In this document: positions 1 to 64,000 of the stretch, one piece after another
Layout: each line of letters opens with the position of its first letter
How positions within the stretch are numbered: the stretch's first letter is position 1
NCBI RefSeq assembly: GCF_023612255.1
Contig: NZ_CP063231.1
Location: forward strand, 1,470,001 to 1,534,000
Direction of reading: 5' to 3'
DNA length: 64,000 nt
From: Luteibacter flocculans
GTDB taxonomy: Bacteria; Pseudomonadota; Gammaproteobacteria; Xanthomonadales; Rhodanobacteraceae
Notes under the pieces: generated by a model
The model's database searches: none
Told to the model about the DNA's origin: nothing
Seen by the model: the letters and a program-made list of their open reading frames with translations, nothing else
Program-made: the position numbers and the translations under genes

Positions 1-3000
1 GTGGTGGAGGCGTACGAAGCGACCGCGATGGCGTTGCCGGACGGTCCGGTGGTGCTGGTGTTGTCCGGCCGTACCGCGGAGGCCCTGCGTGGTCGGGTGA
101 GCGACCTGCTGACCTACCTGGAAGACCGCCCGGCGGCCCTGGCCTCGGTGGCGTGGACGCTGCAGATCGGTCGTGAGGCGATGAACGAGCGGCTGGCCTG
201 CGTGGCCGCAGACGTGCCGGGTGCGATCGCGCAGTTGCGCGCGTACCTGGAAGGCGAAGAGATCGAAGGCCTGTTCGCCGGTCAGGCGCAGCAGCATCGG
301 GAATCGGTGGCATGGTTTGCCGAAGACGCGGAGCTGCGTGAAGCGGTGGCGCGCTGGGCGAGTGCGGGACGGTTGGAACGTGTGGCGCAGGCCTGGGTGC
401 GTGGGGTGGAGATTCCCTGGTCAGCGCTGCATGGCGGCCGGACACTGCCGAAGACCAGCCTGCCGACATACCCGTTTGCCCGCGAGCGCTATTGGTTGGA
501 CCTGCCAAAGGCCGATATCGCACCGGGGGCATCGCGGCTGCATCCGTTGTTGCACGAGAACGTATCGGATCTGCGTGGGCAGCGTTTCCGCTCGCGCTTT
601 GGCGAGGCGATCGGTGCGTGGGACGTGCTGGAAATGGCACGTGCCGCAGCCGTACGTGCGCTGGGTGTGGACGATGCCACACCGTTGGGTCTGTACGACG
701 TGGCGTGGTTCGATACGCCGCGTCACGACGACGTGCTCGACGTGCAGGTGTGGCAGGACGACGACGGTGATGTCGTGCTTCAGGTGGTTCGCGCGGATGC
801 CGATGCGTTGCTGATGCAGGGCGCGGTGCGCCTCGCGAACGACGACGTGGTGGCGAATGAGCCATCGCCAGACGACGTCCGCGTGTCCCTTGCACCTTTG
901 CCAAACGCTGCTTCGTCCAATGCAGGCATCGTGCTGGGCGAGGCGCTGCTCGACGCCCTATTGGGTGCCGATGGCGAAACACATGCTGTGCTTACGCTCG
1001 ACACGGTACACATTCGTGCAAATGTGTCCGCGGGCGGAGTGGTGCACATACACCGTCGCGTTGGCGAGGGTGGCCTGATTGAATTCGATGCCGACGTTCG
1101 CGATGCGCGAGGCCACGTCGCGATCGTGTTGCGCGGTTTGGTGGCAGAGCGCAAGCAGGATGGCGGCACCGCGTCCCGTGACTTGCCGACGATCGATGGC
1201 TGCATCTTCGATGAACCGACGTCCGGCGTGATCCGTATTGCATTGGCGTCGGCGCAGTCATGGGACGCCGCGCTGGCCGCACTGGACGGCGTCGAGGACG
1301 TGAAGGCGGTGGTGCTGACAACGACGGCCCACGACAGCGACACCTCGCTGCCCGCCGATGCGTTTGCTGCCACGACGACCCGTTTGCGCAACGCGGCGTA
1401 TCCCGTTATCGCAGCATGCCTGGGCGACGCGATCGGCGCGTCATGGTGGCTGGCGTTGTCGTGCGATGCATTGGTGGTGTCGTCGGAGGGCCATTACGGT
1501 CTGGACGAGGCGTCGTGGAGTCTGGCGGGTGCGGTGCGTCGGCGGACGGGTGTGGTCGATGTCGCGGTGCGCCCCGGTGCCGCCTGGCAGGCGGCGGGTT
1601 GGAGCGGTCGCGTCGTGCCCGCGGCGCAGGTGGACGAGGAAGCGCTGTCGCTGGCTCGTGCGCTGGCCGAGAAGCCGGCCGACGCGCTGCGTCTGCTCAA
1701 GGCGCACCTGTGGCGTGGCGAGATGGACGCGCCTTTCGAGGTGTCCGCAGCCGTGGCCGATGCGCCGGCACTGGTCCGCGTGGATGCCCGCGAGGTGTCG
1801 GCGGTGCGCCGACAGCTAGACGAAGCGATCGCGCGTGGCGCGTCGTCGGTGGTGCTGTGGAGCGAGGTGGCGCCGTTCGAGGACGGCGTGGAAGCCAACG
1901 CCATCGCCTCGCTGTGCGCATGGCTGGCTGAGGCGCCGGTGCCCGTCGTGGCGGCATTGGGCGGCGATGCGCAGGGCGCGGCGTGGTTGGGCCTGCTTGC
2001 ATGCGACGAGGTCGTGCACGCCGCCGAAGGCTGGTACGGCGCCCAAGGCGTGCTCGATGCCACGCCGTTGTCGGGGTGGGCGGGTGTGTGCCTGCCGTTG
2101 CATCTGGGGCATGAGGGCCGTCGGGCATTGCTGGACGGCGAGAGTCGCCAGGGTCGCGCGTGGCGTGGTGCGCAGGTGGCGAACGCGGGCGACGTATTGT
2201 CGCGAGCCCAAGCCCTCGCCCGTCGCTGGGCCGGTCAACCGGCCGCGGTACTTTCGGCCTGGCGCCAGGCACGTCGGGTTCCCTCGGTGGTCTGGGAATC
2301 GACGAGCGAAGCGCTGCCAGCGGCCGGTCCGATCACGTTGTCGAACGCGGTGGTGAAGGCCACGGCGCAGGCCGATGGCGTGCTGCTGATCGAGCTGTGC
2401 GATCGCGACGCTCGCAACATGTTCTCCGAGGCGCTGGTCCGTGGCGTGGAGGAAGCCTTCGCGCATGCGGCGAGCCAGCCGTACCGCGCGGTGGTGGTGA
2501 CCGGTTACGACACGTATTTCGCTTCGGGCGGTACGCGCGAGAGCCTGCTGGCGATCCAGTCGGGGCAGGCCCGGTTTACCGACTTCACGATCTTCCGTCT
2601 GCCGATGAGCTGTCCGGTGCCGGTGATCGCGGCGATGCAAGGCCACGGCATCGGAGCAGGCTGGTCGCTGGGTCTGTTTGCGGACCTGGGGTTCTACGCG
2701 GAAGAAGCGCGTTACGTCAGCCCGTACATGGATTACGGCTTCACGCCGGGCGCGGGCGCGACCTTGATGGCGCCGGCACGACTGGGTCAGGCGCTGGGTC
2801 GGGAAAGCCTGCTGAGCGCGCGCGAATACACGGGTCGTGCGCTGGGCGAGCGTGGCGTGGGCGAGGCGGTGCTGCCGCGCGCCGAGGTGTTGCCGGCGGC
2901 ACTGGCGTTGGCGTCGCGGATGGCGCGGCACCCGCGGCATCGACTGGTCGGGCTCAAGCAACTGTGGAACGTTGGCCTGGCAAACCGCGTCGACGACGTC

Positions 3001-6000
3001 ATCGCGCGCGAACTGGAAATGCATGCGCGCACGTTTGTCGGCAATGCGGCGACCTCGCGGCGTATCGAAGGACGGTTTGGTCAGGCCGGAAGCGACAAGG
3101 TGCAGGCCACCGTCACGCCGACGCAGCGACCCTCGCCGCAGTCCGTCAAGGACACCCTGCGGCGCCTGCTTGCCACCGAGTTGCAGCTCGACGCCGATCG
3201 CATCGCTGACGATGCACCTTTCATCGATCTTGGCCTCGACTCCATCAGTGGCGTGAACTGGGTGCGCCGGATCAACGAGGCTTACGGGCTGGCTGTCGAA
3301 GCCACTCGCGTCTACAGCCATCCCACCATCGGTCAGCTGGCCGCTCACGTCAGCGCCAGTCTTCCCGAACCCGTGGCGTTGCAGGCACCGGTCACGCCCG
3401 ATCCCGCGGAAACCACGCCCGCACCCGCCGTCACGACGCGCCGCTTGCCGGCGCCGCGCCGTCGTCCGCAAGGCGCGCCGGTCGTGCGTCGCACGGCGGA
3501 GCCGGAAGCAATCGCGGTCATCGGCATGGCGGGGCGCTTCCCGCAAGCGAACGATCTCGATGCGTTCTGGCGCAACCTGGCGGAAGGGCGCGACTGCATC
3601 GACGAAGTGCCGGCCTCGCGCTGGTCGGTGGATCGTTACTACCGTGCCGGCGCGGCGGAGCCGGGTCATACCAACAGCCGCTGGATGGGCGCGCTGGACG
3701 GTCACGATCAGTTCGATCCGCTGTTCTTCAGCATCTCGCCGAAGGAAGCGGAGCACATGGACCCGCAGCAGCGTCTGTTCCTGCAGACCTGCTGGCATGC
3801 GTTCGAAGACGCGGCCTATGGTCCGCGCAGTCTTGCGGGCACACGCTGCGGCGTGTTTGTCGGTTGTGCGGGTGGCGACTATCAACACCTGACGTCGGAC
3901 CAGCGCCTGACGGCGACGGGCTTCACGGGTAACGCGAATTCGATTCTTGCCGGTCGCGTGGCCTACCTGCTCGACCTGCAAGGCCCCTGTCTATCGATCG
4001 ACACGGCATGTTCGTCCTCGCTGGTGGCGATGTCGCATGCGTGCGAGAGCCTGGTCAACGGTACGGCGGACATGGCCCTGGCTGGCGGTGTGTACGTGAT
4101 GGTCGGGCCGGACATGCACATCAAGACGGCGCAGGCCGGCATGCTGTCCACCGACGGGCGCTGCTTCGCCTTCGACGCCCGTGCCAACGGCTTCGTGCCG
4201 GGCGAGGGTGTCGGTGCCGTGGTGCTCAAGCGCCTGGCCGACGCCGAGCGCGATGGCGATCGCATCCACGGCGTGATCCGCGGTTGGGGCGTGAACCAGG
4301 ACGGGCGTACCAATGGCATCACCGCACCGAACCCGGTCGCGCAGCAGCGCTTGCAACGGGGCGTGTACGAACGCTTTGCGATCGACCCGGCACAGATCCA
4401 GTTGATCGAAGCGCACGGCACGGGGACCAAGCTGGGCGATCCGATCGAGGTGCAGGCGCTCAAGGACAGCTTTGCCGCGTACACGCGGCGGGAAGGCTAC
4501 TGCGCCTTGGGCTCGGTCAAGAGCAACATCGGGCACACGCTGACGGCGGCGGGTGTGGCCGGATTCCTGAAGCTGCTGCTGGCCCTGCGACATCGTCAGT
4601 TGCCCCCGACCGCCCAGTTCGAGCGCTTGAACGAGCACATTGCCCTGGAAGGCAGCCCGTTCTTCGTCAACGCGCAGCTGACGCCGTGGATGGTGGGGGA
4701 GGGCGAGCGTCGCCGTGCGGCGCTGAACTCGTTCGGCTTCAGCGGCACGAATGCGCATCTGGTGGTGGAGGAATACGACGCACCGGTGGTGGCCTCGCCC
4801 AAGGGCGAGGCCCTGTGTGTGCTCTCGGCACGCACGCCCGAGGCGCTGCGCACGTTGGCCACGGCGCTTGCCGAGCGGCTGGAGCGCGACGGTTCGGACT
4901 GGCTGGACCTTGCGTACACCTTGCAGGTTGGCCGTGAGGCCATGGAAGAACGGTTGGCGTTCGTGGCGGACGATGCGGCCACGGCCGCAGCACGACTGCG
5001 TGGCTGGTTGGCTGGTGAGCGCGGTGGCGTGCACGTGGGCCAGGCGGGTCGGCAGCGCGAAGCGGTGGCGATGTTCGCTGGCGACGAGGATCTGCGGCGC
5101 ACGGCGGACGGCTGGTTGCGCGAGGGGCGTCTGGAGAAGCTGGGCGAATGGTGGGTGCGCGGTCTGGACCACGACTGGGCGCAACTGCATCGCGAGCGCA
5201 CGCCTCGCCGTGTCGATGTGCCGTTGTATCCGTTCGCCAAGGAAACCTATTGGGTCGATGGTGCGAACAGCGCGGTTCCGGCGCATTTCGGCACGGCGCA
5301 TCCGCTCGTGCACGAGAACGTCTCCAATCTGGATGTCGCCCGCTATCGCTGCCACGTGGCCGCGGTGAAGGGCGGCGTCGATGCCGCGACGGTGCTGGCA
5401 TTCGTGCGTGCCGCCGTCGCCCGTGCACAGGAACGAGCGGACGAGGCATCGGTGGTGCTGGAAGACGTGGCCTGGGAACGCAACCCGGATGCCGCGGTTT
5501 CCTACACTGTCAGCCTGTGGCCGGACGAAGCCGGCGTCGCCTTTGAAGTGACGGCGGACGACGACGAGGCCATCATCGTGCATGGCCTTGCCGTTATGGA
5601 TGAGAGCGCAGGCGAAGACCAGGCAAGCCGCGTCGTGTCGGAGATCGTGTCGAATGAGGCGCCCAGTACGCTGTGGAAGAGCGGCGTCGTATGGTCCCGC
5701 GACATCGGTGGGGCACGCGTGTCTCGTCTTGATACGCGCCAGAAGCCTCGTTTCGCGCTGGCGGCCGCGGCCGATATGGCGAGCGGTGAGAGTGCGTCGT
5801 TGGCACGCCCGCGCTTCACGCTCGGCGCACCGGATGCTTTCCAACCTGGCAGCGTCAACGCTGTCGCGGGCAGCTTGCGTATCACTGACATCGCACCTGC
5901 GGTGTGGACGCTGCACGTCACGATGGACGACGTGGGCTCGGTCGCGGCCTGGGCGTCTGCCGTGAGCGACGCGTGCGAGGTTATCGCCAAGGGCGACCTG

Positions 6001-9000
6001 CGCGCGCTGATCGTGATGGTCGACGGCGCGTCGGCAGCGGACGTCTCCGCGGCGTCCGTCTGGATGGCGTTCGTGAGGAACCTTCGTGACATGCCCGTGC
6101 CTGTGGTCGCTGCCGTGCGCGACGCGATCGGCGCGTCGTGGTGGCTGGCGTTGTCGTGCGATGCATTGGTGGTGTCGTCGGGGGGCCATTACGGTCTGGA
6201 TGAAGGTTCATGGAGTCTGGCCGGTGCGGTGCGTCGGCGGACGGGTGTGGTCGATGTCGCGGTGCGCCCCGGTGCCGCCTGGCAGGCGGCGGGTTGGAGC
6301 GGTCGCGTCGTGCCCGCGGCGCAGGTGGACGAGGAAGCGCTGTCGCTGGCTCGTGCGCTGGCCGAGAAGCCGGCCGACGCGCTGCGTCTGCTCAAGGCGC
6401 ACCTGTGGCGTGGCGAGATGGACGCGCCTTTCGAGGTGTCCGCAGCCGTGGCCGATGCGCCGGCACTGGTCCGCGTGGATGCCCGCGAGGTGTCGGCGGT
6501 GCGCCGACAGCTAGACGAAGCGATCGCGCGTGGCGCGTCGTCGGTGGTGCTGTGGAGCGAGGTGGCGCCGTTCGAGGACGGCGTGGAAGCCAACGCCATC
6601 GCCTCGCTGTGCGCATGGCTGGCTGAGGCGCCGGTGCCCGTCGTGGCGGCATTGGGCGGCGATGCGCAGGGCGCGGCGTGGTTGGGCCTGCTTGCATGCG
6701 ACGAGGTCGTGCACGCCGCCGAAGGCTGGTACGGCGCCCAAGGCGTGCTCGATGCCACGCCGTTGTCGGGGTGGGCGGGTGTGTGCCTGCCGTTGCATCT
6801 GGGGCATGAGGGCCGTCGGGCATTGCTGGACGGCGAGAGTCGCCAGGGTCGCGCGTGGCGTGGTGCGCAGGTGGCGAACGCGGGCGACGTATTGTCGCGA
6901 GCCCAAGCCCTCGCCCGTCGCTGGGCCGGTCAACCGGCCGCGGTACTTTCGGCCTGGCGCCAGGCACGTCGGGTTCCCTCGGTGGTCTGGGAATCGACGA
7001 GCGAAGCGCTGCCAGCGGCCGGTCCGATCACGTTGTCGAACGCGGTGGTGAAGGCCACGGCGCAGGCCGATGGCGTGCTGCTGATCGAGCTGTGCGATCG
7101 CGACGCTCGCAACATGTTCTCCGAGGCGCTGGTCCGTGGCGTGGAGGAAGCCTTCGCGCATGCGGCGAGCCAGCCGTACCGCGCGGTGGTGGTGACCGGT
7201 TACGACACGTATTTCGCTTCGGGCGGTACGCGCGAGAGCCTGCTGGCGATCCAGTCGGGGCAGGCCCGGTTTACCGACTTCACGATCTTCCGTCTGCCGA
7301 TGAGCTGTCCGGTGCCGGTGATCGCGGCGATGCAAGGCCACGGCATCGGAGCAGGCTGGTCGCTGGGTCTGTTTGCGGACCTGGGGTTCTACGCGGAAGA
7401 AGCGCGTTACGTCAGCCCGTACATGGATTACGGCTTCACGCCGGGCGCGGGCGCGACCTTGATGGCGCCGGCACGACTGGGTCAGGCGCTGGGTCGGGAA
7501 AGCCTGCTGAGCGCGCGCGAATACACGGGTCGTGCGCTGGGCGAGCGTGGCGTGGGCGAGGCGGTGCTGCCGCGCGCCGAGGTGTTGCCGGCGGCACTGG
7601 CGTTGGCGTCGCGGATGGCGCGGCACCCGCGGCATCGACTGGTCGGGCTCAAGGCGTTGTGGAACGTGGGGCTGGCCGAACGGGTGGACGAGACCTTCGC
7701 GTGCGAGCTGGACATGCACGACAAGACCTTCGTGGGTCGCGACGATACGTCCCGTTTCATCCAGGCGCGTTTCGAAGCCCTGGCGAAGACGCCAGCACCG
7801 AAACCTGCCGCGTCGAAACCCCTGCCCGCCGCCGCACCCATGGCCTCACCGACGAAGGTGGCGGTGCGTTCGCCCGATGCGGTCGCTGCAAAGCTTCGCC
7901 AGGGGCTCGATATCGAGCTGCATCTGCAAGGCCGGCCGATCGACGACGACATGGAGTTCATCCAGCTCGGCCTGGACTCGATCAGCGGTGTGACCTGGGT
8001 GCGGCGGATCAACGAGGACTTCGGCACCGCGATCGAAGCGACGGCGATCTACAGCTACCCGACGATCCGGCAACTCGCGGCCTATATCGCGTCGCTGTTG
8101 CCGTCCGAGTCGGTCATGGAGGAAACCGCACGGAGCGAGGCACCCGCCGCCACGCCCGCGCCATCGCGACCCGCGCTGCGCCGACGCGTGACGTCGCGTC
8201 AACGGCAGGCTTCGCCAGCGCAGGCGATGGACCGCATTGCCATCATTGGCATGTCAGGCCGCTATGCCGGTGCGGACGATCTCGACGCGTTCTGGCAACA
8301 GATCGTTGAAGGTCGCGATGCGATCCGTGAGATACCCGCGTCGCGCTGGGCTATCGACGATTTCTACGACCCGAACCCCGAGGCGCCCGATCGCATGATG
8401 TCGCGCTGGCTGGGCGCGATGGACGACGTCGATTGTTTCGACACGTTGTTCTTCCGCATCTCGCCCGACGAAGCGGAGCAGATGGACCCGCAGCACCGTC
8501 TGTTCCTGCAAGAGGCGTATCACGCCTTCGAAGACGCCGGCTATACGAGTCGTGCGTTGAGCCGTTCGCGCTGTGGCGTGTACCTTGGCATCTCGACGAA
8601 CGACTACGCCTTGCTGCTCGCACGCAGTGGCGTGGTCTCCGCACCGGTCACGGCCAACAGCTACTCGATCGCCGCGGCCCGCATCGCCTACCACCTCAAT
8701 CTCAACGGTCCGGCGATCTCGGTCGATACCGCCTGTTCGTCGTCATTGGTGTCATTGCATCTCGCCTGCCAGGCGCTGCGTACCGGGGAGGTGGACATGG
8801 CCCTTGCGGGCGGAGTGAGCCTCTGGCTGGCTCCGGAATCGTATCTCGCACTCAGCCAGGCGGGTATGTTGTCGCCGAGCGGTCGCTGCAAGGCGTTCGA
8901 TGACAGCGCGGACGGCATCGTCATGGGCGACGGCGTCGGTGCGCTCGTGCTCAAGCGACTGGCGGATGCGGAGCGCGATGGCGACCGTATTCTTGGCGTC

Positions 9001-10086
9001 GTAGCGGGTTCCGGGATCAACCAGGACGGCCGAACGAACGGCATCACGGCGCCGAGCGCCGTGAGCCAGGCCGAACTGGAGCGCGACGTGCATCGCCGCT
9101 TCGGCATCGATGCGGATGGCATCGACTACGTGGAGACGCACGGCACGGGTACGCCGCTGGGCGATCCGATCGAACTGGAAGCGCTGGCGTCCGTGTTCCG
9201 TGAAAGCACGTCCCGGCGCAACTACTGCGCGCTGGGTTCAGTGAAGAGCAACATCGGCCACACCTCGTCTGCCGCTGGTGTCGCTAGCGTGCAGAAGGTG
9301 CTGCTCTCGCTGCGCCACGCCACGATCGCACCGACCCTGCACGTCACGCGCGAGAACCATCACTTCGATTTCGCTGGATCGCCGTTCTTTGTCAATCGCG
9401 AAGCCACGCCGTGGCCCACGCGTGAGGATCGCGTGCGCCGCGCGTGCGTCAACTCGTTTGGCTACAGCGGGACGAACGCCCACGTGGTGATCGAGGAATA
9501 CCGCGCGTCACGACCTGCCGTTACATCGAGTCGTCCCGCGTCGCCGGGCGGTCAGGTGGTCACGCTCTCGGCGCGCGATGCAGAGGCGTTGGTCCGTCGC
9601 GTGACTGACTTCGCCGCGTGGCTGGAGGTGCATCCTCACGCCGACGTCGCAGCCATCGCTTTCACGACCCAATGCCGGCGCGACGCGATGGATGCCCGCG
9701 TGGCACTCGTCGCGACCGATGCGCGTGGACTGGCCCAGGCCGCCAGGACGTGGCTCGAACGTGGCGTGCGGAAACACGTACGACCTGACGACGCGGCCCT
9801 GGCTTTGTGGCTCGCCACGCGCGACATGACGCGTCTTGCCGAGGCGTGGGAAGCGGGGATGGACGTGCCGTGGGATACGTTGCATGAGGGAGCGCGGATG
9901 GTGACGTCGCTGCCGCTCTATCCGTTCGCCCGCGAGCGCTACTGGGTGGGTGGCGCGTCAGTCGCGGCACCGGCAGCAGCACCCGCGGTGGGCGATGCCG
10001 CGTGGATCGAGGAGGTACTCGGGCGCGTAGAGAACGACGAGCTCGATACGGCACAGGCGGTGGCACTGCTGGGCGCACTGCAATGA
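1..10086 (+). CDS. trans-AT polyketide synthase with two beta-branching modules (5' partial)
   Basis: The frame is open from base 1, so the N-terminus and first KS lie upstream. Domain order by approximate residue: KS tail and linker 1-175; degenerate DH 180-395 without HxxxGxxxxP; decayed crotonase 405-590; second decayed crotonase 590-768; PksI-like ECH2 777-1010 ([17 protein letters not shown]); ACP 1045-1120 (Ser1081); KS 1168-1590 (Cys1337, His1472, His1512); then the same series again: DH* 1766-1870, crotonase relics 1947-2335, ECH2 2342-2575, ACP 2623-2700 (Ser2660), KS 2743-3170 (Cys2912, His3047, His3087) and a helical C-terminal docking tail from about 3325. No AT follows any KS, so malonyl units must be loaded in trans. 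Both ACPs have Trp six residues after the carrier Ser ([16 protein letters not shown]), the known flag for HMG-synthase beta-branching. The stop codon overlaps an in-frame ATG of the next gene, and the next protein starts with DH, so one module is split between the two proteins. Confidence 0.95.
1426..2958 (+). repeat. Long direct repeat, copy 1 (ECH*-ECH*-ECH2 block)
   Basis: This stretch recurs at 6121-7653, exactly 4695 bp (1565 codons) downstream. The first roughly 100 bp carry a few substitutions. From about 1531 to 2958 I see no difference, and the translations in other frames are the same too. It spans the end of the first crotonase relic, the whole second relic and nearly all of the ECH2 domain. 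The ACP, KS and linkers on either side differ clearly, so this block was copied or homogenised recently. Confidence 0.95.
6121..7653 (+). repeat. Long direct repeat, copy 2 (ECH*-ECH*-ECH2 block)
   Basis: Second copy of the block at 1426-2958. Similarity stops abruptly after the codons for LVGLK: copy 1 continues [10 protein letters not shown] and copy 2 [10 protein letters not shown]. The downstream ECH2 tail and ACP have diverged between modules while the block has not, which points to gene conversion or recent unequal recombination rather than a whole-module duplication. Confidence 0.95.
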
Positions 10087-10106
10087 ACGAACGAAAGGGA
10101 ACGGGT

Positions 10107-13100
10107 ATGGTGAGCTTCATCGAGTTCGTGGTCTCGGAATGGAAGGGGCGCCGTCTCTCGCGGGCCGATGCCGCGGAGCTCATCCGGCAATTTTCCAGCC
10201 GCAGGCAGGGCGAGCGCTCGCTGCATCCACTGCTGCATGAAAACGTCTCGGACCTTGCGCGACAGGCGTTTCGCTCGACCTGGCGAGGCAACGAGCCGTT
10301 CCTTCTCGACCACCAGGTTCTGCTTGGTGGTTCGCCCACGCCAGTGCTTCCCGCCGCAGCCTATCTCGAACTGGCGTATGCCGCTTTGCTCCGTGCGACC
10401 CCGGAAGACGCACGACGCCCGGTGATCGAGTTGCGGCATGCGGCGTGGATCGCGCCATTCGTTGCCAAGGGCGTGTCGTCGCTTCTGGTGACGGTATCGC
10501 CGGACGATCACGGCGCTTTCGACGTCGACATGCTGAGCGGCGAAGGCGATGCAGTACAGGTGCATGGCGAACTGAGCGCGGCATGGGTGGAACGCGAGCT
10601 ACCCGAGGCGATCGATGTCGACGCCCTGTCCGCGACCATGCCTACGGCGATCGATGTGAGCCGGCTCTACGCGCGCTTTGCCGCTATGGGCCTGCTCTAT
10701 GGGCCGAGCCACCGTACGATCGCGACGCTTTCGCGAGGCGATTCAGATGCGCTGGCCCGACTGATCCGTTGCGACGACATGGGCGGCGGCGGTGCGTTCG
10801 CCATGCCCCCGGGCATGCTGGATGGCGCTCTGCAGGCGTGTTTCGCACTCATCGATGACGTGAGTGAGCCGCATCTCCCCTTTGCGGTCGAGCAGGTCAG
10901 TGTGCTTGCGCCGTTGCCGCCCGAAGTGTGGGCCTGGGTGCGGCCGGGAAGGACCAGCAGCGATGCCGGTGTGCGTCACTTCGACGTCGATCTGCTGGAC
11001 GACGAAGGTCGCAGCCTGGTACTGCTTCGCGGCCTGTCGGCACGTGCGCTGCATGGGGCCAGCAAGGGACGCCGGGCGCCACCACGGCTGGCCGTGGCCG
11101 ATGCTGGCGGCACGTGGCGAGCACTGGACGAAGCGGCCAGGGCCGGCGAATGCCTGTGGCGCGAACATGCGTCCTACCTCGTGTTCGATGTGATCGAAGG
11201 GCCAGGTCGTGCCATCGCGGACGACATTTTGTCCCGCACGCGTCATGCACGCGTCATCGGGTTTGGGTCGGGCGAAGCGAACAGCGAACGCACCGCCGAA
11301 TTCATCACAAGGGCGCAGGGACGCGCATCCTGGCATCAGGACATCCCGGATCGTGCTGCCATGTCGTCGCTCACGACGTCGCTCCATCCGTTGCGTGGCG
11401 TCGTGGCCTGCGATGGGAGTCTCGCGGAGAGCGTGCTCGCCGACATCGATGCCGCCACGGCAACGGCAGACCTCGACTTCTTCGTCGCAGGTGCTTCCGA
11501 AGATGCGGCGAACGGTTCGTTCACCGGCTTCGTGACGCAACGCCGTGCTCAGGTCGAAGGAGGCGATCGGCGTGGTGCGACGATCGCACTCTCCTGGACC
11601 GTCCTCGATCCGGCAGAGCTACCCGCCGCACTGGTCGCCGCGCTCGTCAGCGGTGCCGCACAGGTCAGGTTGCTCCCGCGCGTCGCCGCCGAACCGGCAC
11701 CGGTCGTGACCGACGGCGCGGACGTACTCGCGCGTCTTCGCGACCATCTGCGCCGCGAGTTCGCCCAGACGTTGAAGCTGCGCGTGGAACGCATCGATCC
11801 GCGCGCGTCGCTCGAAGACTATGGCGTCGATTCGATCGTCGCGATGAAGCTGACGCGGCGCATCGAGGCGTCGTTCGGCCCGCAACCGAAAACGCTGCTT
11901 TTCGAATACCGTGACCTCGATGCCTTGGCGACGCATCTTGCCGCAGCCCATCCGGAGGCGCTGGCTCGACTGTTCGGGGGCGCCAAGGCCGCGACGCCCG
12001 TGATCACCCAGGTGGCAGCGGCAAGAGCACAACCGCGTGCCGCACGTGCACGCCAGCGCTTCGGCGCGCCGCGAACGACGGCGCGTGAGACGGCCGACGC
12101 GCAACCCATTGCCATTGTCGGCATCAGCGGCCGTTATCCGGGTGCGCGTGATTTGAACGCCTTCTGGGCCAACTTGCGCGATGGCATAGACAGCGTCGTG
12201 GAAGTACCGGCCGACCGTTGGGATTGGCGGGAGTACTACAGCGAGGACCGCACAGCTGCGGGACGGCACTTCAGTCGCTGGGGCGGTTTCATCGAAGGCG
12301 TCGACGAGTTCGATCCGCTCTTCTTCCGCATGTCGCCGACGGAGGCGCAACGCATCGACCCACAGGAACGCCTGTTCCTGCAGCACGCCTGGATGGCGAT
12401 CGAGGACGCGGGTTATACGCGCGCGGCGCTGTCTGCGGGCGGCGACGTCGGCGTGTACGTGGGCATGATGTACAGCGAGTACCAGCTGTTCGCGGCCGAA
12501 GCGAGCGTGCGCGGCCAACGCCTGGGCGTCGCCGGCAGCTTCGCCAGCACGGCCAACCGTGTGTCGTTCGCGCTGGACCTGCACGGTCCGAGCATGACGC
12601 TGGACACGATGTGCTCCTCGTCGCTGACCGCGATTCATCTCGCCTGCCAGGACCTGCGCCTGGGCCGCACGGCGATGGCGATCGCCGGTGGCGTCAACGT
12701 AACGATCCACCCGAACAAGTACCTGGCCTTGTCGGCCGGCCAGTTCATTTCCAGCGAGGGCCATTGCCAGAGCTTCGGCGAAGGTGGTGACGGGTATATT
12801 CCGGGCGAAGGCGTCGGCGCGGTGGTGCTGAAGCGCCTGGCCGATGCCGAGCGCGACGGCGACGTGATCCACGGGGTGATCCGTGGCAGTGCGTTGAACC
12901 ATGGCGGTCGCACGAACGGCTACACCGTACCGAACCCCCAGGCGCAGGCGGCTGCGATCGAGCGCGCCTTGAGCGAAGCGGGTGTGGACGTGCGCCGGAT
13001 CGGCTATGTCGAAGCCCACGGCACCGGTACGCGATTGGGCGATCCCATCGAAATCGCCGCCTTGTCGCGGGCGTTTGGTCCCGCGGCGGAGAAAGGTGGC

Positions 13101-16100
13101 TGCCTGATCGGTTCGGCCAAATCGAACATCGGCCATTGCGAAGCCGCGGCGGGCATCGCCGGGCTGACCAAGGTGCTGTTGCAGATGCGCCATGGTCAGG
13201 TGGTGCCCTCGCTGCACTCGGCACGGCTTAATCCGCATATCGACTTTGCGTCGAGTCCGTTCACGGTGAACCAGACGCTGCGCGCGTGGGAGGCGCCGGT
13301 GGTCGAGGGACGTCGGGCGCCGCGGATGGCGGGCCTGTCGTCGTTCGGCGCGGGCGGCTCGAACGCGCACATGGTGGTGGAGGCGTACGAAGCGACCGCG
13401 ATGGCGCTGCCGGAAGGCCCGGTGGTGCTGGTGTTGTCCGGTCGCACCGCGGAGGCCCTGCGTGGTCGGGTGACCGACCTGCTGACCTACCTGGAAGACC
13501 GCCCGGCGGCCCTGGCCTCGGTGGCGTGGACGCTGCAGATTGGCCGTGAGGCGATGAACGAGCGGCTGGCGTGCGTGGCCGCGGACGTGCCGGGTGCGAT
13601 CGCACAGTTGCGTGCGTACCTGGAAGGCGAGGAGACCGAAGGCCTGTTCGCCGGTCAGGCGCAGCAGCATCGTGACGCGGTGGCGTGGTTTGCCGAAGAC
13701 GCAGAGCTGCGTGACGCGGTGGCACGCTGGGCGAGTGCGGGACGGTTGGAGCGCGTGGCGCAGGCCTGGGTACGCGGCGTGGAAATCCCCTGGTCCGCAC
13801 TGCATGGCGGACGGACGCTGCCGAAGACGAGCCTGCCGACGTATCCGTTTGCCCGCGAGCGCTATTGGCTGGATCTGCCAAAGGCCGATATCGCACCGGG
13901 GGCATCGCGGCTGCATCCGTTGTTGCACGAGAATGTGTCGGACCTTGGACGGCAGGCGTTCCGCTCGACGTTCCGTGGCGACGAATCGTTCCTGCGGGCG
14001 CATCGCTACAAGCGTGGGGGCGTTACGCGCCCGCTGATGCCCGCCGCGGCGTGGATCGGCATGGCGCATGCCGCCATCGAGCGCGCGATGCCGGCCGAGG
14101 CGCGCGTGGGTGCGCAACTCGTCGCACTCGAAGACATGGTGTGGGCTGAACCGCTGTTCGTCGATGGCGAGGTGGACGTCGATATCGGCCTGTCGCTGGG
14201 TGATGCTGGTGAGGTGGACGTTGCCATCGCAAGCGTCGACGGCGACGCGATACGCAGCCATGCGAGGTTGCGCGCCCGCTTGGCGAACGGTGCGCTCGAT
14301 GGGCTGGATCTGCCGGCTCTCAAGGCGCGGATGACCGATAGCGACGCCGACGTCGAGACCTTGTACGCGCGTTTCGAAGCGATGGGCCTGATCTACGGGC
14401 CGGAACATCGCACGCTCCGCCACGTTGCGCGCGGTGCGGACGAGTTGCTTGTGCAACTCGATAGCGGGCATGGGCTGCCGGGCGAACATAGCCTGGCACC
14501 GGAACTCATCGACGGCGCGCTGCAATCGTGTATCGCGCTGCTGGACAGCGCAGAGGGCGCATGGCTGCCCTTTGCCGCCCGTCGTATCGTGGTGGCTGCG
14601 CCTTGTGCTGGCGAGATGGTCGCCTGGGTGCGTCGGCTCGCCGAGGACGACGCAACGCAACAGCGCTTCGACATCGACATCGTGGATCGCCACGGCCGTC
14701 CATGCGTTCGTATCGAGGGTCTTGCAGTACGGCGCGTACCCGACGACGCTTCGGTGGACAGCGTCGTTGCCTTCGTGCCCTCGTGGTCCGCTCCGCTCGC
14801 CGATACTTCCGAGGTCACGAACGGAAGAGAGCACTGGTGCGTTATCGCTCCGTCCGACCTTGCGGAAACCTTTGCGGAGTCGCTGGGTGCAACGAGCGTC
14901 GAACGACTGGACGTTCCTGCATCGGACGATGCCGAAGGTCTGCTCGCCCATATCCTCGTGACTGTCCAGCGGCTTGCCGCCATGGATTCGCCGCCGGCCT
15001 TGCGCGTCGCATGTCTGGCCGGCGTCGACGACGCGTGCGTCGCGGCGCTGGCGGGCTTGCTTGCCACCGCAGGGATGGAACATCCGGAGCTTTCCCCGTG
15101 CGTGATCGACGTTCGTACCGCAGGGCGTGTGTTCGCGGCGGCGGCAGTGGCCGCTCGCGCCGGGCATGTGCATGTGCGCATCGACGCCGACGGAAGCTGG
15201 CGGCATCGCACGTGGACCGAGCAGGCGGTTGAGACGAAGGCATCGGTGAACATCCGTCGCGGCGGCGTCTACCTCGTGACCGGTGGACTGGGCGGCATCG
15301 GTCGGCTGGTCGCGCGCGATCTCGCCAGCGCAGGTGCGCAGGTCGTTGTCACCGGGCGTGCTGCGCCCGATGCGGTGCACGCTGAGGCGACGGCGGCACT
15401 TTCCGTTGCGCCGGGGGACGTTCTCTACCGTCAGCTCGATCTCGAAAATGCGCACGACGTACGGCGTCTGGTGGCGTCCATCTTGGCGGAGCAGGGTCGG
15501 TTGGACGGTGTGCTGCATCTGGCCGGCGCTACGGATGACGGCCCGTTGGCAGGCAAGACCCGCGACGAATTCAAGGCGTTGCTCCGGCCCAAGGTGAGCG
15601 GCACGCGCCATCTCGACGACGCGACGCGCGACGTGGCGCTGGATATGTTCGTCCTCTTTTCTTCCGTTGCCGGTGCCTTCGGCAACGTGGGGCAGGCCGA
15701 CTACGCCGCGGCCAATGGCTATATGGACGGGTTCGCCGCTGAGCGTGCACGTCGCGTCGTAGCGGGCGAGCGGCATGGACGCAGCGTATCGATCGGCTGG
15801 CCGCTGTGGGCCGAAGGCGGGATGCGTCCAGATGCGCACCGTCTCGACATGCTTGCACGGACCACGGGTATGCGTGCGCTGGATAGCGAACGCGCACTGG
15901 CCGTACTGCACGCCGTGATCGCGAGCGACGCGCCGCATGTCGCGGTACTGGGCGGCGACGTGGCACGGCTGCGCCGGACTGTGGCTGCGCTGACGCGCGA
16001 GGCAGCGCCAAAGGCGGCGCCGCTTCCTGCGTCGACCACTGCTTCCGAAATTTCGGCCACGGCACAGGGGCGCGCCGAGGATGTCCTGCGGGTCCGACTG

Positions 16101-19100
16101 GCTGCCACCCTGAAGATGCCGGCATCGTCGATCGATCCCGCCACGCCGTTCGAGGACTATGGCCTGGATTCCATCCTGGCGGTTCGTCTGGTTTCCGAAC
16201 TGGAAAAGACCTTCGGCGAACTGTCGAAGACGCTTTTCTACGAGCACCGCACGTTGCGCAGCCTGGCGAGTTTCCTGCTTGCTGCGAAGCCTTCGGCATT
16301 TCCGTCTGCCGAAGCAGGTGCCGCACGACCCGTCGCTGCGCCGAGTCCCATGGTGGCTACGGCTCTCAGCGGGCGTCGCTTCGCAGGCATCGCGAGCCCC
16401 GCGGCGCCGCGCGAACGCGACGTTGCTATCGTCGGCCTTGCGGGGCGCTATCCCATGGCCCCCGACCTGGTGACGTTCTGGAACAACCTGCGCGAGGGCC
16501 GCGACTGCATCACCGACGTGCCCCCGGATCGCTGGGACGTCGCCCGTTACTTCGACGCCGAACCGGGCAAGCCCGGCACCACGTATACGCGCTGGGGTGG
16601 CTTCCTCGACGAGATCGACCGTTTCGATCCACTGTTCTTCGGTATATCGCCCAAGGAAGCCGCATTGTTGGATCCGCAGGAACGGCTGTTCCTCGAGACA
16701 GCGTGGCAGGCCGTGGAGGACGCCGGTTACGCGCGCTCCGCCATCGCGGGCAGCCGTACCGGCGTGTTCGTCGGCGTGATGTGGGGTCAGTACGAACTCT
16801 ACGGCGCCGAGGCGCTCGCCGCGGGGCAGGGCGTGCCGAGTTCGTCGTATGCGTCGATTGCCAATCGTGTGTCCTGGCTGCTCGATCTGCGTGGGCCGAG
16901 CATGGCGGTGGACACCATGTGCTCGTCGTCGCTCACGGCGCTGCACCTCGCCTGCGAGGAGATCCGGCGCGGCAAGATCGATGCCGCCATTGCAGGTGGC
17001 GTCAATGCCAATGTGCATCCGCACAAGTACCTCACCCTGAGCCAGGGGCGGTTCGCGGCCACGGACGGTCGTTGCCGCAGCTTTGGTGCAGGGGGCGACG
17101 GTTATGTGCCCGGCGAGGGCGTGGGCGCCGTGTTCCTGAAACCACTGGATCACGCGCTGCGCGACGGCGATCACGTCTACGGCATCGTGCGCGCCAGTGC
17201 GCTCAACCACGGCGGCAAGAGCAGCGGCTACACCGTGCCGAACCCGGTGGCGCAGGCGGAGGTGATCGAAGCGGCCTTCACGAGCGCAGGCGTGGCAGCC
17301 GACACGGTGTCCTACATCGAGGCGCATGGTACCGGCACCGCACTGGGCGATCCGATCGAGATCACCGGTCTCGCACGCGCGTTTGCCGCGCGCGGCGGAT
17401 CGTCGAAGGGCTGCGCCGTCGGCTCGGTGAAGTCGAACATAGGTCACCTCGAAGCGGCGGCGGGCATCGCAGCGGTCACGAAGGTGCTGTTGCAACTGCG
17501 CCATGGCGAACTCGTGCCGACGCTGCATGCCGATGTACTCAATCCCAACATCGCGTTCGCGAGCACGCCGTTCCAGGTTCAGCGGCGCGCCGAGGTGTGG
17601 CATGCCGATGCGCAGCAGCCTCGTCGGGCAGGCGTCAGCTCGTTCGGCGCGGGCGGCGGCAATGCGCACGTGGTGATCGAGGAATGGCGCGACACGGTAT
17701 CGCCGGCTACAGCGGAGGGCCCCGTCGCCCTTGTGTTGTCCGCGCGGGACCCGGTGGCGTTGGCCCAGCAGGCGCGTCGCCTTGCCACGTTCCTCGATGA
17801 CGCGGCCGATGGCGAGATGCACGATATCGCGTACACGCTGCAGGTAGGGCGCACGGCGATGGACGCGCGCCTGGGGCTCGTGGCCGCCGACCGCCGCGAC
17901 GCCGCCATGCGTCTGCACGCATGGGCCGACGCGCGTTTTGCCACGCCGGACGCACCGCTTTCGAGCGGCGACGACGGGCTGATCGCAGGTCATGCGAGCC
18001 AGATCCCTCCTTATGCGCAGCGACTGGTGGAAGGCGAGGTCGGGCGACGTTTCGTCGGTGAACTCGTCGCGCGCCGCGATCTGGCTCGACTGGTTCATCT
18101 GTGGGTGCTTGGCATCGCGCTGGACTGGACGCCGCTGCACAGCGATCGGCGTCCACGGCGGCTTTCGCTTCCCACCTATCCGTTCCAGCGGCAGCGTTGC
18201 TGGATCGGACCTGAGAAGGCCGACGACGGCGCCGGCCTTCCGGCGGCCTCGGGGCGTCTGCTGCGGCATTGGGCCGAGACGTCGCGGCTTGCGTCCGCGT
18301 CGGTCTCCTCAGTATTGGTGGCCGACACGGACGCTGCCATCGCTGCGGTGGCGAACATGCAGCCCGCACCGGGCCGTATCGTGCGCCTGCAGGATCGACA
18401 CGCGGATATCGATGCCATGCGCGTCTTCGTGCAGCGTCTCGCCACCAGTGGTGGCGTGCCGACCCACGTGCTCTGGCGGGCCACGGACGAACGAGACGAC
18501 GCGCTGGCTCTGATGCTTCTCGTGCGCGCCATGCTGGAGGCAGGACAGGCCGCTACGCTGGTCGCGATCGTCGACGAAGGTGCACCGTTGCAGGAAGCGC
18601 TTGCCGGGTTGCTCCGTACGCTCGCGCTGGAGCAGCCCTCGTGGCGCACCGTCACGCTGACGATGGCCGCTGGCGTTTCCGCCACGGCCGACGAACGGAC
18701 GCGTCTGGCCCTCGACGAGGCGGCCGCGGCGACGGCGCCGACGGCCGAAGTCCGCTATACGCGTCACGGCAGCGATGGTTCCTGGCAACGCGCGCTACGC
18801 GTTGCTCGCGTGGAACCCGGCGTTGGTGAGGCCTCGTTGCTCTCGCCTATCCGGCACGGCGGCACCTACCTGGTGACGGGCGGTCTCGGCGGGCTCGGGC
18901 GGATCGTCGCCAGCGATCTGATGCGCCGCTGCCAGGCACGCGTGATGCTGGTCGGGCGCTCGTCGCTCGGCCAAGAGGGCGAGCGTGAGCTGGCCCGTAT
19001 GGCTGCCGAAGGGGGCGAGGTGGCGTACGCCAGCATCGACGTCAGCGATCCCGCCGCTGTCGAAGCGTTGCTCGATCAGGTGCGGCAGCGCTTCGGCGCC

Positions 19101-22100
19101 CTGCATGGCGTGATTCACGCTGCAGGAACGCGCCGCGACGGTGCGCTCCTGCAAAAGGACGCCGATGCGTTCCGCGACGTCACGCGCGCAAAGATCGACG
19201 GGACGCTCGCACTCGATGCCGCGACCCGTCATCTCGATCTGGATCTGTTCGTGCTGTTCTCGTCCATGGCCGGCGTCAACGGTAACCCTGGGCAGGCCGA
19301 CTACGCTTATGCCAATCGGTTCCTCGATGCCTTTGCCGCGCAGCGCGAGGCGTGGCGCGACCAGGGGCTATGTAACGGTCGCACGATCAGCATCGCGTGG
19401 CCGTTGTGGGAACACGGTGGCATGCGGGTGGACGCGGCGCAGGCGCAGCGGCTGCTTCGTCGCAACGGCATTGCCGCGCTGTCGACCACCGAAGGCCTGC
19501 GCCATTTCCACGCGGCCTTGCGTGCGGGAGAGCACGTGGTCGTGCCTCTTCATGGCGATCTCGCTCGCCTGGCCCATGCGACTGCTACGCCTCACGCTCC
19601 TTCGGCTGCGGTGACGCCGCAGGCGCACGTGCCCCTGGCACCGGTAGCGTCGTTCGACATGCTTGCGCGCGTTCGCGAACTGGTCGCGGAGGAAACCGGC
19701 GTGCCGATGGCGGCGATCACCGAGAGCGATCGTTTCGATGCCCTGGGTCTCGACTCCGTGGCGATCGGCCGACTGACCGCTCGCCTGCGGGGCATTGCCG
19801 GCGACGTACCGCAGACACTGTTCTACGAACAGGAAACGGTGGGTGCCGCGGCAGCGTATCTTGTGCGCCACGCGCCACAGCACACCATGGCCACTGCAGT
19901 CGCCGCGCCATCACATGTCGTGATGCTGCCCGCGGCGCGCAACGACGACGCCCAGGAGAAGATTGCCATCGTGGGCATCCACGGGCGTTTCCCGGGCGGC
20001 GCGGACCTGGATGCGTTCTGGCAGACACTGGAGTCCGGTCGCGAGGCGATCGTTCCCGTTCCCGCATCGCGCTGGGACGCGGAGGCGTGGTACGACGCAT
20101 CGCCCGACGCGGCGGCGCGCGGGCGCATCGGTTGTCGCCATGGCGGATTCATCCCCGACGTCGACCATTTCGACGCCGCGTTCTTCCGCATTCCCGCCGA
20201 TGAGGCGGCGGTGATGGACCCGCAGGAACGCCTGTTCGTCGAGTCGGTATGGCATGCGTTGGAAGACGCCGGCTACACCCGTCAGGGACTTCGGCAGGCG
20301 TACCCGCGAGACAAGGGTGCGAACGTCGGCGTGTTCGTGGGCACCACGACGCAGTCGTATGCCTTGCTTGCGGAGAGTGCCCGACGCGACGGCGTCATGC
20401 AGACACCCACGTCCCTGCCTTGGTCGATTGCCAATCGGGTGTCCTATCTGTTCGACTTCCGTGGCCCGAGCATGCCGGTCGATACGGCGTGCTCGTCCGC
20501 GCTGGTCGGCTTGCATCTGGCTAGCGAAAGCCTGCGCCGCGGGGAGTGCGCGGTAGCGGTCGCCGGTGCAGTTAACCTGTATCTGCATCCGTTGAAATAC
20601 CTCTCGCTGAGCCAGCGTGGCATGCTCGCCAGGCATGGCGCTACGCGTAGCTTCGGTGCGGGCGACGACGGATTCGTGCCTGGCGAGGGGGTGGCGACCG
20701 TAATCCTGAAGCGCCTCTCGGACGCGCTCGCCGATGGCGACCGGATCCATGGCGTGCTGGCGGCGACGGGCTTCGAACATGCGGGGCGGGGCAACGGCTA
20801 TGCCGCACCGAACCCGAATGCCCAGGCGTCGCTCATCCGCCGTGTGCTGGCCGCAGGCCAGATCGATCCCGACTCGATCGACTGCGTCGAAGGTCACGGC
20901 ACCGGCACACCGCTGGGTGACGAGATCGAGCTGCGCGCGCTGGAGCAGGTGCTGGGCGGGTCCGCCACGCGTACCGCTCCTGCGTCCCTCGGCTGCGTCA
21001 AGAGCAACATCGGTCACCTCGAAGCAGCAGCCGGCATGTCGTCCCTCGCGAAGGTGCTGTTGCAGATGCGTCATGGTCGCTTCGTGCCGACCTTGCACGC
21101 ACGCACGGATGCCCCAGCGGCCGCGGTGGTCTTGCAGCATGCGGGCAGCCACTGGCCTGCACCGGCTCAACGTCCGCGTAGAGCACTGATCAATGCGTTC
21201 GGCGCGGGCGGCGTCAATGCCTGCATCGTGCTGGAAGACCCGCCACCGTCGCCTGCGTCTAAGGCCTTCGACGAGAGGCGGACGCACGCATTCCTGCTGT
21301 CGGCGGTGGACGAGGATCGTCTCCGCGCATACGCAGCAGCGTTTGCGCACTGGATGACGAATGCGTCGGAACCCCTGGGCGCGATCTGCGAAGCCGTGTC
21401 CCGACGCGAAGCCATGTCTGTTCGGCTCGCCGTCAGTGGAGTGGCCGCCGCCGACGTAGCGCGCGAACTCGCGGCGTGGGTGGAGGGCTCCCCATCGCGC
21501 GTACAGGTCGCATCCGTGAACGCACGCGCTGCCACCGCTGCGCCTGCGGAAGGTGCCGTGCCGGATCAGGCAGAGGCCGTGATCGCTGCTTGGCTTGCGG
21601 GCGCATGGGTGCCCCGCGTACGCGGACGGGCCGCGCTGCCCGTCGGTATGCCGGGGTATCCGTTTGCGCCGACATCGCATTGGATCGCGCGTTCCGCGCC
21701 GCTGCCCGATGTCGCCACGGTCCCGTCGGTCGAGGAGCGCTTGCATCCGTGGGTGTCTTACAACGCCTCGACGCTACGCCAGACCGCGTTCGATTCCTGG
21801 CTCAGGGCGGACGAGGTAGCGCCGTTGACGACGCTGCGCGACGACGTGCCCGTTCTGTCGATGCCTGCGCTGCTGGAAATCGCCGCCGCATGCGGCACCC
21901 TGGCCGGCGAACGCCGCGTCGCCACGCTGCGCGACGTCGCCTTCCCGGACATGCTGACGCTGGAGCGGGACCTGCATCTCGTGCGGACGGTGCTCGAGTA
22001 CGAAGGCGACGGCATCCGCTTCCGCATTGGCGACGGTCCCGGCGATACGTCTCGCTGCTTTGCGTCCGGCATGCTGTTGCCGACCACGGTCGAGCCAGCC

Positions 22101-22631
22101 GATACCTTGCCGCGTTACGACCTGCGCTCGTTGCGCAGCCGTGCACATCCCCTGTCGCGTGCGGCCATGGATGCGAGTCTCGGATGCCACGGCATGGCAC
22201 CTGCGCATGCAGGCATCGATGCGTTGTGGATGAGCGGCGCTTTCGCCCTGGCACGCATCGTCATGTCGGCCGACGACCGCGGGGCCGACGAACGTTTCGT
22301 TATGCAGCCGTCGTTGTTTGGCGCGATTGCGGACACGGTGACCGCGTGGGTGGATCGCGACGATCCTTCCGCCGACGTGGAGATCGCCGGCATCCGTGAA
22401 CTTGGCCTCTATCGCGGCCTGCCGCGGCAGTGCCACGTGCTGGTCGAACGCGCCGAGGGTGAGCCGGCATCGATCCATGCGAGCGTGCTGGATGAGCAAG
22501 GCGGCGTCATCGCAACGCTACGCGGTATCACATTGAAACTCCGGTCGCGCACGCCGCCAAGCGGCAGTTCGCAATCCAACCAACGCCTGGCAAAGGAGAC
22601 GCAGGATGTGCGGTATCGCGGGATGGCTTGA
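10107..22631 (+). CDS. trans-AT polyketide synthase, DH-KR*-ACP / KS-DH-KR-ACP / KS-KR-ACP / KS-DH*
   Basis: About 4174 residues. ATG 10107 is chosen because AAAGGGA lies 6 bp upstream; in-frame ATG 10083 overlapping the previous stop is the alternative. Approximate layout: docking helices 1-32; DH 37-318 (His69, Asp239 in DGALQ); relic KR 342-530 without a nucleotide-binding motif; ACP, Ser576; KS 663-1092 (Cys836, His971, His1010); DH 1267-1547 (His1299, Asp1469); KR 1550-1960 (TGGLGGIG, Ser1853, Tyr1866); ACP, Ser2022; KS, Cys2272; KR (TGGLGGLG, Tyr3066); ACP, Ser3217; KS, Cys3462; C-terminal DH-like domain 3877-4145 lacking both catalytic residues. There is no AT, no TE and no ACP after the last KS. 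Both intact KRs have Asp in the LDD-like region, consistent with B-type (D-hydroxyl) reduction. The 3' end overlaps the amidotransferase gene by 26 bp. Confidence 0.95.
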   Translation: MVSFIEFVVSEWKGRRLSRADAAELIRQFSSRRQGERSLHPLLHENVSDLARQAFRSTWRGNEPFLLDHQVLLGGSPTPVLPAAAYLELAYAALLRATPEDARRPVIELRHAAWIAPFVAKGVSSLLVTVSPDDHGAFDVDMLSGEGDAVQVHGELSAAWVERELPEAIDVDALSATMPTAIDVSRLYARFAAMGLLYGPSHRTIATLSRGDSDALARLIRCDDMGGGGAFAMPPGMLDGALQACFALIDDVSEPHLPFAVEQVSVLAPLPPEVWAWVRPGRTSSDAGVRHFDVDLLDDEGRSLVLLRGLSARALHGASKGRRAPPRLAVADAGGTWRALDEAARAGECLWREHASYLVFDVIEGPGRAIADDILSRTRHARVIGFGSGEANSERTAEFITRAQGRASWHQDIPDRAAMSSLTTSLHPLRGVVACDGSLAESVLADIDAATATADLDFFVAGASEDAANGSFTGFVTQRRAQVEGGDRRGATIALSWTVLDPAELPAALVAALVSGAAQVRLLPRVAAEPAPVVTDGADVLARLRDHLRREFAQTLKLRVERIDPRASLEDYGVDSIVAMKLTRRIEASFGPQPKTLLFEYRDLDALATHLAAAHPEALARLFGGAKAATPVITQVAAARAQPRAARARQRFGAPRTTARETADAQPIAIVGISGRYPGARDLNAFWANLRDGIDSVVEVPADRWDWREYYSEDRTAAGRHFSRWGGFIEGVDEFDPLFFRMSPTEAQRIDPQERLFLQHAWMAIEDAGYTRAALSAGGDVGVYVGMMYSEYQLFAAEASVRGQRLGVAGSFASTANRVSFALDLHGPSMTLDTMCSSSLTAIHLACQDLRLGRTAMAIAGGVNVTIHPNKYLALSAGQFISSEGHCQSFGEGGDGYIPGEGVGAVVLKRLADAERDGDVIHGVIRGSALNHGGRTNGYTVPNPQAQAAAIERALSEAGVDVRRIGYVEAHGTGTRLGDPIEIAALSRAFGPAAEKGGCLIGSAKSNIGHCEAAAGIAGLTKVLLQMRHGQVVPSLHSARLNPHIDFASSPFTVNQTLRAWEAPVVEGRRAPRMAGLSSFGAGGSNAHMVVEAYEATAMALPEGPVVLVLSGRTAEALRGRVTDLLTYLEDRPAALASVAWTLQIGREAMNERLACVAADVPGAIAQLRAYLEGEETEGLFAGQAQQHRDAVAWFAEDAELRDAVARWASAGRLERVAQAWVRGVEIPWSALHGGRTLPKTSLPTYPFARERYWLDLPKADIAPGASRLHPLLHENVSDLGRQAFRSTFRGDESFLRAHRYKRGGVTRPLMPAAAWIGMAHAAIERAMPAEARVGAQLVALEDMVWAEPLFVDGEVDVDIGLSLGDAGEVDVAIASVDGDAIRSHARLRARLANGALDGLDLPALKARMTDSDADVETLYARFEAMGLIYGPEHRTLRHVARGADELLVQLDSGHGLPGEHSLAPELIDGALQSCIALLDSAEGAWLPFAARRIVVAAPCAGEMVAWVRRLAEDDATQQRFDIDIVDRHGRPCVRIEGLAVRRVPDDASVDSVVAFVPSWSAPLADTSEVTNGREHWCVIAPSDLAETFAESLGATSVERLDVPASDDAEGLLAHILVTVQRLAAMDSPPALRVACLAGVDDACVAALAGLLATAGMEHPELSPCVIDVRTAGRVFAAAAVAARAGHVHVRIDADGSWRHRTWTEQAVETKASVNIRRGGVYLVTGGLGGIGRLVARDLASAGAQVVVTGRAAPDAVHAEATAALSVAPGDVLYRQLDLENAHDVRRLVASILAEQGRLDGVLHLAGATDDGPLAGKTRDEFKALLRPKVSGTRHLDDATRDVALDMFVLFSSVAGAFGNVGQADYAAANGYMDGFAAERARRVVAGERHGRSVSIGWPLWAEGGMRPDAHRLDMLARTTGMRALDSERALAVLHAVIASDAPHVAVLGGDVARLRRTVAALTREAAPKAAPLPASTTASEISATAQGRAEDVLRVRLAATLKMPASSIDPATPFEDYGLDSILAVRLVSELEKTFGELSKTLFYEHRTLRSLASFLLAAKPSAFPSAEAGAARPVAAPSPMVATALSGRRFAGIASPAAPRERDVAIVGLAGRYPMAPDLVTFWNNLREGRDCITDVPPDRWDVARYFDAEPGKPGTTYTRWGGFLDEIDRFDPLFFGISPKEAALLDPQERLFLETAWQAVEDAGYARSAIAGSRTGVFVGVMWGQYELYGAEALAAGQGVPSSSYASIANRVSWLLDLRGPSMAVDTMCSSSLTALHLACEEIRRGKIDAAIAGGVNANVHPHKYLTLSQGRFAATDGRCRSFGAGGDGYVPGEGVGAVFLKPLDHALRDGDHVYGIVRASALNHGGKSSGYTVPNPVAQAEVIEAAFTSAGVAADTVSYIEAHGTGTALGDPIEITGLARAFAARGGSSKGCAVGSVKSNIGHLEAAAGIAAVTKVLLQLRHGELVPTLHADVLNPNIAFASTPFQVQRRAEVWHADAQQPRRAGVSSFGAGGGNAHVVIEEWRDTVSPATAEGPVALVLSARDPVALAQQARRLATFLDDAADGEMHDIAYTLQVGRTAMDARLGLVAADRRDAAMRLHAWADARFATPDAPLSSGDDGLIAGHASQIPPYAQRLVEGEVGRRFVGELVARRDLARLVHLWVLGIALDWTPLHSDRRPRRLSLPTYPFQRQRCWIGPEKADDGAGLPAASGRLLRHWAETSRLASASVSSVLVADTDAAIAAVANMQPAPGRIVRLQDRHADIDAMRVFVQRLATSGGVPTHVLWRATDERDDALALMLLVRAMLEAGQAATLVAIVDEGAPLQEALAGLLRTLALEQPSWRTVTLTMAAGVSATADERTRLALDEAAAATAPTAEVRYTRHGSDGSWQRALRVARVEPGVGEASLLSPIRHGGTYLVTGGLGGLGRIVASDLMRRCQARVMLVGRSSLGQEGERELARMAAEGGEVAYASIDVSDPAAVEALLDQVRQRFGALHGVIHAAGTRRDGALLQKDADAFRDVTRAKIDGTLALDAATRHLDLDLFVLFSSMAGVNGNPGQADYAYANRFLDAFAAQREAWRDQGLCNGRTISIAWPLWEHGGMRVDAAQAQRLLRRNGIAALSTTEGLRHFHAALRAGEHVVVPLHGDLARLAHATATPHAPSAAVTPQAHVPLAPVASFDMLARVRELVAEETGVPMAAITESDRFDALGLDSVAIGRLTARLRGIAGDVPQTLFYEQETVGAAAAYLVRHAPQHTMATAVAAPSHVVMLPAARNDDAQEKIAIVGIHGRFPGGADLDAFWQTLESGREAIVPVPASRWDAEAWYDASPDAAARGRIGCRHGGFIPDVDHFDAAFFRIPADEAAVMDPQERLFVESVWHALEDAGYTRQGLRQAYPRDKGANVGVFVGTTTQSYALLAESARRDGVMQTPTSLPWSIANRVSYLFDFRGPSMPVDTACSSALVGLHLASESLRRGECAVAVAGAVNLYLHPLKYLSLSQRGMLARHGATRSFGAGDDGFVPGEGVATVILKRLSDALADGDRIHGVLAATGFEHAGRGNGYAAPNPNAQASLIRRVLAAGQIDPDSIDCVEGHGTGTPLGDEIELRALEQVLGGSATRTAPASLGCVKSNIGHLEAAAGMSSLAKVLLQMRHGRFVPTLHARTDAPAAAVVLQHAGSHWPAPAQRPRRALINAFGAGGVNACIVLEDPPPSPASKAFDERRTHAFLLSAVDEDRLRAYAAAFAHWMTNASEPLGAICEAVSRREAMSVRLAVSGVAAADVARELAAWVEGSPSRVQVASVNARAATAAPAEGAVPDQAEAVIAAWLAGAWVPRVRGRAALPVGMPGYPFAPTSHWIARSAPLPDVATVPSVEERLHPWVSYNASTLRQTAFDSWLRADEVAPLTTLRDDVPVLSMPALLEIAAACGTLAGERRVATLRDVAFPDMLTLERDLHLVRTVLEYEGDGIRFRIGDGPGDTSRCFASGMLLPTTVEPADTLPRYDLRSLRSRAHPLSRAAMDASLGCHGMAPAHAGIDALWMSGAFALARIVMSADDRGADERFVMQPSLFGAIADTVTAWVDRDDPSADVEIAGIRELGLYRGLPRQCHVLVERAEGEPASIHASVLDEQGGVIATLRGITLKLRSRTPPSGSSQSNQRLAKETQDVRYRGMA
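13374..13943 (+). repeat. Diverged direct repeat of the KS-DH linker at 1-570
   Basis: Positions 1-570 and 13374-13943 (offset 13373 bp) share the KS end, post-KS linker and the start of DH. In the first 205 bp I count about nine substitutions, so identity is near 95 percent. Past the [11 protein letters not shown] motif the copies part: the first leads to a degenerate DH, the second to an intact one. The KS upstream of the window is therefore probably a close relative of the KS at about 12093-13380. Confidence 0.85.
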
Positions 22632-24453
22632 TTTCAGCCAGGACATAAGAGACCGGCGGCACATCGTCGAGGCCATGACGGTGACGCTGGCCGCGCGTGG
22701 ACCTGACGGGCAGGGCGTCTGGATGGATAAGCACGTCGGCCTGGGCCATCGTCGCCTGGCCGTGATCGATCTCGCTGGCGGCGTGCAGCCCATGGTGCAC
22801 GATGGCGGCACGGACACCACCGTGGCGCTCAGCTACAACGGGGAGATCTACAATTTCGCCGCTCTGCGCGCGGAGCTGGAGGCCCTTGGCCATCGCTTCA
22901 CGACGCGCTGCGATACGGAGGTCGTACTCCGCGGTTATCTCCAATGGGAGGAGGGCGTGGTCCGCCGACTGGAGGGCATGTTTGCCTTTGCAGTGTGGGA
23001 CGCGCGACGCCAGCAGCTGCTGCTGGCGAGAGACTTTCTGGGCGTCAAGCCGCTCTATTACCAGCGCATCGGCAACGGGGTCGTGTTCGGCTCTGAACCG
23101 AAGGCGTTGTTGGCTCATCCGGACGTACGCGCGCGCACCAACGAGGATGGCCTGCGCGAGATTTTCGTGCTGGCTCGCACGCCGGGGCGGACGCCCTATG
23201 CGGATATCCACGAGGTAAAACCCGGGGAGATGCTGCGCTTCGACCGCGAAGGGATGCGGGCCGATCGCTTCTGGCGTTTCGAGGCACGGCCGCACGAAGA
23301 CGACCTCCCCGCGACCATTGCACGGGTTGGGGAGCTGCTGGAGAGCGCGGTCCGCCAGCAGATAGTCAGCGACGTACCGTTGTGTACGCTTCTTTCGGGC
23401 GGCCTGGATTCGTCCGCCATCACAGCCATTGCGCATGCGGCGACGGCTGCACAAGGGCAGCCGATGCGAACGTTCTCGGTCGACTTCGTCGGTCAGTCCG
23501 ACGACTTTGCGGACGATGGTCCGCACAAGTCGCATGATGCGCCTTTCGTGCGTGACTTCGTTCGTCATGTCGGCTGCGACCATACGGACATCGTGCTGGA
23601 CAGCAGCGAGTTGGCCGAAGGCTCGCTGAATCGCACGGTGCTCCACGCAAGCGACTTGCCGCTGAATCTTTCGGGCGACATGTGCTCCTCGCTCTATCGG
23701 CTGTTCCGGGAGGTCAGGAAGGAATCGACGGTGGCCCTGTCCGGCGAGTCGGCCGACGAGATCTTCGGAGGCTATGCGTGGTTCCATCAGCCCGCCGTGC
23801 ATCAAGCCCGCATGTTCCCGTGGCTCACCATGACCGGCAGCGTGTTTCACGGTGGCGACATCCTGGATCGCGGTCTGCGCGAGCGGCTGCGGCTGAAGGA
23901 GTTCCAGGCAGACAGCTACGCGACTGCGATGGCCGAGGTGCCACGGCTGGATGGGGAGCCGGCACACGATGCCCGCATGCGCGAGTTCTCCTATCTGCAC
24001 ATGTCGCGCTTCCTCCAGTTCATGCTCGATCGGAAGGATCGGATGAGCATGGCGGTAGGCCTCGAAGTGCGTGTGCCATTCTGCGACAGCGCCCTGGTCG
24101 ATTACGTGTTCAACATTCCCTGGGATATGAAAGCGTTCGATGGAAGGGAAAAGAGCGTATTGCGTGCGGCGGTGGAGCAGCGCCTGCCACGATCGATCGT
24201 GGAGCGCACAAAGAGTCCTTACCCGTCGACACAAGACCCTGCGTACGAACGTGCGCTACGCGCCAGAGTGGCTGCGTTTCTCGATACGCCAAATCATCCG
24301 GCGCGTCCCTTGTTCGACGAGCGCACGGTGCGGCGGATGACCACTCGGCCGATGAACGGCGATCGTTCATTGCACTATCAGCGCGCGGACATGGAGCGGG
24401 TGCTCTCGGTCGCCGAGTGGATCGAGGCCTATGACGTCGAACTGGCATGTTGA
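22606..24453 (+). CDS. AsnB-like glutamine-dependent amidotransferase
   Basis: 615 residues, the usual length for class B asparagine synthetases. It begins MCGIAG; Cys2 becomes the N-terminal glutaminase nucleophile. The synthetase half has the ATP pyrophosphatase loop SGGLDSS near residue 265. AAAGGAG sits 7 bp before the ATG, and the gene overlaps the end of the PKS gene by 26 bp, so they are probably co-translated. Known family roles in polyketide clusters are making a malonamate starter (oxytetracycline OxyD, glutarimide pathways) or amidating a carboxylate. The position between PKS and beta-branch genes supports a biosynthetic role, not asparagine supply. The actual substrate cannot be told from sequence. 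Confidence 0.9.
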   Translation: MCGIAGWLDFSQDIRDRRHIVEAMTVTLAARGPDGQGVWMDKHVGLGHRRLAVIDLAGGVQPMVHDGGTDTTVALSYNGEIYNFAALRAELEALGHRFTTRCDTEVVLRGYLQWEEGVVRRLEGMFAFAVWDARRQQLLLARDFLGVKPLYYQRIGNGVVFGSEPKALLAHPDVRARTNEDGLREIFVLARTPGRTPYADIHEVKPGEMLRFDREGMRADRFWRFEARPHEDDLPATIARVGELLESAVRQQIVSDVPLCTLLSGGLDSSAITAIAHAATAAQGQPMRTFSVDFVGQSDDFADDGPHKSHDAPFVRDFVRHVGCDHTDIVLDSSELAEGSLNRTVLHASDLPLNLSGDMCSSLYRLFREVRKESTVALSGESADEIFGGYAWFHQPAVHQARMFPWLTMTGSVFHGGDILDRGLRERLRLKEFQADSYATAMAEVPRLDGEPAHDARMREFSYLHMSRFLQFMLDRKDRMSMAVGLEVRVPFCDSALVDYVFNIPWDMKAFDGREKSVLRAAVEQRLPRSIVERTKSPYPSTQDPAYERALRARVAAFLDTPNHPARPLFDERTVRRMTTRPMNGDRSLHYQRADMERVLSVAEWIEAYDVELAC

Positions 24454-24491
24454 TGCCATGCAGCATGCGTCGGTATCGGCAAAAATTCGTA

Positions 24492-24520
24492 TTGACGCCG
24501 CATCGCGAATTGATTCTACT
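24492..24520 (+). promoter_or_regulatory. Candidate internal promoter before the beta-branch genes
   Basis: TTGACG at 24492-24497, a 17-bp spacer and TCTACT at 24515-24520 lie in an unusually A+T-rich stretch (a run of five A just upstream) inside the 181-bp gap between the amidotransferase and hydrolase genes. The -10 box matches only four of six consensus bases. A perfect 6-bp hairpin (CCGGTT, loop CCATG, AACCGG) follows at 24538-24554 without a T tract. A second promoter driving the hydrolase-HCS-ACP-AT set is plausible but unproven. Confidence 0.4.
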
Positions 24521-24634
24521 TCGAAGGTCAACGGTTGCCGGTTCCATGAACCGGTGGTGCCCACAGTGGCTAGGGGGAATGCCGCTGCGAAGGAGTCTCG
24601 GTACGGCATGCGCCGTGGCGAAGGGGGGATGGAT

Positions 24635-25351
24635 ATGAGCGGAGACTCGCCCTGTGCGGTCGCGGCGCCTGTCGCGACCAGCCGGACGCGTGTCGTGGTG
24701 CTTCGTACCACGCGTGGCAGCATGACCAACTACAACTACGTCGTCGTCGATGTGGCGACCCGTCAGGCTGTGCTTGTCGATCCGTCCTGGCAGGCGGACG
24801 TGGTCGTCGGCGCGGTGGTCGACGCCGGAGCGCGCGTTGCCGGTATCCTGCTTACCCACTCGCATCCCGATCACATCGACCTCGCAGCGTCGCTGGGCGA
24901 ACGCTTCGGCTGTCCGTTGTGGATGTCGAAGGAAGAGATCGCCTGGTCCGGCTACCATGCCCCCGGACTCGTCGCCATCGACGAGACGCCGTTTCATGTC
25001 GGTTCGATGACGATCCGCCCCATGCTTACGCCTGGGCACACACCCGGATGCATGTGCTACCGCGTGGACGATGATCTGTTCACCGGCGACGTATTGTTTG
25101 CGGAGGGCTGCGGCATCTGCCCCGATGTGGGTGCTGCGCTGCGCATGTACGACAGTCTGGGTCGCATCCGCCGGGAGATCGGCGAAACGACGCGCATCTA
25201 TCCGGGTCACTCGTTTGGACTGGCCCCCGGCCAGTCGTTTGCGACCGTGCAGCGCGAAAACATCTATCTGCAATTCAGCAACAGGGACGACTTCGCCGCC
25301 TTCCGCACGCGGAAGGGGCAGAGTCGCGCGAAGCTCTTCACGTTTCACTAA
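24635..25351 (+). CDS. Metallo-beta-lactamase-fold hydrolase, PksB-like
   Basis: 238 residues from ATG 24635, which has AAGGGGGG 6 bp upstream; in-frame ATGs at 24608 and 24629 fit the ribosome site less well. The zinc-binding signature THSHPDHID is present near residue 80, with further metal ligands in TPGHTPG, TGDVLF and YPGHS, typical of glyoxalase-II-like thioester hydrolases. PksB-type hydrolases accompany many trans-AT clusters next to HMG-synthase cassettes, and a proof-reading or thioester-clearing role is usually inferred. No signal peptide is seen, so it is cytoplasmic. Confidence 0.85.
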   Translation: MSGDSPCAVAAPVATSRTRVVVLRTTRGSMTNYNYVVVDVATRQAVLVDPSWQADVVVGAVVDAGARVAGILLTHSHPDHIDLAASLGERFGCPLWMSKEEIAWSGYHAPGLVAIDETPFHVGSMTIRPMLTPGHTPGCMCYRVDDDLFTGDVLFAEGCGICPDVGAALRMYDSLGRIRREIGETTRIYPGHSFGLAPGQSFATVQRENIYLQFSNRDDFAAFRTRKGQSRAKLFTFH

Positions 25352-25414
25352 AGCGCGTGCGTCAGGAGCCGGCCGCATGGCCGGTGGCGTCGCCGGTAAG
25401 GCAACGGGGGAATC

Positions 25415-26671
25415 ATGCGAGCGGTTGGTATCGAAGCAATGAACGTCTACGCGGGCACCGCGTGCGTCGACGTGGAAGCGTTGGCGGGTCATCGGGGACT
25501 GGACATGACCCGGTTCGCCAATCTCCTGATGAAGGAGAAGACAGTGGCGCTGCCGTATGAAGACCCCATCACCTACGGCGTCAACGCCGCGCGTCCGCTC
25601 ATCGATGCGATGACGCCGGAAGAGAAGGACCGGATCGAGGTGGTCATCACGTGTACCGAGTCGGCTTTCGATTTCGGCAAGTCGATGAGTACCTATTTTC
25701 ACAAGCTGCTTGGCCTGAACCGCAACTGCCGGCTCTTCGAACTGAAGAACGCGTGCTATTCGGGCATCGCAGGCCTGCAGACGGCAGCGAACTTCGTGTT
25801 GTCCAGCGTTTCGCCCGGTGCGAAGGTGCTGCTTATCGCAACCGACATTTCCCGTTTCATGACGGAAGCGGGCGGTGAAGGGCTGACCGACGACTGGTCT
25901 TTCTTCGAGCCGAGCAGTGGCGCGGGTGCGGTAGCCGCCATCGTGAGCGACCAACCGCACGTGTTCCGCATCGACGTCGGCGCGAGCGGCTACTACGGCT
26001 ATGAGGTCATGGACACCTGCCGCCCGGCACCGGACAAGGAAGCGGGGGACGCCGATCTTTCGCTGCTCTCGTACCTGGACTGCTGCGAGAAGGCTTTCAT
26101 GGAATACCAGTCGCGCGTGGAAGGTGCGGACCTGGCGAAGACCTTCACCTACCTCGCTATGCACACGCCCTTTGGCGGCATGGTGAAGGGCGCTCATCGC
26201 AACATCATGCGCAAGGTTGCCAAGGCGAAGCCCGCGGACATCGAGGAAGATTTCCAGCGTCGCGTGTCACCCAGCCTGCACTTCAATCAGCGCGTCGGCA
26301 ACACCATGGGAGCGAGCACGCTCATGGCGATCGCGAGCACCATCGAGCACGGCAACTTCGACGAGCCGCGCCGCATCGGCTGCTTCTCGTACGGTTCCGG
26401 GTGCTGTTCCGAGTTCTTCAGTGGCGTGGTGACCCGCGAAGGGCAGGAGCGGGTGCGTGCCCAGGGTATCGGCAGCCAGCTCGGTCGACGCCATACACTG
26501 AAAATGGACGAGTACGACGAATTGCTGGCCACCAGCCACCTGGTGAAGTTCGGCACGCGCAACGCATCGCTCGACCCCTCCTTCGTGGCCACGGCCCGCG
26601 GCGTTCATGGCCGCGAGACGCTGTTCCTGAAGGAGATCAAGGAATTTCACCGCGAATACGAATGGGTGTGA
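25415..26671 (+). CDS. Hydroxymethylglutaryl-CoA-synthase-like enzyme for beta-branching (PksG/MupH type)
   Basis: 418 residues. The HMG-synthase family is recognised by the nucleophile context KNACYSG (Cys114), a His in AMHTPFGG near residue 250 and TCTESAFDFGKS near residue 75. In the known pathway it condenses an acetyl group carried on a donor ACP with the beta-ketone of the growing chain on a PKS ACP, and later dehydration (ECH1) and decarboxylation (ECH2) leave a methyl or exomethylene branch. The two ECH2 domains and flagged ACPs at 1-8.1 kb are its likely partners. It lies between the PksB-like gene and the donor ACP gene, both on the same strand and close by, so it is probably in one operon. 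Confidence 0.93.
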   Translation: MRAVGIEAMNVYAGTACVDVEALAGHRGLDMTRFANLLMKEKTVALPYEDPITYGVNAARPLIDAMTPEEKDRIEVVITCTESAFDFGKSMSTYFHKLLGLNRNCRLFELKNACYSGIAGLQTAANFVLSSVSPGAKVLLIATDISRFMTEAGGEGLTDDWSFFEPSSGAGAVAAIVSDQPHVFRIDVGASGYYGYEVMDTCRPAPDKEAGDADLSLLSYLDCCEKAFMEYQSRVEGADLAKTFTYLAMHTPFGGMVKGAHRNIMRKVAKAKPADIEEDFQRRVSPSLHFNQRVGNTMGASTLMAIASTIEHGNFDEPRRIGCFSYGSGCCSEFFSGVVTREGQERVRAQGIGSQLGRRHTLKMDEYDELLATSHLVKFGTRNASLDPSFVATARGVHGRETLFLKEIKEFHREYEWV

Positions 26672-26691
26672 CGCCCGCAGAGGATAGTGCC

Positions 26692-26946
26692 GTGAATCAA
26701 GAAGATATCTTGCAGCTCATCATCCAGCACGCCCGCGACGTGCTGCCCTCTCTGGAAGGTCGCGAACTGTCGCCAACCGACTCGTTGCGCGAGCTGGGCG
26801 CAAATTCCATGGATCGATCAGAGATCGTCATGATGACGCTCGAGGCCATAGATATGGACATGCCACTGGCGGAAACGATCAAGGCGAACAACATCGGTGA
26901 ACTCGCCCAGTTGCTGGCCGACCGTAAAGCGGGCCTCACGGCCTGA
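26692..26946 (+). CDS. Free-standing donor acyl carrier protein of the HMG cassette
   Basis: 84 residues with a GTG start, AGAGGA about 8 bp upstream, 20 bp after the HCS stop. The phosphopantetheine site is LGANSMDRSEIV (Ser39). Asn before the Ser, in place of the usual Asp, together with the MDR-EIV context is characteristic of AcpK/MacpC-type ACPs that carry acetyl for beta-branching. It would be loaded with malonyl by the following AT and decarboxylated by a KS-like enzyme not present here. The downstream AT starts 23 bp later. Confidence 0.9.
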   Translation: MNQEDILQLIIQHARDVLPSLEGRELSPTDSLRELGANSMDRSEIVMMTLEAIDMDMPLAETIKANNIGELAQLLADRKAGLTA

Positions 26947-26969
26947 TCGGAACTCGCAGGGGAAATCCA

Positions 26970-28124
<1,155 letters not shown>

Positions 28125-28320
28125 CAATGCGACCGGAAACGAGACACGCGATCCCGAAAGCGGGACGGCCGAGGGCTCGCGTGACTGCGCAGAGCGCGCC
28201 ATGGTGCGCTTTCGCGCATGGCACGGAGCTTGCTGTACGTCCTCGCCACCTGTGGGTGTTCGCATGGCCATCCGGCGCGGGTGCGCCGTCTCATACCGTT
28301 CGTGCAAAGGGAGCTTCACG

Positions 28321-30744
28321 GTGCTGAAAAACATCCGATTCGATCTGGCCCATGCCTGGCGATTGTTCGTCCGCACACCGGGCAACTCCTTGCTCTGCAT
28401 CCTCGTGGTCGCGCTGAGCGTTGGGCTATCGCTCTTCGTTTACGTGATCGACTACAACATTGGCCTGAAGCCGTTGCCGTTCGAGGGTTCATCGCAGTGG
28501 TTGAGCATACAGATGGCGGACAATCCGTCGGCATCGCTGCGACCGCGTACCGACGTCTTCACCTATAACGAACTGCGCAAGCGCACCAGATCGGTCAATT
28601 ATCTGGGCGCCTTCTCGCCGCGTTCGCCCATCATGAGCGAGGGCGAAGCGAGCATGCGCCTGCGTGGTGCCGCTATCGAACCGTCTTTGCTTGCGGCGCT
28701 CGGGCGCAAGCCGATGCTCGGCAGGCTGTTCGACGACCGCGATGGCGCGGCGGATGCCTCCACCTCGGTGATTCTGAGCTACGACACGTGGCGCAACTAT
28801 TTCTCCGGCGATCCGCAGATCGTTGGCAAGAACATCCGTGTGGACGGCAAGATGGTCCCTGTGGCGGGTGTGATGCCCGCCGATTTCTTTGCCTTTCAGG
28901 ATTTCGAAGTCTGGACCCCGCTGCAAAAAGCGGTACTTGCAGCGCCAGACGCGTCGCTGCCGAAGGTTACGATCCTGGCGGTGCCGGCCGCGGGTGCGTC
29001 GGTCGATGCCGTCAACGCGGACCTGTCGCAGGCCATCGCGTCCATCAATGCCGATTATCCTCAGGCATACGGCGCCAAGCGGCGGGTATCGGTATTTCCC
29101 GCGCACCGCATGTACACGCATGACAACATCCCGGTCATTGCCATGGCGACGTTCATCGCCGTGGCAGTGCTTCTGCTGGGTGGTCTGAACATCAGCATGA
29201 TCTTCTTCGCCATGCTGATGGAGCGTAGCCGAGAACTTGCGTTGCGCACCGCGCTGGGGTCCACGCGTTGGCGCGTGCTCCGGCAGTGCCTGCTGCAATC
29301 GTTCTTTGTGATCGCCTTCGGGCTGGTAGTGGGTGCGGTGCTTGCCGTACTGGCAGTCAAATGGGCCCACGGGCTGCTCGATTTCACGTCGCGATTGCAG
29401 GCATCTGGCCGCGACCCGAACGAACTGCTGGTGCGGCCATTGGACTTCGTTGTGGCCATCGTGGCCGCAGCGGTGCTATGGCTGCTGAGTACGCTCATTC
29501 CCGCCTGGCGAATCTCGCGTCTCGACCCCGCGACTACGCTCGCCGGTACCGGCAAGGGTACGGCTGCCAAGGGCAGTCAGCGGACGACGTCGATTCTGGT
29601 TGGCGTGCAGGTTCTCGTGTCCTCGGTTCTGCTGGTGATCTGCGCCAACATCGCCACGGCGGTCAGCAGCGAATTGCGCCGACCGGTCGGCGTTGCCGAA
29701 GCGGATCGATTCCTTTCCACCTATGCCTCTACGCTGGGATCTCGCTACGCCACGCCTGACGATCGGCTGCGCTACTGGGATCAGCTGGACGCTTCGATCC
29801 GTCAGCGTGTCCCCGGTGCCGAAGTGGCGTACATGACGGCCAGCCCGACCGCTCCGTCCATGCAGCGCGCGGACATCGAAGACCGCGTCGGTGCGGCAGA
29901 CAGCAAGAACAAGCTGGAGCTTCCGTTCACGACCGTCTCGAGCAACTATTTCGACGTGTTGGGTATTTCGATCCGCAGTGGACGAGGCTTCGACGCTACC
30001 GACGTAGCGACCAATCAGCAGGTCGCGATCGTGGACGAGCGCACGGCGGCTCAGTATTGGCCGAACCGCAGTCCGCTCGGTCAGCGTGTCCAGCTCGACC
30101 CCGAGAACAACGGTCCCTGGTTGACCATCGTCGGTATCGCGTCGGCGGTATCGGGGCCGTACAGCGACGTACCCGGGGTGATCTACCGCCCGCTGAAGCA
30201 GGCGACGCCCACCGCGTTCCAGTTGCTGGTGAAGGTGCCTGCACCGCGCAGCGATACGCGTGAGCAGCTGCGGACGGCGGCGTTCGAAGTCGACCCGGAC
30301 GTGCCGCTGCACAACCTGCAGCGCCTCGACGAATATCTCGTCGCCATCAACTCGTACAAATCCATGGTGCCTGGTTTTACCGGCATTGCTCTGATCACCG
30401 TGATTCTGGCCGCAAGCGGTCTGTTTGGGCTCATCAGTCGATCCGTGGCGCAGCGCACGCAGGAGATCGGGATCATGCGCGCGCTGGGCAGCACCAGCGG
30501 CCGGATTATCCGTGGCTTCATGCGGCAGGCCATGTGGTATCTGATCGTGGGCCTGATCGGCGGCGTGCTTGGCATCGTGATGACCACCGGCATGACGAGC
30601 GTGGTACCGAATGCACTGGATGGCGTGGTGATGGTGACGTTAGCCGTTCTGATCGTGATGGTGGCGGTGATCTTTGGCTCGTCGTACCTGCCGGCGCGAC
30701 GCGCCGTCGTGATGGAACCCGGGGATGCGCTTCGTTACGAGTGA
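28321..30744 (+). CDS. MacB/FtsX-type ABC transporter permease with two permease halves
   Basis: 807 residues from GTG 28321 (AAAGGGAG 7 bp upstream). The frame extends to 28201 but that part is atypical. A membrane helix near residues 20-45 is followed by a MacB-type periplasmic domain, three helices (about residues 270-400), a fifth helix at about 420-445, a second periplasmic domain and three C-terminal helices (about 680-800). Eight helices amount to two fused FtsX units, so one chain could replace the usual MacB homodimer. It has no ATPase domain; a suitable ATPase (36393) and HlyD adaptor (35070) are encoded downstream within the cluster. Export of the finished product or self-protection is the likely role. 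The 196 bp before the gene show no other clear feature. Confidence 0.88.
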   Translation: MLKNIRFDLAHAWRLFVRTPGNSLLCILVVALSVGLSLFVYVIDYNIGLKPLPFEGSSQWLSIQMADNPSASLRPRTDVFTYNELRKRTRSVNYLGAFSPRSPIMSEGEASMRLRGAAIEPSLLAALGRKPMLGRLFDDRDGAADASTSVILSYDTWRNYFSGDPQIVGKNIRVDGKMVPVAGVMPADFFAFQDFEVWTPLQKAVLAAPDASLPKVTILAVPAAGASVDAVNADLSQAIASINADYPQAYGAKRRVSVFPAHRMYTHDNIPVIAMATFIAVAVLLLGGLNISMIFFAMLMERSRELALRTALGSTRWRVLRQCLLQSFFVIAFGLVVGAVLAVLAVKWAHGLLDFTSRLQASGRDPNELLVRPLDFVVAIVAAAVLWLLSTLIPAWRISRLDPATTLAGTGKGTAAKGSQRTTSILVGVQVLVSSVLLVICANIATAVSSELRRPVGVAEADRFLSTYASTLGSRYATPDDRLRYWDQLDASIRQRVPGAEVAYMTASPTAPSMQRADIEDRVGAADSKNKLELPFTTVSSNYFDVLGISIRSGRGFDATDVATNQQVAIVDERTAAQYWPNRSPLGQRVQLDPENNGPWLTIVGIASAVSGPYSDVPGVIYRPLKQATPTAFQLLVKVPAPRSDTREQLRTAAFEVDPDVPLHNLQRLDEYLVAINSYKSMVPGFTGIALITVILAASGLFGLISRSVAQRTQEIGIMRALGSTSGRIIRGFMRQAMWYLIVGLIGGVLGIVMTTGMTSVVPNALDGVVMVTLAVLIVMVAVIFGSSYLPARRAVVMEPGDALRYE

Positions 30745-30777
30745 TCACGGGGGAGCACGACGCACATAGGGATTCGG

Positions 30778-30806
30778 AGCCCCGATGCATGGTCGGGGCT
30801 TCTCTT
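30778..30806 (+). terminator. Intrinsic terminator-like hairpin after the permease gene
   Basis: AGCCCCGA (30778-30785) and TCGGGGCT (30793-30800) form a perfect 8-bp stem with a 7-base loop, followed by the T-rich TCTCTT. It lies 34 bp after the permease stop and 14 bp before the next ribosome site. The weak T tract suggests partial read-through, attenuating the NRPS half relative to the PKS half. Confidence 0.6.
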
Positions 30807-30820
30807 CAAGGGGAGTGACA

Positions 30821-31543
30821 ATGCAGAAGCGTAGGAATCTTGCCCGGCGTATCGGGAAGGGACTGTTGATTCTCGTGGGCGTGCTGTTCGTGGGCGCGGC
30901 ATGCGCCCACCTGGCGTGGAAATACTCGGGCGACGACACACCCAAGCTGGTCATCGACAAACAGGGTATCCAGGTTTACACCATCAAGACGCCCGGGCAG
31001 TCGTTGCTAAAGATCAAGGCGGTGCGTGTCGTCAAGAGCACCCTGGACCGCGCCGCCGCAGCGCACCTCGATGGGAGCCTCGAGAATTGCCACGACTGGA
31101 TTCCCGATTGCTACGAATCGTTGGCAGTCAAGCACTGGGATCCGCAGGCAAGAAACTACGTTCAGTTGTGGAAAGAGAAATTTCCGGAGCCTTTCTCGCC
31201 GCGCGAGTTCCTGCTCAATACGCAGTTCACGCAGGCTGCTCCCGGTCAGCCGATCACGGTCGAGTTCACGGCTGCTCCCGATGCGGCGCCCAAGAGCGAT
31301 TGCTGCTATCGGTTGACCCATATGCATGCGGTTTGGACGCTCGATCCGATCGACCAGGATGACGTCCGTGTCACCCTCATGCAGGACATCGACGTGGGGC
31401 TTCCGTACTTCCTGTTCAACGACGAAGCGCCTCGCGCGGTGTACGGCGCCTTCGAGGATCTTCCGCGGCTTTACGCGAAGACGAAGTACGACACCGTGTC
31501 CCTGCAGACGATTTATGGCGGCCAGCCGATCGTCGCCGAGTAA
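30821..31543 (+). CDS. START-like (SRPBCC) protein with N-terminal membrane helix
   Basis: 240 residues from ATG 30821, with AAGGGG about 10 bp upstream. Residues about 12-32 are one hydrophobic helix after a basic start, so the rest lies in the periplasm, either anchored or cleaved. Residues 45-235 resemble bacterial START lipid-binding domains: a W-I-P-D-C segment, the strand RNYVQLWKEKFPEPFSPREF like the family's P-x-P-x-S-x-R-D-F region, and MHAVWTLDPIDQDDVRVTLM followed by a C-terminal helix. A hydrophobic-ligand pocket is the family hallmark. Here it could hold a product or lipid in the periplasm, in line with the neighbouring exporter. The assignment is by motif shape only. Confidence 0.6.
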   Translation: MQKRRNLARRIGKGLLILVGVLFVGAACAHLAWKYSGDDTPKLVIDKQGIQVYTIKTPGQSLLKIKAVRVVKSTLDRAAAAHLDGSLENCHDWIPDCYESLAVKHWDPQARNYVQLWKEKFPEPFSPREFLLNTQFTQAAPGQPITVEFTAAPDAAPKSDCCYRLTHMHAVWTLDPIDQDDVRVTLMQDIDVGLPYFLFNDEAPRAVYGAFEDLPRLYAKTKYDTVSLQTIYGGQPIVAE

Positions 31544-31573
31544 CCGGTCTTACGACGCCAAGGGAAGTGGGCA

Positions 31574-34500
31574 ATGGACGACATCAAGGCACTGCTGGCC
31601 GATCTTGCTGCCAAGGGCATCGAGATCCGGCTCGACGGGGAGAAACTCGCGGTTCGCGGACCGCGAGAGGCCATGACCGAGGAGGTGCGCGGCGCGGTGG
31701 CACGGCACAAGCGAGCGCTGCTGAGCCTGCTCGATGCACGTGCTCGGCCGGATGGATCCGCTGTGGAAGAACGGGACGTTTTTCCACTATCCGCGGGGCA
31801 GCGCGCGCACTACCTGATGCATACGCTGCATGCGTCGCGTAGCAACGCCATCACGGCCTGCACGCGCCTACGGGGCGATCTGGATCCTGCACTGCTGTCC
31901 GCAGCATGGGAGCAAGTGCTTCACCGGTATCCGATTCTGATGGCGCGGATCGAGGAGCGCGAGGGGGAGCCGATCCATCGCGTCGAACGTGCCGCACTGC
32001 CCGCTTTGACGATCGTGCCTGATCCCGTCGCCGAGCCGGTGCTGGTGGAGCGCCTTCGGGCGATCGCCCATCGGCGCTTCGAGATCGATCGCGAGCCGCT
32101 GGTTCGTGCCAGTCTGCATCGGCTGGAAGGGGGCGACTTCTGCCTGTTCGTCGCCGTGCACCATATCGTTTTCGATGGGCAGTCCGTCGGTATCCTGCTC
32201 CGCGGGTTGTTCGAAGCAGTTGACGCGTTGGCGTCAGGCAGCAAGGCACCTATCGGCGGCGACGTCGCACAGGGCCGCTTTGCAGCGTGGGAACAGACGA
32301 TGCTCGCTTCGAACGAGGGCGCGCGAAGTCGCGAGTTCTGGCGCGAGCGTCTCGCCGTCGAACGTCCGATTTTCAGGCTGCTTCCCGAACACGCCGAGGC
32401 GTTCGATGGCGATCGCCCATCGACGATCCATGCGCGTACCCTCGACGCCGGGCTAGCCGGCCGCCTCAAAGCCGTCTGTGGGACGTTGGGCGTGCAGCCG
32501 ACCGCGTGGTTCCACGCGGTATACCTCGCGTTGCTGCACAAGCACAGCATGCAGGACGACATCACGTGCCTGATGCCCGTGATGGTCAGGCCGGATGCGA
32601 GCTATCGGGACGAAATCGGTTTCTATTTCAACGTCGTGCCGATCAGGGCGACCGTGGATGGAGCAGAGTCGACCGCCGCGCTGAGCAGGCGGCTGCAGAT
32701 GGTCATCATGGACGCCGTCTACCATTCTGCCTTCCCGTTCCCCTTGATGGTGGACCGTACGCGCCCCGATGCCAGCGTGCCGTTTGGCCTCTATTTCGGC
32801 TACCACGAGTTCAGCAGTCTTTCCGATCCCACCTTTGCGGATTATCGGCAGCGCTTCGGCATGGCACCGTTCGATGCGTTCGGCCAGCAGGGCGAGGGTG
32901 ATTACGAGTGGGCGCTGGAAGTGTTTCGCGAGGACGACACCTGGCGCGTCACCTTACAGGCCGACCCCACGCTTCATCCCGATGCGGTGGTCTCTCGCGT
33001 GCTGGATCGTTTCATGGGCCTGCTGCAGCAGGCGTGCGTCGATCCGGATCGGACGGTTGCACAACTGGCGCTCGCCACACCAATCGAGCGCGAGCTCGTG
33101 GTGCGTGCATGGAACGACACAGACGCGCCGTTCGACGACGGGCGCTGCATTCACGATTTCTTCGTTCAGCAGACGCGGGAACGACCGTCGGCACCCGCGG
33201 TTCGCCATGGCGGCGAGATAATGGATTACGCGACGCTCGGCGCGCGTACCGAGACGCTGGCGATCTGGTTGCAGCAGCACGGCGTAGGGCGCGACAGCAT
33301 CGTGGCCCTGTGTATGGATCGGTCCATCGATATGGAAGTGGCGATTCTTGCGGTGCTGCGTGCCGGTGGTGCTTACATGCCCATGGACCCGGAATATCCA
33401 ACCGACCGTCTCGGCTACATGCTGGAGGACTCGGCGAGTGTCGTGGTGCTGACCCAGGCCGACAAGCGCGAGCGCATGGCGAACCTCCCTCAGGCATCCG
33501 GCGCGAAGGTCGTGGCGCTCGACACCGAATGGGCCGACATCGAGGCGAAGGTGACGGGGTGGCGTTCGGAAGGCATGCAACTTCAAGATATCGCGACGGC
33601 GGGCGACGTGGCCTACGTGATCTTTACGTCGGGTTCGACCGGACGGCCCAAGGGTGTGCTGGTCGAGCACCGCGCGCTGGTGAATCGCCTGCAATGGATG
33701 CAGAAGCAGTATCCCATCGGTCCCGGGGACGTCGTGGCGCAGAAGACGCCCTACTGTTTCGATGTATCCGTATGGGAGCTGCTGTGGACCCCCATGATGG
33801 GCGCGCAACTGGCCTTTGTGCAGCCGGGCGGACACATGGATGCGCATTACATGCGTCGTTTCGTCGTGTCTCAGAGCGTGACGGTTCTGCACTTCGTGCC
33901 GTCCATGTTGCACACATTCCTGGATCACGCCGGTGGGGCCTGCCCGAGCGTGCGCTACGTGTTCTGCAGCGGCGAAGCGCTGGACGCCGAGTCGGCCAGG
34001 CGCTATCGCGATACGTTCCCTGCCGCTGCCCTGCATAACCTTTACGGCCCGACCGAGGCGGCCATCGACGTCACCGCTTACGACTGTACGAACCTGGAAT
34101 ACAGCTTCGTGCCGATCGGTCGTCCGATCGACAATACGCAGATCCTGATTCTTGACGCGCATGGTCAGCCGCAACCGCCCGGTGTACCCGGAGAGCTGCA
34201 CATCGGCGGGGTCAACCTGGCACGCGGTTATCTCAAGCGTCCCGACCTCACCGCCGAACGGTTCATCCGTCATCCGTTCGAACCGTCGGCGCGGCTGTAT
34301 CGGACGGGTGATCTGGCGCGCTGGCTCGACGACGGCAACATCCAGTATCTCGGTCGCATCGATCACCAAGTGAAGGTCGGCGGCGTACGTATCGAACTGG
34401 GAGAAATCGAAGCGCGCCTCAATACGTATCCGGGCATGGCAGCGAGTGCCGTCATACCCCGTGGCCAGACAGGCGAAACGCAGCTCATCGCCTTCTATCG

Positions 34501-34963
34501 CATGCGCGAATCCATGCCTGGCGACCTCGTCACCGTCGATTCCATGGATCTGCGGAAACACCTGCTCGAGGTGTTGCCCGAGTACATGGTGCCTGCGGCG
34601 TTCGTGAGCCTCGCTGCCATCCCGGTGACATCCAACGGGAAGGTGGATCGGCGCGCATTGCAGGCGGTAGAGGTCGGCATCGATACACGGCAGGCCTACG
34701 AGCCGCCAGCGACCGAGACCGAGCGGGGCCTCATCGCACTGTGGGACACGGTATTCAAGGAGCGCGGATTCGTCGCGAGTGCGGCCACGATCGGTGCGCA
34801 CGACAATTTCTTCGACCTGGGCGGCAATTCGCTGCTGGCGACCCGACTTATCTACACCGTGCGCGATCGATTCGGCGTGGACCTGCCGGTCAAGGCCCTC
34901 TTCGAGCAGGCGACGATCCGAAATCTGGCGAGCCAGATCGATGCGTTGAGCGCTTCCCGGTAG
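31574..34963 (+). CDS. NRPS module, TubC docking-C-A-PCP, serine predicted
   Basis: 1129 residues. Residues 1-55 match TubC-type N-terminal docking domains, which receive substrates from an upstream partner protein. C domain about 66-500 has HHIVFDG (196-202). A domain about 530-1020 has FTSGSTGRPKG, YGPTEAAIDV, YRTGDLARW and a K-V-G-G-V-R-I-E core. PCP about 1035-1125 has GGNSLLATR (Ser1086). Reading the specificity pocket by eye gives D-V-W-H-F-S-L-I-D-K, close to serine codes such as that of EntF. There is no epimerase and no TE, so the peptidyl chain passes to the next NRPS, whose N-terminus carries another TubC domain. The gene starts 30 bp after the START gene. Confidence 0.95.
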   Translation: MDDIKALLADLAAKGIEIRLDGEKLAVRGPREAMTEEVRGAVARHKRALLSLLDARARPDGSAVEERDVFPLSAGQRAHYLMHTLHASRSNAITACTRLRGDLDPALLSAAWEQVLHRYPILMARIEEREGEPIHRVERAALPALTIVPDPVAEPVLVERLRAIAHRRFEIDREPLVRASLHRLEGGDFCLFVAVHHIVFDGQSVGILLRGLFEAVDALASGSKAPIGGDVAQGRFAAWEQTMLASNEGARSREFWRERLAVERPIFRLLPEHAEAFDGDRPSTIHARTLDAGLAGRLKAVCGTLGVQPTAWFHAVYLALLHKHSMQDDITCLMPVMVRPDASYRDEIGFYFNVVPIRATVDGAESTAALSRRLQMVIMDAVYHSAFPFPLMVDRTRPDASVPFGLYFGYHEFSSLSDPTFADYRQRFGMAPFDAFGQQGEGDYEWALEVFREDDTWRVTLQADPTLHPDAVVSRVLDRFMGLLQQACVDPDRTVAQLALATPIERELVVRAWNDTDAPFDDGRCIHDFFVQQTRERPSAPAVRHGGEIMDYATLGARTETLAIWLQQHGVGRDSIVALCMDRSIDMEVAILAVLRAGGAYMPMDPEYPTDRLGYMLEDSASVVVLTQADKRERMANLPQASGAKVVALDTEWADIEAKVTGWRSEGMQLQDIATAGDVAYVIFTSGSTGRPKGVLVEHRALVNRLQWMQKQYPIGPGDVVAQKTPYCFDVSVWELLWTPMMGAQLAFVQPGGHMDAHYMRRFVVSQSVTVLHFVPSMLHTFLDHAGGACPSVRYVFCSGEALDAESARRYRDTFPAAALHNLYGPTEAAIDVTAYDCTNLEYSFVPIGRPIDNTQILILDAHGQPQPPGVPGELHIGGVNLARGYLKRPDLTAERFIRHPFEPSARLYRTGDLARWLDDGNIQYLGRIDHQVKVGGVRIELGEIEARLNTYPGMAASAVIPRGQTGETQLIAFYRMRESMPGDLVTVDSMDLRKHLLEVLPEYMVPAAFVSLAAIPVTSNGKVDRRALQAVEVGIDTRQAYEPPATETERGLIALWDTVFKERGFVASAATIGAHDNFFDLGGNSLLATRLIYTVRDRFGVDLPVKALFEQATIRNLASQIDALSASR

Positions 34964-35069
34964 TGGGACGCGGCGGTCCCGGGCACGCGACCGTCGCAGG
35001 GGCGAGGCGCCGTAACACAAGGCGAAACCTCGGTTATTTCATTGGCATGATCGTTGCGTAGCAGGGCCC

Positions 35070-36317
35070 ATGGACCATATCAGAACCCAGCCCAAGCGAA
35101 CCTTTAACAAGCGCACCGTGATCGTGGTAGCGGCCGTCGCCATGGTGGTCGCGTGCGGTGTTGGATTGGCGAGCGTCGATTTCAGCACGCAGCGTGTCGA
35201 CCGCGACAAGGTTTCCGTTGACACCGTGCGGCGCGGGCTCATGGAAGTGAAGGTGCACGCGAACGGACAACTGGTGCCGCGGAGCGTGGAATACCTCGCC
35301 TCGCAGGTGAACGCGCGTGTGCTGAAGAAGTACGTGCGACCGGGCGCCACGGTGAAGGCAGGCGATCTGCTGGCGGAGTTGAGCAATCCGCAGTTGACCG
35401 CGAGTGCCGCGGAAGCGGAGTCGGCCTGGAAGGGTTCGGTCAATACCCTGAACGCATCGCGCGCGGATCTCCGCGCCATGATGATCAATCAGGAGGCGGC
35501 ACTCATGCAGGCGAAGTTCGCGCTGGAGCGCGCGCAGCGCCGCCTTGATGCCGAGCAGAGCCTCATGCCCGGCGTGATTCCGCGCGTGGAGCACGATGCC
35601 ACGGTGCTGACGGCAGCGCAGGGCCGCGAGCAGGTGGACATGGAAACGCGGCGCACCGCCGCGGTGCGCATCAACGTGCAGGAAAAGCTCAATGCCGACC
35701 AGGCGCGTTCGGACGAACTGAAGAAGGCGATGGAGCGTGCCAACGACCAGGTGGCCAACCTGCGCATCGTGGCCGGCATCGACGGCGTGGTGCAGGAGAT
35801 GAACATCGACGTCGGACAGCAGTTGCAGCCCGGGTCGCCGGTGGGACGCATCGCGCGTCCCGACGACCTTTATGCCGAGTTGCGCGTGTCGGCACGCGAA
35901 GCCAACGACGTTCTTGCTGGCCAGAAGGTTTCGGTGGACACGCGAAACGGTGTGGTCGGTGGCACGGTGACGCGCGTCGATCCGTCGGTCATCAATGGCA
36001 CCGTGGTCGTGGACGTCACGCTCGACGGCAAGCTGCCCGCCGGTGCGCGTCCGCAGCTTCCGGTGGAAGGCACCATCTTCCTGACTCGCATACCCGAGGC
36101 TACCTTCGTGGGCAGGCCTTCCTATGTGAAGCCCGACGCCACCGTGTCCGTCTACAAGCTCGACACGAGCGGTCACTACGCCACGCGCGTTCCCATCGCG
36201 GTCGGCAAGGTCTCGATGGATCTGATGCAGGTAAAGGGCGGTCTTGCCGAGGGAGACCGGATCATCACCTCGGAAACAGGCGAATGGCAGGGGCAGGACA
36301 AGATCCTGCTCAAGTAA
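35070..36317 (+). CDS. HlyD/MacA-family periplasmic adaptor
   Basis: 415 residues. A single N-terminal helix (about 12-33) anchors it in the inner membrane. A split biotinyl-lipoyl-like domain flanks a long Ala/Glu-rich alpha-helical hairpin (about 110-235), followed by a beta-barrel region and a membrane-proximal domain. This is the adaptor of a tripartite ABC exporter bridging the permease to an outer-membrane TolC-like duct. No TolC gene is in the window, so a housekeeping one may be shared. It is followed after 75 bp by its likely ATPase partner. The 106 bp before the gene separate it from the NRPS gene and hold no clear promoter. Confidence 0.92.
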   Translation: MDHIRTQPKRTFNKRTVIVVAAVAMVVACGVGLASVDFSTQRVDRDKVSVDTVRRGLMEVKVHANGQLVPRSVEYLASQVNARVLKKYVRPGATVKAGDLLAELSNPQLTASAAEAESAWKGSVNTLNASRADLRAMMINQEAALMQAKFALERAQRRLDAEQSLMPGVIPRVEHDATVLTAAQGREQVDMETRRTAAVRINVQEKLNADQARSDELKKAMERANDQVANLRIVAGIDGVVQEMNIDVGQQLQPGSPVGRIARPDDLYAELRVSAREANDVLAGQKVSVDTRNGVVGGTVTRVDPSVINGTVVVDVTLDGKLPAGARPQLPVEGTIFLTRIPEATFVGRPSYVKPDATVSVYKLDTSGHYATRVPIAVGKVSMDLMQVKGGLAEGDRIITSETGEWQGQDKILLK

Positions 36318-36392
36318 CTAACGGGCCGCCTGCCGGCGGTCTCACATGGAACGACCGGACCACTCAGCGCATCCGGTGACGAGGAGAGAGAC

Positions 36393-37109
36393 ATGAGCAA
36401 GCAGCACCTGATCGAGTTGCAGGCGGTCAAGAAAATCTTCTACACCGAAGACCTGGAGACCTGGGCGCTCAACAACATCCACCTCACCATCGACCAGGGC
36501 GAATACGTATCGATCACCGGACCGTCGGGCTGTGGCAAGTCCACGTTGCTCTCGGTGCTCGGACTGCTCAACTCGTTCACCGAAGGGTCGTATCGTCTCA
36601 ACGGTACGGAAGTGTCGCAGCTTCCCGAGTCCAAGCGGGCCGAAGTTCGCAATCAGGAGATCGGTTTCATCTTCCAGGCCTTCAACCTCATCGGCGAGAT
36701 GAACGTGTTCCAGAACGTCGAGCTTCCCCTGACGTTTCGTGACGACCTCACGAAGAAGCAACGTCATGCGATGGTGACCGAGGCGCTGGAACAGGTGGAA
36801 ATGGGCCATCGTCACAAACACCACCCGGCGGCCCTGTCCGGTGGTCAGCAGCAGCGCGTAGCCATTGCGCGTGCGCTGGTCGGTCAACCCAAGATGCTGC
36901 TGGCGGACGAACCGACCGGCAATCTCGATTCGAAGAACGCGCAGATGGTCATGGACCTGCTCGACACGCTGCATCGCCGCGGCAGCACGATCGTCATGGT
37001 GACGCACGATCCACGCTCGGCCGCACAGGCTGGTCGGCAGATATCGCTCTTCGACGGCAAGCTCGTGGATGACTGTGCCGTGGCGCAGCCGGCGCTGGCC
37101 GTGATCTGA
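36393..37109 (+). CDS. ABC transporter ATPase, MacB/LolD type
   Basis: 238 residues, a complete nucleotide-binding domain: Walker A GPSGCGKST near residue 43, Q-loop in FIFQAFNL, signature LSGGQQQR near 148, Walker B LLADEPTGNLDS near 169 and switch His in VTHDPR. LolD/MacB-type ATPases drive mechanotransmission permeases with FtsX folds, which fits the permease at 28321 and the HlyD adaptor just upstream. The three genes are separated by NRPS and START genes but share orientation. Confidence 0.95.
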   Translation: MSKQHLIELQAVKKIFYTEDLETWALNNIHLTIDQGEYVSITGPSGCGKSTLLSVLGLLNSFTEGSYRLNGTEVSQLPESKRAEVRNQEIGFIFQAFNLIGEMNVFQNVELPLTFRDDLTKKQRHAMVTEALEQVEMGHRHKHHPAALSGGQQQRVAIARALVGQPKMLLADEPTGNLDSKNAQMVMDLLDTLHRRGSTIVMVTHDPRSAAQAGRQISLFDGKLVDDCAVAQPALAVI

Positions 37110-37118
37110 CGTGATGGT

Positions 37119-37136
37119 CCCGCCGTCATAGGCGGG
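37119..37136 (+). other. Short perfect hairpin between ATPase and NRPS genes
   Basis: CCCGCC, a 6-base loop and GGCGGG lie 10 bp after the ATPase stop and 44 bp before the NRPS start. No T tract follows, so it is more likely an mRNA-stabilising or processing hairpin than a terminator. Confidence 0.35.
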
Positions 37137-37180
37137 CAGGGGGTGGCGGTTCTATCGGAATCAGGGGCGGCAGGAAGCGC

Positions 37181-40100
37181 ATGACGACGGTGCACGCGTT
37201 ATTGAAGAACCTCGCCGATCGCGGCGTGCGAGTGCGGCTGGATGGTGAGCGCCTTGTCTGCCTGGCGTTGCCGGGTTCGTTCACGACGGATATCGGGTCC
37301 GCCGTAAACACCCATCGCGACGAAATTGTGGCGATCATGAAGCGCGTGAGGGCGCGCGGCGGGCGCATTCCGCGCGCCGATCGGCACGGCGTGATTCCCC
37401 TGAGCCATGCGCAGGAGCGACTCTGGTTCATCGATCAGCTCGATCCGGATTCGGCCGGCTATAGCATCGCCGGTGCCGTACGGATCGCCGCATCGCTCGA
37501 TGCGGAAGTCTTCGCTGTGGCGCTCGCCAAGCTGGTTCAGCGCCACGAGATCCTGCGTACGGTATTCGCGAGCGACGAGGGCACGCCACGGCAGTGCATC
37601 ATGCCGCGCATGGACGTGCCATTGGCTGTGCACGACCTGACCGACGTGCCCCCCTCGTCACGCGTGGAGGCGTGCCGCCGTCTCTGCGCCGCCGAAGCCG
37701 GCGTGCCGTTCGATCTCACCTGCGGACCGTTGTTCCGCGCCACGATTTTCCGGCTCGGTGAGAGCGATCACGTCGTTCTGCTGAACATGCATCACATTGT
37801 GGGCGATGGGTGGTCGATCCCGATTCTCGTCGACGAACTTGCGGCTCTCATGACACGTGGGGACGACGCGCTTTCGCCGTTGCCCATCCAGTACGCCGAC
37901 TATGCAGCGTGGCAGCGCAACCAGCATGGGGGCGGCACGCATTTCAATCCTAATCTGGACTACTGGCGCGACACACTACGCGGTGTTCCAGAGACCCTCG
38001 CGCTGCCAACGGACGGCACCGTGCCCACGACCGCAACGGCACCCGGCGGCACCCATCGCTTCCGGCTCGATGCGCTGGTCACCGCGGGTTTGAGCCGCCT
38101 GGCGCGCGACGCCGACGCGACGCCTTTCATGGCCTGGATCGCCACAGTGGCGGTGTTGCTGCATCGTTACGCGGGACAGCACGATTTCTGTATTGGCACG
38201 CCCGTCGCCAACCGCGGCCATGCAGACACGGCCGGGCTGATCGGTTTGTTCGTCAACACGCTGCCATTACGCATGCGCTTGCAGAGCGGCGTCACGTTCC
38301 ACGACCTCCTGCGTCAGGTGCGCGAGACCTGTCTCGAGGCTTATGCGCGACAGGACACGCCATTCGAGCAGATCGTCGCCGCCGTCGCGACGCAGCGAAA
38401 TCTCGCGGCTACACCGCTGTTCCGGGTGATGGTGGCGATGCAGGAGGAAACGCCGTCGCTTGCGGCATGGGGCTCCGAGCCGTTGACTTTCGAGACGGGC
38501 ATTGCCAAGTTCGACCTGAGCTTCGACTTGACCACGGTCAACGGCGGCACGGATGTCGTCGTGGAATTCAATGCGGCCATGTTCGCGCGGTCGCGTATCG
38601 AGCGCATGGCGAAGCATCTTGCCGCGCTGGTCGCGGCGCTGGTAGCACGGCCGGACGTTCCTGTTGCCGAGCAGGATTACCTGGGCCGAGAGCGGCATCG
38701 GCTGCTGACGGAATTCAATGAGACGGACGCGCCGATCGACCCGGCCGAGCGCGCACACGACGCCATTGTGGCGCAGGCCGTACGCACGCCTGCGGTCGTG
38801 GCGTTGCGCAGCGCGTTCGGCGACCTGACCTACGACGGGCTACTGCGCGCAGCGGCAATCACGGCGCGCCAGATCCGCGAGGGCGGCGCCCTGCCGGGGC
38901 AGATCGTCGGGCTGTGCGTAGATCGCACGCCCGCCATGGTCTCCGGTCTGCTGGGTATCTTGCTTGCCGGATGCGCTTTCCTGCCACTCGATCCGCGGCA
39001 CCCACCCGGGCGTCTGGCACAGACGCTGACCGATGCGGGCGCGTCGCTTGTGGTCGCCGACCCGCACGGCCTGGCTTGGCTCGAAGGCGAAGCGCTGCCG
39101 CCAGTGATCGCTCTGGGCGCCTGGGAAGACATGGTCGAACAAGTGGCCGTAGCCGATGGTCTCGACGCGCTGCTCGCCGCACTCGGTGCCGGCCCGGCGC
39201 CGGACGATCTGGCCTATGTGATCTTCACGTCGGGGTCGACAGGCCGGCCCAAGGGCGTGGCCGTCGAACACCGCTCGCTGGTCAACCACAATCGCTTTGC
39301 CTGCCGTTACTACGGCTTTGCGAACGACGACGTGCAGCTCATGGTCTCCAGCATGGGTTTCGACCTGTACCTGGAAGAAGTGCTCGTCGTTCTCCGCGCC
39401 GGCGGTACGCTCGTGCTCACCGATCGCGAGCAGGTCCTTACTCCTGGCGGCATCGGCGTCCTCGCGCAGCAGCACGGCCTTACGGCACTGAATCTACCGA
39501 CCGCGCTGTTCCACGAACTGGTGTCGAGCGGCAGCCCCTTGCCGACGTTGCGCCGCGTGATCGTCGGTGGCGAACGGCTCGATCCGGCCAAGGTGGATGC
39601 GTTCTTCAAGGCCATGCCTTCGGCGACGCTGTTCAATACCTATGGTCCGACCGAGACGACCATCATCAGTACCGCGGCGCGTCTCACCGCCGAAGCCTGG
39701 AACGTGGAAGCCGGTGCACCCATCGGTCGACCGATCGATAACACGCATGCCTACGTCCTTGATGCGGGGCAGCGACTTGTGCCCATCGGCGTGGCCGGCG
39801 AACTGTATATCGGTGGCCACGGCGTAGCGCGTGGCTACCTCGGCCAGGACGAGCTTACGCGCGAGCGCTTCGTGTCGGACCCGTTCGGTAGCGGAGGACG
39901 GTTGTATCGCACCGGCGACCTTGTGCGCTGGCGTGAGGACGGCCAGATCGACTATCTCGGGCGCGTGGATCACCAGGTCAAGGTGCGCGGCTTCCGGGTG
40001 GAGCCCGGAGAAATCGAAGCGTGTATCGCGTCCCATCCCGACGTCAGTGACGCCATGGTGATCGCGCAAACCCAGGTGGGTGGCGGACGCCTGCTTGCCT

Positions 40101-43100
40101 TCTTCAGGCGCGTCGGTACGGCCACGGCCACGGCCGCGGATGTTGCGACGGATCTCAAGGCCTATCTTCGTCAGCGTCTGCCCGACTACATGCTGCCTGC
40201 AGCGTGCGTCGAAGTCACCGCATGGCCGCTGACACCCAACGGCAAGGTCGACGCGCAGGCTTTGTTTGCGGTGGTAGATCGCGTGGATGCGGCGCGCGAC
40301 GATGCCTCGCCGATGACCGACACCGAGCGAGCGATAGCAGAAGTCTGGGCGGAACTCCTCGGGCTGCCCGTCACGTCCCTGAGCCGCGAATCGCACTTCT
40401 TCGAGGTTGGCGGCCACTCGCTGCTCGCCACGCGCTTGCTGGCCCGTATTCGTCAGCAGTTCGACGCAGACATCGGCGTAAGGGCTGTGTTCTCGCACTC
40501 GTTGCTTAGGGAGATGGCATGGCTTGTCGACCAGGCGTCGCGCACGATGCCGGTGGAGTCGATCCCGCCCATGCCGCGCGAGGGCAGTTTGCCACTCGGA
40601 CCGGCGCAGGAGCGCCTGTGGTTTCTGCAGCAACTGGAACAGGACAGCGCCGCCTATAACGTAGCCGGTGCAGCGCGCCTCCGCGCGCCACTTGACGCGC
40701 AGCGGTTGCATGCTGCGTTGCTCAGCATTGCGCAGCGTCACGAAGCATTGCGGACGGTGTTCGTCTCGGTCGATGGCGAGCCGCGGCAGGTCATACGTCC
40801 TGAGGCGAGGGTGCCGCTGGATGTCGTGGACCTCTCGGTCATCCCCGCCGCCGAGCGCATCGGTGAGGCGCAGCGGTTGTGTCTCGCGGAAGCATCGACC
40901 CCGTTCGATCTGGTGGACGGTCCGCTGCTCCGCTGTGTTTTGATTCGGCTCGCCAGCGACGATCACGTCTTGATGCTCAACATGCATCACATCGTCAGCG
41001 ATGGCTGGTCAACAGGCATTTTGTTATCCGAACTGGGCGCGCTGCTGGCCGATCCGGACGCGTCGCTGCCGGCTTTGCCCATCCAGTACGCCGACTATGC
41101 GATCTGGCAGCGGCGCTGGCTGGAAGAGGGCGGCGGGCTGTCTCGCCAGCTCGACTACTGGACCAGACAACTGGCCGGGATGCCCGAATCGCTGGCCCTG
41201 CCGACGGACTATCCACGCCCCGCCGAACGCGGCAGCGACGCGGCATCGGTCGCCTTCACGCTCGATGCGGCCCTGGTGCGCGGCTTGCGTACCCAGGCGG
41301 ACGCCCAGGGCGCCACGCTGTACATGGCCTTGCTCGCGCTGGTGCAGGCGCTGCTGTATCGCTACACCGGGCAGGACGACATCTGCATCGGCACGCCGAT
41401 CGCCAATCGCCGCCACGCGGAGACGGAAGGCCTGATCGGCATGTTCGTCAACACGCTGCCGCTGCGTACCCGAGTCGATGGCGCGGCGGGCTTCGAGGCG
41501 CTGCTGACCGAGACCATGCGCACCTGCCTGGACGCCTACGAGCATCAGGACACGCCGTTCGAGCGGATCGTGGAGGCGGTCAGTCCGCAGCGTAACCGGG
41601 CGATCAGCCCGCTGTTCCAGGTGATGGTGATCCTGCAGAACACCGCGGCGGTGGCGATGCCCGAAGGGGTGACGCCGTTCGAACTGGCACACGACGTCGC
41701 GAAGTTCGACTTGAGTCTGGAGTTCGTGGAAGAGGGAGACGGCATAAGCGCCACGATCACCTATGCCACCGACCTGTTCCAGCGGGCGCGAATCGAGCGC
41801 ATGGTGGGGCATCTGTCGTGCCTGGGCGAAGCGGCACTGGCGGCACCGACGCAGGCGATCGGCAGGCTGGATTATCTGCCGGCGGTCGAACGCGCGCAGG
41901 TGCTGGGCGTTTTCAATGCCACGCAGCGGGCCTACCCGCGCGAGGCGCGCATCCACGATTTCGTGGTGGCGCAGATGGCGCGCACGCCGGAGCGGATCGC
42001 GGTGGTGGCCGAGGAAGGCTCGCTGACCTACGCCGAGCTGGATGTGCGCAGTCAGGTGCTGGCGCGCAGTCTGCAGGCGCGCGGCGTCGGTCCGGACCGC
42101 ATCGTGGGCCTGTGTGCGGAACGGTCGCTGGCGATGGTGGTGGCGATCGTGGGCATCGTGCGTGCCGGTGCGGCGTATCTGCCCCTGGACCCGGACTACC
42201 CGAGCGAGCGGCTGGCGTACATGCTGGCCGATAGCGAAGCGCCGGTGGTGTTGACGCAGGCGCATCTGCGCGAGCGGATCGCGCCGTTGCTGGAAGGCCG
42301 CGACGTGCATCTGCGCTGTCTGGACAGCGAGTGGGCCGCCATCGAAGCGGACGCCAAAGACGTGGCACTGGCCGATCCGGCCGCAGCGACCGATCTTTGC
42401 TATGTGCTCTATACGTCGGGCTCGACCGGCCTGCCGAAGGGCGTACTGACTGAGCACCGCGCCCTGGTGAACCAGATGCACTGGCGCCTGCATCGGTATG
42501 GGCTATCGCCGGACGATGTCGTTCTGCAGAAGACCCCGTACAGCTTCGACGTGTCGGTATGGGAGTTCTTCTGGCCGTTGATGGTCGGCGCGCATCTGGT
42601 GCTTGCGGTCCCGGGTGGTCACCGCGACGTGGCGTACCTGGATGCGCTCATCGATCGCCATGGCATCACGACGCTGCACTTCGTCCCATCCATGGTCAGC
42701 ATGTTCCTGGAACATGCGCGCGGTGAGCATCCTTCGGTCAAGCATCTGTTCTGCGGCGGCGAGGCCATGCCCGCAGCGGTCGCTCGCGGCTACAAGGCCG
42801 TGTTCCCGCATGCACATTTGTACAACCTGTACGGGCCGACCGAAGCCGCCATCGACGTAACAGCCTACGAATGCGATGGCGACGTACCGGTGGTTGTGCC
42901 GATCGGACGTCCGCTGGATAACACCCGCATCTATATTCTCGATCGGCATGACCAGCCGCAGCCGCTCGGTGTGGCGGGAGAGCTTTTCATCGCGGGCGAC
43001 CAGCTGGCGCGAGGCTATCTCAATCGACCGGACCTGACGGCCGAGCGTTTCGTCGCCGACCCGTTCGTGGCCGGCGAGCGCATGTATCGCTCGGGCGATC

Positions 43101-46100
43101 TGGCCCGCTGGAACGACGACGGCACCATCGACTATCTCGGCCGTATCGATACGCAGGTAAAACTTCGCGGTCAGCGGATCGAATTGGGCGAGATCGAGGC
43201 GTGCCTGGAAACGCACGAAAGCGTCGAAAAAGCCGCGGTCATCGTGCAAGGGCAGGGTACTGGCCAACGCCTCGTCGCGTTTTACCGCTTGGCTGCGGGT
43301 GCCGAGTCCGCCGACGAGGCGCTGCGCGAACATGCCATGCGGGCGCTGCCGGCGTACATGGTCCCTTCGCTGTTCATGGCGCTTGCGACATGGCCGGCGA
43401 CGACGAGCGGCAAGACCGATCGGCGTGCTCTCGCCGCCATCGAGGTCGCGGTGGCGTCGCGCGCCTTGCGTGTCGCACCCACCACCGACGACGAACAGCA
43501 CATGGTGGAGGTGTGGGCAGCGGTTCTCGGAGTGGCGTCCGACCAGATCGGCATCGAAGACGACTTCTTCGACCTCGGCGGCCATTCGTTGCTCGCGACA
43601 CGACTGGTGGCGCGCATTCGACACGTGTTTGGCGTCGAGCTTCCCCTGCGCGATATCTTCACCTATCCCTTGCTCAAGGATCTGACCGCGTGTGTGCAAA
43701 AGGCCACGCCATCCGATCTGCTGCCACTGAGAGCAGAGCGGGGCGTGGGCGACGTGGTACTCGGTTACGCGCAGGAACGCCTGTGGTTCCTGCAACAGCT
43801 CGAACCGGCCAGCACGGCTTACAACATGCCGTTGGCGGCGCGCCTATTGCGTCGCGTGGATGCTGCTTCGGTAGCAGATGCGATACATCGTCTGACCGTG
43901 CGCCACGAGTCGCTGCGTACCGTGTTCCCGTTGGTGAATGGCGAGCCGAAGCAGCGCGTTCTGCCGGATGTCGCGATACCGTTCGTCGCGGTCGATCTCT
44001 CTGCCCGTGCGCCGGGGGACGCCTTGGCTGAAGCGCAACGGCTATGCCTTACGGAAGCATCGACGCCGTTCGATCTCGCTGCGGGCCCGCTGCTGCGCGG
44101 TTTGCTGGTGACGGTGTCCGAAGGCGACCACGTGCTCATGCTCACCATGCATCACATCGTGGGCGACGGTTGGTCAACAGGCATTTTGTTATCCGAACTG
44201 GGCGCGCTGCTGGCCGATCCGGACGCGTCGCTGCCGGCTTTGCCCATCCAGTACGCCGACTATGCGATCTGGCAGCGGCGCTGGCTGGAAGAGGGCGGCG
44301 GGCTGTCTCGCCAGCTCGACTACTGGACCAGACAACTGGCCGGGATGCCCGAATCGCTGGCCCTGCCGACGGACTATCCACGCCCCGCCGAACGCGGCAG
44401 CGACGCGGCATCGGTCGCCTTCACGCTCGATGCGGCCCTGGTGCGCGGCTTGCGTACCCAGGCGGACGCCCAGGGCGCCACGCTGTACATGGCCTTGCTC
44501 GCGCTGGTGCAGGCGCTGCTGTATCGCTACACCGGGCAGGACGACATCTGCATCGGCACGCCGATCGCCAATCGCCGCCACGCGGAGACGGAAGGCCTGA
44601 TCGGCATGTTCGTCAACACGCTGCCGCTGCGTACCCGAGTCGATGGCGCGGCGGGCTTCGAGGCGCTGCTGACCGAGACCATGCGCACCTGCCTGGACGC
44701 CTACGAGCATCAGGACACGCCGTTCGAGCGGATCGTGGAGGCGGTCAGTCCGCAGCGTAACCGGGCGATCAGCCCGCTGTTCCAGGTGATGGTGATCCTG
44801 CAGAACACCGCGGCGGTGGCGATGCCCGAAGGGGTGACGCCGTTCGAACTGGCACACGACGTCGCGAAGTTCGACTTGAGTCTGGAGTTCGTGGAAGAGG
44901 GAGACGGCATAAGCGCCACGATCACCTATGCCACCGACCTGTTCCAGCGGGCGCGAATCGAGCGCATGGTGGGGCATCTGTCGTGCCTGGGCGAAGCGGC
45001 ACTGGCGGCACCGACGCAGGCGATCGGCAGGCTGGATTATCTGCCGGCGGTCGAACGCGCGCAGGTGCTGGGCGTTTTCAATGCCACGCAGCGGGCCTAC
45101 CCGCGCGAGGCGCGCATCCACGATTTCGTGGTGGCGCAGATGGCGCGCACGCCGGAGCGGATCGCGGTGGTGGCCGAGGAAGGCTCGCTGACCTACGCCG
45201 AGCTGGATGTGCGCAGTCAGGTGCTGGCGCGCAGTCTGCAGGCGCGCGGCGTCGGTCCGGACCGCATCGTGGGCCTGTGTGCGGAACGGTCGCTGGCGAT
45301 GGTGGTGGCGATCGTGGGCATCGTGCGTGCCGGTGCGGCGTATCTGCCCCTGGACCCGGACTACCCGAGCGAGCGGCTGGCGTACATGCTGGCCGATAGC
45401 GAAGCGCCGGTGGTGTTGACGCAGGCGCATCTGCGCGAGCGGATCGCGCCGTTGCTGGAAGGCCGCGACGTGCATCTGCGCTGTCTGGACAGCGAGTGGG
45501 CCGCCATCGAAGCGGACGCCAAAGACGTGGCACTGGCCGATCCGGCCGCAGCGACCGATCTTTGCTATGTGCTCTATACGTCGGGCTCGACGGGTCGTCC
45601 CAAGGGTGTGCTCAACGAACACCGCGGGCTGGTCAATCGCCTCGTCTGGATGCAGCGGGCCTATGCGCTGACCGACGCGGATGTGGTGTTGCAGAAGACG
45701 CCCTACAGCTTCGACGTGTCGGTCTGGGAATTCTTCTGGCCGCTGATGACAGGCGCCTGCATCGCCGTCGCCGAGCCTGGCGGTCATCGCGACGTGGCGT
45801 ATCTACGCCGGGCGATCGACCACTTCGGCGTGACGACCTTGCATTTCGTGCCGTCCATGCTCACGGTCTTCCTGGAAAACGGGCACTCGGTTCACGACCG
45901 CGTGACGCGGCTCATCTGCAGCGGCGAGGCACTCGGACGCCGTGCGGTGATGACCTACCGCGAACGCTTTCCGCAGGCCGGCCTGTACAACCTGTATGGT
46001 CCGACCGAGGCGGCCATTGACGTCACCGCGCACGATTGCGCCGCGGTACCGACCACGCACGTTCCCATCGGCGCGCCGATCGACAATCTGCGTATCTACA

Positions 46101-47686
46101 TCCTTGACGCTTTGAACCAGCCCCAACCTGTCGGCGTTGCCGGTGAGCTATACATCGCGGGCGACGGTCTCGCGCGTGGCTACCTCAAACGTCCGGAACT
46201 GACGGCCGAGCGTTTCGTCGCCGACCCGTTCGTATCGGGCGAGCGGATGTATCGCTCGGGTGACCTCGCCCGCTGGAACGACGACGGCACGATCGACTAC
46301 CTCGGCCGTATCGATACACAAGTGAAGCTGCGTGGTCAACGCATCGAGCTGGGCGAGATCGAGGCCTGCCTTGAGGCGTACGAAGGCGTGGAGAACGCAG
46401 CGGTCGTGGTGCAAGGGGAGGGCGGCGCACAGCGATTGATTGCCGCGTACCATCCGGCGACCGATGCGGTGGTGGACGAGGACGCCTTGCGCGCGCATGT
46501 CGCTGGCATGTTGCCGGCGTACATGCTGCCGTCGGCGTTCGTTCCCGTTGCCGACTGGCCCACCACGACCAGCGGCAAGACCGATCGTCGTGCCTTGGCG
46601 GACATCGACGTGACGATTGCGGCACGCACGGATCGCATGCCTCCGGCCACCGACGACGAGCGACATATGGCTGCGCTGTGGGCCGAGGTACTCGACCTGC
46701 CGGTAGATGCCATCGCCAGAGATGACGACTTCTTCGAGTTGGGCGGTCATTCGTTGCTCGCGGTCCGTTTGATGGCGCGCATCGAGCAGTCGTGGGCGCG
46801 CGCATTGCCGATCGCCACCTTGTTCCATGCGCCAACCCTCGCCGAACTGGTGCAGCGACTGCATGCGGCGCCAGCCCAGGGTGTGTTGGTACCCATCAAG
46901 CCGGCCTCGGGACGGCTCCCCTTGTTCGTCATGCCCGGTGTGGGCGGCAACGTGCTGTCGTTTCGGGCGCTGGCGCAGAGCCTGGGCACGGAGCAAGCGG
47001 TCTTCGGCCTTCAGGCTGCCGGACTGGATGCCATCTCGGCACCGGCTACGGCGGTCCAGCAGGCAGCAGCCATCAACGCCGAAGCGATACGTTCCGTGCA
47101 GCCGCATGGCCCTTACCGACTGCTCGGTCATTCGTTCGGAGGTGTGGTGGCTTTCGAAACGGCACGGCTGCTGCTCGCGCAGGGCGAGCAGGTGGAAAGC
47201 CTGGCCTTGCTGGACGCGTTTCCCACGGTGCAGACCGCCGACATGCCGCGTGGCGAGGCAGAAGCGTTTCGTGCGCTGTGCCAGCAGATCGGCAGTCTCA
47301 TGGGCAGGGACGTCGATGTGCCCGCCGATGAACTCGCCGCGATGCCGACGAGCGAATGGCCGTCAGTACTTCGAGCGAGAGGCATCGAGGTTGGCACGCA
47401 GCAGCTCGACACGCTGCGTGCCGTGCACGATGCCAACCGTCAGGCCTACGAGCGATACGTGCCTTCGCCCATGGGTGCGGCGATACCCGTCACGCTCTAT
47501 CGCGCCACAAACGAGGTCCGCCCTGACATGCCGGCCGACCATGGCTGGAAAGCCTGGCTGCCTGGCCCGTTGCGCATCGTTGAGGTGGCCGCAGGACATT
47601 TCTCGATGTTGGACGAGCCCGCTGCCACCGCGATCGCCATGGACTGGCGACAGACCACGAACCCTTCTTCCTACGACCAGGACTGA
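37181..47686 (+). CDS. Three-module NRPS with C-terminal thioesterase
   Basis: 3501 residues: TubC docking 1-57; C 72-490, A 520-1023, PCP 1043-1120; C 1130-1563, A 1583-2087, PCP 2102-2173; C 2185-2620, A 2640-3143, PCP 3157-3230; TE 3237-3501. The C domains have intact HHIVGDG, HHIVSDG and HHIVGDG. All three PCPs read GGHSLLA. The TE has GHSFGG (Ser3318) and a C-terminal AAGHFSML His, so it is an active type-I hydrolase or cyclase. By eye the A codes are D-L-E-N-I-G-T-I-I-K (no confident match; the A4 motif is FDLYLEE, not FDVSVWE), D-V-W-H-F-G-L-I-D-K (serine-like with Gly for Ser) and D-V-W-H-I-S-L-I-D-K (serine). No epimerase or methyltransferase is seen. It should take the seryl chain from the one-module NRPS and release the product. 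Modules 2 and 3 share a 1.42-kb identical block. Confidence 0.96.
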   Translation: MTTVHALLKNLADRGVRVRLDGERLVCLALPGSFTTDIGSAVNTHRDEIVAIMKRVRARGGRIPRADRHGVIPLSHAQERLWFIDQLDPDSAGYSIAGAVRIAASLDAEVFAVALAKLVQRHEILRTVFASDEGTPRQCIMPRMDVPLAVHDLTDVPPSSRVEACRRLCAAEAGVPFDLTCGPLFRATIFRLGESDHVVLLNMHHIVGDGWSIPILVDELAALMTRGDDALSPLPIQYADYAAWQRNQHGGGTHFNPNLDYWRDTLRGVPETLALPTDGTVPTTATAPGGTHRFRLDALVTAGLSRLARDADATPFMAWIATVAVLLHRYAGQHDFCIGTPVANRGHADTAGLIGLFVNTLPLRMRLQSGVTFHDLLRQVRETCLEAYARQDTPFEQIVAAVATQRNLAATPLFRVMVAMQEETPSLAAWGSEPLTFETGIAKFDLSFDLTTVNGGTDVVVEFNAAMFARSRIERMAKHLAALVAALVARPDVPVAEQDYLGRERHRLLTEFNETDAPIDPAERAHDAIVAQAVRTPAVVALRSAFGDLTYDGLLRAAAITARQIREGGALPGQIVGLCVDRTPAMVSGLLGILLAGCAFLPLDPRHPPGRLAQTLTDAGASLVVADPHGLAWLEGEALPPVIALGAWEDMVEQVAVADGLDALLAALGAGPAPDDLAYVIFTSGSTGRPKGVAVEHRSLVNHNRFACRYYGFANDDVQLMVSSMGFDLYLEEVLVVLRAGGTLVLTDREQVLTPGGIGVLAQQHGLTALNLPTALFHELVSSGSPLPTLRRVIVGGERLDPAKVDAFFKAMPSATLFNTYGPTETTIISTAARLTAEAWNVEAGAPIGRPIDNTHAYVLDAGQRLVPIGVAGELYIGGHGVARGYLGQDELTRERFVSDPFGSGGRLYRTGDLVRWREDGQIDYLGRVDHQVKVRGFRVEPGEIEACIASHPDVSDAMVIAQTQVGGGRLLAFFRRVGTATATAADVATDLKAYLRQRLPDYMLPAACVEVTAWPLTPNGKVDAQALFAVVDRVDAARDDASPMTDTERAIAEVWAELLGLPVTSLSRESHFFEVGGHSLLATRLLARIRQQFDADIGVRAVFSHSLLREMAWLVDQASRTMPVESIPPMPREGSLPLGPAQERLWFLQQLEQDSAAYNVAGAARLRAPLDAQRLHAALLSIAQRHEALRTVFVSVDGEPRQVIRPEARVPLDVVDLSVIPAAERIGEAQRLCLAEASTPFDLVDGPLLRCVLIRLASDDHVLMLNMHHIVSDGWSTGILLSELGALLADPDASLPALPIQYADYAIWQRRWLEEGGGLSRQLDYWTRQLAGMPESLALPTDYPRPAERGSDAASVAFTLDAALVRGLRTQADAQGATLYMALLALVQALLYRYTGQDDICIGTPIANRRHAETEGLIGMFVNTLPLRTRVDGAAGFEALLTETMRTCLDAYEHQDTPFERIVEAVSPQRNRAISPLFQVMVILQNTAAVAMPEGVTPFELAHDVAKFDLSLEFVEEGDGISATITYATDLFQRARIERMVGHLSCLGEAALAAPTQAIGRLDYLPAVERAQVLGVFNATQRAYPREARIHDFVVAQMARTPERIAVVAEEGSLTYAELDVRSQVLARSLQARGVGPDRIVGLCAERSLAMVVAIVGIVRAGAAYLPLDPDYPSERLAYMLADSEAPVVLTQAHLRERIAPLLEGRDVHLRCLDSEWAAIEADAKDVALADPAAATDLCYVLYTSGSTGLPKGVLTEHRALVNQMHWRLHRYGLSPDDVVLQKTPYSFDVSVWEFFWPLMVGAHLVLAVPGGHRDVAYLDALIDRHGITTLHFVPSMVSMFLEHARGEHPSVKHLFCGGEAMPAAVARGYKAVFPHAHLYNLYGPTEAAIDVTAYECDGDVPVVVPIGRPLDNTRIYILDRHDQPQPLGVAGELFIAGDQLARGYLNRPDLTAERFVADPFVAGERMYRSGDLARWNDDGTIDYLGRIDTQVKLRGQRIELGEIEACLETHESVEKAAVIVQGQGTGQRLVAFYRLAAGAESADEALREHAMRALPAYMVPSLFMALATWPATTSGKTDRRALAAIEVAVASRALRVAPTTDDEQHMVEVWAAVLGVASDQIGIEDDFFDLGGHSLLATRLVARIRHVFGVELPLRDIFTYPLLKDLTACVQKATPSDLLPLRAERGVGDVVLGYAQERLWFLQQLEPASTAYNMPLAARLLRRVDAASVADAIHRLTVRHESLRTVFPLVNGEPKQRVLPDVAIPFVAVDLSARAPGDALAEAQRLCLTEASTPFDLAAGPLLRGLLVTVSEGDHVLMLTMHHIVGDGWSTGILLSELGALLADPDASLPALPIQYADYAIWQRRWLEEGGGLSRQLDYWTRQLAGMPESLALPTDYPRPAERGSDAASVAFTLDAALVRGLRTQADAQGATLYMALLALVQALLYRYTGQDDICIGTPIANRRHAETEGLIGMFVNTLPLRTRVDGAAGFEALLTETMRTCLDAYEHQDTPFERIVEAVSPQRNRAISPLFQVMVILQNTAAVAMPEGVTPFELAHDVAKFDLSLEFVEEGDGISATITYATDLFQRARIERMVGHLSCLGEAALAAPTQAIGRLDYLPAVERAQVLGVFNATQRAYPREARIHDFVVAQMARTPERIAVVAEEGSLTYAELDVRSQVLARSLQARGVGPDRIVGLCAERSLAMVVAIVGIVRAGAAYLPLDPDYPSERLAYMLADSEAPVVLTQAHLRERIAPLLEGRDVHLRCLDSEWAAIEADAKDVALADPAAATDLCYVLYTSGSTGRPKGVLNEHRGLVNRLVWMQRAYALTDADVVLQKTPYSFDVSVWEFFWPLMTGACIAVAEPGGHRDVAYLRRAIDHFGVTTLHFVPSMLTVFLENGHSVHDRVTRLICSGEALGRRAVMTYRERFPQAGLYNLYGPTEAAIDVTAHDCAAVPTTHVPIGAPIDNLRIYILDALNQPQPVGVAGELYIAGDGLARGYLKRPELTAERFVADPFVSGERMYRSGDLARWNDDGTIDYLGRIDTQVKLRGQRIELGEIEACLEAYEGVENAAVVVQGEGGAQRLIAAYHPATDAVVDEDALRAHVAGMLPAYMLPSAFVPVADWPTTTSGKTDRRALADIDVTIAARTDRMPPATDDERHMAALWAEVLDLPVDAIARDDDFFELGGHSLLAVRLMARIEQSWARALPIATLFHAPTLAELVQRLHAAPAQGVLVPIKPASGRLPLFVMPGVGGNVLSFRALAQSLGTEQAVFGLQAAGLDAISAPATAVQQAAAINAEAIRSVQPHGPYRLLGHSFGGVVAFETARLLLAQGEQVESLALLDAFPTVQTADMPRGEAEAFRALCQQIGSLMGRDVDVPADELAAMPTSEWPSVLRARGIEVGTQQLDTLRAVHDANRQAYERYVPSPMGAAIPVTLYRATNEVRPDMPADHGWKAWLPGPLRIVEVAAGHFSMLDEPAATAIAMDWRQTTNPSSYDQD
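41006..42426 (+). repeat. Long direct repeat in NRPS, copy 1 (C second half to A core A3)
   Basis: This 1421-bp block recurs at 44171-45591, offset 3165 bp (1055 codons), with no difference visible. It starts just after the His-His-xxx-Asp-Gly core of the C domain and stops inside the TSGSTG core of the A domain, just before the substrate-pocket segment. Outside the block the modules differ throughout. Confidence 0.95.
44171..45591 (+). repeat. Long direct repeat in NRPS, copy 2
   Basis: Second copy of the block at 41006-42426. Downstream, copy 1 reads GLPKGVLTEHRALVNQMHW and copy 2 RPKGVLNEHRGLVNRLVW, so sequence diverges at once in the A subdomain that sets specificity. This layout fits recent gene conversion that spared the pocket. 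Confidence 0.95.
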
Positions 47687-47689
47687 ACC

Positions 47690-48133
47690 ATGCGACTGAA
47701 ATGGCACCAGACGATCGCCCGTTACCTGCTTGGTATCCTCTACGTCTTTGGCGCCGTCGATGGCGTGCTGGAGATGGGCTTCCACATCTACCTCACGGGC
47801 GAATCCGAACTGGCATCGTTCCACGGCATGCTGCAACACACCGCGTATTTCTGGGTGTTCCTGAAAGGCGTGGAGGCGATCGGCGGCCTGAGCCTCGTGC
47901 TCAATCTCAAGCCGGCGTTCGGCACGGCCATCCTGGCGCCGATCACGGCCGTGCTGTGTCTGTTCTACGCGTTCGATCTGCACTGGTACTACGCACTGAT
48001 CGTCGTGGGTGCGCTGCATGCAATCCTGCTGCATGCGTATTGGCCGAGCTACCGGATGATGTTCGCGGACTACCCGATGCGCCGTGGCACGGCGTCGGTA
48101 CCGATGGCGGATCCCCTGCCCGAGGCGCGATGA
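47690..48133 (+). CDS. Small four-helix membrane protein, DoxX-like
   Basis: 147 residues, starting 3 bp after the NRPS stop, so probably translated from the same message. Four hydrophobic segments (about 9-30, 50-72, 75-97, 100-120) with short loops resemble the DoxX family. The function of such proteins is poorly known. Placement as the last gene of the biosynthetic operon suggests a link to export or tolerance, but this is inference. Confidence 0.65.
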   Translation: MRLKWHQTIARYLLGILYVFGAVDGVLEMGFHIYLTGESELASFHGMLQHTAYFWVFLKGVEAIGGLSLVLNLKPAFGTAILAPITAVLCLFYAFDLHWYYALIVVGALHAILLHAYWPSYRMMFADYPMRRGTASVPMADPLPEAR

Positions 48134-48170
48134 GCCAGACGCGGCGCGTGGTGGCGGTTCGACGCGACGG

Positions 48171-48866
48171 TCACCACGCGCAGGCGGTCATTACCATGCG
48201 CTCGTCCAGCCAGGTCACGCTGGCATGGAACCGCATGCCGCGCGACAAGCCGCTGACGAGATCCTCGTTGACCACGAGGTCCAGCAGGCCGGCGTCGCCC
48301 ATACCCAGCACGCGCACGGCGCTGAAATCGAACACTCGGCCCACCGTTTTCGCCGTGGCCTTGTAGAAGCTCTCCTTGGCAGAGAACACCGTGGTCAGGG
48401 CCGCGGCTATCCCCATCTCGCCGGCCAGCACGTCCATGGTCCGACGTTCGTCGTCGACAAGGACAAGTTCGCGCAGCGCATCGAGCCCGGAGGCGGCCGG
48501 TATCCGCTCGATGTCGATGCCGACCCCGCGCAAATCGGAGTCTCCCGTGACCACTGCCGCGGCGACGCCGTCGCTATGCGTAATGCTGCCCAGGAAACCC
48601 TGTGGCCAGACAGGCGCCCGATCCGCGCCGACGGCGATGTCTGAGACGGAACACCCTTGTTCGCGTAGCGCCGCGATGGCGCAGCGTCGCCCGGCCAGAA
48701 ATTCCGCCTGACGCTTCGGCACGGCGCGCGCAAGGGACGCCGCCATGACGAAGCCGTGTCGCGCGAAGTCCGAATCCGACGGATCGCGCGGATCGAAATA
48801 TCGCGCGAATGCGGCGGGCAGGCCACGGTCCAGCGCGTCGAGCGAAAGGCGAAAGAAGTCGGGCAT
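48171..48866 (-). CDS. EntD/Sfp-type 4'-phosphopantetheinyl transferase
   Basis: 231 residues from ATG 48866. The frame stays open to 49067, but that extension is Pro/Ser-rich and unlike the family. Motifs: GSITHSDG, GVGIDIERI (magnesium-binding Asp and Glu) and FSAKESFYKA, the EntD-like PPTase signature set. It transfers phosphopantetheine from CoA to the carrier Ser residues of the PKS ACPs, NRPS PCPs and free ACP. It lies convergent to the cluster, 37 bp after the membrane-protein gene, and marks a natural right border. Confidence 0.92.
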   Translation of the reverse strand: MPDFFRLSLDALDRGLPAAFARYFDPRDPSDSDFARHGFVMAASLARAVPKRQAEFLAGRRCAIAALREQGCSVSDIAVGADRAPVWPQGFLGSITHSDGVAAAVVTGDSDLRGVGIDIERIPAASGLDALRELVLVDDERRTMDVLAGEMGIAAALTTVFSAKESFYKATAKTVGRVFDFSAVRVLGMGDAGLLDLVVNEDLVSGLSRGMRFHASVTWLDERMVMTACAW

Positions 48867-49086
48867 GCGGTGGCAGTGGCGAGGAGAGGGCAGCGATTCC
48901 AACAAAGAGCGGGATGCTGATGACTCTAGCCGATCGGGTGACGGCGAGGGCGGCGGTGGGACGGTCTTTTGGCTCCAGCTTGATCCAACGGTGGTTTCGT
49001 AACAACCGTTGCAGGTTCGTGACACCGATCGATGGACTTCTTGCCGTTGGCGCGGCTTCGCCTGCACGCGACCGGCATAAAATCTC

Positions 49087-49110
49087 AGTTGCCCCTAAGC
49101 GGGGCCAACT
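49087..49110 (+). promoter_or_regulatory. Stem-loop just upstream of the ArnT-like gene
   Basis: AGTTG-CCCC (49087-49095) pairs with GGGG-C-CAACT (49101-49110) around a TAAGC loop: nine base pairs with one bulged C. It ends 12 bp before the start codon, so it may be an operator or a translation-control hairpin. A TAAAAT box at 49078-49083 just upstream could be a -10 element but has no convincing -35. The surrounding gap (48867-49122) shows nothing else clear. Confidence 0.4.
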
Positions 49111-49122
49111 AGGCTGCCGCGC

Positions 49123-50700
49123 ATGACTCCTTCCCGCGCGACGTTCGAGTGGTGGCGTGACCGTCCGTGGCTGGTCGCGCTCCTCTGGCTATTGCCCGCT
49201 GCGGTGCTCCCGGTCGTCCCCATCGACGAAACGCGTTATCTCTCGATCGCCTGGGAAATGCACCGAACGGGCGACCTGTTTGCACTGACCTTGAATGGTC
49301 AGCCCTATATGGACAAGTCACCTCTGCTGTTCTGGCTCGTCAATGTCGCCTGGAGCCTGCTGGGTGTCTCGACCCTCACTGCTCGCCTGCCAGTCATCGT
49401 CTGCGCCGTCGGCAGTGTGGCGACGGTCGTGGCGATCGCGCGGCAAATGCATCACCGCGATCCCGTTGCCGCCGGCTGGATCATGTTGCCCTTCGTCGTG
49501 TTCGGGGCGTTCACGCCCATTGCCATGTTCGATGTGCCGCTGGTGTGTTTCGTTGCGTTGGGACTGCTCGGTATCGTGATTTCGGCGCAAGGGTCGCGTT
49601 GGCGCGGCTGCGCGGTGATTCTGGTCGCTGCATCGCTTGGGCTGCTCATGAAGGGACCGGTGTATCTTTTGCATCTGGCCGGCCCGCTGGCGCTGGTCCG
49701 CTGGTGGCACGCTGGTCCGCTTGAGCGACCGGTATCCATGGCATTTGGTATCGCCGCGTGCATTGTCATAGCCTGCGTGCCATTGGGAGCATGGGCGGTG
49801 ACGAGCGCATTGCGCCTTAATGGGGTACCGGTCATCACTACACTTGCCCACCAGTCGGTAGGGCGTGTGACGGAGAGCTTCGCGCACAGGCGAAGTGCCC
49901 TGTGGTATCTGCCGTGGGTCATCCCGTTTCTGTTGCCGTGGACATTCTTGTGGCGTTGGCGCCGTCTATGGGCCAACCGCAGGCGTGTGATCGAGACTCG
50001 CATCGGCCGGCTGGGTATCGCCGCATCGTTGCCGGCGTTCGTGGCGTTCTCGCTCATCAGCGGCAAGCAGATTCACTACCTGCTGCCACTGTTGCCGGGC
50101 ATGGCGCTCCTGCTCGCTGAGTTCTACGCCGCTGACGAGGCATTCCTGTCGCATCGGCGAGTCTGGATCGTTCTCGTCGTTACCGCGGTGGCATGGGCGT
50201 GGCCGGTCGCCAACGCCGTCATTGGCATGCGCGGCAATGCGACATGGTACGTTGCTGCACTTATGTCGGCGGTGCTGCTTACCCTTGGCGCATGGGCCGT
50301 ACGTCACCTGCGAACCGCCAAGGACTCCGAGAAGCTCCCGGCGTCGTCGTTGGCGAGCCTGCTCGCAGTCATCTCCGCGGTGCTGCTGATCGGCACGCAC
50401 GTCAAAGCGCACATGGATCCCCAGGAACTGGCCGACGCCGTCAGCGATCTGCAACGTCGTGACATCGTCGTCGTCGCGGTGAGTGACGAGCCCGGCATGG
50501 TCACCTATCTTGCCCGCTTGCCGAAGCCGCTGCCCATCGTTGCGAACACCAAGGCATGGGCAGCAAGTCATCCGCAAGGGCTGGCTCTGGTACATGCAAG
50601 TCGTGGCGAACCCCCGGATTTTGTGCAGACACCCATCACGTTGGCGGACGGATGGGAGGGCATCGTTCCCGCTTCCCGTCTTCGGGAGGTGCATCCATGA
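49123..50700 (+). CDS. ArnT/PMT-family membrane glycosyltransferase
   Basis: 525 residues with about 11-12 hydrophobic segments. The first periplasmic loop has IDETRYLSIAWEM, matching the catalytic D-E-x-x-Y region of ArnT and related GT-C enzymes, followed by YMDKSPLLFWL, the usual conserved K-P/S-P-L element. Such enzymes move a sugar from an undecaprenyl carrier to lipid A, another glycolipid or protein on the periplasmic side. Without arn neighbours, an aminoarabinose role cannot be claimed. It is divergent from the PPTase gene and probably its own transcription unit. Confidence 0.85.
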   Translation: MTPSRATFEWWRDRPWLVALLWLLPAAVLPVVPIDETRYLSIAWEMHRTGDLFALTLNGQPYMDKSPLLFWLVNVAWSLLGVSTLTARLPVIVCAVGSVATVVAIARQMHHRDPVAAGWIMLPFVVFGAFTPIAMFDVPLVCFVALGLLGIVISAQGSRWRGCAVILVAASLGLLMKGPVYLLHLAGPLALVRWWHAGPLERPVSMAFGIAACIVIACVPLGAWAVTSALRLNGVPVITTLAHQSVGRVTESFAHRRSALWYLPWVIPFLLPWTFLWRWRRLWANRRRVIETRIGRLGIAASLPAFVAFSLISGKQIHYLLPLLPGMALLLAEFYAADEAFLSHRRVWIVLVVTAVAWAWPVANAVIGMRGNATWYVAALMSAVLLTLGAWAVRHLRTAKDSEKLPASSLASLLAVISAVLLIGTHVKAHMDPQELADAVSDLQRRDIVVVAVSDEPGMVTYLARLPKPLPIVANTKAWAASHPQGLALVHASRGEPPDFVQTPITLADGWEGIVPASRLREVHP

Positions 50701-50810
50701 TGGTGGCTGATGCACAGGGTGATCCGGGTAGGTAGCCACTCCGATGCACGCGTAACACGCCCAGGTGACAAGGTAAAAGGAGCTCGACAAAGCCAGCCTG
50801 GCGTATATGC

Positions 50811-50848
50811 TTGACTCTAGACCTAGATCAAGGGTCTAGACTTGCCCC
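50811..50848 (+). promoter_or_regulatory. MerR-type metal-responsive promoter and operator
   Basis: A -35 box TTGACT (50811-50816) and a -10-like TAGACT (50837-50842) are separated by 20 bp, the over-long spacer typical of MerR-family promoters. Between them, TCTAGACC (50816-50823) and GGTCTAGA (50833-50840) form a perfect 8-bp dyad with 9-bp spacing, the expected regulator site. The start codon at 50849 lies 6 bp after the -10 box, so the message is probably leaderless. Control of the regulator and the copper ATPase from this one promoter is inferred. Confidence 0.85.
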
Positions 50849-51265
50849 ATGACCACTCAACCAGCCCTCACCATCGGACGCGTCGCGCAGAGCGCGGGCG
50901 TGGCTATCGACACCATTCGCTTCTATGAGCGGGAAGGGCTGTTGCCCGAGCCGCGGCGGCGGCCCTCGGGGTACCGGGAGTACGACCAGGGCGCCGTGGC
51001 GCGGCTTCGCTTTATTCGGCGCGCCAAGGATCTTGGCTTCACGCTGGAGGAAATCCGCGACCTGCTGGCGCTTTCGGCTGACCGGCACGGCGGGGTTGAA
51101 GGCGTGCGCGAGCGCGCCGCGGCGCGCTTGCGGGCCATCGACGCGCGCATCGCGGAGTTGCAGCGCGTGCGCGATGGGCTCTCCGAGCTGGTGGAGGCCT
51201 GCCCGGGGCATGGGGCGCCGGAAGACTGCCCGATTCTGAAGGCCCTGGCGGAGCCGGAAGCATGA
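50849..51265 (+). CDS. CueR-like MerR-family copper-responsive regulator
   Basis: 138 residues. Winged-helix DNA-binding region 8-75 ([25 protein letters not shown], with the R-F-Y-E-R-x-G-L-L hallmark), a dimerisation helix at about 80-118, and a metal loop [14 protein letters not shown] with two Cys nine residues apart, close to the CPG...DCPI loop of CueR. The dimer-helix position that is Cys in zinc and mercury sensors is not Cys here, favouring a monovalent ion (Cu+/Ag+). The stop overlaps the start of the P-type ATPase gene by 4 bp (ATGA), so the two are translationally coupled. Confidence 0.9.
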
Positions 51266-53595
51266 GCCACAGCTGTTGCTCGCACGGCGCGGCCGATATC
51301 GCCGCGACCGTGCTCGATCCCGTTTGCGGCATGCACGTCGATCCGGCGAAGACGCCGCACCACTTTACGCATGAGGGCCACGATTACGCCTTCTGTGGCG
51401 CTCGGTGTCGCGAGCGTTTCATGCAGGATCCGGCCAAGTATCTTGAGCCGAAGAAGCCTGAGGCACCCGTGCCGGCAGGCACCATCTACACCTGTCCGAT
51501 GCACCCCGAGGTGCGTCAGGAAGGTCCCGGCTCGTGCCCGAAATGCGGCATGGCATTGGAGCCGGCCATGCCGTCTCTGGATGACGACGATGGCGAGGTC
51601 CGCGCGCTCGGCCGTCGTCTCGGCCTGCTGGCCGCGTTGACCTTGCCGGTGCTGCTCGTCGCCATGGGGCCGCATCTGTTCGGCTGGATGTGGCCGGCAC
51701 CGTGGGATGCGATCGCTGGCTGGACCGAAGCGCTGCTGGCGACGGTGGTGGTCCTGTGGGGCGGCGCGCCGTTCTTTGCCCGCGGCTGGCGCTCGCTGAT
51801 GCCGTGGTCGCCGAACATGTACACCTTGATTGCGCTGGGTACCGGCGTGGCGTGGGTGTACAGCGCCGTGGCGTTCGCGTTGCCGGCGCTGTTTCCGCTC
51901 GGCATGCGTGACATGCATGGTCATGTGGCCGTGTATTTCGAATCGGCGGCGGTCATCGTCACGCTGGTGACGTTGGGCGATTTCCTCGAACTGCGTGCGC
52001 GGCGACGTACGGGCGACGCACTGCGCGGCTTGCTCGGTCTGGTGCCGACCACCGCGCGGCGCATCGGTGACGATGGCAAGGAAGACGACGTGCCGCTGGA
52101 TGCGCTTCGCGCAGGCGATCGCGTGCGCGTGCGGCCCGGCGAAAAAGTGCCGGTCGACGGCAGCGTGCTCGAAGGCGAGAGTCACGTCGACGAATCGATG
52201 CTGACCGGCGAGGCGATGCCGGTTGCCAAGAAGCCGCACGATGCATTGACCGGCGGTACCCAGAACCAGCACGGCGCACTGATCATGCGCGTGGATCGCG
52301 TGGGCGCCGACACGGTGCTGTCTCGCATCGTCGCCATGGTGGCGGAGGCACAACGCTCGCGCGCGCCGTTGCAACGGCTGGCCGATAAAGTAGCGGCCTG
52401 GTTCGTGCCCGTCGTCGTCGCCGTGGCTTTACTCGCGTTTGCCGTCTGGTGGTGGGTAGGGCCCGAGCCGGCGCTCGCGCACGCGCTGGTCGCGGCAGTA
52501 TCCGTACTCATCGTCGCCTGTCCCTGCGCACTCGGTCTCGCCACTCCGATGTCGATCATGGTGGCGAGTGGTCGCGGTGCGAAGGCGGGTGTGCTGTTTC
52601 GCGATGCCGCGGCGATCGAGCGCCTGCGTGAGGTCACCACGTTGGTGTTCGACAAGACGGGCACCCTCACCGAGGGGCGGCCGGCGCTCGTGGATGTTCG
52701 CTGCTTCGGACATGAGCGCGTCGAAGTCCTGGCCTTCGCAGCGGCCGTCGAGCGACCGAGCGAGCACCCGTTGGCCGCGGCCATCGTTACAGGCGCGGAG
52801 AACGAAGGCATCGCCATCCCGGCGGTAACGGGATTCCAGATGCTCGTGGGCCGAGGCGTCACCGGGCGCGTGGACGGCCACGACGTGTCGCTGGGTAACG
52901 CCAAGCTTATGCAGGACGAACGCGTGGATATCGCCGCGGCGGAGGCATTTGCCTCGCAGGCGCGGTCCAAGGGCGCGACCGCGATGCATCTCGCGATCGA
53001 CGGCCGGCTCGCCGCATGCGTCTCGTTGGCGGACGCGGTGAAGGCCTCGACGAAACCTGCCCTCGATGCCCTGCACGCGGCAGGGGTGCGCTTGATCATG
53101 GCGACCGGTGACAACGAAGCGACCGCGAAGGCCGTCGCACGTGACCTGCCGATCGACGACGTCCACGCAGGCGTTTCCCCGGAAGACAAGGCTCGCCTTG
53201 TCGGCACATTGAAAGCCGAGGGTGCGGTCGTCGCGATGGCCGGCGACGGTGTCAACGACGCGCCCGCGCTTGCGGCGGCGGACATCGGCATCGGTATGGG
53301 CAACGGCAGCGACATCGCCATCCAGAGTGCGTCCGTGACCTTGCTGCGTGGCGATCTCGCGGGCATCGCTCGCGCACGTGCGCTGTCCGAGGCGACGGTG
53401 GCGAACATCCGGCAGAACCTGTTCTTTGCCTTCGTCTACAACGCGGTGGGCGTGCCTGTGGCGGCGGGCGTGCTGTATCCGCTGTTCGGTATCACGCTCT
53501 CCCCGATGCTGGCGGCGCTGGCCATGAGCTTGAGCTCCGTCTCCGTCGTGGCTAACGCACTGCGGTTGCGCCGCGGCGATACCGCCGCGGTGTGA
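51262..53595 (+). CDS. P1B-type copper-exporting ATPase with YHS and Cys/His-rich N-terminal domains
   Basis: 777 residues. N-terminal metal-handling region: SHSCC start, a YHS domain ([10 protein letters not shown], about 18-60) and a heavy-metal-binding segment (YTCPMHPEV ... [10 protein letters not shown], about 75-105), not the CxxC ferredoxin-like domains of CopA. Then eight membrane helices with CPC in [11 protein letters not shown], phosphorylation site [15 protein letters not shown], and [10 protein letters not shown]. The last helices carry N-x-x-x-Y-N (VYN) and M-S-x-x-S motifs of the copper subgroup P1B-1. It pumps Cu+ (or Ag+) out of the cytoplasm under the coupled CueR-like regulator. 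Confidence 0.93.
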
Positions 53596-53612
53596 CAGTC
53601 ACGCCATAAGGA

Positions 53613-56018
53613 TCAACGACGGACGTCGAACGAAGGCGGCGCATCCGCTGCCTTCGTTGCCCAGGCCTTATTGGGTGTGTTCGACAGGTCGAACGTCAGC
53701 GTGCCGCCTTTCAGCGCGAACGATTCCGGCAACCAGGCGCGTGAGGTGGGTTTGCCGTCGACCTTCAAGGCGGTGACGTACGGCTTGCCCGGACCGGCGT
53801 TCGGCGCCTCGATCGTCACGTCGCCGCCCTCGCGATGTACCACGGCGCGGGTGAAGATCGGGCTGCCCACCACCATTTCCGCGCGGCCGGGAATGGATGG
53901 GTAGATGCCGAGGGCAGCGAACACGTACCACGACGACATTTCGCCGAGATCGTCGTTGCCCGGGATGCCGTTGGGGGCGTTGAGCCAGATCGTATCGAGC
54001 ACGCGGCGCACGAGTTCCTGGGTCTTCCACGGTTGGCCGGCGAAGTTGTACAGCCACGGCGTGCCAATCGACGGTTCATTGTCGAGTTCCGCATGCAGCG
54101 GTCCGGACTTCGTGACGGCAAAGCTGCCGTCGGGCTGGTAGAAGAAGGCGTCCAATCGCTGGCGCGCCTTGTCGCGGCCGCCCATCGCATCGAACAGGCC
54201 GCCGACGTTGAACGGCACCATCCACACGTATTGCGCTGCGCTGCCTTCGACGAAGCCGTCTTCGGTCGATGGCGTGAACGCGTGCGGCGGCACCTTGTCG
54301 TCGTCCTGCACGAGCGCCCAGGTGCCGTCGGCGTTTCGATTACGGATGTAGCCGCCTTCGGGCGTGGCCTTCGGATCGAACAGGTTGCGCCAGTACTGCG
54401 CGCGTTCGAGGAAGCGTGTCGACGTGGCCGTGTCGCCAAGCCGCGCCGCCAGGGCGCTGATGCCGAACTCGGCGGCCACGGTTTCCAGCGTGTCGGCAGC
54501 GGGGCCCCAGGCTGGAGCGCCGACTGGGATGTAATGCAGCTTCAACCAGGTATCCAAGCCAGGGCGCTGCCCGACGCATTCCACTTCGCAGCCATCGTGC
54601 GAGGTGTCGAGTGCGGTGGGGTGGTCCGCCGCGTGTGCGAGCGATGCGAGTGCGCCGTGCATGTCGAAATCGCGTGCGCCGAACGCGACGATGCCCGCGA
54701 GCGCGGCGGCAGCGGGATCGCCATTCATCACGTGCGTGCCGCCGTTATTGTGTGTCCAGCGATCCCATACGCCGTGGTTCTGCTGCGCCTGGTTGTAGAG
54801 GCTTTGTGCAATGTCGCTGGCGGTCTTCGGCTCCAACCATGCCACCAGCGGCAATTGCGAGCGATAGACGTCCCAGCCGGAGAAGTTGGCGTATTGCGCC
54901 TTTTGCTTGCCGGCGACGCGATGAATTTCACCATCGAACCCGCGGTATTCGCCATTGACGTCACTGAAGACATTCGGGTGCATGAGTGCGTGATAGAGCG
55001 CGGTGTAGAACACCGAGCGCTGGTCCGGTGTACCGCCTTCGATGTCGATATGCGAAAGACGTGCGTTCCACGCGGCGACGGCGCGATCGCGCACCGTATC
55101 GAACGTCGTGCCGCGCGGCGTTTCCGCATCGAGATTCGCCTGCGCGTTGGCGGCGCTGACGTAAGAGATACCCACCCGCACGTTTACCGCGCCGACGCCC
55201 TTGGCGAAGCCCACCCACGCACCTGAGCCCTTGCCCGTTTCGGGGAAGCCCTTGGGGCCGTATCCGGTACCGCCTTCGGCATGTGTGTCGCCCGCGGTGA
55301 CGGTGGTGTCGTGCCACGCGCCCGCCGATGCAAACGGCTGGTCGAACTCCGCAACGAAATACAGCGTGTAGTAGCTGCGCCGGTCGGCCTCGTTGATATA
55401 GCCGCAGAAGTTGCCGCTGGTAACTTCGCCGGTGACGCGCTGATGGGATTTATCCACCGACACGGATGCATGCTCCGAACCGGCTTCGGAATCGGAGACG
55501 CGAACGAGCACGTTCGCGGGCTTGCCGGCGGGAAAGGCGAAGCGCGCTGCGCCCGAGTGCAGCGCAGCGGCGAGATCGACGCCCACGCCGTTATCCAGGG
55601 CGACGCGATAGTGCCCGGCCTTCGCTACTTCGTTGGTATGCGAGAACGTGGCTGCATAGGTATGACGAAAGTCGGTGGACGGCGAGGCGGTCACATCTTC
55701 CGTGATCGGCATGATCGGCACGTCGCCCGAGCCGCCCGCACATCCCCAGCCTTCGACGTTGGTGAGGCTGAAACCGCGGATGGCGGTGGCGCGGTACTCG
55801 TACCCGCCCGGCGCGGCGATCGGCGCCTTCTTGCCTGGCAGCGGCGACGCTTCCGGGCTGAACTGGAGCATCCCGAACGGCACCACCGCGCCCGGGAAGA
55901 CGTTGCCGCCGTTGCTCGTGCCGATCAGCGGATTGACGAGATCGGCGGGGCCAGTGGCAGCCGTCGCCAGGGCTGGGAGGAGGGCGGCGACGAGAACGAG
56001 CGGGCGTGCGACGCGCAA
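53613..56018 (-). CDS. Secreted GH92-family alpha-mannosidase
   Basis: 801 residues. The start is TTG 56018, with GGAG 8 bp upstream, directly before a classical signal peptide (basic start, hydrophobic core, cut after about ALATAA), so export by Sec is expected. Glycoside hydrolase family 92 features: VNPLIGTSNGGNVFPGA at the mature N-terminus, SGWDVYRSQLPLVAWL mid-protein, and GNDDLGEMSSWYVFAALG near the C-terminus, which holds the acidic catalytic and calcium-binding residues. Family members trim alpha-mannosides, often of eukaryotic N-glycans or fungal walls, with calcium. It converges on the copper ATPase gene (17 bp gap). Confidence 0.93.
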   Translation of the reverse strand: MRVARPLVLVAALLPALATAATGPADLVNPLIGTSNGGNVFPGAVVPFGMLQFSPEASPLPGKKAPIAAPGGYEYRATAIRGFSLTNVEGWGCAGGSGDVPIMPITEDVTASPSTDFRHTYAATFSHTNEVAKAGHYRVALDNGVGVDLAAALHSGAARFAFPAGKPANVLVRVSDSEAGSEHASVSVDKSHQRVTGEVTSGNFCGYINEADRRSYYTLYFVAEFDQPFASAGAWHDTTVTAGDTHAEGGTGYGPKGFPETGKGSGAWVGFAKGVGAVNVRVGISYVSAANAQANLDAETPRGTTFDTVRDRAVAAWNARLSHIDIEGGTPDQRSVFYTALYHALMHPNVFSDVNGEYRGFDGEIHRVAGKQKAQYANFSGWDVYRSQLPLVAWLEPKTASDIAQSLYNQAQQNHGVWDRWTHNNGGTHVMNGDPAAAALAGIVAFGARDFDMHGALASLAHAADHPTALDTSHDGCEVECVGQRPGLDTWLKLHYIPVGAPAWGPAADTLETVAAEFGISALAARLGDTATSTRFLERAQYWRNLFDPKATPEGGYIRNRNADGTWALVQDDDKVPPHAFTPSTEDGFVEGSAAQYVWMVPFNVGGLFDAMGGRDKARQRLDAFFYQPDGSFAVTKSGPLHAELDNEPSIGTPWLYNFAGQPWKTQELVRRVLDTIWLNAPNGIPGNDDLGEMSSWYVFAALGIYPSIPGRAEMVVGSPIFTRAVVHREGGDVTIEAPNAGPGKPYVTALKVDGKPTSRAWLPESFALKGGTLTFDLSNTPNKAWATKAADAPPSFDVRR

Positions 56019-56117
56019 GGGCAGATCTCCGGGATCGGGATTTGTATCGATTGAAATCGCTTACGGAGTAGAAGTCCCGTGCCAGGGGTCACGGTGCCCG
56101 CCGAAGCGGGCGGTACG

Positions 56118-56993
56118 TCACCAAAGGATGCCGTCGACCGGCTTGACCGGCTCCAGCCCGTGATGCTCGCCGAGCATGTCGCGCAGATCGATCTCGATGC
56201 TTCGGGTGAGCGTGGTGAGCGGTACGTCGTCTTCCTTGTTCTCGAACGGGTTCTGCATGTCGTTACCGATCTGCAGCAGGGCAAGAAACAGGAAGCCCGC
56301 GACCGTGGATCCCAGCGGCGTGTACAGACCCAGGCTTTCCACCAGGCCCAGCGGCAAGAGCAGGCAGAAACCGTGGGTGAAGATGGCAGGATAGGTCGCG
56401 TACTGCTGCGGCAGCGGCGTGTTCTTGATCCGCTCCATGCCGCCTTGTGCGTTGCTGATGTCCGACATCGTGCGCGCTAGCGTGGCGAGCAGGATCGGAT
56501 CGGGTCGGCTTTCAGGCAGCAGGACGGCCGTGTCCGCATGGATGGCATTGGGCACGTTGGCCACGCTGCGCAGGCGCTTCAACTCGTCGGTGCCGAGGTG
56601 GGCTTCCAGTTCTTCCCACGGGGCCTGCCGACGCAGATGCATGCGCAGGGCATGCACATAGGCGATCTGCCGATGGGCGACCGTGACGGCCAGGCTGCGA
56701 TCCGGCAGCAAGGTGAGCGCATCGCGCGCGAGGGTGCGCGATGCGTTGACCATCGCACCCCACAGCGTGCGAGCCTCCCACCAGCGTGCATAGGCGGTGG
56801 TGTTGCGGAAGCTCAAGTACACCGCCACGGCCGAGCCGAGCAGGGTGAGCGGCAGCGCGGGAAACTCCACCCAGCCAGGCCCGACGAAGTACCAGACCGC
56901 CGTGACGGCGACGTCCCATGCCAGCAGCCAGACCAGCGGACGGCCGACGTAACGGAGAATGTGACCGACGTGCGCCCGTCCGGGCAGGATCAT
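56118..56993 (-). CDS. Bestrophin-family (YneE/UPF0187) anion channel
   Basis: 291 residues from ATG 56993; the frame extends upstream to 58079 but that part is the antisense or out-of-frame shadow of the carbonic anhydrase gene. Hydrophobic segments near residues 17-40, 45-62, 190-215 and 225-245 and the conserved ARWWEAR, RRQAPWEEL and QNPFENKEDDVPL segments identify a bacterial bestrophin homologue. Its ATG overlaps the carbonic anhydrase stop (ATGA), so the two proteins are made together. Bestrophins conduct anions including bicarbonate in other organisms, while some bacterial homologues pass cations, so transported ion and direction are inferred. Confidence 0.87.
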   Translation of the reverse strand: MILPGRAHVGHILRYVGRPLVWLLAWDVAVTAVWYFVGPGWVEFPALPLTLLGSAVAVYLSFRNTTAYARWWEARTLWGAMVNASRTLARDALTLLPDRSLAVTVAHRQIAYVHALRMHLRRQAPWEELEAHLGTDELKRLRSVANVPNAIHADTAVLLPESRPDPILLATLARTMSDISNAQGGMERIKNTPLPQQYATYPAIFTHGFCLLLPLGLVESLGLYTPLGSTVAGFLFLALLQIGNDMQNPFENKEDDVPLTTLTRSIEIDLRDMLGEHHGLEPVKPVDGILW

Positions 56994-57655
56994 TGGCCGT
57001 TCTCGCGCTTGATCGCCTCCGCCAGAGGCACGAAGTGGTCGCTGGTTTCGTCCAGCACGGAGACCTTGCCGTCGCCGATGTTGTAGACCCAACCCTGCAG
57101 GTTGAGCTCCCCATTGGCGCGCGCGGCGGCCACGGCCGGATGCGTCCGTAGGTGGGCAAGTTGCAGGCGCACGTTTTCCTCGATCACTGTGCCCAGCATG
57201 TCGGGCCCGTCCACCTTGCGAGCGAAGACCGCGCTTCGTGCGGCCTGCGCGTTGCGCAGCCAGGCTTCCACGGTGGGCAGGTCCTTGGTGGAATCCGGAT
57301 TGAGCAGGCCCTTCATGGCGCCGCAATCGGTGTGTCCGCACACCACCACGTGGCGCACGCGCAGCACGGCCACCGCAAACTCCACGACCGCGGACACGCC
57401 ACCCAGCATTTCGCCATAGGCGGGCACGATGTTGCCGATGTTGCGGCAGACGAACAGCTCGCCCGGCTGGGTCTGCGTGATCATCTCGGGAACCACGCGG
57501 GAATCGGCGCAGGTGATGAATAACGTGTGCGGGCTCTGGCCTTCGGCCAGTTCGCTGAAAAGCTTCTGGCTCTCGGGGAAGACCTTGTGGCTGAAGTCTT
57601 CGACGCCCTTGAGCAGGCCCAGCAGGCTGTCGTCGCGGGGGGTGTCCTGGGTCAT
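56990..57655 (-). CDS. Beta-class carbonic anhydrase
   Basis: 221 residues from ATG 57653-57655, preceded by GAGG at good spacing. Zinc ligands are in ITCADSR (Cys, Asp-Arg dyad) and CGHTDCG (His and Cys), the full beta-CA set. A conserved GxxVPxYG-like segment and the C-terminal WVYNIGDGKV strand fit the family, as does the length. It interconverts CO2 and bicarbonate in the cytoplasm. Translation is coupled to the downstream bestrophin gene by a 4-bp overlap. Confidence 0.96.
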   Translation of the reverse strand: MTQDTPRDDSLLGLLKGVEDFSHKVFPESQKLFSELAEGQSPHTLFITCADSRVVPEMITQTQPGELFVCRNIGNIVPAYGEMLGGVSAVVEFAVAVLRVRHVVVCGHTDCGAMKGLLNPDSTKDLPTVEAWLRNAQAARSAVFARKVDGPDMLGTVIEENVRLQLAHLRTHPAVAAARANGELNLQGWVYNIGDGKVSVLDETSDHFVPLAEAIKRENGQ

Positions 57656-57901
57656 TCGCTACCTCGTAGTACGGACCGCGCGGGGCGGGGCGCGCGAAGT
57701 TTATGCCAAAGCGGGCCGCTGCGGATGCGCGGGAGTATGGGGCGGCATTCCTCAGCGATTCGTGACGATTGCCCGGTCTACGCACAAAAAAAGGTTCGTT
57801 GCGGAATTCCGGGGTGCAGTCTGGATACGTCGGCTCGTTCGCCGCGGCGTGACGGCATGGTCCAGCGGCTGGAGCTACCGCTAGCTTGTGCGGCGAGGCC
57901 A

Positions 57902-58042
57902 GAGCCTTCGGTGTCCCCCCTCGCTGCTTCAGACAGGTCCTCCGCGTTCGAAAAGGACGGCCGCTGGCGCGGCCCGTGTACCTAGTGGCCTTCGGCCGCT
58001 CTCTTGTGCGGAACTCGCCTCGAGGGGAGACACCGAAGACTC
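57902..58042. repeat. Large imperfect inverted repeat with 22-bp arms
   Basis: Arms at 57902-57923 and 58021-58042 match at 20 of 22 positions and enclose 97 bp that is itself rich in GGCC/CCGG palindromes (57957-58000). On minus-strand RNA both mismatches would be G-U pairs; on plus-strand RNA they would be C-A clashes, so a minus-strand transcript folds better. I see no open reading frame with protein-like content, no transposase and no tRNA here. The rest of the 57656-58116 gap also appears empty apart from a short GGTTG/CAACC hairpin near 58055-58082. Confidence 0.65.
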
Positions 58043-58116
58043 CCGCGATGATTGAGGTTGCGTGTTGGGAGAGCCACAACCGCTAGAAAACCTTCCCGGT
58101 AATGCGCAATGAACCC

Positions 58117-58148
58117 AAAAAAAAGCCGCCCTGCTTGCACAGGGCGGC
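58117..58148 (-). terminator. Intrinsic terminator of gcvP
   Basis: GCCGCCCTG (58125-58133) and CAGGGCGGC (58140-58148) form a perfect 9-bp stem with a 6-base loop. On the minus strand it is followed by eight T (58117-58124). It lies 17 bp past the gcvP stop codon. Confidence 0.92.
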
Positions 58149-58165
58149 CTGGGTTCACCTGAGGC

Positions 58166-61036
58166 TTACGCTTCCGCGTCTTCCTTGTACGCGTCGATCG
58201 GAATGCAGGCGCACATGACGTTCTTGTCGCCGTAGACGTTGTCCACGCGCGACACCGGCGGCCAGTACTTCGACAGCTTCAGCGAGGGCAGCGGGAAGGC
58301 CGCAAGTTCTCGCGGATAGGCGTGAGTCCACTCGCTGCCCGTGACCATGGTGGCCGTGTGGGGAGCGTTGCGCAGCGGGTTGTCCTCGCGATCCAGGCGA
58401 CCGTCTTCCACCGCGCGGATCTCGTCGCGGATCTGGATCATGGCGTCGATGAAACGGTCCAGTTCGTGCTGCGATTCGCTCTCGGTCGGCTCGACCATCA
58501 GCGTGCCCGCCACGGGGAAAGACAGCGTCGGCGCGTGGAAGCCGAAGTCGATGAGGCGCTTGGCGACGTCTTCAGCGCCCACGCCCGTGGCGTCCTTCAG
58601 CGGGCGCAGGTCGAGGATGCACTCGTGGGCCACCAGGCCGTTACGGCCGGTGTAGAGCGTCTTGAAGTGCGGCGCGAGACGCTTGGCGATGTAGTTGGCG
58701 TTGAGCAGCGCGACCTGGGTCGCCTTACGCAGGCCTTCGGTGCCCATCAGCGTGATGTACATCCAGGAGATCGGCAGGATCGACGCGGAACCGAACGTTG
58801 CCGCGCTGACCATACCCACGTCGCCCTCACCGCCGAACGCGCGCGGAAGGAACGGCGCGAGATGCGACTTGACCGCGCACGGGCCCACGCCCGGGCCACC
58901 GCCGCCGTGCGGAATGCAGAAGGTCTTGTGCAGGTTGAGGTGCGAGACGTCCGAACCCCACTTGCCCGGCTTGGCGACGCCGACCAGCGCGTTCATGTTC
59001 GCGCCGTCCGTGTATACCTGACCGCCGTGCTTGTGCACGGCTTCGCAGATGGCGACCACGTCTTCCTCGAACACGCCGTGCGTGGACGGGTAGGTGATCA
59101 TGATCGCGGCGAGGCGGTCCGAGTACTTCTCGGCCTTCTCGCGGATGTCGTCGACGTCGACGTTGCCGTTGGCATCGCAGCGGGTGACCACCACGGTCAT
59201 GCCGCACATCTGCGCCGATGCCGGGTTGGTGCCGTGCGCCGATTCGGGAATGAGGCAGATGTCGCGATGACCTTCGCCGCGCGAGCGGTGATAGGCGCGG
59301 ATCGCCAGCAGGCCGGCGTATTCACCCTGCGCGCCGGAATTCGGCTGCAGGCTCACGGCGTCGTAACCCGTGCATTCCACCAGCATCGCTTCCAGCTCGT
59401 CGATCAGCTGCTTGTAGCCCTGGGCCTGGTCGGCCGGGGCGAGCGGATGGATGTTGGCGAACTCCGGCCACGTCACCGGAATCATCTCGGCGGTGGCGTT
59501 GAGCTTCATGGTGCACGAGCCCAGCGGGATCATCGTGCGGTCGAGCGCGAGATCCTTATCGGCGAGGCCGCGCAGGTAGCGCAGCAGTTCGTGCTCGCTG
59601 TGATGCGTGTTGAACACCGGATGCTGCAGGAAGTCGACGTCGCGCAGCAGGGCCTTCGGCAGCGCGTCCGGCGTGGCGGCGTCGAGCGCGTCGATGTCGT
59701 CGATCGAGGCGCCGAAGACGCCCGCGAGCGCCAGGACGTCCGCGCGCGTGGTGGTTTCGTCGAGACTGATACCGACGCTGCTGCCGTCGATGGCACGCAG
59801 GTTGATGCCGGCTGCTGCAGCCTTGGCATGGATCGCCTTGGCATCCACGCCGGTGACGTGCAGCGTGTCGAAGAAGTCGGCGCCGGTGGCGACGCCGGCC
59901 TTGCCCAGTGACGCGGCGAGGATGGCGGTGAGCCGATGCGTGCGACGGGCGATGCGCACGAGCCCCTCCGGACCGTGGTACACGGCGTACATGCTGGCCA
60001 TGACGGCGAGCAGTACCTGCGCGGTACAGATGTTGGACGTGGCCTTCTCGCGGCGGATGTGCTGCTCGCGCGTCTGCAAGGTGAGCCGATAAGCCGGCTT
60101 GCCTTCCGTGTCGACGGACACGCCGATCAGGCGGCCCGGCATCGAGCGCTTGTACGCATCGCGGCAGGCGAGATAGGCGGCGTGCGGGCCGCCGAAGCCG
60201 TAGGGCACGCCGAAGCGCTGCGTGTTGCCCACGACGATGTCCGCGCCCCAGGTACCCGGTGCGGCGATCAGTGTGAGCGCGAGCAGGTCGGTGGCGACGC
60301 ACACGACACCGCCGCGTGCATGCGTGGCATCGGCGAGCGCCTTGTAATCGTTGATGCGGCCGAAGGTGTTCGGATACTGCAGCAGCACGCCAAAGCTCTC
60401 GACGCTGGCGCCTTCGCTGTCGTCGCCCACGTGCAGTTCGATGCCGATGCCGTCGGCGCGTGTGCGCAGCACTTCAAGCGTCTGCGGATGGACGTCCTTG
60501 GAGACGAAGAACACTTTCGACTTGGACTTGGCCGAGCGCTTGGCAAGCGCCATGGCTTCGGCTGCCGCGGTGCCCTCGTCGAGCAGCGACGCGTTGGAGA
60601 TGTCCATGCCGGTGAGGTCGGCGACCATCGTCTGGAAGTTGATCAGGGCTTCCATGCGGCCCTGCGAGATTTCTGCCTGGTACGGCGTATATGCCGTGTA
60701 CCACGCCGGATTTTCCAGCACGTTGCGCAGAATGACGTTCGGGGTGAGCGTGCCGTAGTAGCCCTGGCCGATGAAGCTCCGGAACACGGTGTTGCGGTCC
60801 GCGATGGCGCGGATCTTCGCCAGCGCTTCCTCTTCCGTCACGGCGCGGGGCAGGGCGAGCGGGGCAGGCGACTTGATCGAGCCGGGGACGATGGCGTCGG
60901 TCAGCGCGTCGAGCGAATCGTGGCCGACCACGCGCAGCATCTCGCCGATTTCGGCATCGTTCGGGCCGATGTGACGCTCGATGAAGGCGCCGTGGTTCTC
61001 AAGATCGCGCAGCGAGGGAGAGGTTTTCTGGCTCAT
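58166..61036 (-). CDS. gcvP: Glycine dehydrogenase (decarboxylating), P protein of the glycine cleavage system
   Basis: 956 residues from ATG 61036 (MSQKTSPSL), the normal length for the single-chain P protein. The N-terminal half begins [10 protein letters not shown] and holds [11 protein letters not shown] and [15 protein letters not shown]. The C-terminal half has the PLP-binding lysine in [15 protein letters not shown] (Lys704). It decarboxylates glycine and passes the aminomethyl group to the lipoyl H protein. It stands alone here, without gcvT or gcvH beside it. The open frame continues to 61417, but that part overlaps the glycine riboswitch and is untranslated leader. Confidence 0.97.
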
Positions 61037-61083
61037 GGGCTTGGAGGCATCCGCAGTAACGCGCCGTGCCGGCACGTGGGGCG

Positions 61084-61247
61084 CCCCTCTGTCCTTTTGC
61101 CTGAGAGTTTGGAGGCGGAAAGCCTCTTGCACCTTCGGCGCCGGATCGAACCGGTCTCTCCAGAGTGATGACTGCGCGGTGGTATGGGAGCCTGAGCGAT
61201 TACGGGCGTTGCGCCTTCGGCAGCGGGTCCGTCCGCTTCTCCCACCG
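61084..61247 (-). promoter_or_regulatory. Tandem glycine riboswitch in the gcvP leader
   Basis: On the minus strand two glycine-aptamer units follow each other. The first runs from GGGAGA through GCCGAAGGCGCAA to CTCAGG and GCTCCC. The second runs from GGAGAGACC through GCGCCGAAGGTGCAA to CTCTCAGGCAAAAGGACAGAG. These are the hallmark conserved blocks of the gcvT-type riboswitch, and tandem pairing is usual. It ends about 48 bp before the gcvP start codon, and glycine binding is expected to turn gcvP expression on. Confidence 0.96.
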
Positions 61248-61262
61248 AGCCTTGCGGGGGGA

Positions 61263-61292
61263 ATTATACAGGGCTGCGGGCGGGGATGTCGG
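61263..61292 (-). promoter_or_regulatory. gcvP promoter
   Basis: On the minus strand a perfect TATAAT (61263-61268) is preceded, after 18 bp, by CCGACA (61287-61292), four of six matches to the -35 consensus. Transcription would start about 9 bp before the first riboswitch aptamer. Confidence 0.75.
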
Positions 61293-61346
61293 CGGGGCTT
61301 GGGTGGGCGTCGGAGGCCGGGAGCATCGGCGCCGCCCGGTGCTTCG

Positions 61347-61982
61347 CTAGGACCGATCGGCCCGCGCCAACACATAGGCCCGGCACATGGCGGGCAGTTC
61401 GCTCCGCAGGACGGCAATCGCCTCCGGGGAGGCTTCGTGTTCGAGCACGGCCTGCACGGTGCCCGTCATCAACGTGCGCAACGCGTAACCGGTGCGCGAT
61501 ACGTCGTCGAAGCGGACGTCCGGCGCACCGGCCAGCAGACGCGCGACGATGTCGTCGGCGCGCTGCCGTATATCCTCGACGAGCGACGCCGTTTCCAGTT
61601 CGGTGGCGACCACGTAGAGCACCCGGGTACCGGGCATGCCGCGCAGCTTGGCATCGAGGTAGGCATGCGCAAGCCCCTCCGCCATCTCGGCGAGCGGCGC
61701 GTGTTGCAGCCGCTCGCTGGCGTCCTCGAGCGCCGCGATCACCTCTTCGAGGTAATCCTCCAACACCGCATACATCAGCGCCTGTTTGTGCGGGAAGTAC
61801 TGGTACATCGTGCCGACCGAGACGCCGGCGCGAGCTGCGACACGCGTCGTGGTCAGGCCGTGGTAGCCGTCCATCAGCAAAACCTGAATGGTGGCCTCGA
61901 AAATGGCCGCCACTGTGGCTGCCGAGCGCGCCTGGCGCGGCGTTTTCCGCGGTTTTAGAGCGTCGGAAGGGGCGACGGGCAT
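61347..61982 (-). CDS. TetR-family transcriptional regulator
   Basis: 211 residues from ATG 61982; an in-frame ATG at 62039 would run through the shared promoter region and is less likely. Helix-turn-helix about residues 22-62 ([18 protein letters not shown] ... [26 protein letters not shown]) is typical TetR, and the rest is an all-helical ligand and dimer domain. It is divergent from a short-chain dehydrogenase gene across 77 bp, the classic arrangement in which the repressor controls the neighbouring enzyme and itself. The ligand is unknown. Confidence 0.9.
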
Positions 61983-62059
61983 ATGCGAATGTAAATCCTG
62001 AAAAGTGATGCCAAGTCTACGTTGGGGACGACCCGCCACCTATCCAACGAGGAACCCGC
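61983..62059. promoter_or_regulatory. Divergent TetR/SDR control region
   Basis: 77 bp separate the two divergent start codons and must hold both promoters and probably the TetR operator. A short A+T-rich patch (GTAAATCCTGAAAAG, 61991-62005) is the likely promoter core. I could not find a convincing palindrome. GAGGAA at 62049-62054 is the SDR ribosome site. Confidence 0.5.
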
Positions 62060-62788
62060 ATGACCCAGCAAGAACGCATCACCCTCATCACCGGTGCCAA
62101 CAAGGGCATCGGCCTGGAAGTCGCTCGGCAGCTTGGCAAGGCAGGCCATCGCGTGTTGCTCGGCGCTCGCGACGCGGGCCGCGCGCAGGCCGCGGCCGAT
62201 CGGCTGCGCGGCGAAGGTGTGGACGCGCGCATCGTCGCCATCGACCTCGACGACCCGGCATCGGTTGCGGCCGCCGTCGCCGACGTCGAGCGGCACGAAG
62301 GCCGCCTCGACGTCCTGGTGAACAACGCCGCCGTCGTCGACCCTGCCGACGGCCCAGCCGGCACCGCCGACCCCGCCGCTGTCCGGCGCATCTTCGACAC
62401 CAACTTCTTCGGCAGCATCGCGGTCACCCAGGGCTTTCTTCCGCTGCTCCGCAAGTCGGCCGCCGGCCGCATCATCAACGTGTCCAGCGGCCTGGGCTCG
62501 ATCGCCCTGAACGCCGATCCGAAGTGGGAGTACGCGGCGGTGAAACTGCTCGGCTACAACGGCTCCAAGGCGGCGTTGAACCTTTTCACCGTCCTTCTCG
62601 CGGCCGAGTTGGAAGGTGAAGGCATCCGGGTGCACGCGGTCAATCCGGGCTACACCGCTACCGATCTGAACGGCAACAGCGGCCATCAGACCGTCGCGGA
62701 AGGTGCGCAAGAGATCGTCCGTCTGGCACGCCTGGACGGTGGCCCCACCGGCACCTTCACGAACAAGGACGGCCCGGATCCCTGGTAA
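62060..62788 (+). CDS. Short-chain dehydrogenase/reductase
   Basis: 242 residues, a classical SDR: TGANKGIG nucleotide site near residue 12, NNAA near 88, catalytic Ser in INVSSGLGS and Y-x-x-x-K in GYNGSKAA. The Arg/Gly-rich segment after the first strand (GARDAGR) suggests NADP(H). It resembles carbonyl-reductase-type SDRs in the Leu-Ala-rich tail and the TDLNGNSG segment. Substrate is unknown. Control by the divergent TetR protein is likely. Confidence 0.92.
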   Translation: MTQQERITLITGANKGIGLEVARQLGKAGHRVLLGARDAGRAQAAADRLRGEGVDARIVAIDLDDPASVAAAVADVERHEGRLDVLVNNAAVVDPADGPAGTADPAAVRRIFDTNFFGSIAVTQGFLPLLRKSAAGRIINVSSGLGSIALNADPKWEYAAVKLLGYNGSKAALNLFTVLLAAELEGEGIRVHAVNPGYTATDLNGNSGHQTVAEGAQEIVRLARLDGGPTGTFTNKDGPDPW

Positions 62789-62839
62789 GCGTTCAAGTGA
62801 GCCAGCGTCTCGATCTCGCGGACGCGTGGCTCTTCGTTC

Positions 62840-63060
62840 TTGTGGGAGCCGCCATGGCGGCGAGGGGAAGCTTGCCAGTGGGAGCCACGCGCCGGTGGGA
62901 GCCAGCCTGCTGGCGATGGGAGCTTGCCTCACGCTAAACCGCTTCGTTGGCTTTTCGCCACCAGGGTGGCTCCTACCTTTGCTTCGTAGGTATCGCGCCG
63001 CTATATGGCGGCTCCCGCCTTTGCTTCGTTGGTTTCCCCCCGCTGTGGCGACTCCTGCAC
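62840..63060. repeat. Cluster of six GGAG-palindrome (REP-like) elements
   Basis: Six related units of about 20-28 bp with the core GTGGGAGCC-GCC-ATGGCGGCGA. Plus-oriented copies lie near 62840-62864, 62879-62893 and 62893-62922; inverted copies near 62954-62976, 62992-63019 and 63040-63060. The inverted copies are spaced by a recurring TTTGCTTCGTTGG-like motif. This fills the 62789-63144 gap, where I see no gene. REP elements of this look are common between genes of pseudomonads and xanthomonads and are moved by RayT-type transposases in trans. Confidence 0.8.
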
Positions 63061-63144
63061 ATTGTCCTCGGCGCTTCGTTGGGGGCCGGAACTTGCCCCG
63101 GCGATCCTGGTCTCTCAACCAGCGACCGCTAGGGGACAGGTACG

Positions 63145-63795
63145 GTGCCGCCAGGGAAGAACACCACGATCACTCGGTTGCCATGGCGGCGCATTGTCGG
63201 GAACGGCGTGCTTTTCGGCGTTATCGCTTCGCTGCACCTGTTCCTTTTCGTCGTCCTCATAGCGATGCGTCCGCGCTTCTTGCCTGGCGACATGCCTTGG
63301 CACCGTGGCAACGACGTCGCGCTTGAGGTGCGATGGGTCGCGGTGCCTTCCGTTGCGCGTGCCTCGTCGCCCGCCAGGTCGGTGATGCCTCGCGGCCCGA
63401 GCCGACCCACGCATCGACCATCGATAAACCGCGGGACGAGCCTGTCGTCGGCCGCCTCCACGCCTCATCCTGCGGCAGCGTCCGTACCCATGGGAGACAC
63501 GTCCGTTCCTGGCGATTTGCCTCAGGCGGCAGCGGCGAACGACTTCGGAGACCCGTCGATTCGCCGTGCGCTCAATGATGATGCGTCCGGAGCCGCTCCC
63601 GCATTGCCCGGCGGAAGCGATGCGTCTCTGTCGCGGGCGTTTCGTGTAGCACAACCGCCGAGCCTCAAAGATCGAGTGAAGTCCGTCGGCAATTACATGA
63701 ATTGCAGCATCGTCGAAATGGCTCGCAATCGCCCGGGCCAATTGAACGTGGTGCGGATAGGCGAGGCATACAGCGCGCTTGGCTGCAAGAAATAA
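63145..63795 (+). CDS. Hypothetical single-pass membrane protein with Pro/Ala/Ser-rich stalk
   Basis: 216 residues with a GTG start and AGGGGA about 8 bp upstream. A basic N-terminus is followed by one hydrophobic helix (about 18-41), a long low-complexity Pro/Ser/Ala segment (about 70-165) and a compact C-terminal region (about 166-216, with two Cys). The layout resembles TonB-like or energy-coupling envelope proteins that span the periplasm, but there is no TonB C-terminal signature. I do not recognise the family. Confidence 0.65.
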   Translation: MPPGKNTTITRLPWRRIVGNGVLFGVIASLHLFLFVVLIAMRPRFLPGDMPWHRGNDVALEVRWVAVPSVARASSPARSVMPRGPSRPTHRPSINRGTSLSSAASTPHPAAASVPMGDTSVPGDLPQAAAANDFGDPSIRRALNDDASGAAPALPGGSDASLSRAFRVAQPPSLKDRVKSVGNYMNCSIVEMARNRPGQLNVVRIGEAYSALGCKK

Positions 63796-63852
63796 CGAGC
63801 GGCGCAGCGTTTCAAGTGGGAATAGAATGGGCGAGCAACACCGGAGGCGGAT

Positions 63853-64000
63853 ATGGCGAAGCAGCGAAGCTACTGGTTCGGACGCAAGCGCGTTGGCTGG
63901 GGTATCGGCCCGACTAGCTGGCAAGGTTGGGCAATCATGGCCGCCTACACCGCGCTCATGATCGCTTCAACGAAAGTCGGATTTCTCGTCGCGCACCCCA
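63853..64000 (+). CDS. Small membrane protein, conserved hypothetical (3' truncated by window)
   Basis: 49 codons are visible from ATG 63853, with CGGAGG about 5 bp upstream, 57 bp after the previous stop. It starts MAKQRSYWFGRKRVGWG and continues GPTSWQGWAIMAAYTALM, a short Trp-rich amphipathic start leading into a membrane helix. Small proteins with this W-F-G-x-K-R-x-G-W-G opening occur as conserved hypotheticals in many proteobacteria. Function unknown; the remainder lies beyond the window. Confidence 0.6.
   Translation, partial: MAKQRSYWFGRKRVGWGIGPTSWQGWAIMAAYTALMIASTKVGFLVAHP

Follow-up and report, generated by a model that had tools for sequence, protein, structure and literature searches.

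Why should a polyketide synthase (PKS) module carry two crotonase (ECH) domains that have lost their active sites ahead of one that appears intact? The question is raised by a trans-AT PKS of Luteibacter flocculans encoded in the window, i.e., the whole 64,000-nucleotide stretch of DNA analysed here, in which two modules each contain three in-frame crotonase segments, s1-s2-s3. Taken together, our results suggest that the two dead segments are conserved and probably kept as structural partners that would yield a normally three-part enzyme from a single chain.

Three crotonase segments and their setting

The arrays span positions 1198-3087 (module A) and 5872-7785 (module B) of the window, on the forward strand like all other window features given below, within one PKS reading frame that ends at 10086. 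A third copy lies upstream of the window in the same genome (G000:C1:1461783-1463630). All three arrays have a dead DH on their 5' side and a beta-branching ACP on their 3' side. In module A, the DH-like relic (541-1176) starts with a ten-residue motif at 541-570 and was recognised by motif scan and by a PKS_DH_N match below cut-off (E 1.5e-4); a scan of this stretch did not find HxxxGxxxxP. It is followed by s1 (1198-1728), s2 (1753-2274), s3 (2326-3087) and the ACP (3151-3351; PP-binding), with its beta-branching flag at 3232-3261. In module B, the order is DH-like relic plus linker (5299-5871, with a ten-residue motif at 5299-5328; PKS_DH_N E 0.044, below cut-off), s1 (5872-6423), s2 (6448-6969), s3 (7021-7785) and an ACP whose flag was located at 7969-7998 by motif scan.

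An earlier note on this DNA had read three tandem crotonase segments between the DH relic and the ACP, and this reading is borne out by Pfam together with profiles built from relatives. Pfam ECH_1 gives matches above its curated cut-off for s1 (E 3.7e-12) and s3 (E 2e-40) of module A, with s2 (E 0.01) falling short of it; in module B, s3 (E 8e-41) exceeds it, and s2 (E 0.011) and the part of s1 that was tested (E 0.005) do not. Once profiles of relatives were used (a test of sequence profile and predicted secondary structure, as distinct from a fold search), the best PDB match became PksI for both s1 (E 1.8e-28) and s2 (E 1.6e-18). At the level of sequence, it is thus certain that both are crotonases. 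The best NCBIfam match of s1 and s2 is NF005496, an ECH2-type model; together with the PDB matches, this supports their derivation from ECH2, and it led us to reject the identification of either as an ECH1 (PksH-type dehydratase).

Judged by its motifs and profile scores, s3, alone of the three segments, is an ECH2 of the PksI/CurF type, with predicted decarboxylase activity. It scores 259 bits against NF005496 (curated cut-off, 215), and its FASGGT (2518-2535) and catalytic-His motif ELEMHART (3010-3033; ELDMHDKT at 7705-7728 in module B) align with PksI, the latter with its MH motif, so that the first oxyanion loop and the catalytic His are present. As the note had observed, only the third segment has both FASGGT and GHGIGAGW (2641-2664), and s1 and s2 keep single motifs, GDAIGASW (1423-1446) and GDAQGAAW (1963-1986). 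In the window, alignment of the segments found no first oxyanion loop in either, and neither the lid loop nor the catalytic His helix. In the alignment table, where s1 and s2 rows end after the last core helix, the His is matched by 0 of 15 s1 and 0 of 11 s2 rows, and none of the 13 s3 rows has lost its first oxyanion loop, [TS]PGAG loop or His; a scan of the home genome for the MH motif matched s3 only. The VIA-align list covers s3 only (387-630).

The loss of the first oxyanion loop in s1 is graded, since some relatives retain part of it (FLRGG, FLQGG), and the second oxyanion motif (GxxxGxxW or near) is present in most s1 and s2 rows. The persistence of the latter would fit segments that kept or gained a catalytic activity of their own, e.g., as isomerase or hydratase. 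We regard this as very improbable, however, given the joint absence of the lid loop, the catalytic helix and the first oxyanion loop in the window, and given the separate gene that encodes ECH1 (G000:C1:1439592-1440380; NF005498, 347 bits, cut-off 250). Besides this ECH1, the cluster contains an HMG-synthase (HMGS) homologue (25415-26671; HMG_CoA_synt_C E 4.5e-17; TIGR01835 E 2e-65, below its cut-off) and a cassette-type KS (G000:C1:1438330-1439595; NF005490, 573 bits, cut-off 445) that presumably decarboxylates, so that HMGS, KS and ECH1 of the beta-branching cassette are all at hand, as well as a free-standing acyltransferase (26970-28124; Acyl_transf_1 E 1.2e-40). A pattern search of the four PKS genes found the GxDSx5W flag on the ACPs of all three array modules versus none of the seven other ACP motifs.

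Retention and divergence of the dead segments

The earlier note had argued for a structural role of the dead copies from their presence in two modules. This argument proved weak: identity between the two window copies is 100% over 1601-2900 and 83-94% in adjoining 100-base blocks, and comparison of all three copies in the home genome showed them to be homogenised. The home-genome arrays are recent homogenised duplicates; their repetition is therefore not independent evidence, and we rejected it as proof of selection.

The same note had suggested searching for the three-domain order elsewhere. Independent evidence lies in other genera and in a second family, where the order is retained, in the latter split into s1 and s2-s3, while s1 and s2 fall to 27-46% identity. 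Of 233 genomes of the same family, 7 matched (home included); six carry arrays by reading, and G227 has single ECH2s only. The class search matched 33 of 369 genomes (home included), with tandem PKS matches, according to the match table, only in G429 besides home. In the family of G429, 7 of 24 genomes matched; the array was read in G429 and G989, G986 is cut by contig ends, and each of the four remaining matches is a reading frame of 263-285 aa. In the phylum, 78 of 398 genomes matched (home included) and the match table revealed no further tandem, and among the 383 plasmid records that matched, from which 13 loci were retrieved, none covered 80% of the query at a single locus. In a further family (f189), 4 of 299 genomes matched, over the ECH2 or little more only: two of these are short frames, G1024 is masked there, and G1005, a genome of 0.5 Mb, retains an ECH2 preceded by one dead ECH (E 3e-15). 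Two-domain arrays, consisting of one dead ECH and an ECH2 with no s2, are found at L016, L024, L025 and L083; L077 and L079 (contig ends) and L084 (upstream stretch reads N) were excluded from the counts.

Both s1 and s2 evolve faster than s3. In three closer pairs, dN/dS is 0.29-0.50 for s1, 0.23-0.27 for s2 and 0.11-0.18 for s3 (one s3 pair on 111 codons), and in two distant pairs the respective values are 0.70, 0.83 and 0.40 (L009-L018, same genome) and 0.47, 0.61 and 0.37 (L008-L009). In the segment tree, s1, s2 and s3 mostly group by position, with two label changes each; L025_s1, L068_s1 and L068_s2 are not placed with their position groups, and the tree has several long branches. The faster evolution of s1 and s2, near relaxed in the distant pairs, the arrays without s2 and the spread of the home-genome copies through homogenisation would all be in line with leftovers of tandem duplication that decay neutrally and are tolerated as linkers. 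Nevertheless, we consider such neutral decay improbable: dN/dS remains at 0.23-0.50 in the closer pairs, none of the 12 three-segment rows contains a stop codon, the s1 helix described below is near-invariant, the small genome of G1005 retains its dead ECH, and the AlphaFold2 packing is confident. Because arrays occur in other genera, dN/dS is below 1 and the s1 helix is conserved, s1 and s2 look kept for a non-catalytic role. To that extent the proposal of the note stands, and the structural role that would fit best is assembly of an ECH2 trimer in cis. For the recruitment of a trans ECH1, which the note had also considered, we met no indication: ECH1 has a gene of its own, and the best match of s1 and s2 is the ECH2 model.

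A proposed single-chain trimer

The ECH2 of CurF is a single cis domain, and modular PKS chains are generally dimers. PksH, PksI and CurF are described as trimers with one site per protomer in passages of PMC7501309, and BonH and BonI (PMC12560621) and VirD and VirE (PMC10006238) are likewise trimeric according to passages of the respective papers. Characterised free ECH2s are thus trimeric, whereas PKS chains are generally dimeric, and the passages of the cited papers offer no explanation of how cis ECH2s cope. We infer an intramolecular trimer because characterised solo ECH2s are homotrimers, and we count in its favour that the three tandem copies equal the protomer number of known ECH trimers. 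On balance, we lean, if only modestly, towards the array being a cis-encoded asymmetric ECH2 trimer, with s3 as the catalytic protomer and s1 and s2 as dead protomers in the other two places.

In such a unit, HMGS, KS0 and ECH1 would act first, in trans, and s3 would then decarboxylate the beta-branch intermediate bound to the W-flagged ACP next to it. As decayed ECH2 copies, s1 and s2 would have kept the crotonase core and the last core helices and lost the active site; they would fill the two remaining trimer places, completing a three-part unit from a single PKS chain, and the C-terminal helix of s1 (LKAHL) would take the place of a contact between protomers that s3 has ceased to make for itself. 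The trimeric geometry, the s1-to-s3 contact and the order of reactions are the parts of this model that we infer. Structure prediction, also suggested by the note, yielded for the 637-residue array a mean pLDDT of 83.4 (81.5-83.4 across five models) and a pTM of 0.85, with all three segments confidently placed relative to one another, although the pTM tells that they are placed and not how. Three domains strung together flexibly would not be expected to attain such a value. Against a trimer, the C-terminal helices absent from s1 and s2 could weaken the canonical interface, and the existence of two-domain arrays means that a strict three-in-one model needs either loss of s2 or trimers shared between chains.

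The best conserved element of s1 is the LRLLKAHL helix (1687-1710 in module A; 6382-6405 in module B), which carries a K-x-H pattern. With 8 of the 12 rows used, mean conservation of the s1 helix 168-179 is 0.86 versus 0.43-0.71 for other s1 elements, and that of its counterpart is 0.56 in s2 and 0.60 in s3. K-x-H occurs in 16 of 18 s1 segments (missing from L025 and L080) and 0 of 14 s2 segments, each count including three near-identical home copies. It is found in 0 of 15 array ECH2s versus 15 of 22 solo ECH2s, a set that includes five close relatives from one family, and also in PksI and CurF. The solo tally stood at 12 of 12 at first, 14 of 19 after seven plasmid loci and 15 of 22 with L092, L093 and L096; the seven without the pattern (L088, L089, L091, L092, L093, L094 and L095) led us to reject its universality in solo ECH2s. 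L093 and L096 lack the usual MH motif as well. Since the 15 array ECH2s form one clade (100/99), the loss of K-x-H in s3 may have been a single event.

Alternatively, s1 and s2 could form no trimer with s3 and serve instead as scaffolds or gates without catalytic function, either by docking the ACP or components of the trans cassette (ECH1, HMGS) or by determining regiochemistry (exo-methylene versus endo-methyl). The confinement of the W flag to array modules would accord with this, as would a passage of PMC9600693 reporting that a truncated ECH ahead of ECH2 commonly accompanies exo-beta-methylene formation, and the account in PMC11425284 of Art21-ECH, an ECH2 homologue with His replaced by Gln that redirects an assembly line instead of decarboxylating. 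However, for one truncated-ECH module the prediction in PMC9600693 is an endo-methyl branch, and the part of s1 that is best conserved is no new surface but a core C-terminal helix that matches the one in homotrimeric ECH2s. We hold this alternative to be rather unlikely.

Known systems and the split arrays

A dead ECH before ECH2 is already published; what is unusual here is the presence of two dead copies. Passages of PMC9600693 describe, for lasonolide, a beta-branch module in which the ECH2 is immediately preceded by a truncated ECH that lacks oxyanion residues (LasH/LasO ECHa-ECHb), and passages of PMC6855096 report deleted ECH motifs in DipP, PsyA and PKS4 of the pederin family. These share with our arrays a dead ECH immediately before a cis ECH2, but have one dead domain where all three array modules of this genome have two, and the passages of neither paper give a trimer reading. 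PksI (bacillaene) is a free enzyme whose three identical protomers have one site each, whereas in the arrays a single domain that looks active is fused to two dead relatives. Art21 ECHQ-TE (aurantinin) is likewise an ECH2 homologue that lost the catalytic His and still matters in vivo (PMC11425284), but it is fused to a thioesterase, not in tandem with an active ECH2. OnnB (onnamide) also has two ECH domains in one beta-branch module, the first described as an ECH1 with conserved motifs (passages of PMC6855096), whereas s1 and s2 best match the ECH2 model. Among titles, abstract beginnings and passages of open-licence papers, we recognised none with three ECH domains per PKS module or with the split form.

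If true, the single-chain trimer, with its one active site, would offer a simple solution to the problem of a cis ECH2 in a PKS and would suggest why a dead ECH recurs before ECH2 in trans-AT PKSs. It would also warn annotators against counting dead ECH domains as active, and engineers might have to move the dead domains along with the ECH2.

In the split arrays of G429 and G989, s1 lies at the end of one reading frame and s2-s3 open the next. Being on two polypeptides, s1 and s2-s3 must meet non-covalently, if they work together. More tentatively, and with some doubt, we propose that tandem triplication gave rise to the single-chain trimer, that two of its protomers afterwards lost catalysis while a division of labour persisted, that the LKxH helix of s1 completes the sole s3 active site, and that the cut between s1 and s2 in one lineage became an inter-polypeptide docking device, which would be of a kind not met in the passages of the cited papers. 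A KPRFAL-like paired linker motif before s1 was rejected as a docking motif, being absent in module A, L007, L014 and L018. In the split arrays, a conserved GAGGGA...ATG precedes the s2-s3 frame.

Array modules and cluster composition

The polyketide synthase (PKS) reading frame that spans the start of the window begins at about G000:C1:1466878 in the home genome and stops at window position 10086. Both array modules in the window (arrays at 1198-3087 in module A and 5872-7785 in module B) have the order KS, dead DH, three crotonase segments (s1, s2 and s3) and ACP, and a third array module of the same build, with 90% identity, lies in the preceding gene (G000:C1:1461783-1463630). The beta-branching flag GxDSx5W, a motif quoted in section 2.1 of PMC11425284, is present in all three ACPs that follow the arrays ([30 protein letters not shown]). 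By pattern search of the four PKS genes, it is present in 0 of the 7 other ACP motifs; three more matches, of which two lie where a KS begins, were not taken to be ACP serine motifs and are left out of this count. Within the window, the cluster encodes a free AT as well as an HMG-synthase homologue; it also includes an NF005490-type KS and an NF005498-type ECH1 upstream of it, both above curated cut-offs. No free PksI-like ECH2 was seen when the home genome was searched with the array (E 0.001), since the remaining matches fell in two places, at only 25-27% identity.

The home array copies are identical or nearly so over alignment columns 161-700, with differences in the flanks and in the N-terminal half of s1. 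This is module homogenisation, and array copies within one genome therefore count once; the retention of dead segments in two modules, from which the earlier note argued for a structural role, is by itself a weak argument. The near-identical blocks, at 1421-2950 and, offset by 4695, at 6116-7645 in the window, measure approximately 1.5 kb, of which approximately 1.3 kb is fully identical; the upstream module carries the same block in the corresponding place. They are the product of recent gene conversion or duplication, and short-read assemblies would collapse there.

Several other features were recorded. The interval that separates the PKS genes from the HMG-synthase homologue encodes an asparagine-synthase-like amidotransferase (22606-24453) and a metallo-beta-lactamase-fold protein (24431-25351); a 252-aa ORF in the cluster (30785-31543) has no Pfam or NCBIfam match at the thresholds used; and in the NRPS gene (37181-47686) two condensation-adenylation stretches appear, by eye, near identical over several hundred residues. 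Many arrays, though not all, have one or two copies of a short motif resembling KPRFAL, RPRIAL or GPTVTLAD in the linker that joins the dead DH to s1 (window ~5743-5826; loci L002, L008-L010, L013, L068 and L080).

Arrays in other genomes

The same three-domain order, for which the earlier note had proposed a search, was found in genomes G116 (of the same genus as the window genome), G187 (two arrays), G225 (three), G230 (one, and a second that is interrupted where the contig stops) and G224 (one, alongside an array of two segments). On the single contig of G224 (L011, L016, L020), the three- and two-segment arrays lie ~11 kb apart and are accompanied by a free-standing ECH2, providing natural material for comparing the three forms.

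Among seven arrays, some from the same genome, pairwise identity was 27-46% for s1, 27-45% for s2 and 47-71% for s3, ranges that omit the same-genus pair of the window and L007 (53%, 75% and 82%, respectively). Nei-Gojobori dN/dS for the closer pairs window-L007, L009-L015 and L010-L013 was 0.50, 0.35 and 0.29 in s1, 0.23, 0.27 and 0.23 in s2, and 0.18, 0.11 and 0.17 in s3; for two pairs further apart the values were 0.70/0.47 in s1, 0.83/0.61 in s2 and 0.40/0.37 in s3. A tree of 45 segments grouped s1, s2 and s3 largely by position (two label changes each), with L025_s1, L068_s1 and L068_s2 outside the position groups and several long branches; this clustering suggests that the array architecture is old. 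A second tree covered 37 ECH2s. The 15 of them that are preceded by a dead ECH come from the home family, G429/G989, the 0.5-Mb genome G1005 and plasmids of Ensifer and Nostoc (one each), and form one clade (100/99, including the unclassed L084) that adjoins the cis solo ECH2s L026 and L012. The dead ECH persists in G1005 despite genome reduction (E 3e-15). This small genome carries a PKS reading frame (L083) with a reported length of 16,659 aa, in which the ECH2 is followed by near-identical ACP repeats.

In G429 and G989, which belong to another family, the array is split. The s1-bearing frame, which in G429 also contains a KS, closes with a stop (TGA and TAG) at different places. The frame encoding s2-s3-ACP-ACP opens 73 and 123 bases later, with a conserved GAGGGA(C/A)AAAATG. 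The ATG of this element is the probable start, with earlier in-frame ATGs present in G989. An assembly error is an unlikely cause of the split, because the stop codons differ and further stops lie in between.

Proposed trimer and the conserved s1 helix

AlphaFold2, given the window array and 12 related rows, returned a confident model (pLDDT 83.4, pTM 0.85), the secondary structure of which has a core order common to s1, s2 and s3. Given the confident relative placement, the number three and the trimeric state of PksH, PksI and CurF (PMC7501309), BonH and BonI (PMC12560621) and VirD and VirE (PMC10006238), we infer that s1, s2 and s3 may pack as a trimer. PksH-PksI heterotrimers were not found in the work described in PMC7501309. 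Under the mechanism we propose, KS0, HMGS and ECH1 would process the beta-keto chain on the W-flag ACP in trans, s3 would decarboxylate the glutaconyl intermediate in cis, and s1 and s2 would take the remaining two trimer places, giving each chain its own trimer. In two-segment arrays, either s2 would have been lost or trimers would be shared between chains.

Among the structural elements of s1, conservation is highest in helix 168-179 ([12 protein letters not shown]), which scores 0.86 versus 0.43-0.71 elsewhere in s1, its counterparts scoring 0.56 in s2 and 0.60 in s3 (eight of the twelve rows used). Its K-x-H motif is present in 16/18 s1 versus 0/14 s2 segments, and in 0/15 array ECH2s versus 15/22 solo ECH2s, with three ECH2 rows not classable; the corresponding helix reads LKDHL in PksI and LKQHL in CurF. 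This pattern supports donation of the helix by s1 but falls short of proof: array ECH2s may have lost K-x-H in a single ancestral event, and seven solo ECH2s are missing the His. Adding further solo ECH2s, to reach 15/22, made this line of evidence slightly weaker.

According to PMC9600693, ECH2 is commonly preceded by a truncated ECH where exo-methylene groups are formed, and ECH1 motif regions are described as deleted in DipP, PsyA and PKS4 (PMC6855096). A single truncated ECH is thus already known; the open-licence literature searched yielded no description of two dead copies, of the split form or of the helix pattern, which within it appear to be new. Two solo ECH2-like proteins, L093 and L096, encoded on Azospirillum and Streptomyces plasmids, have a catalytic helix without its usual MH motif, and one of them has Gln there instead, as in the published Art21 ECHQ.
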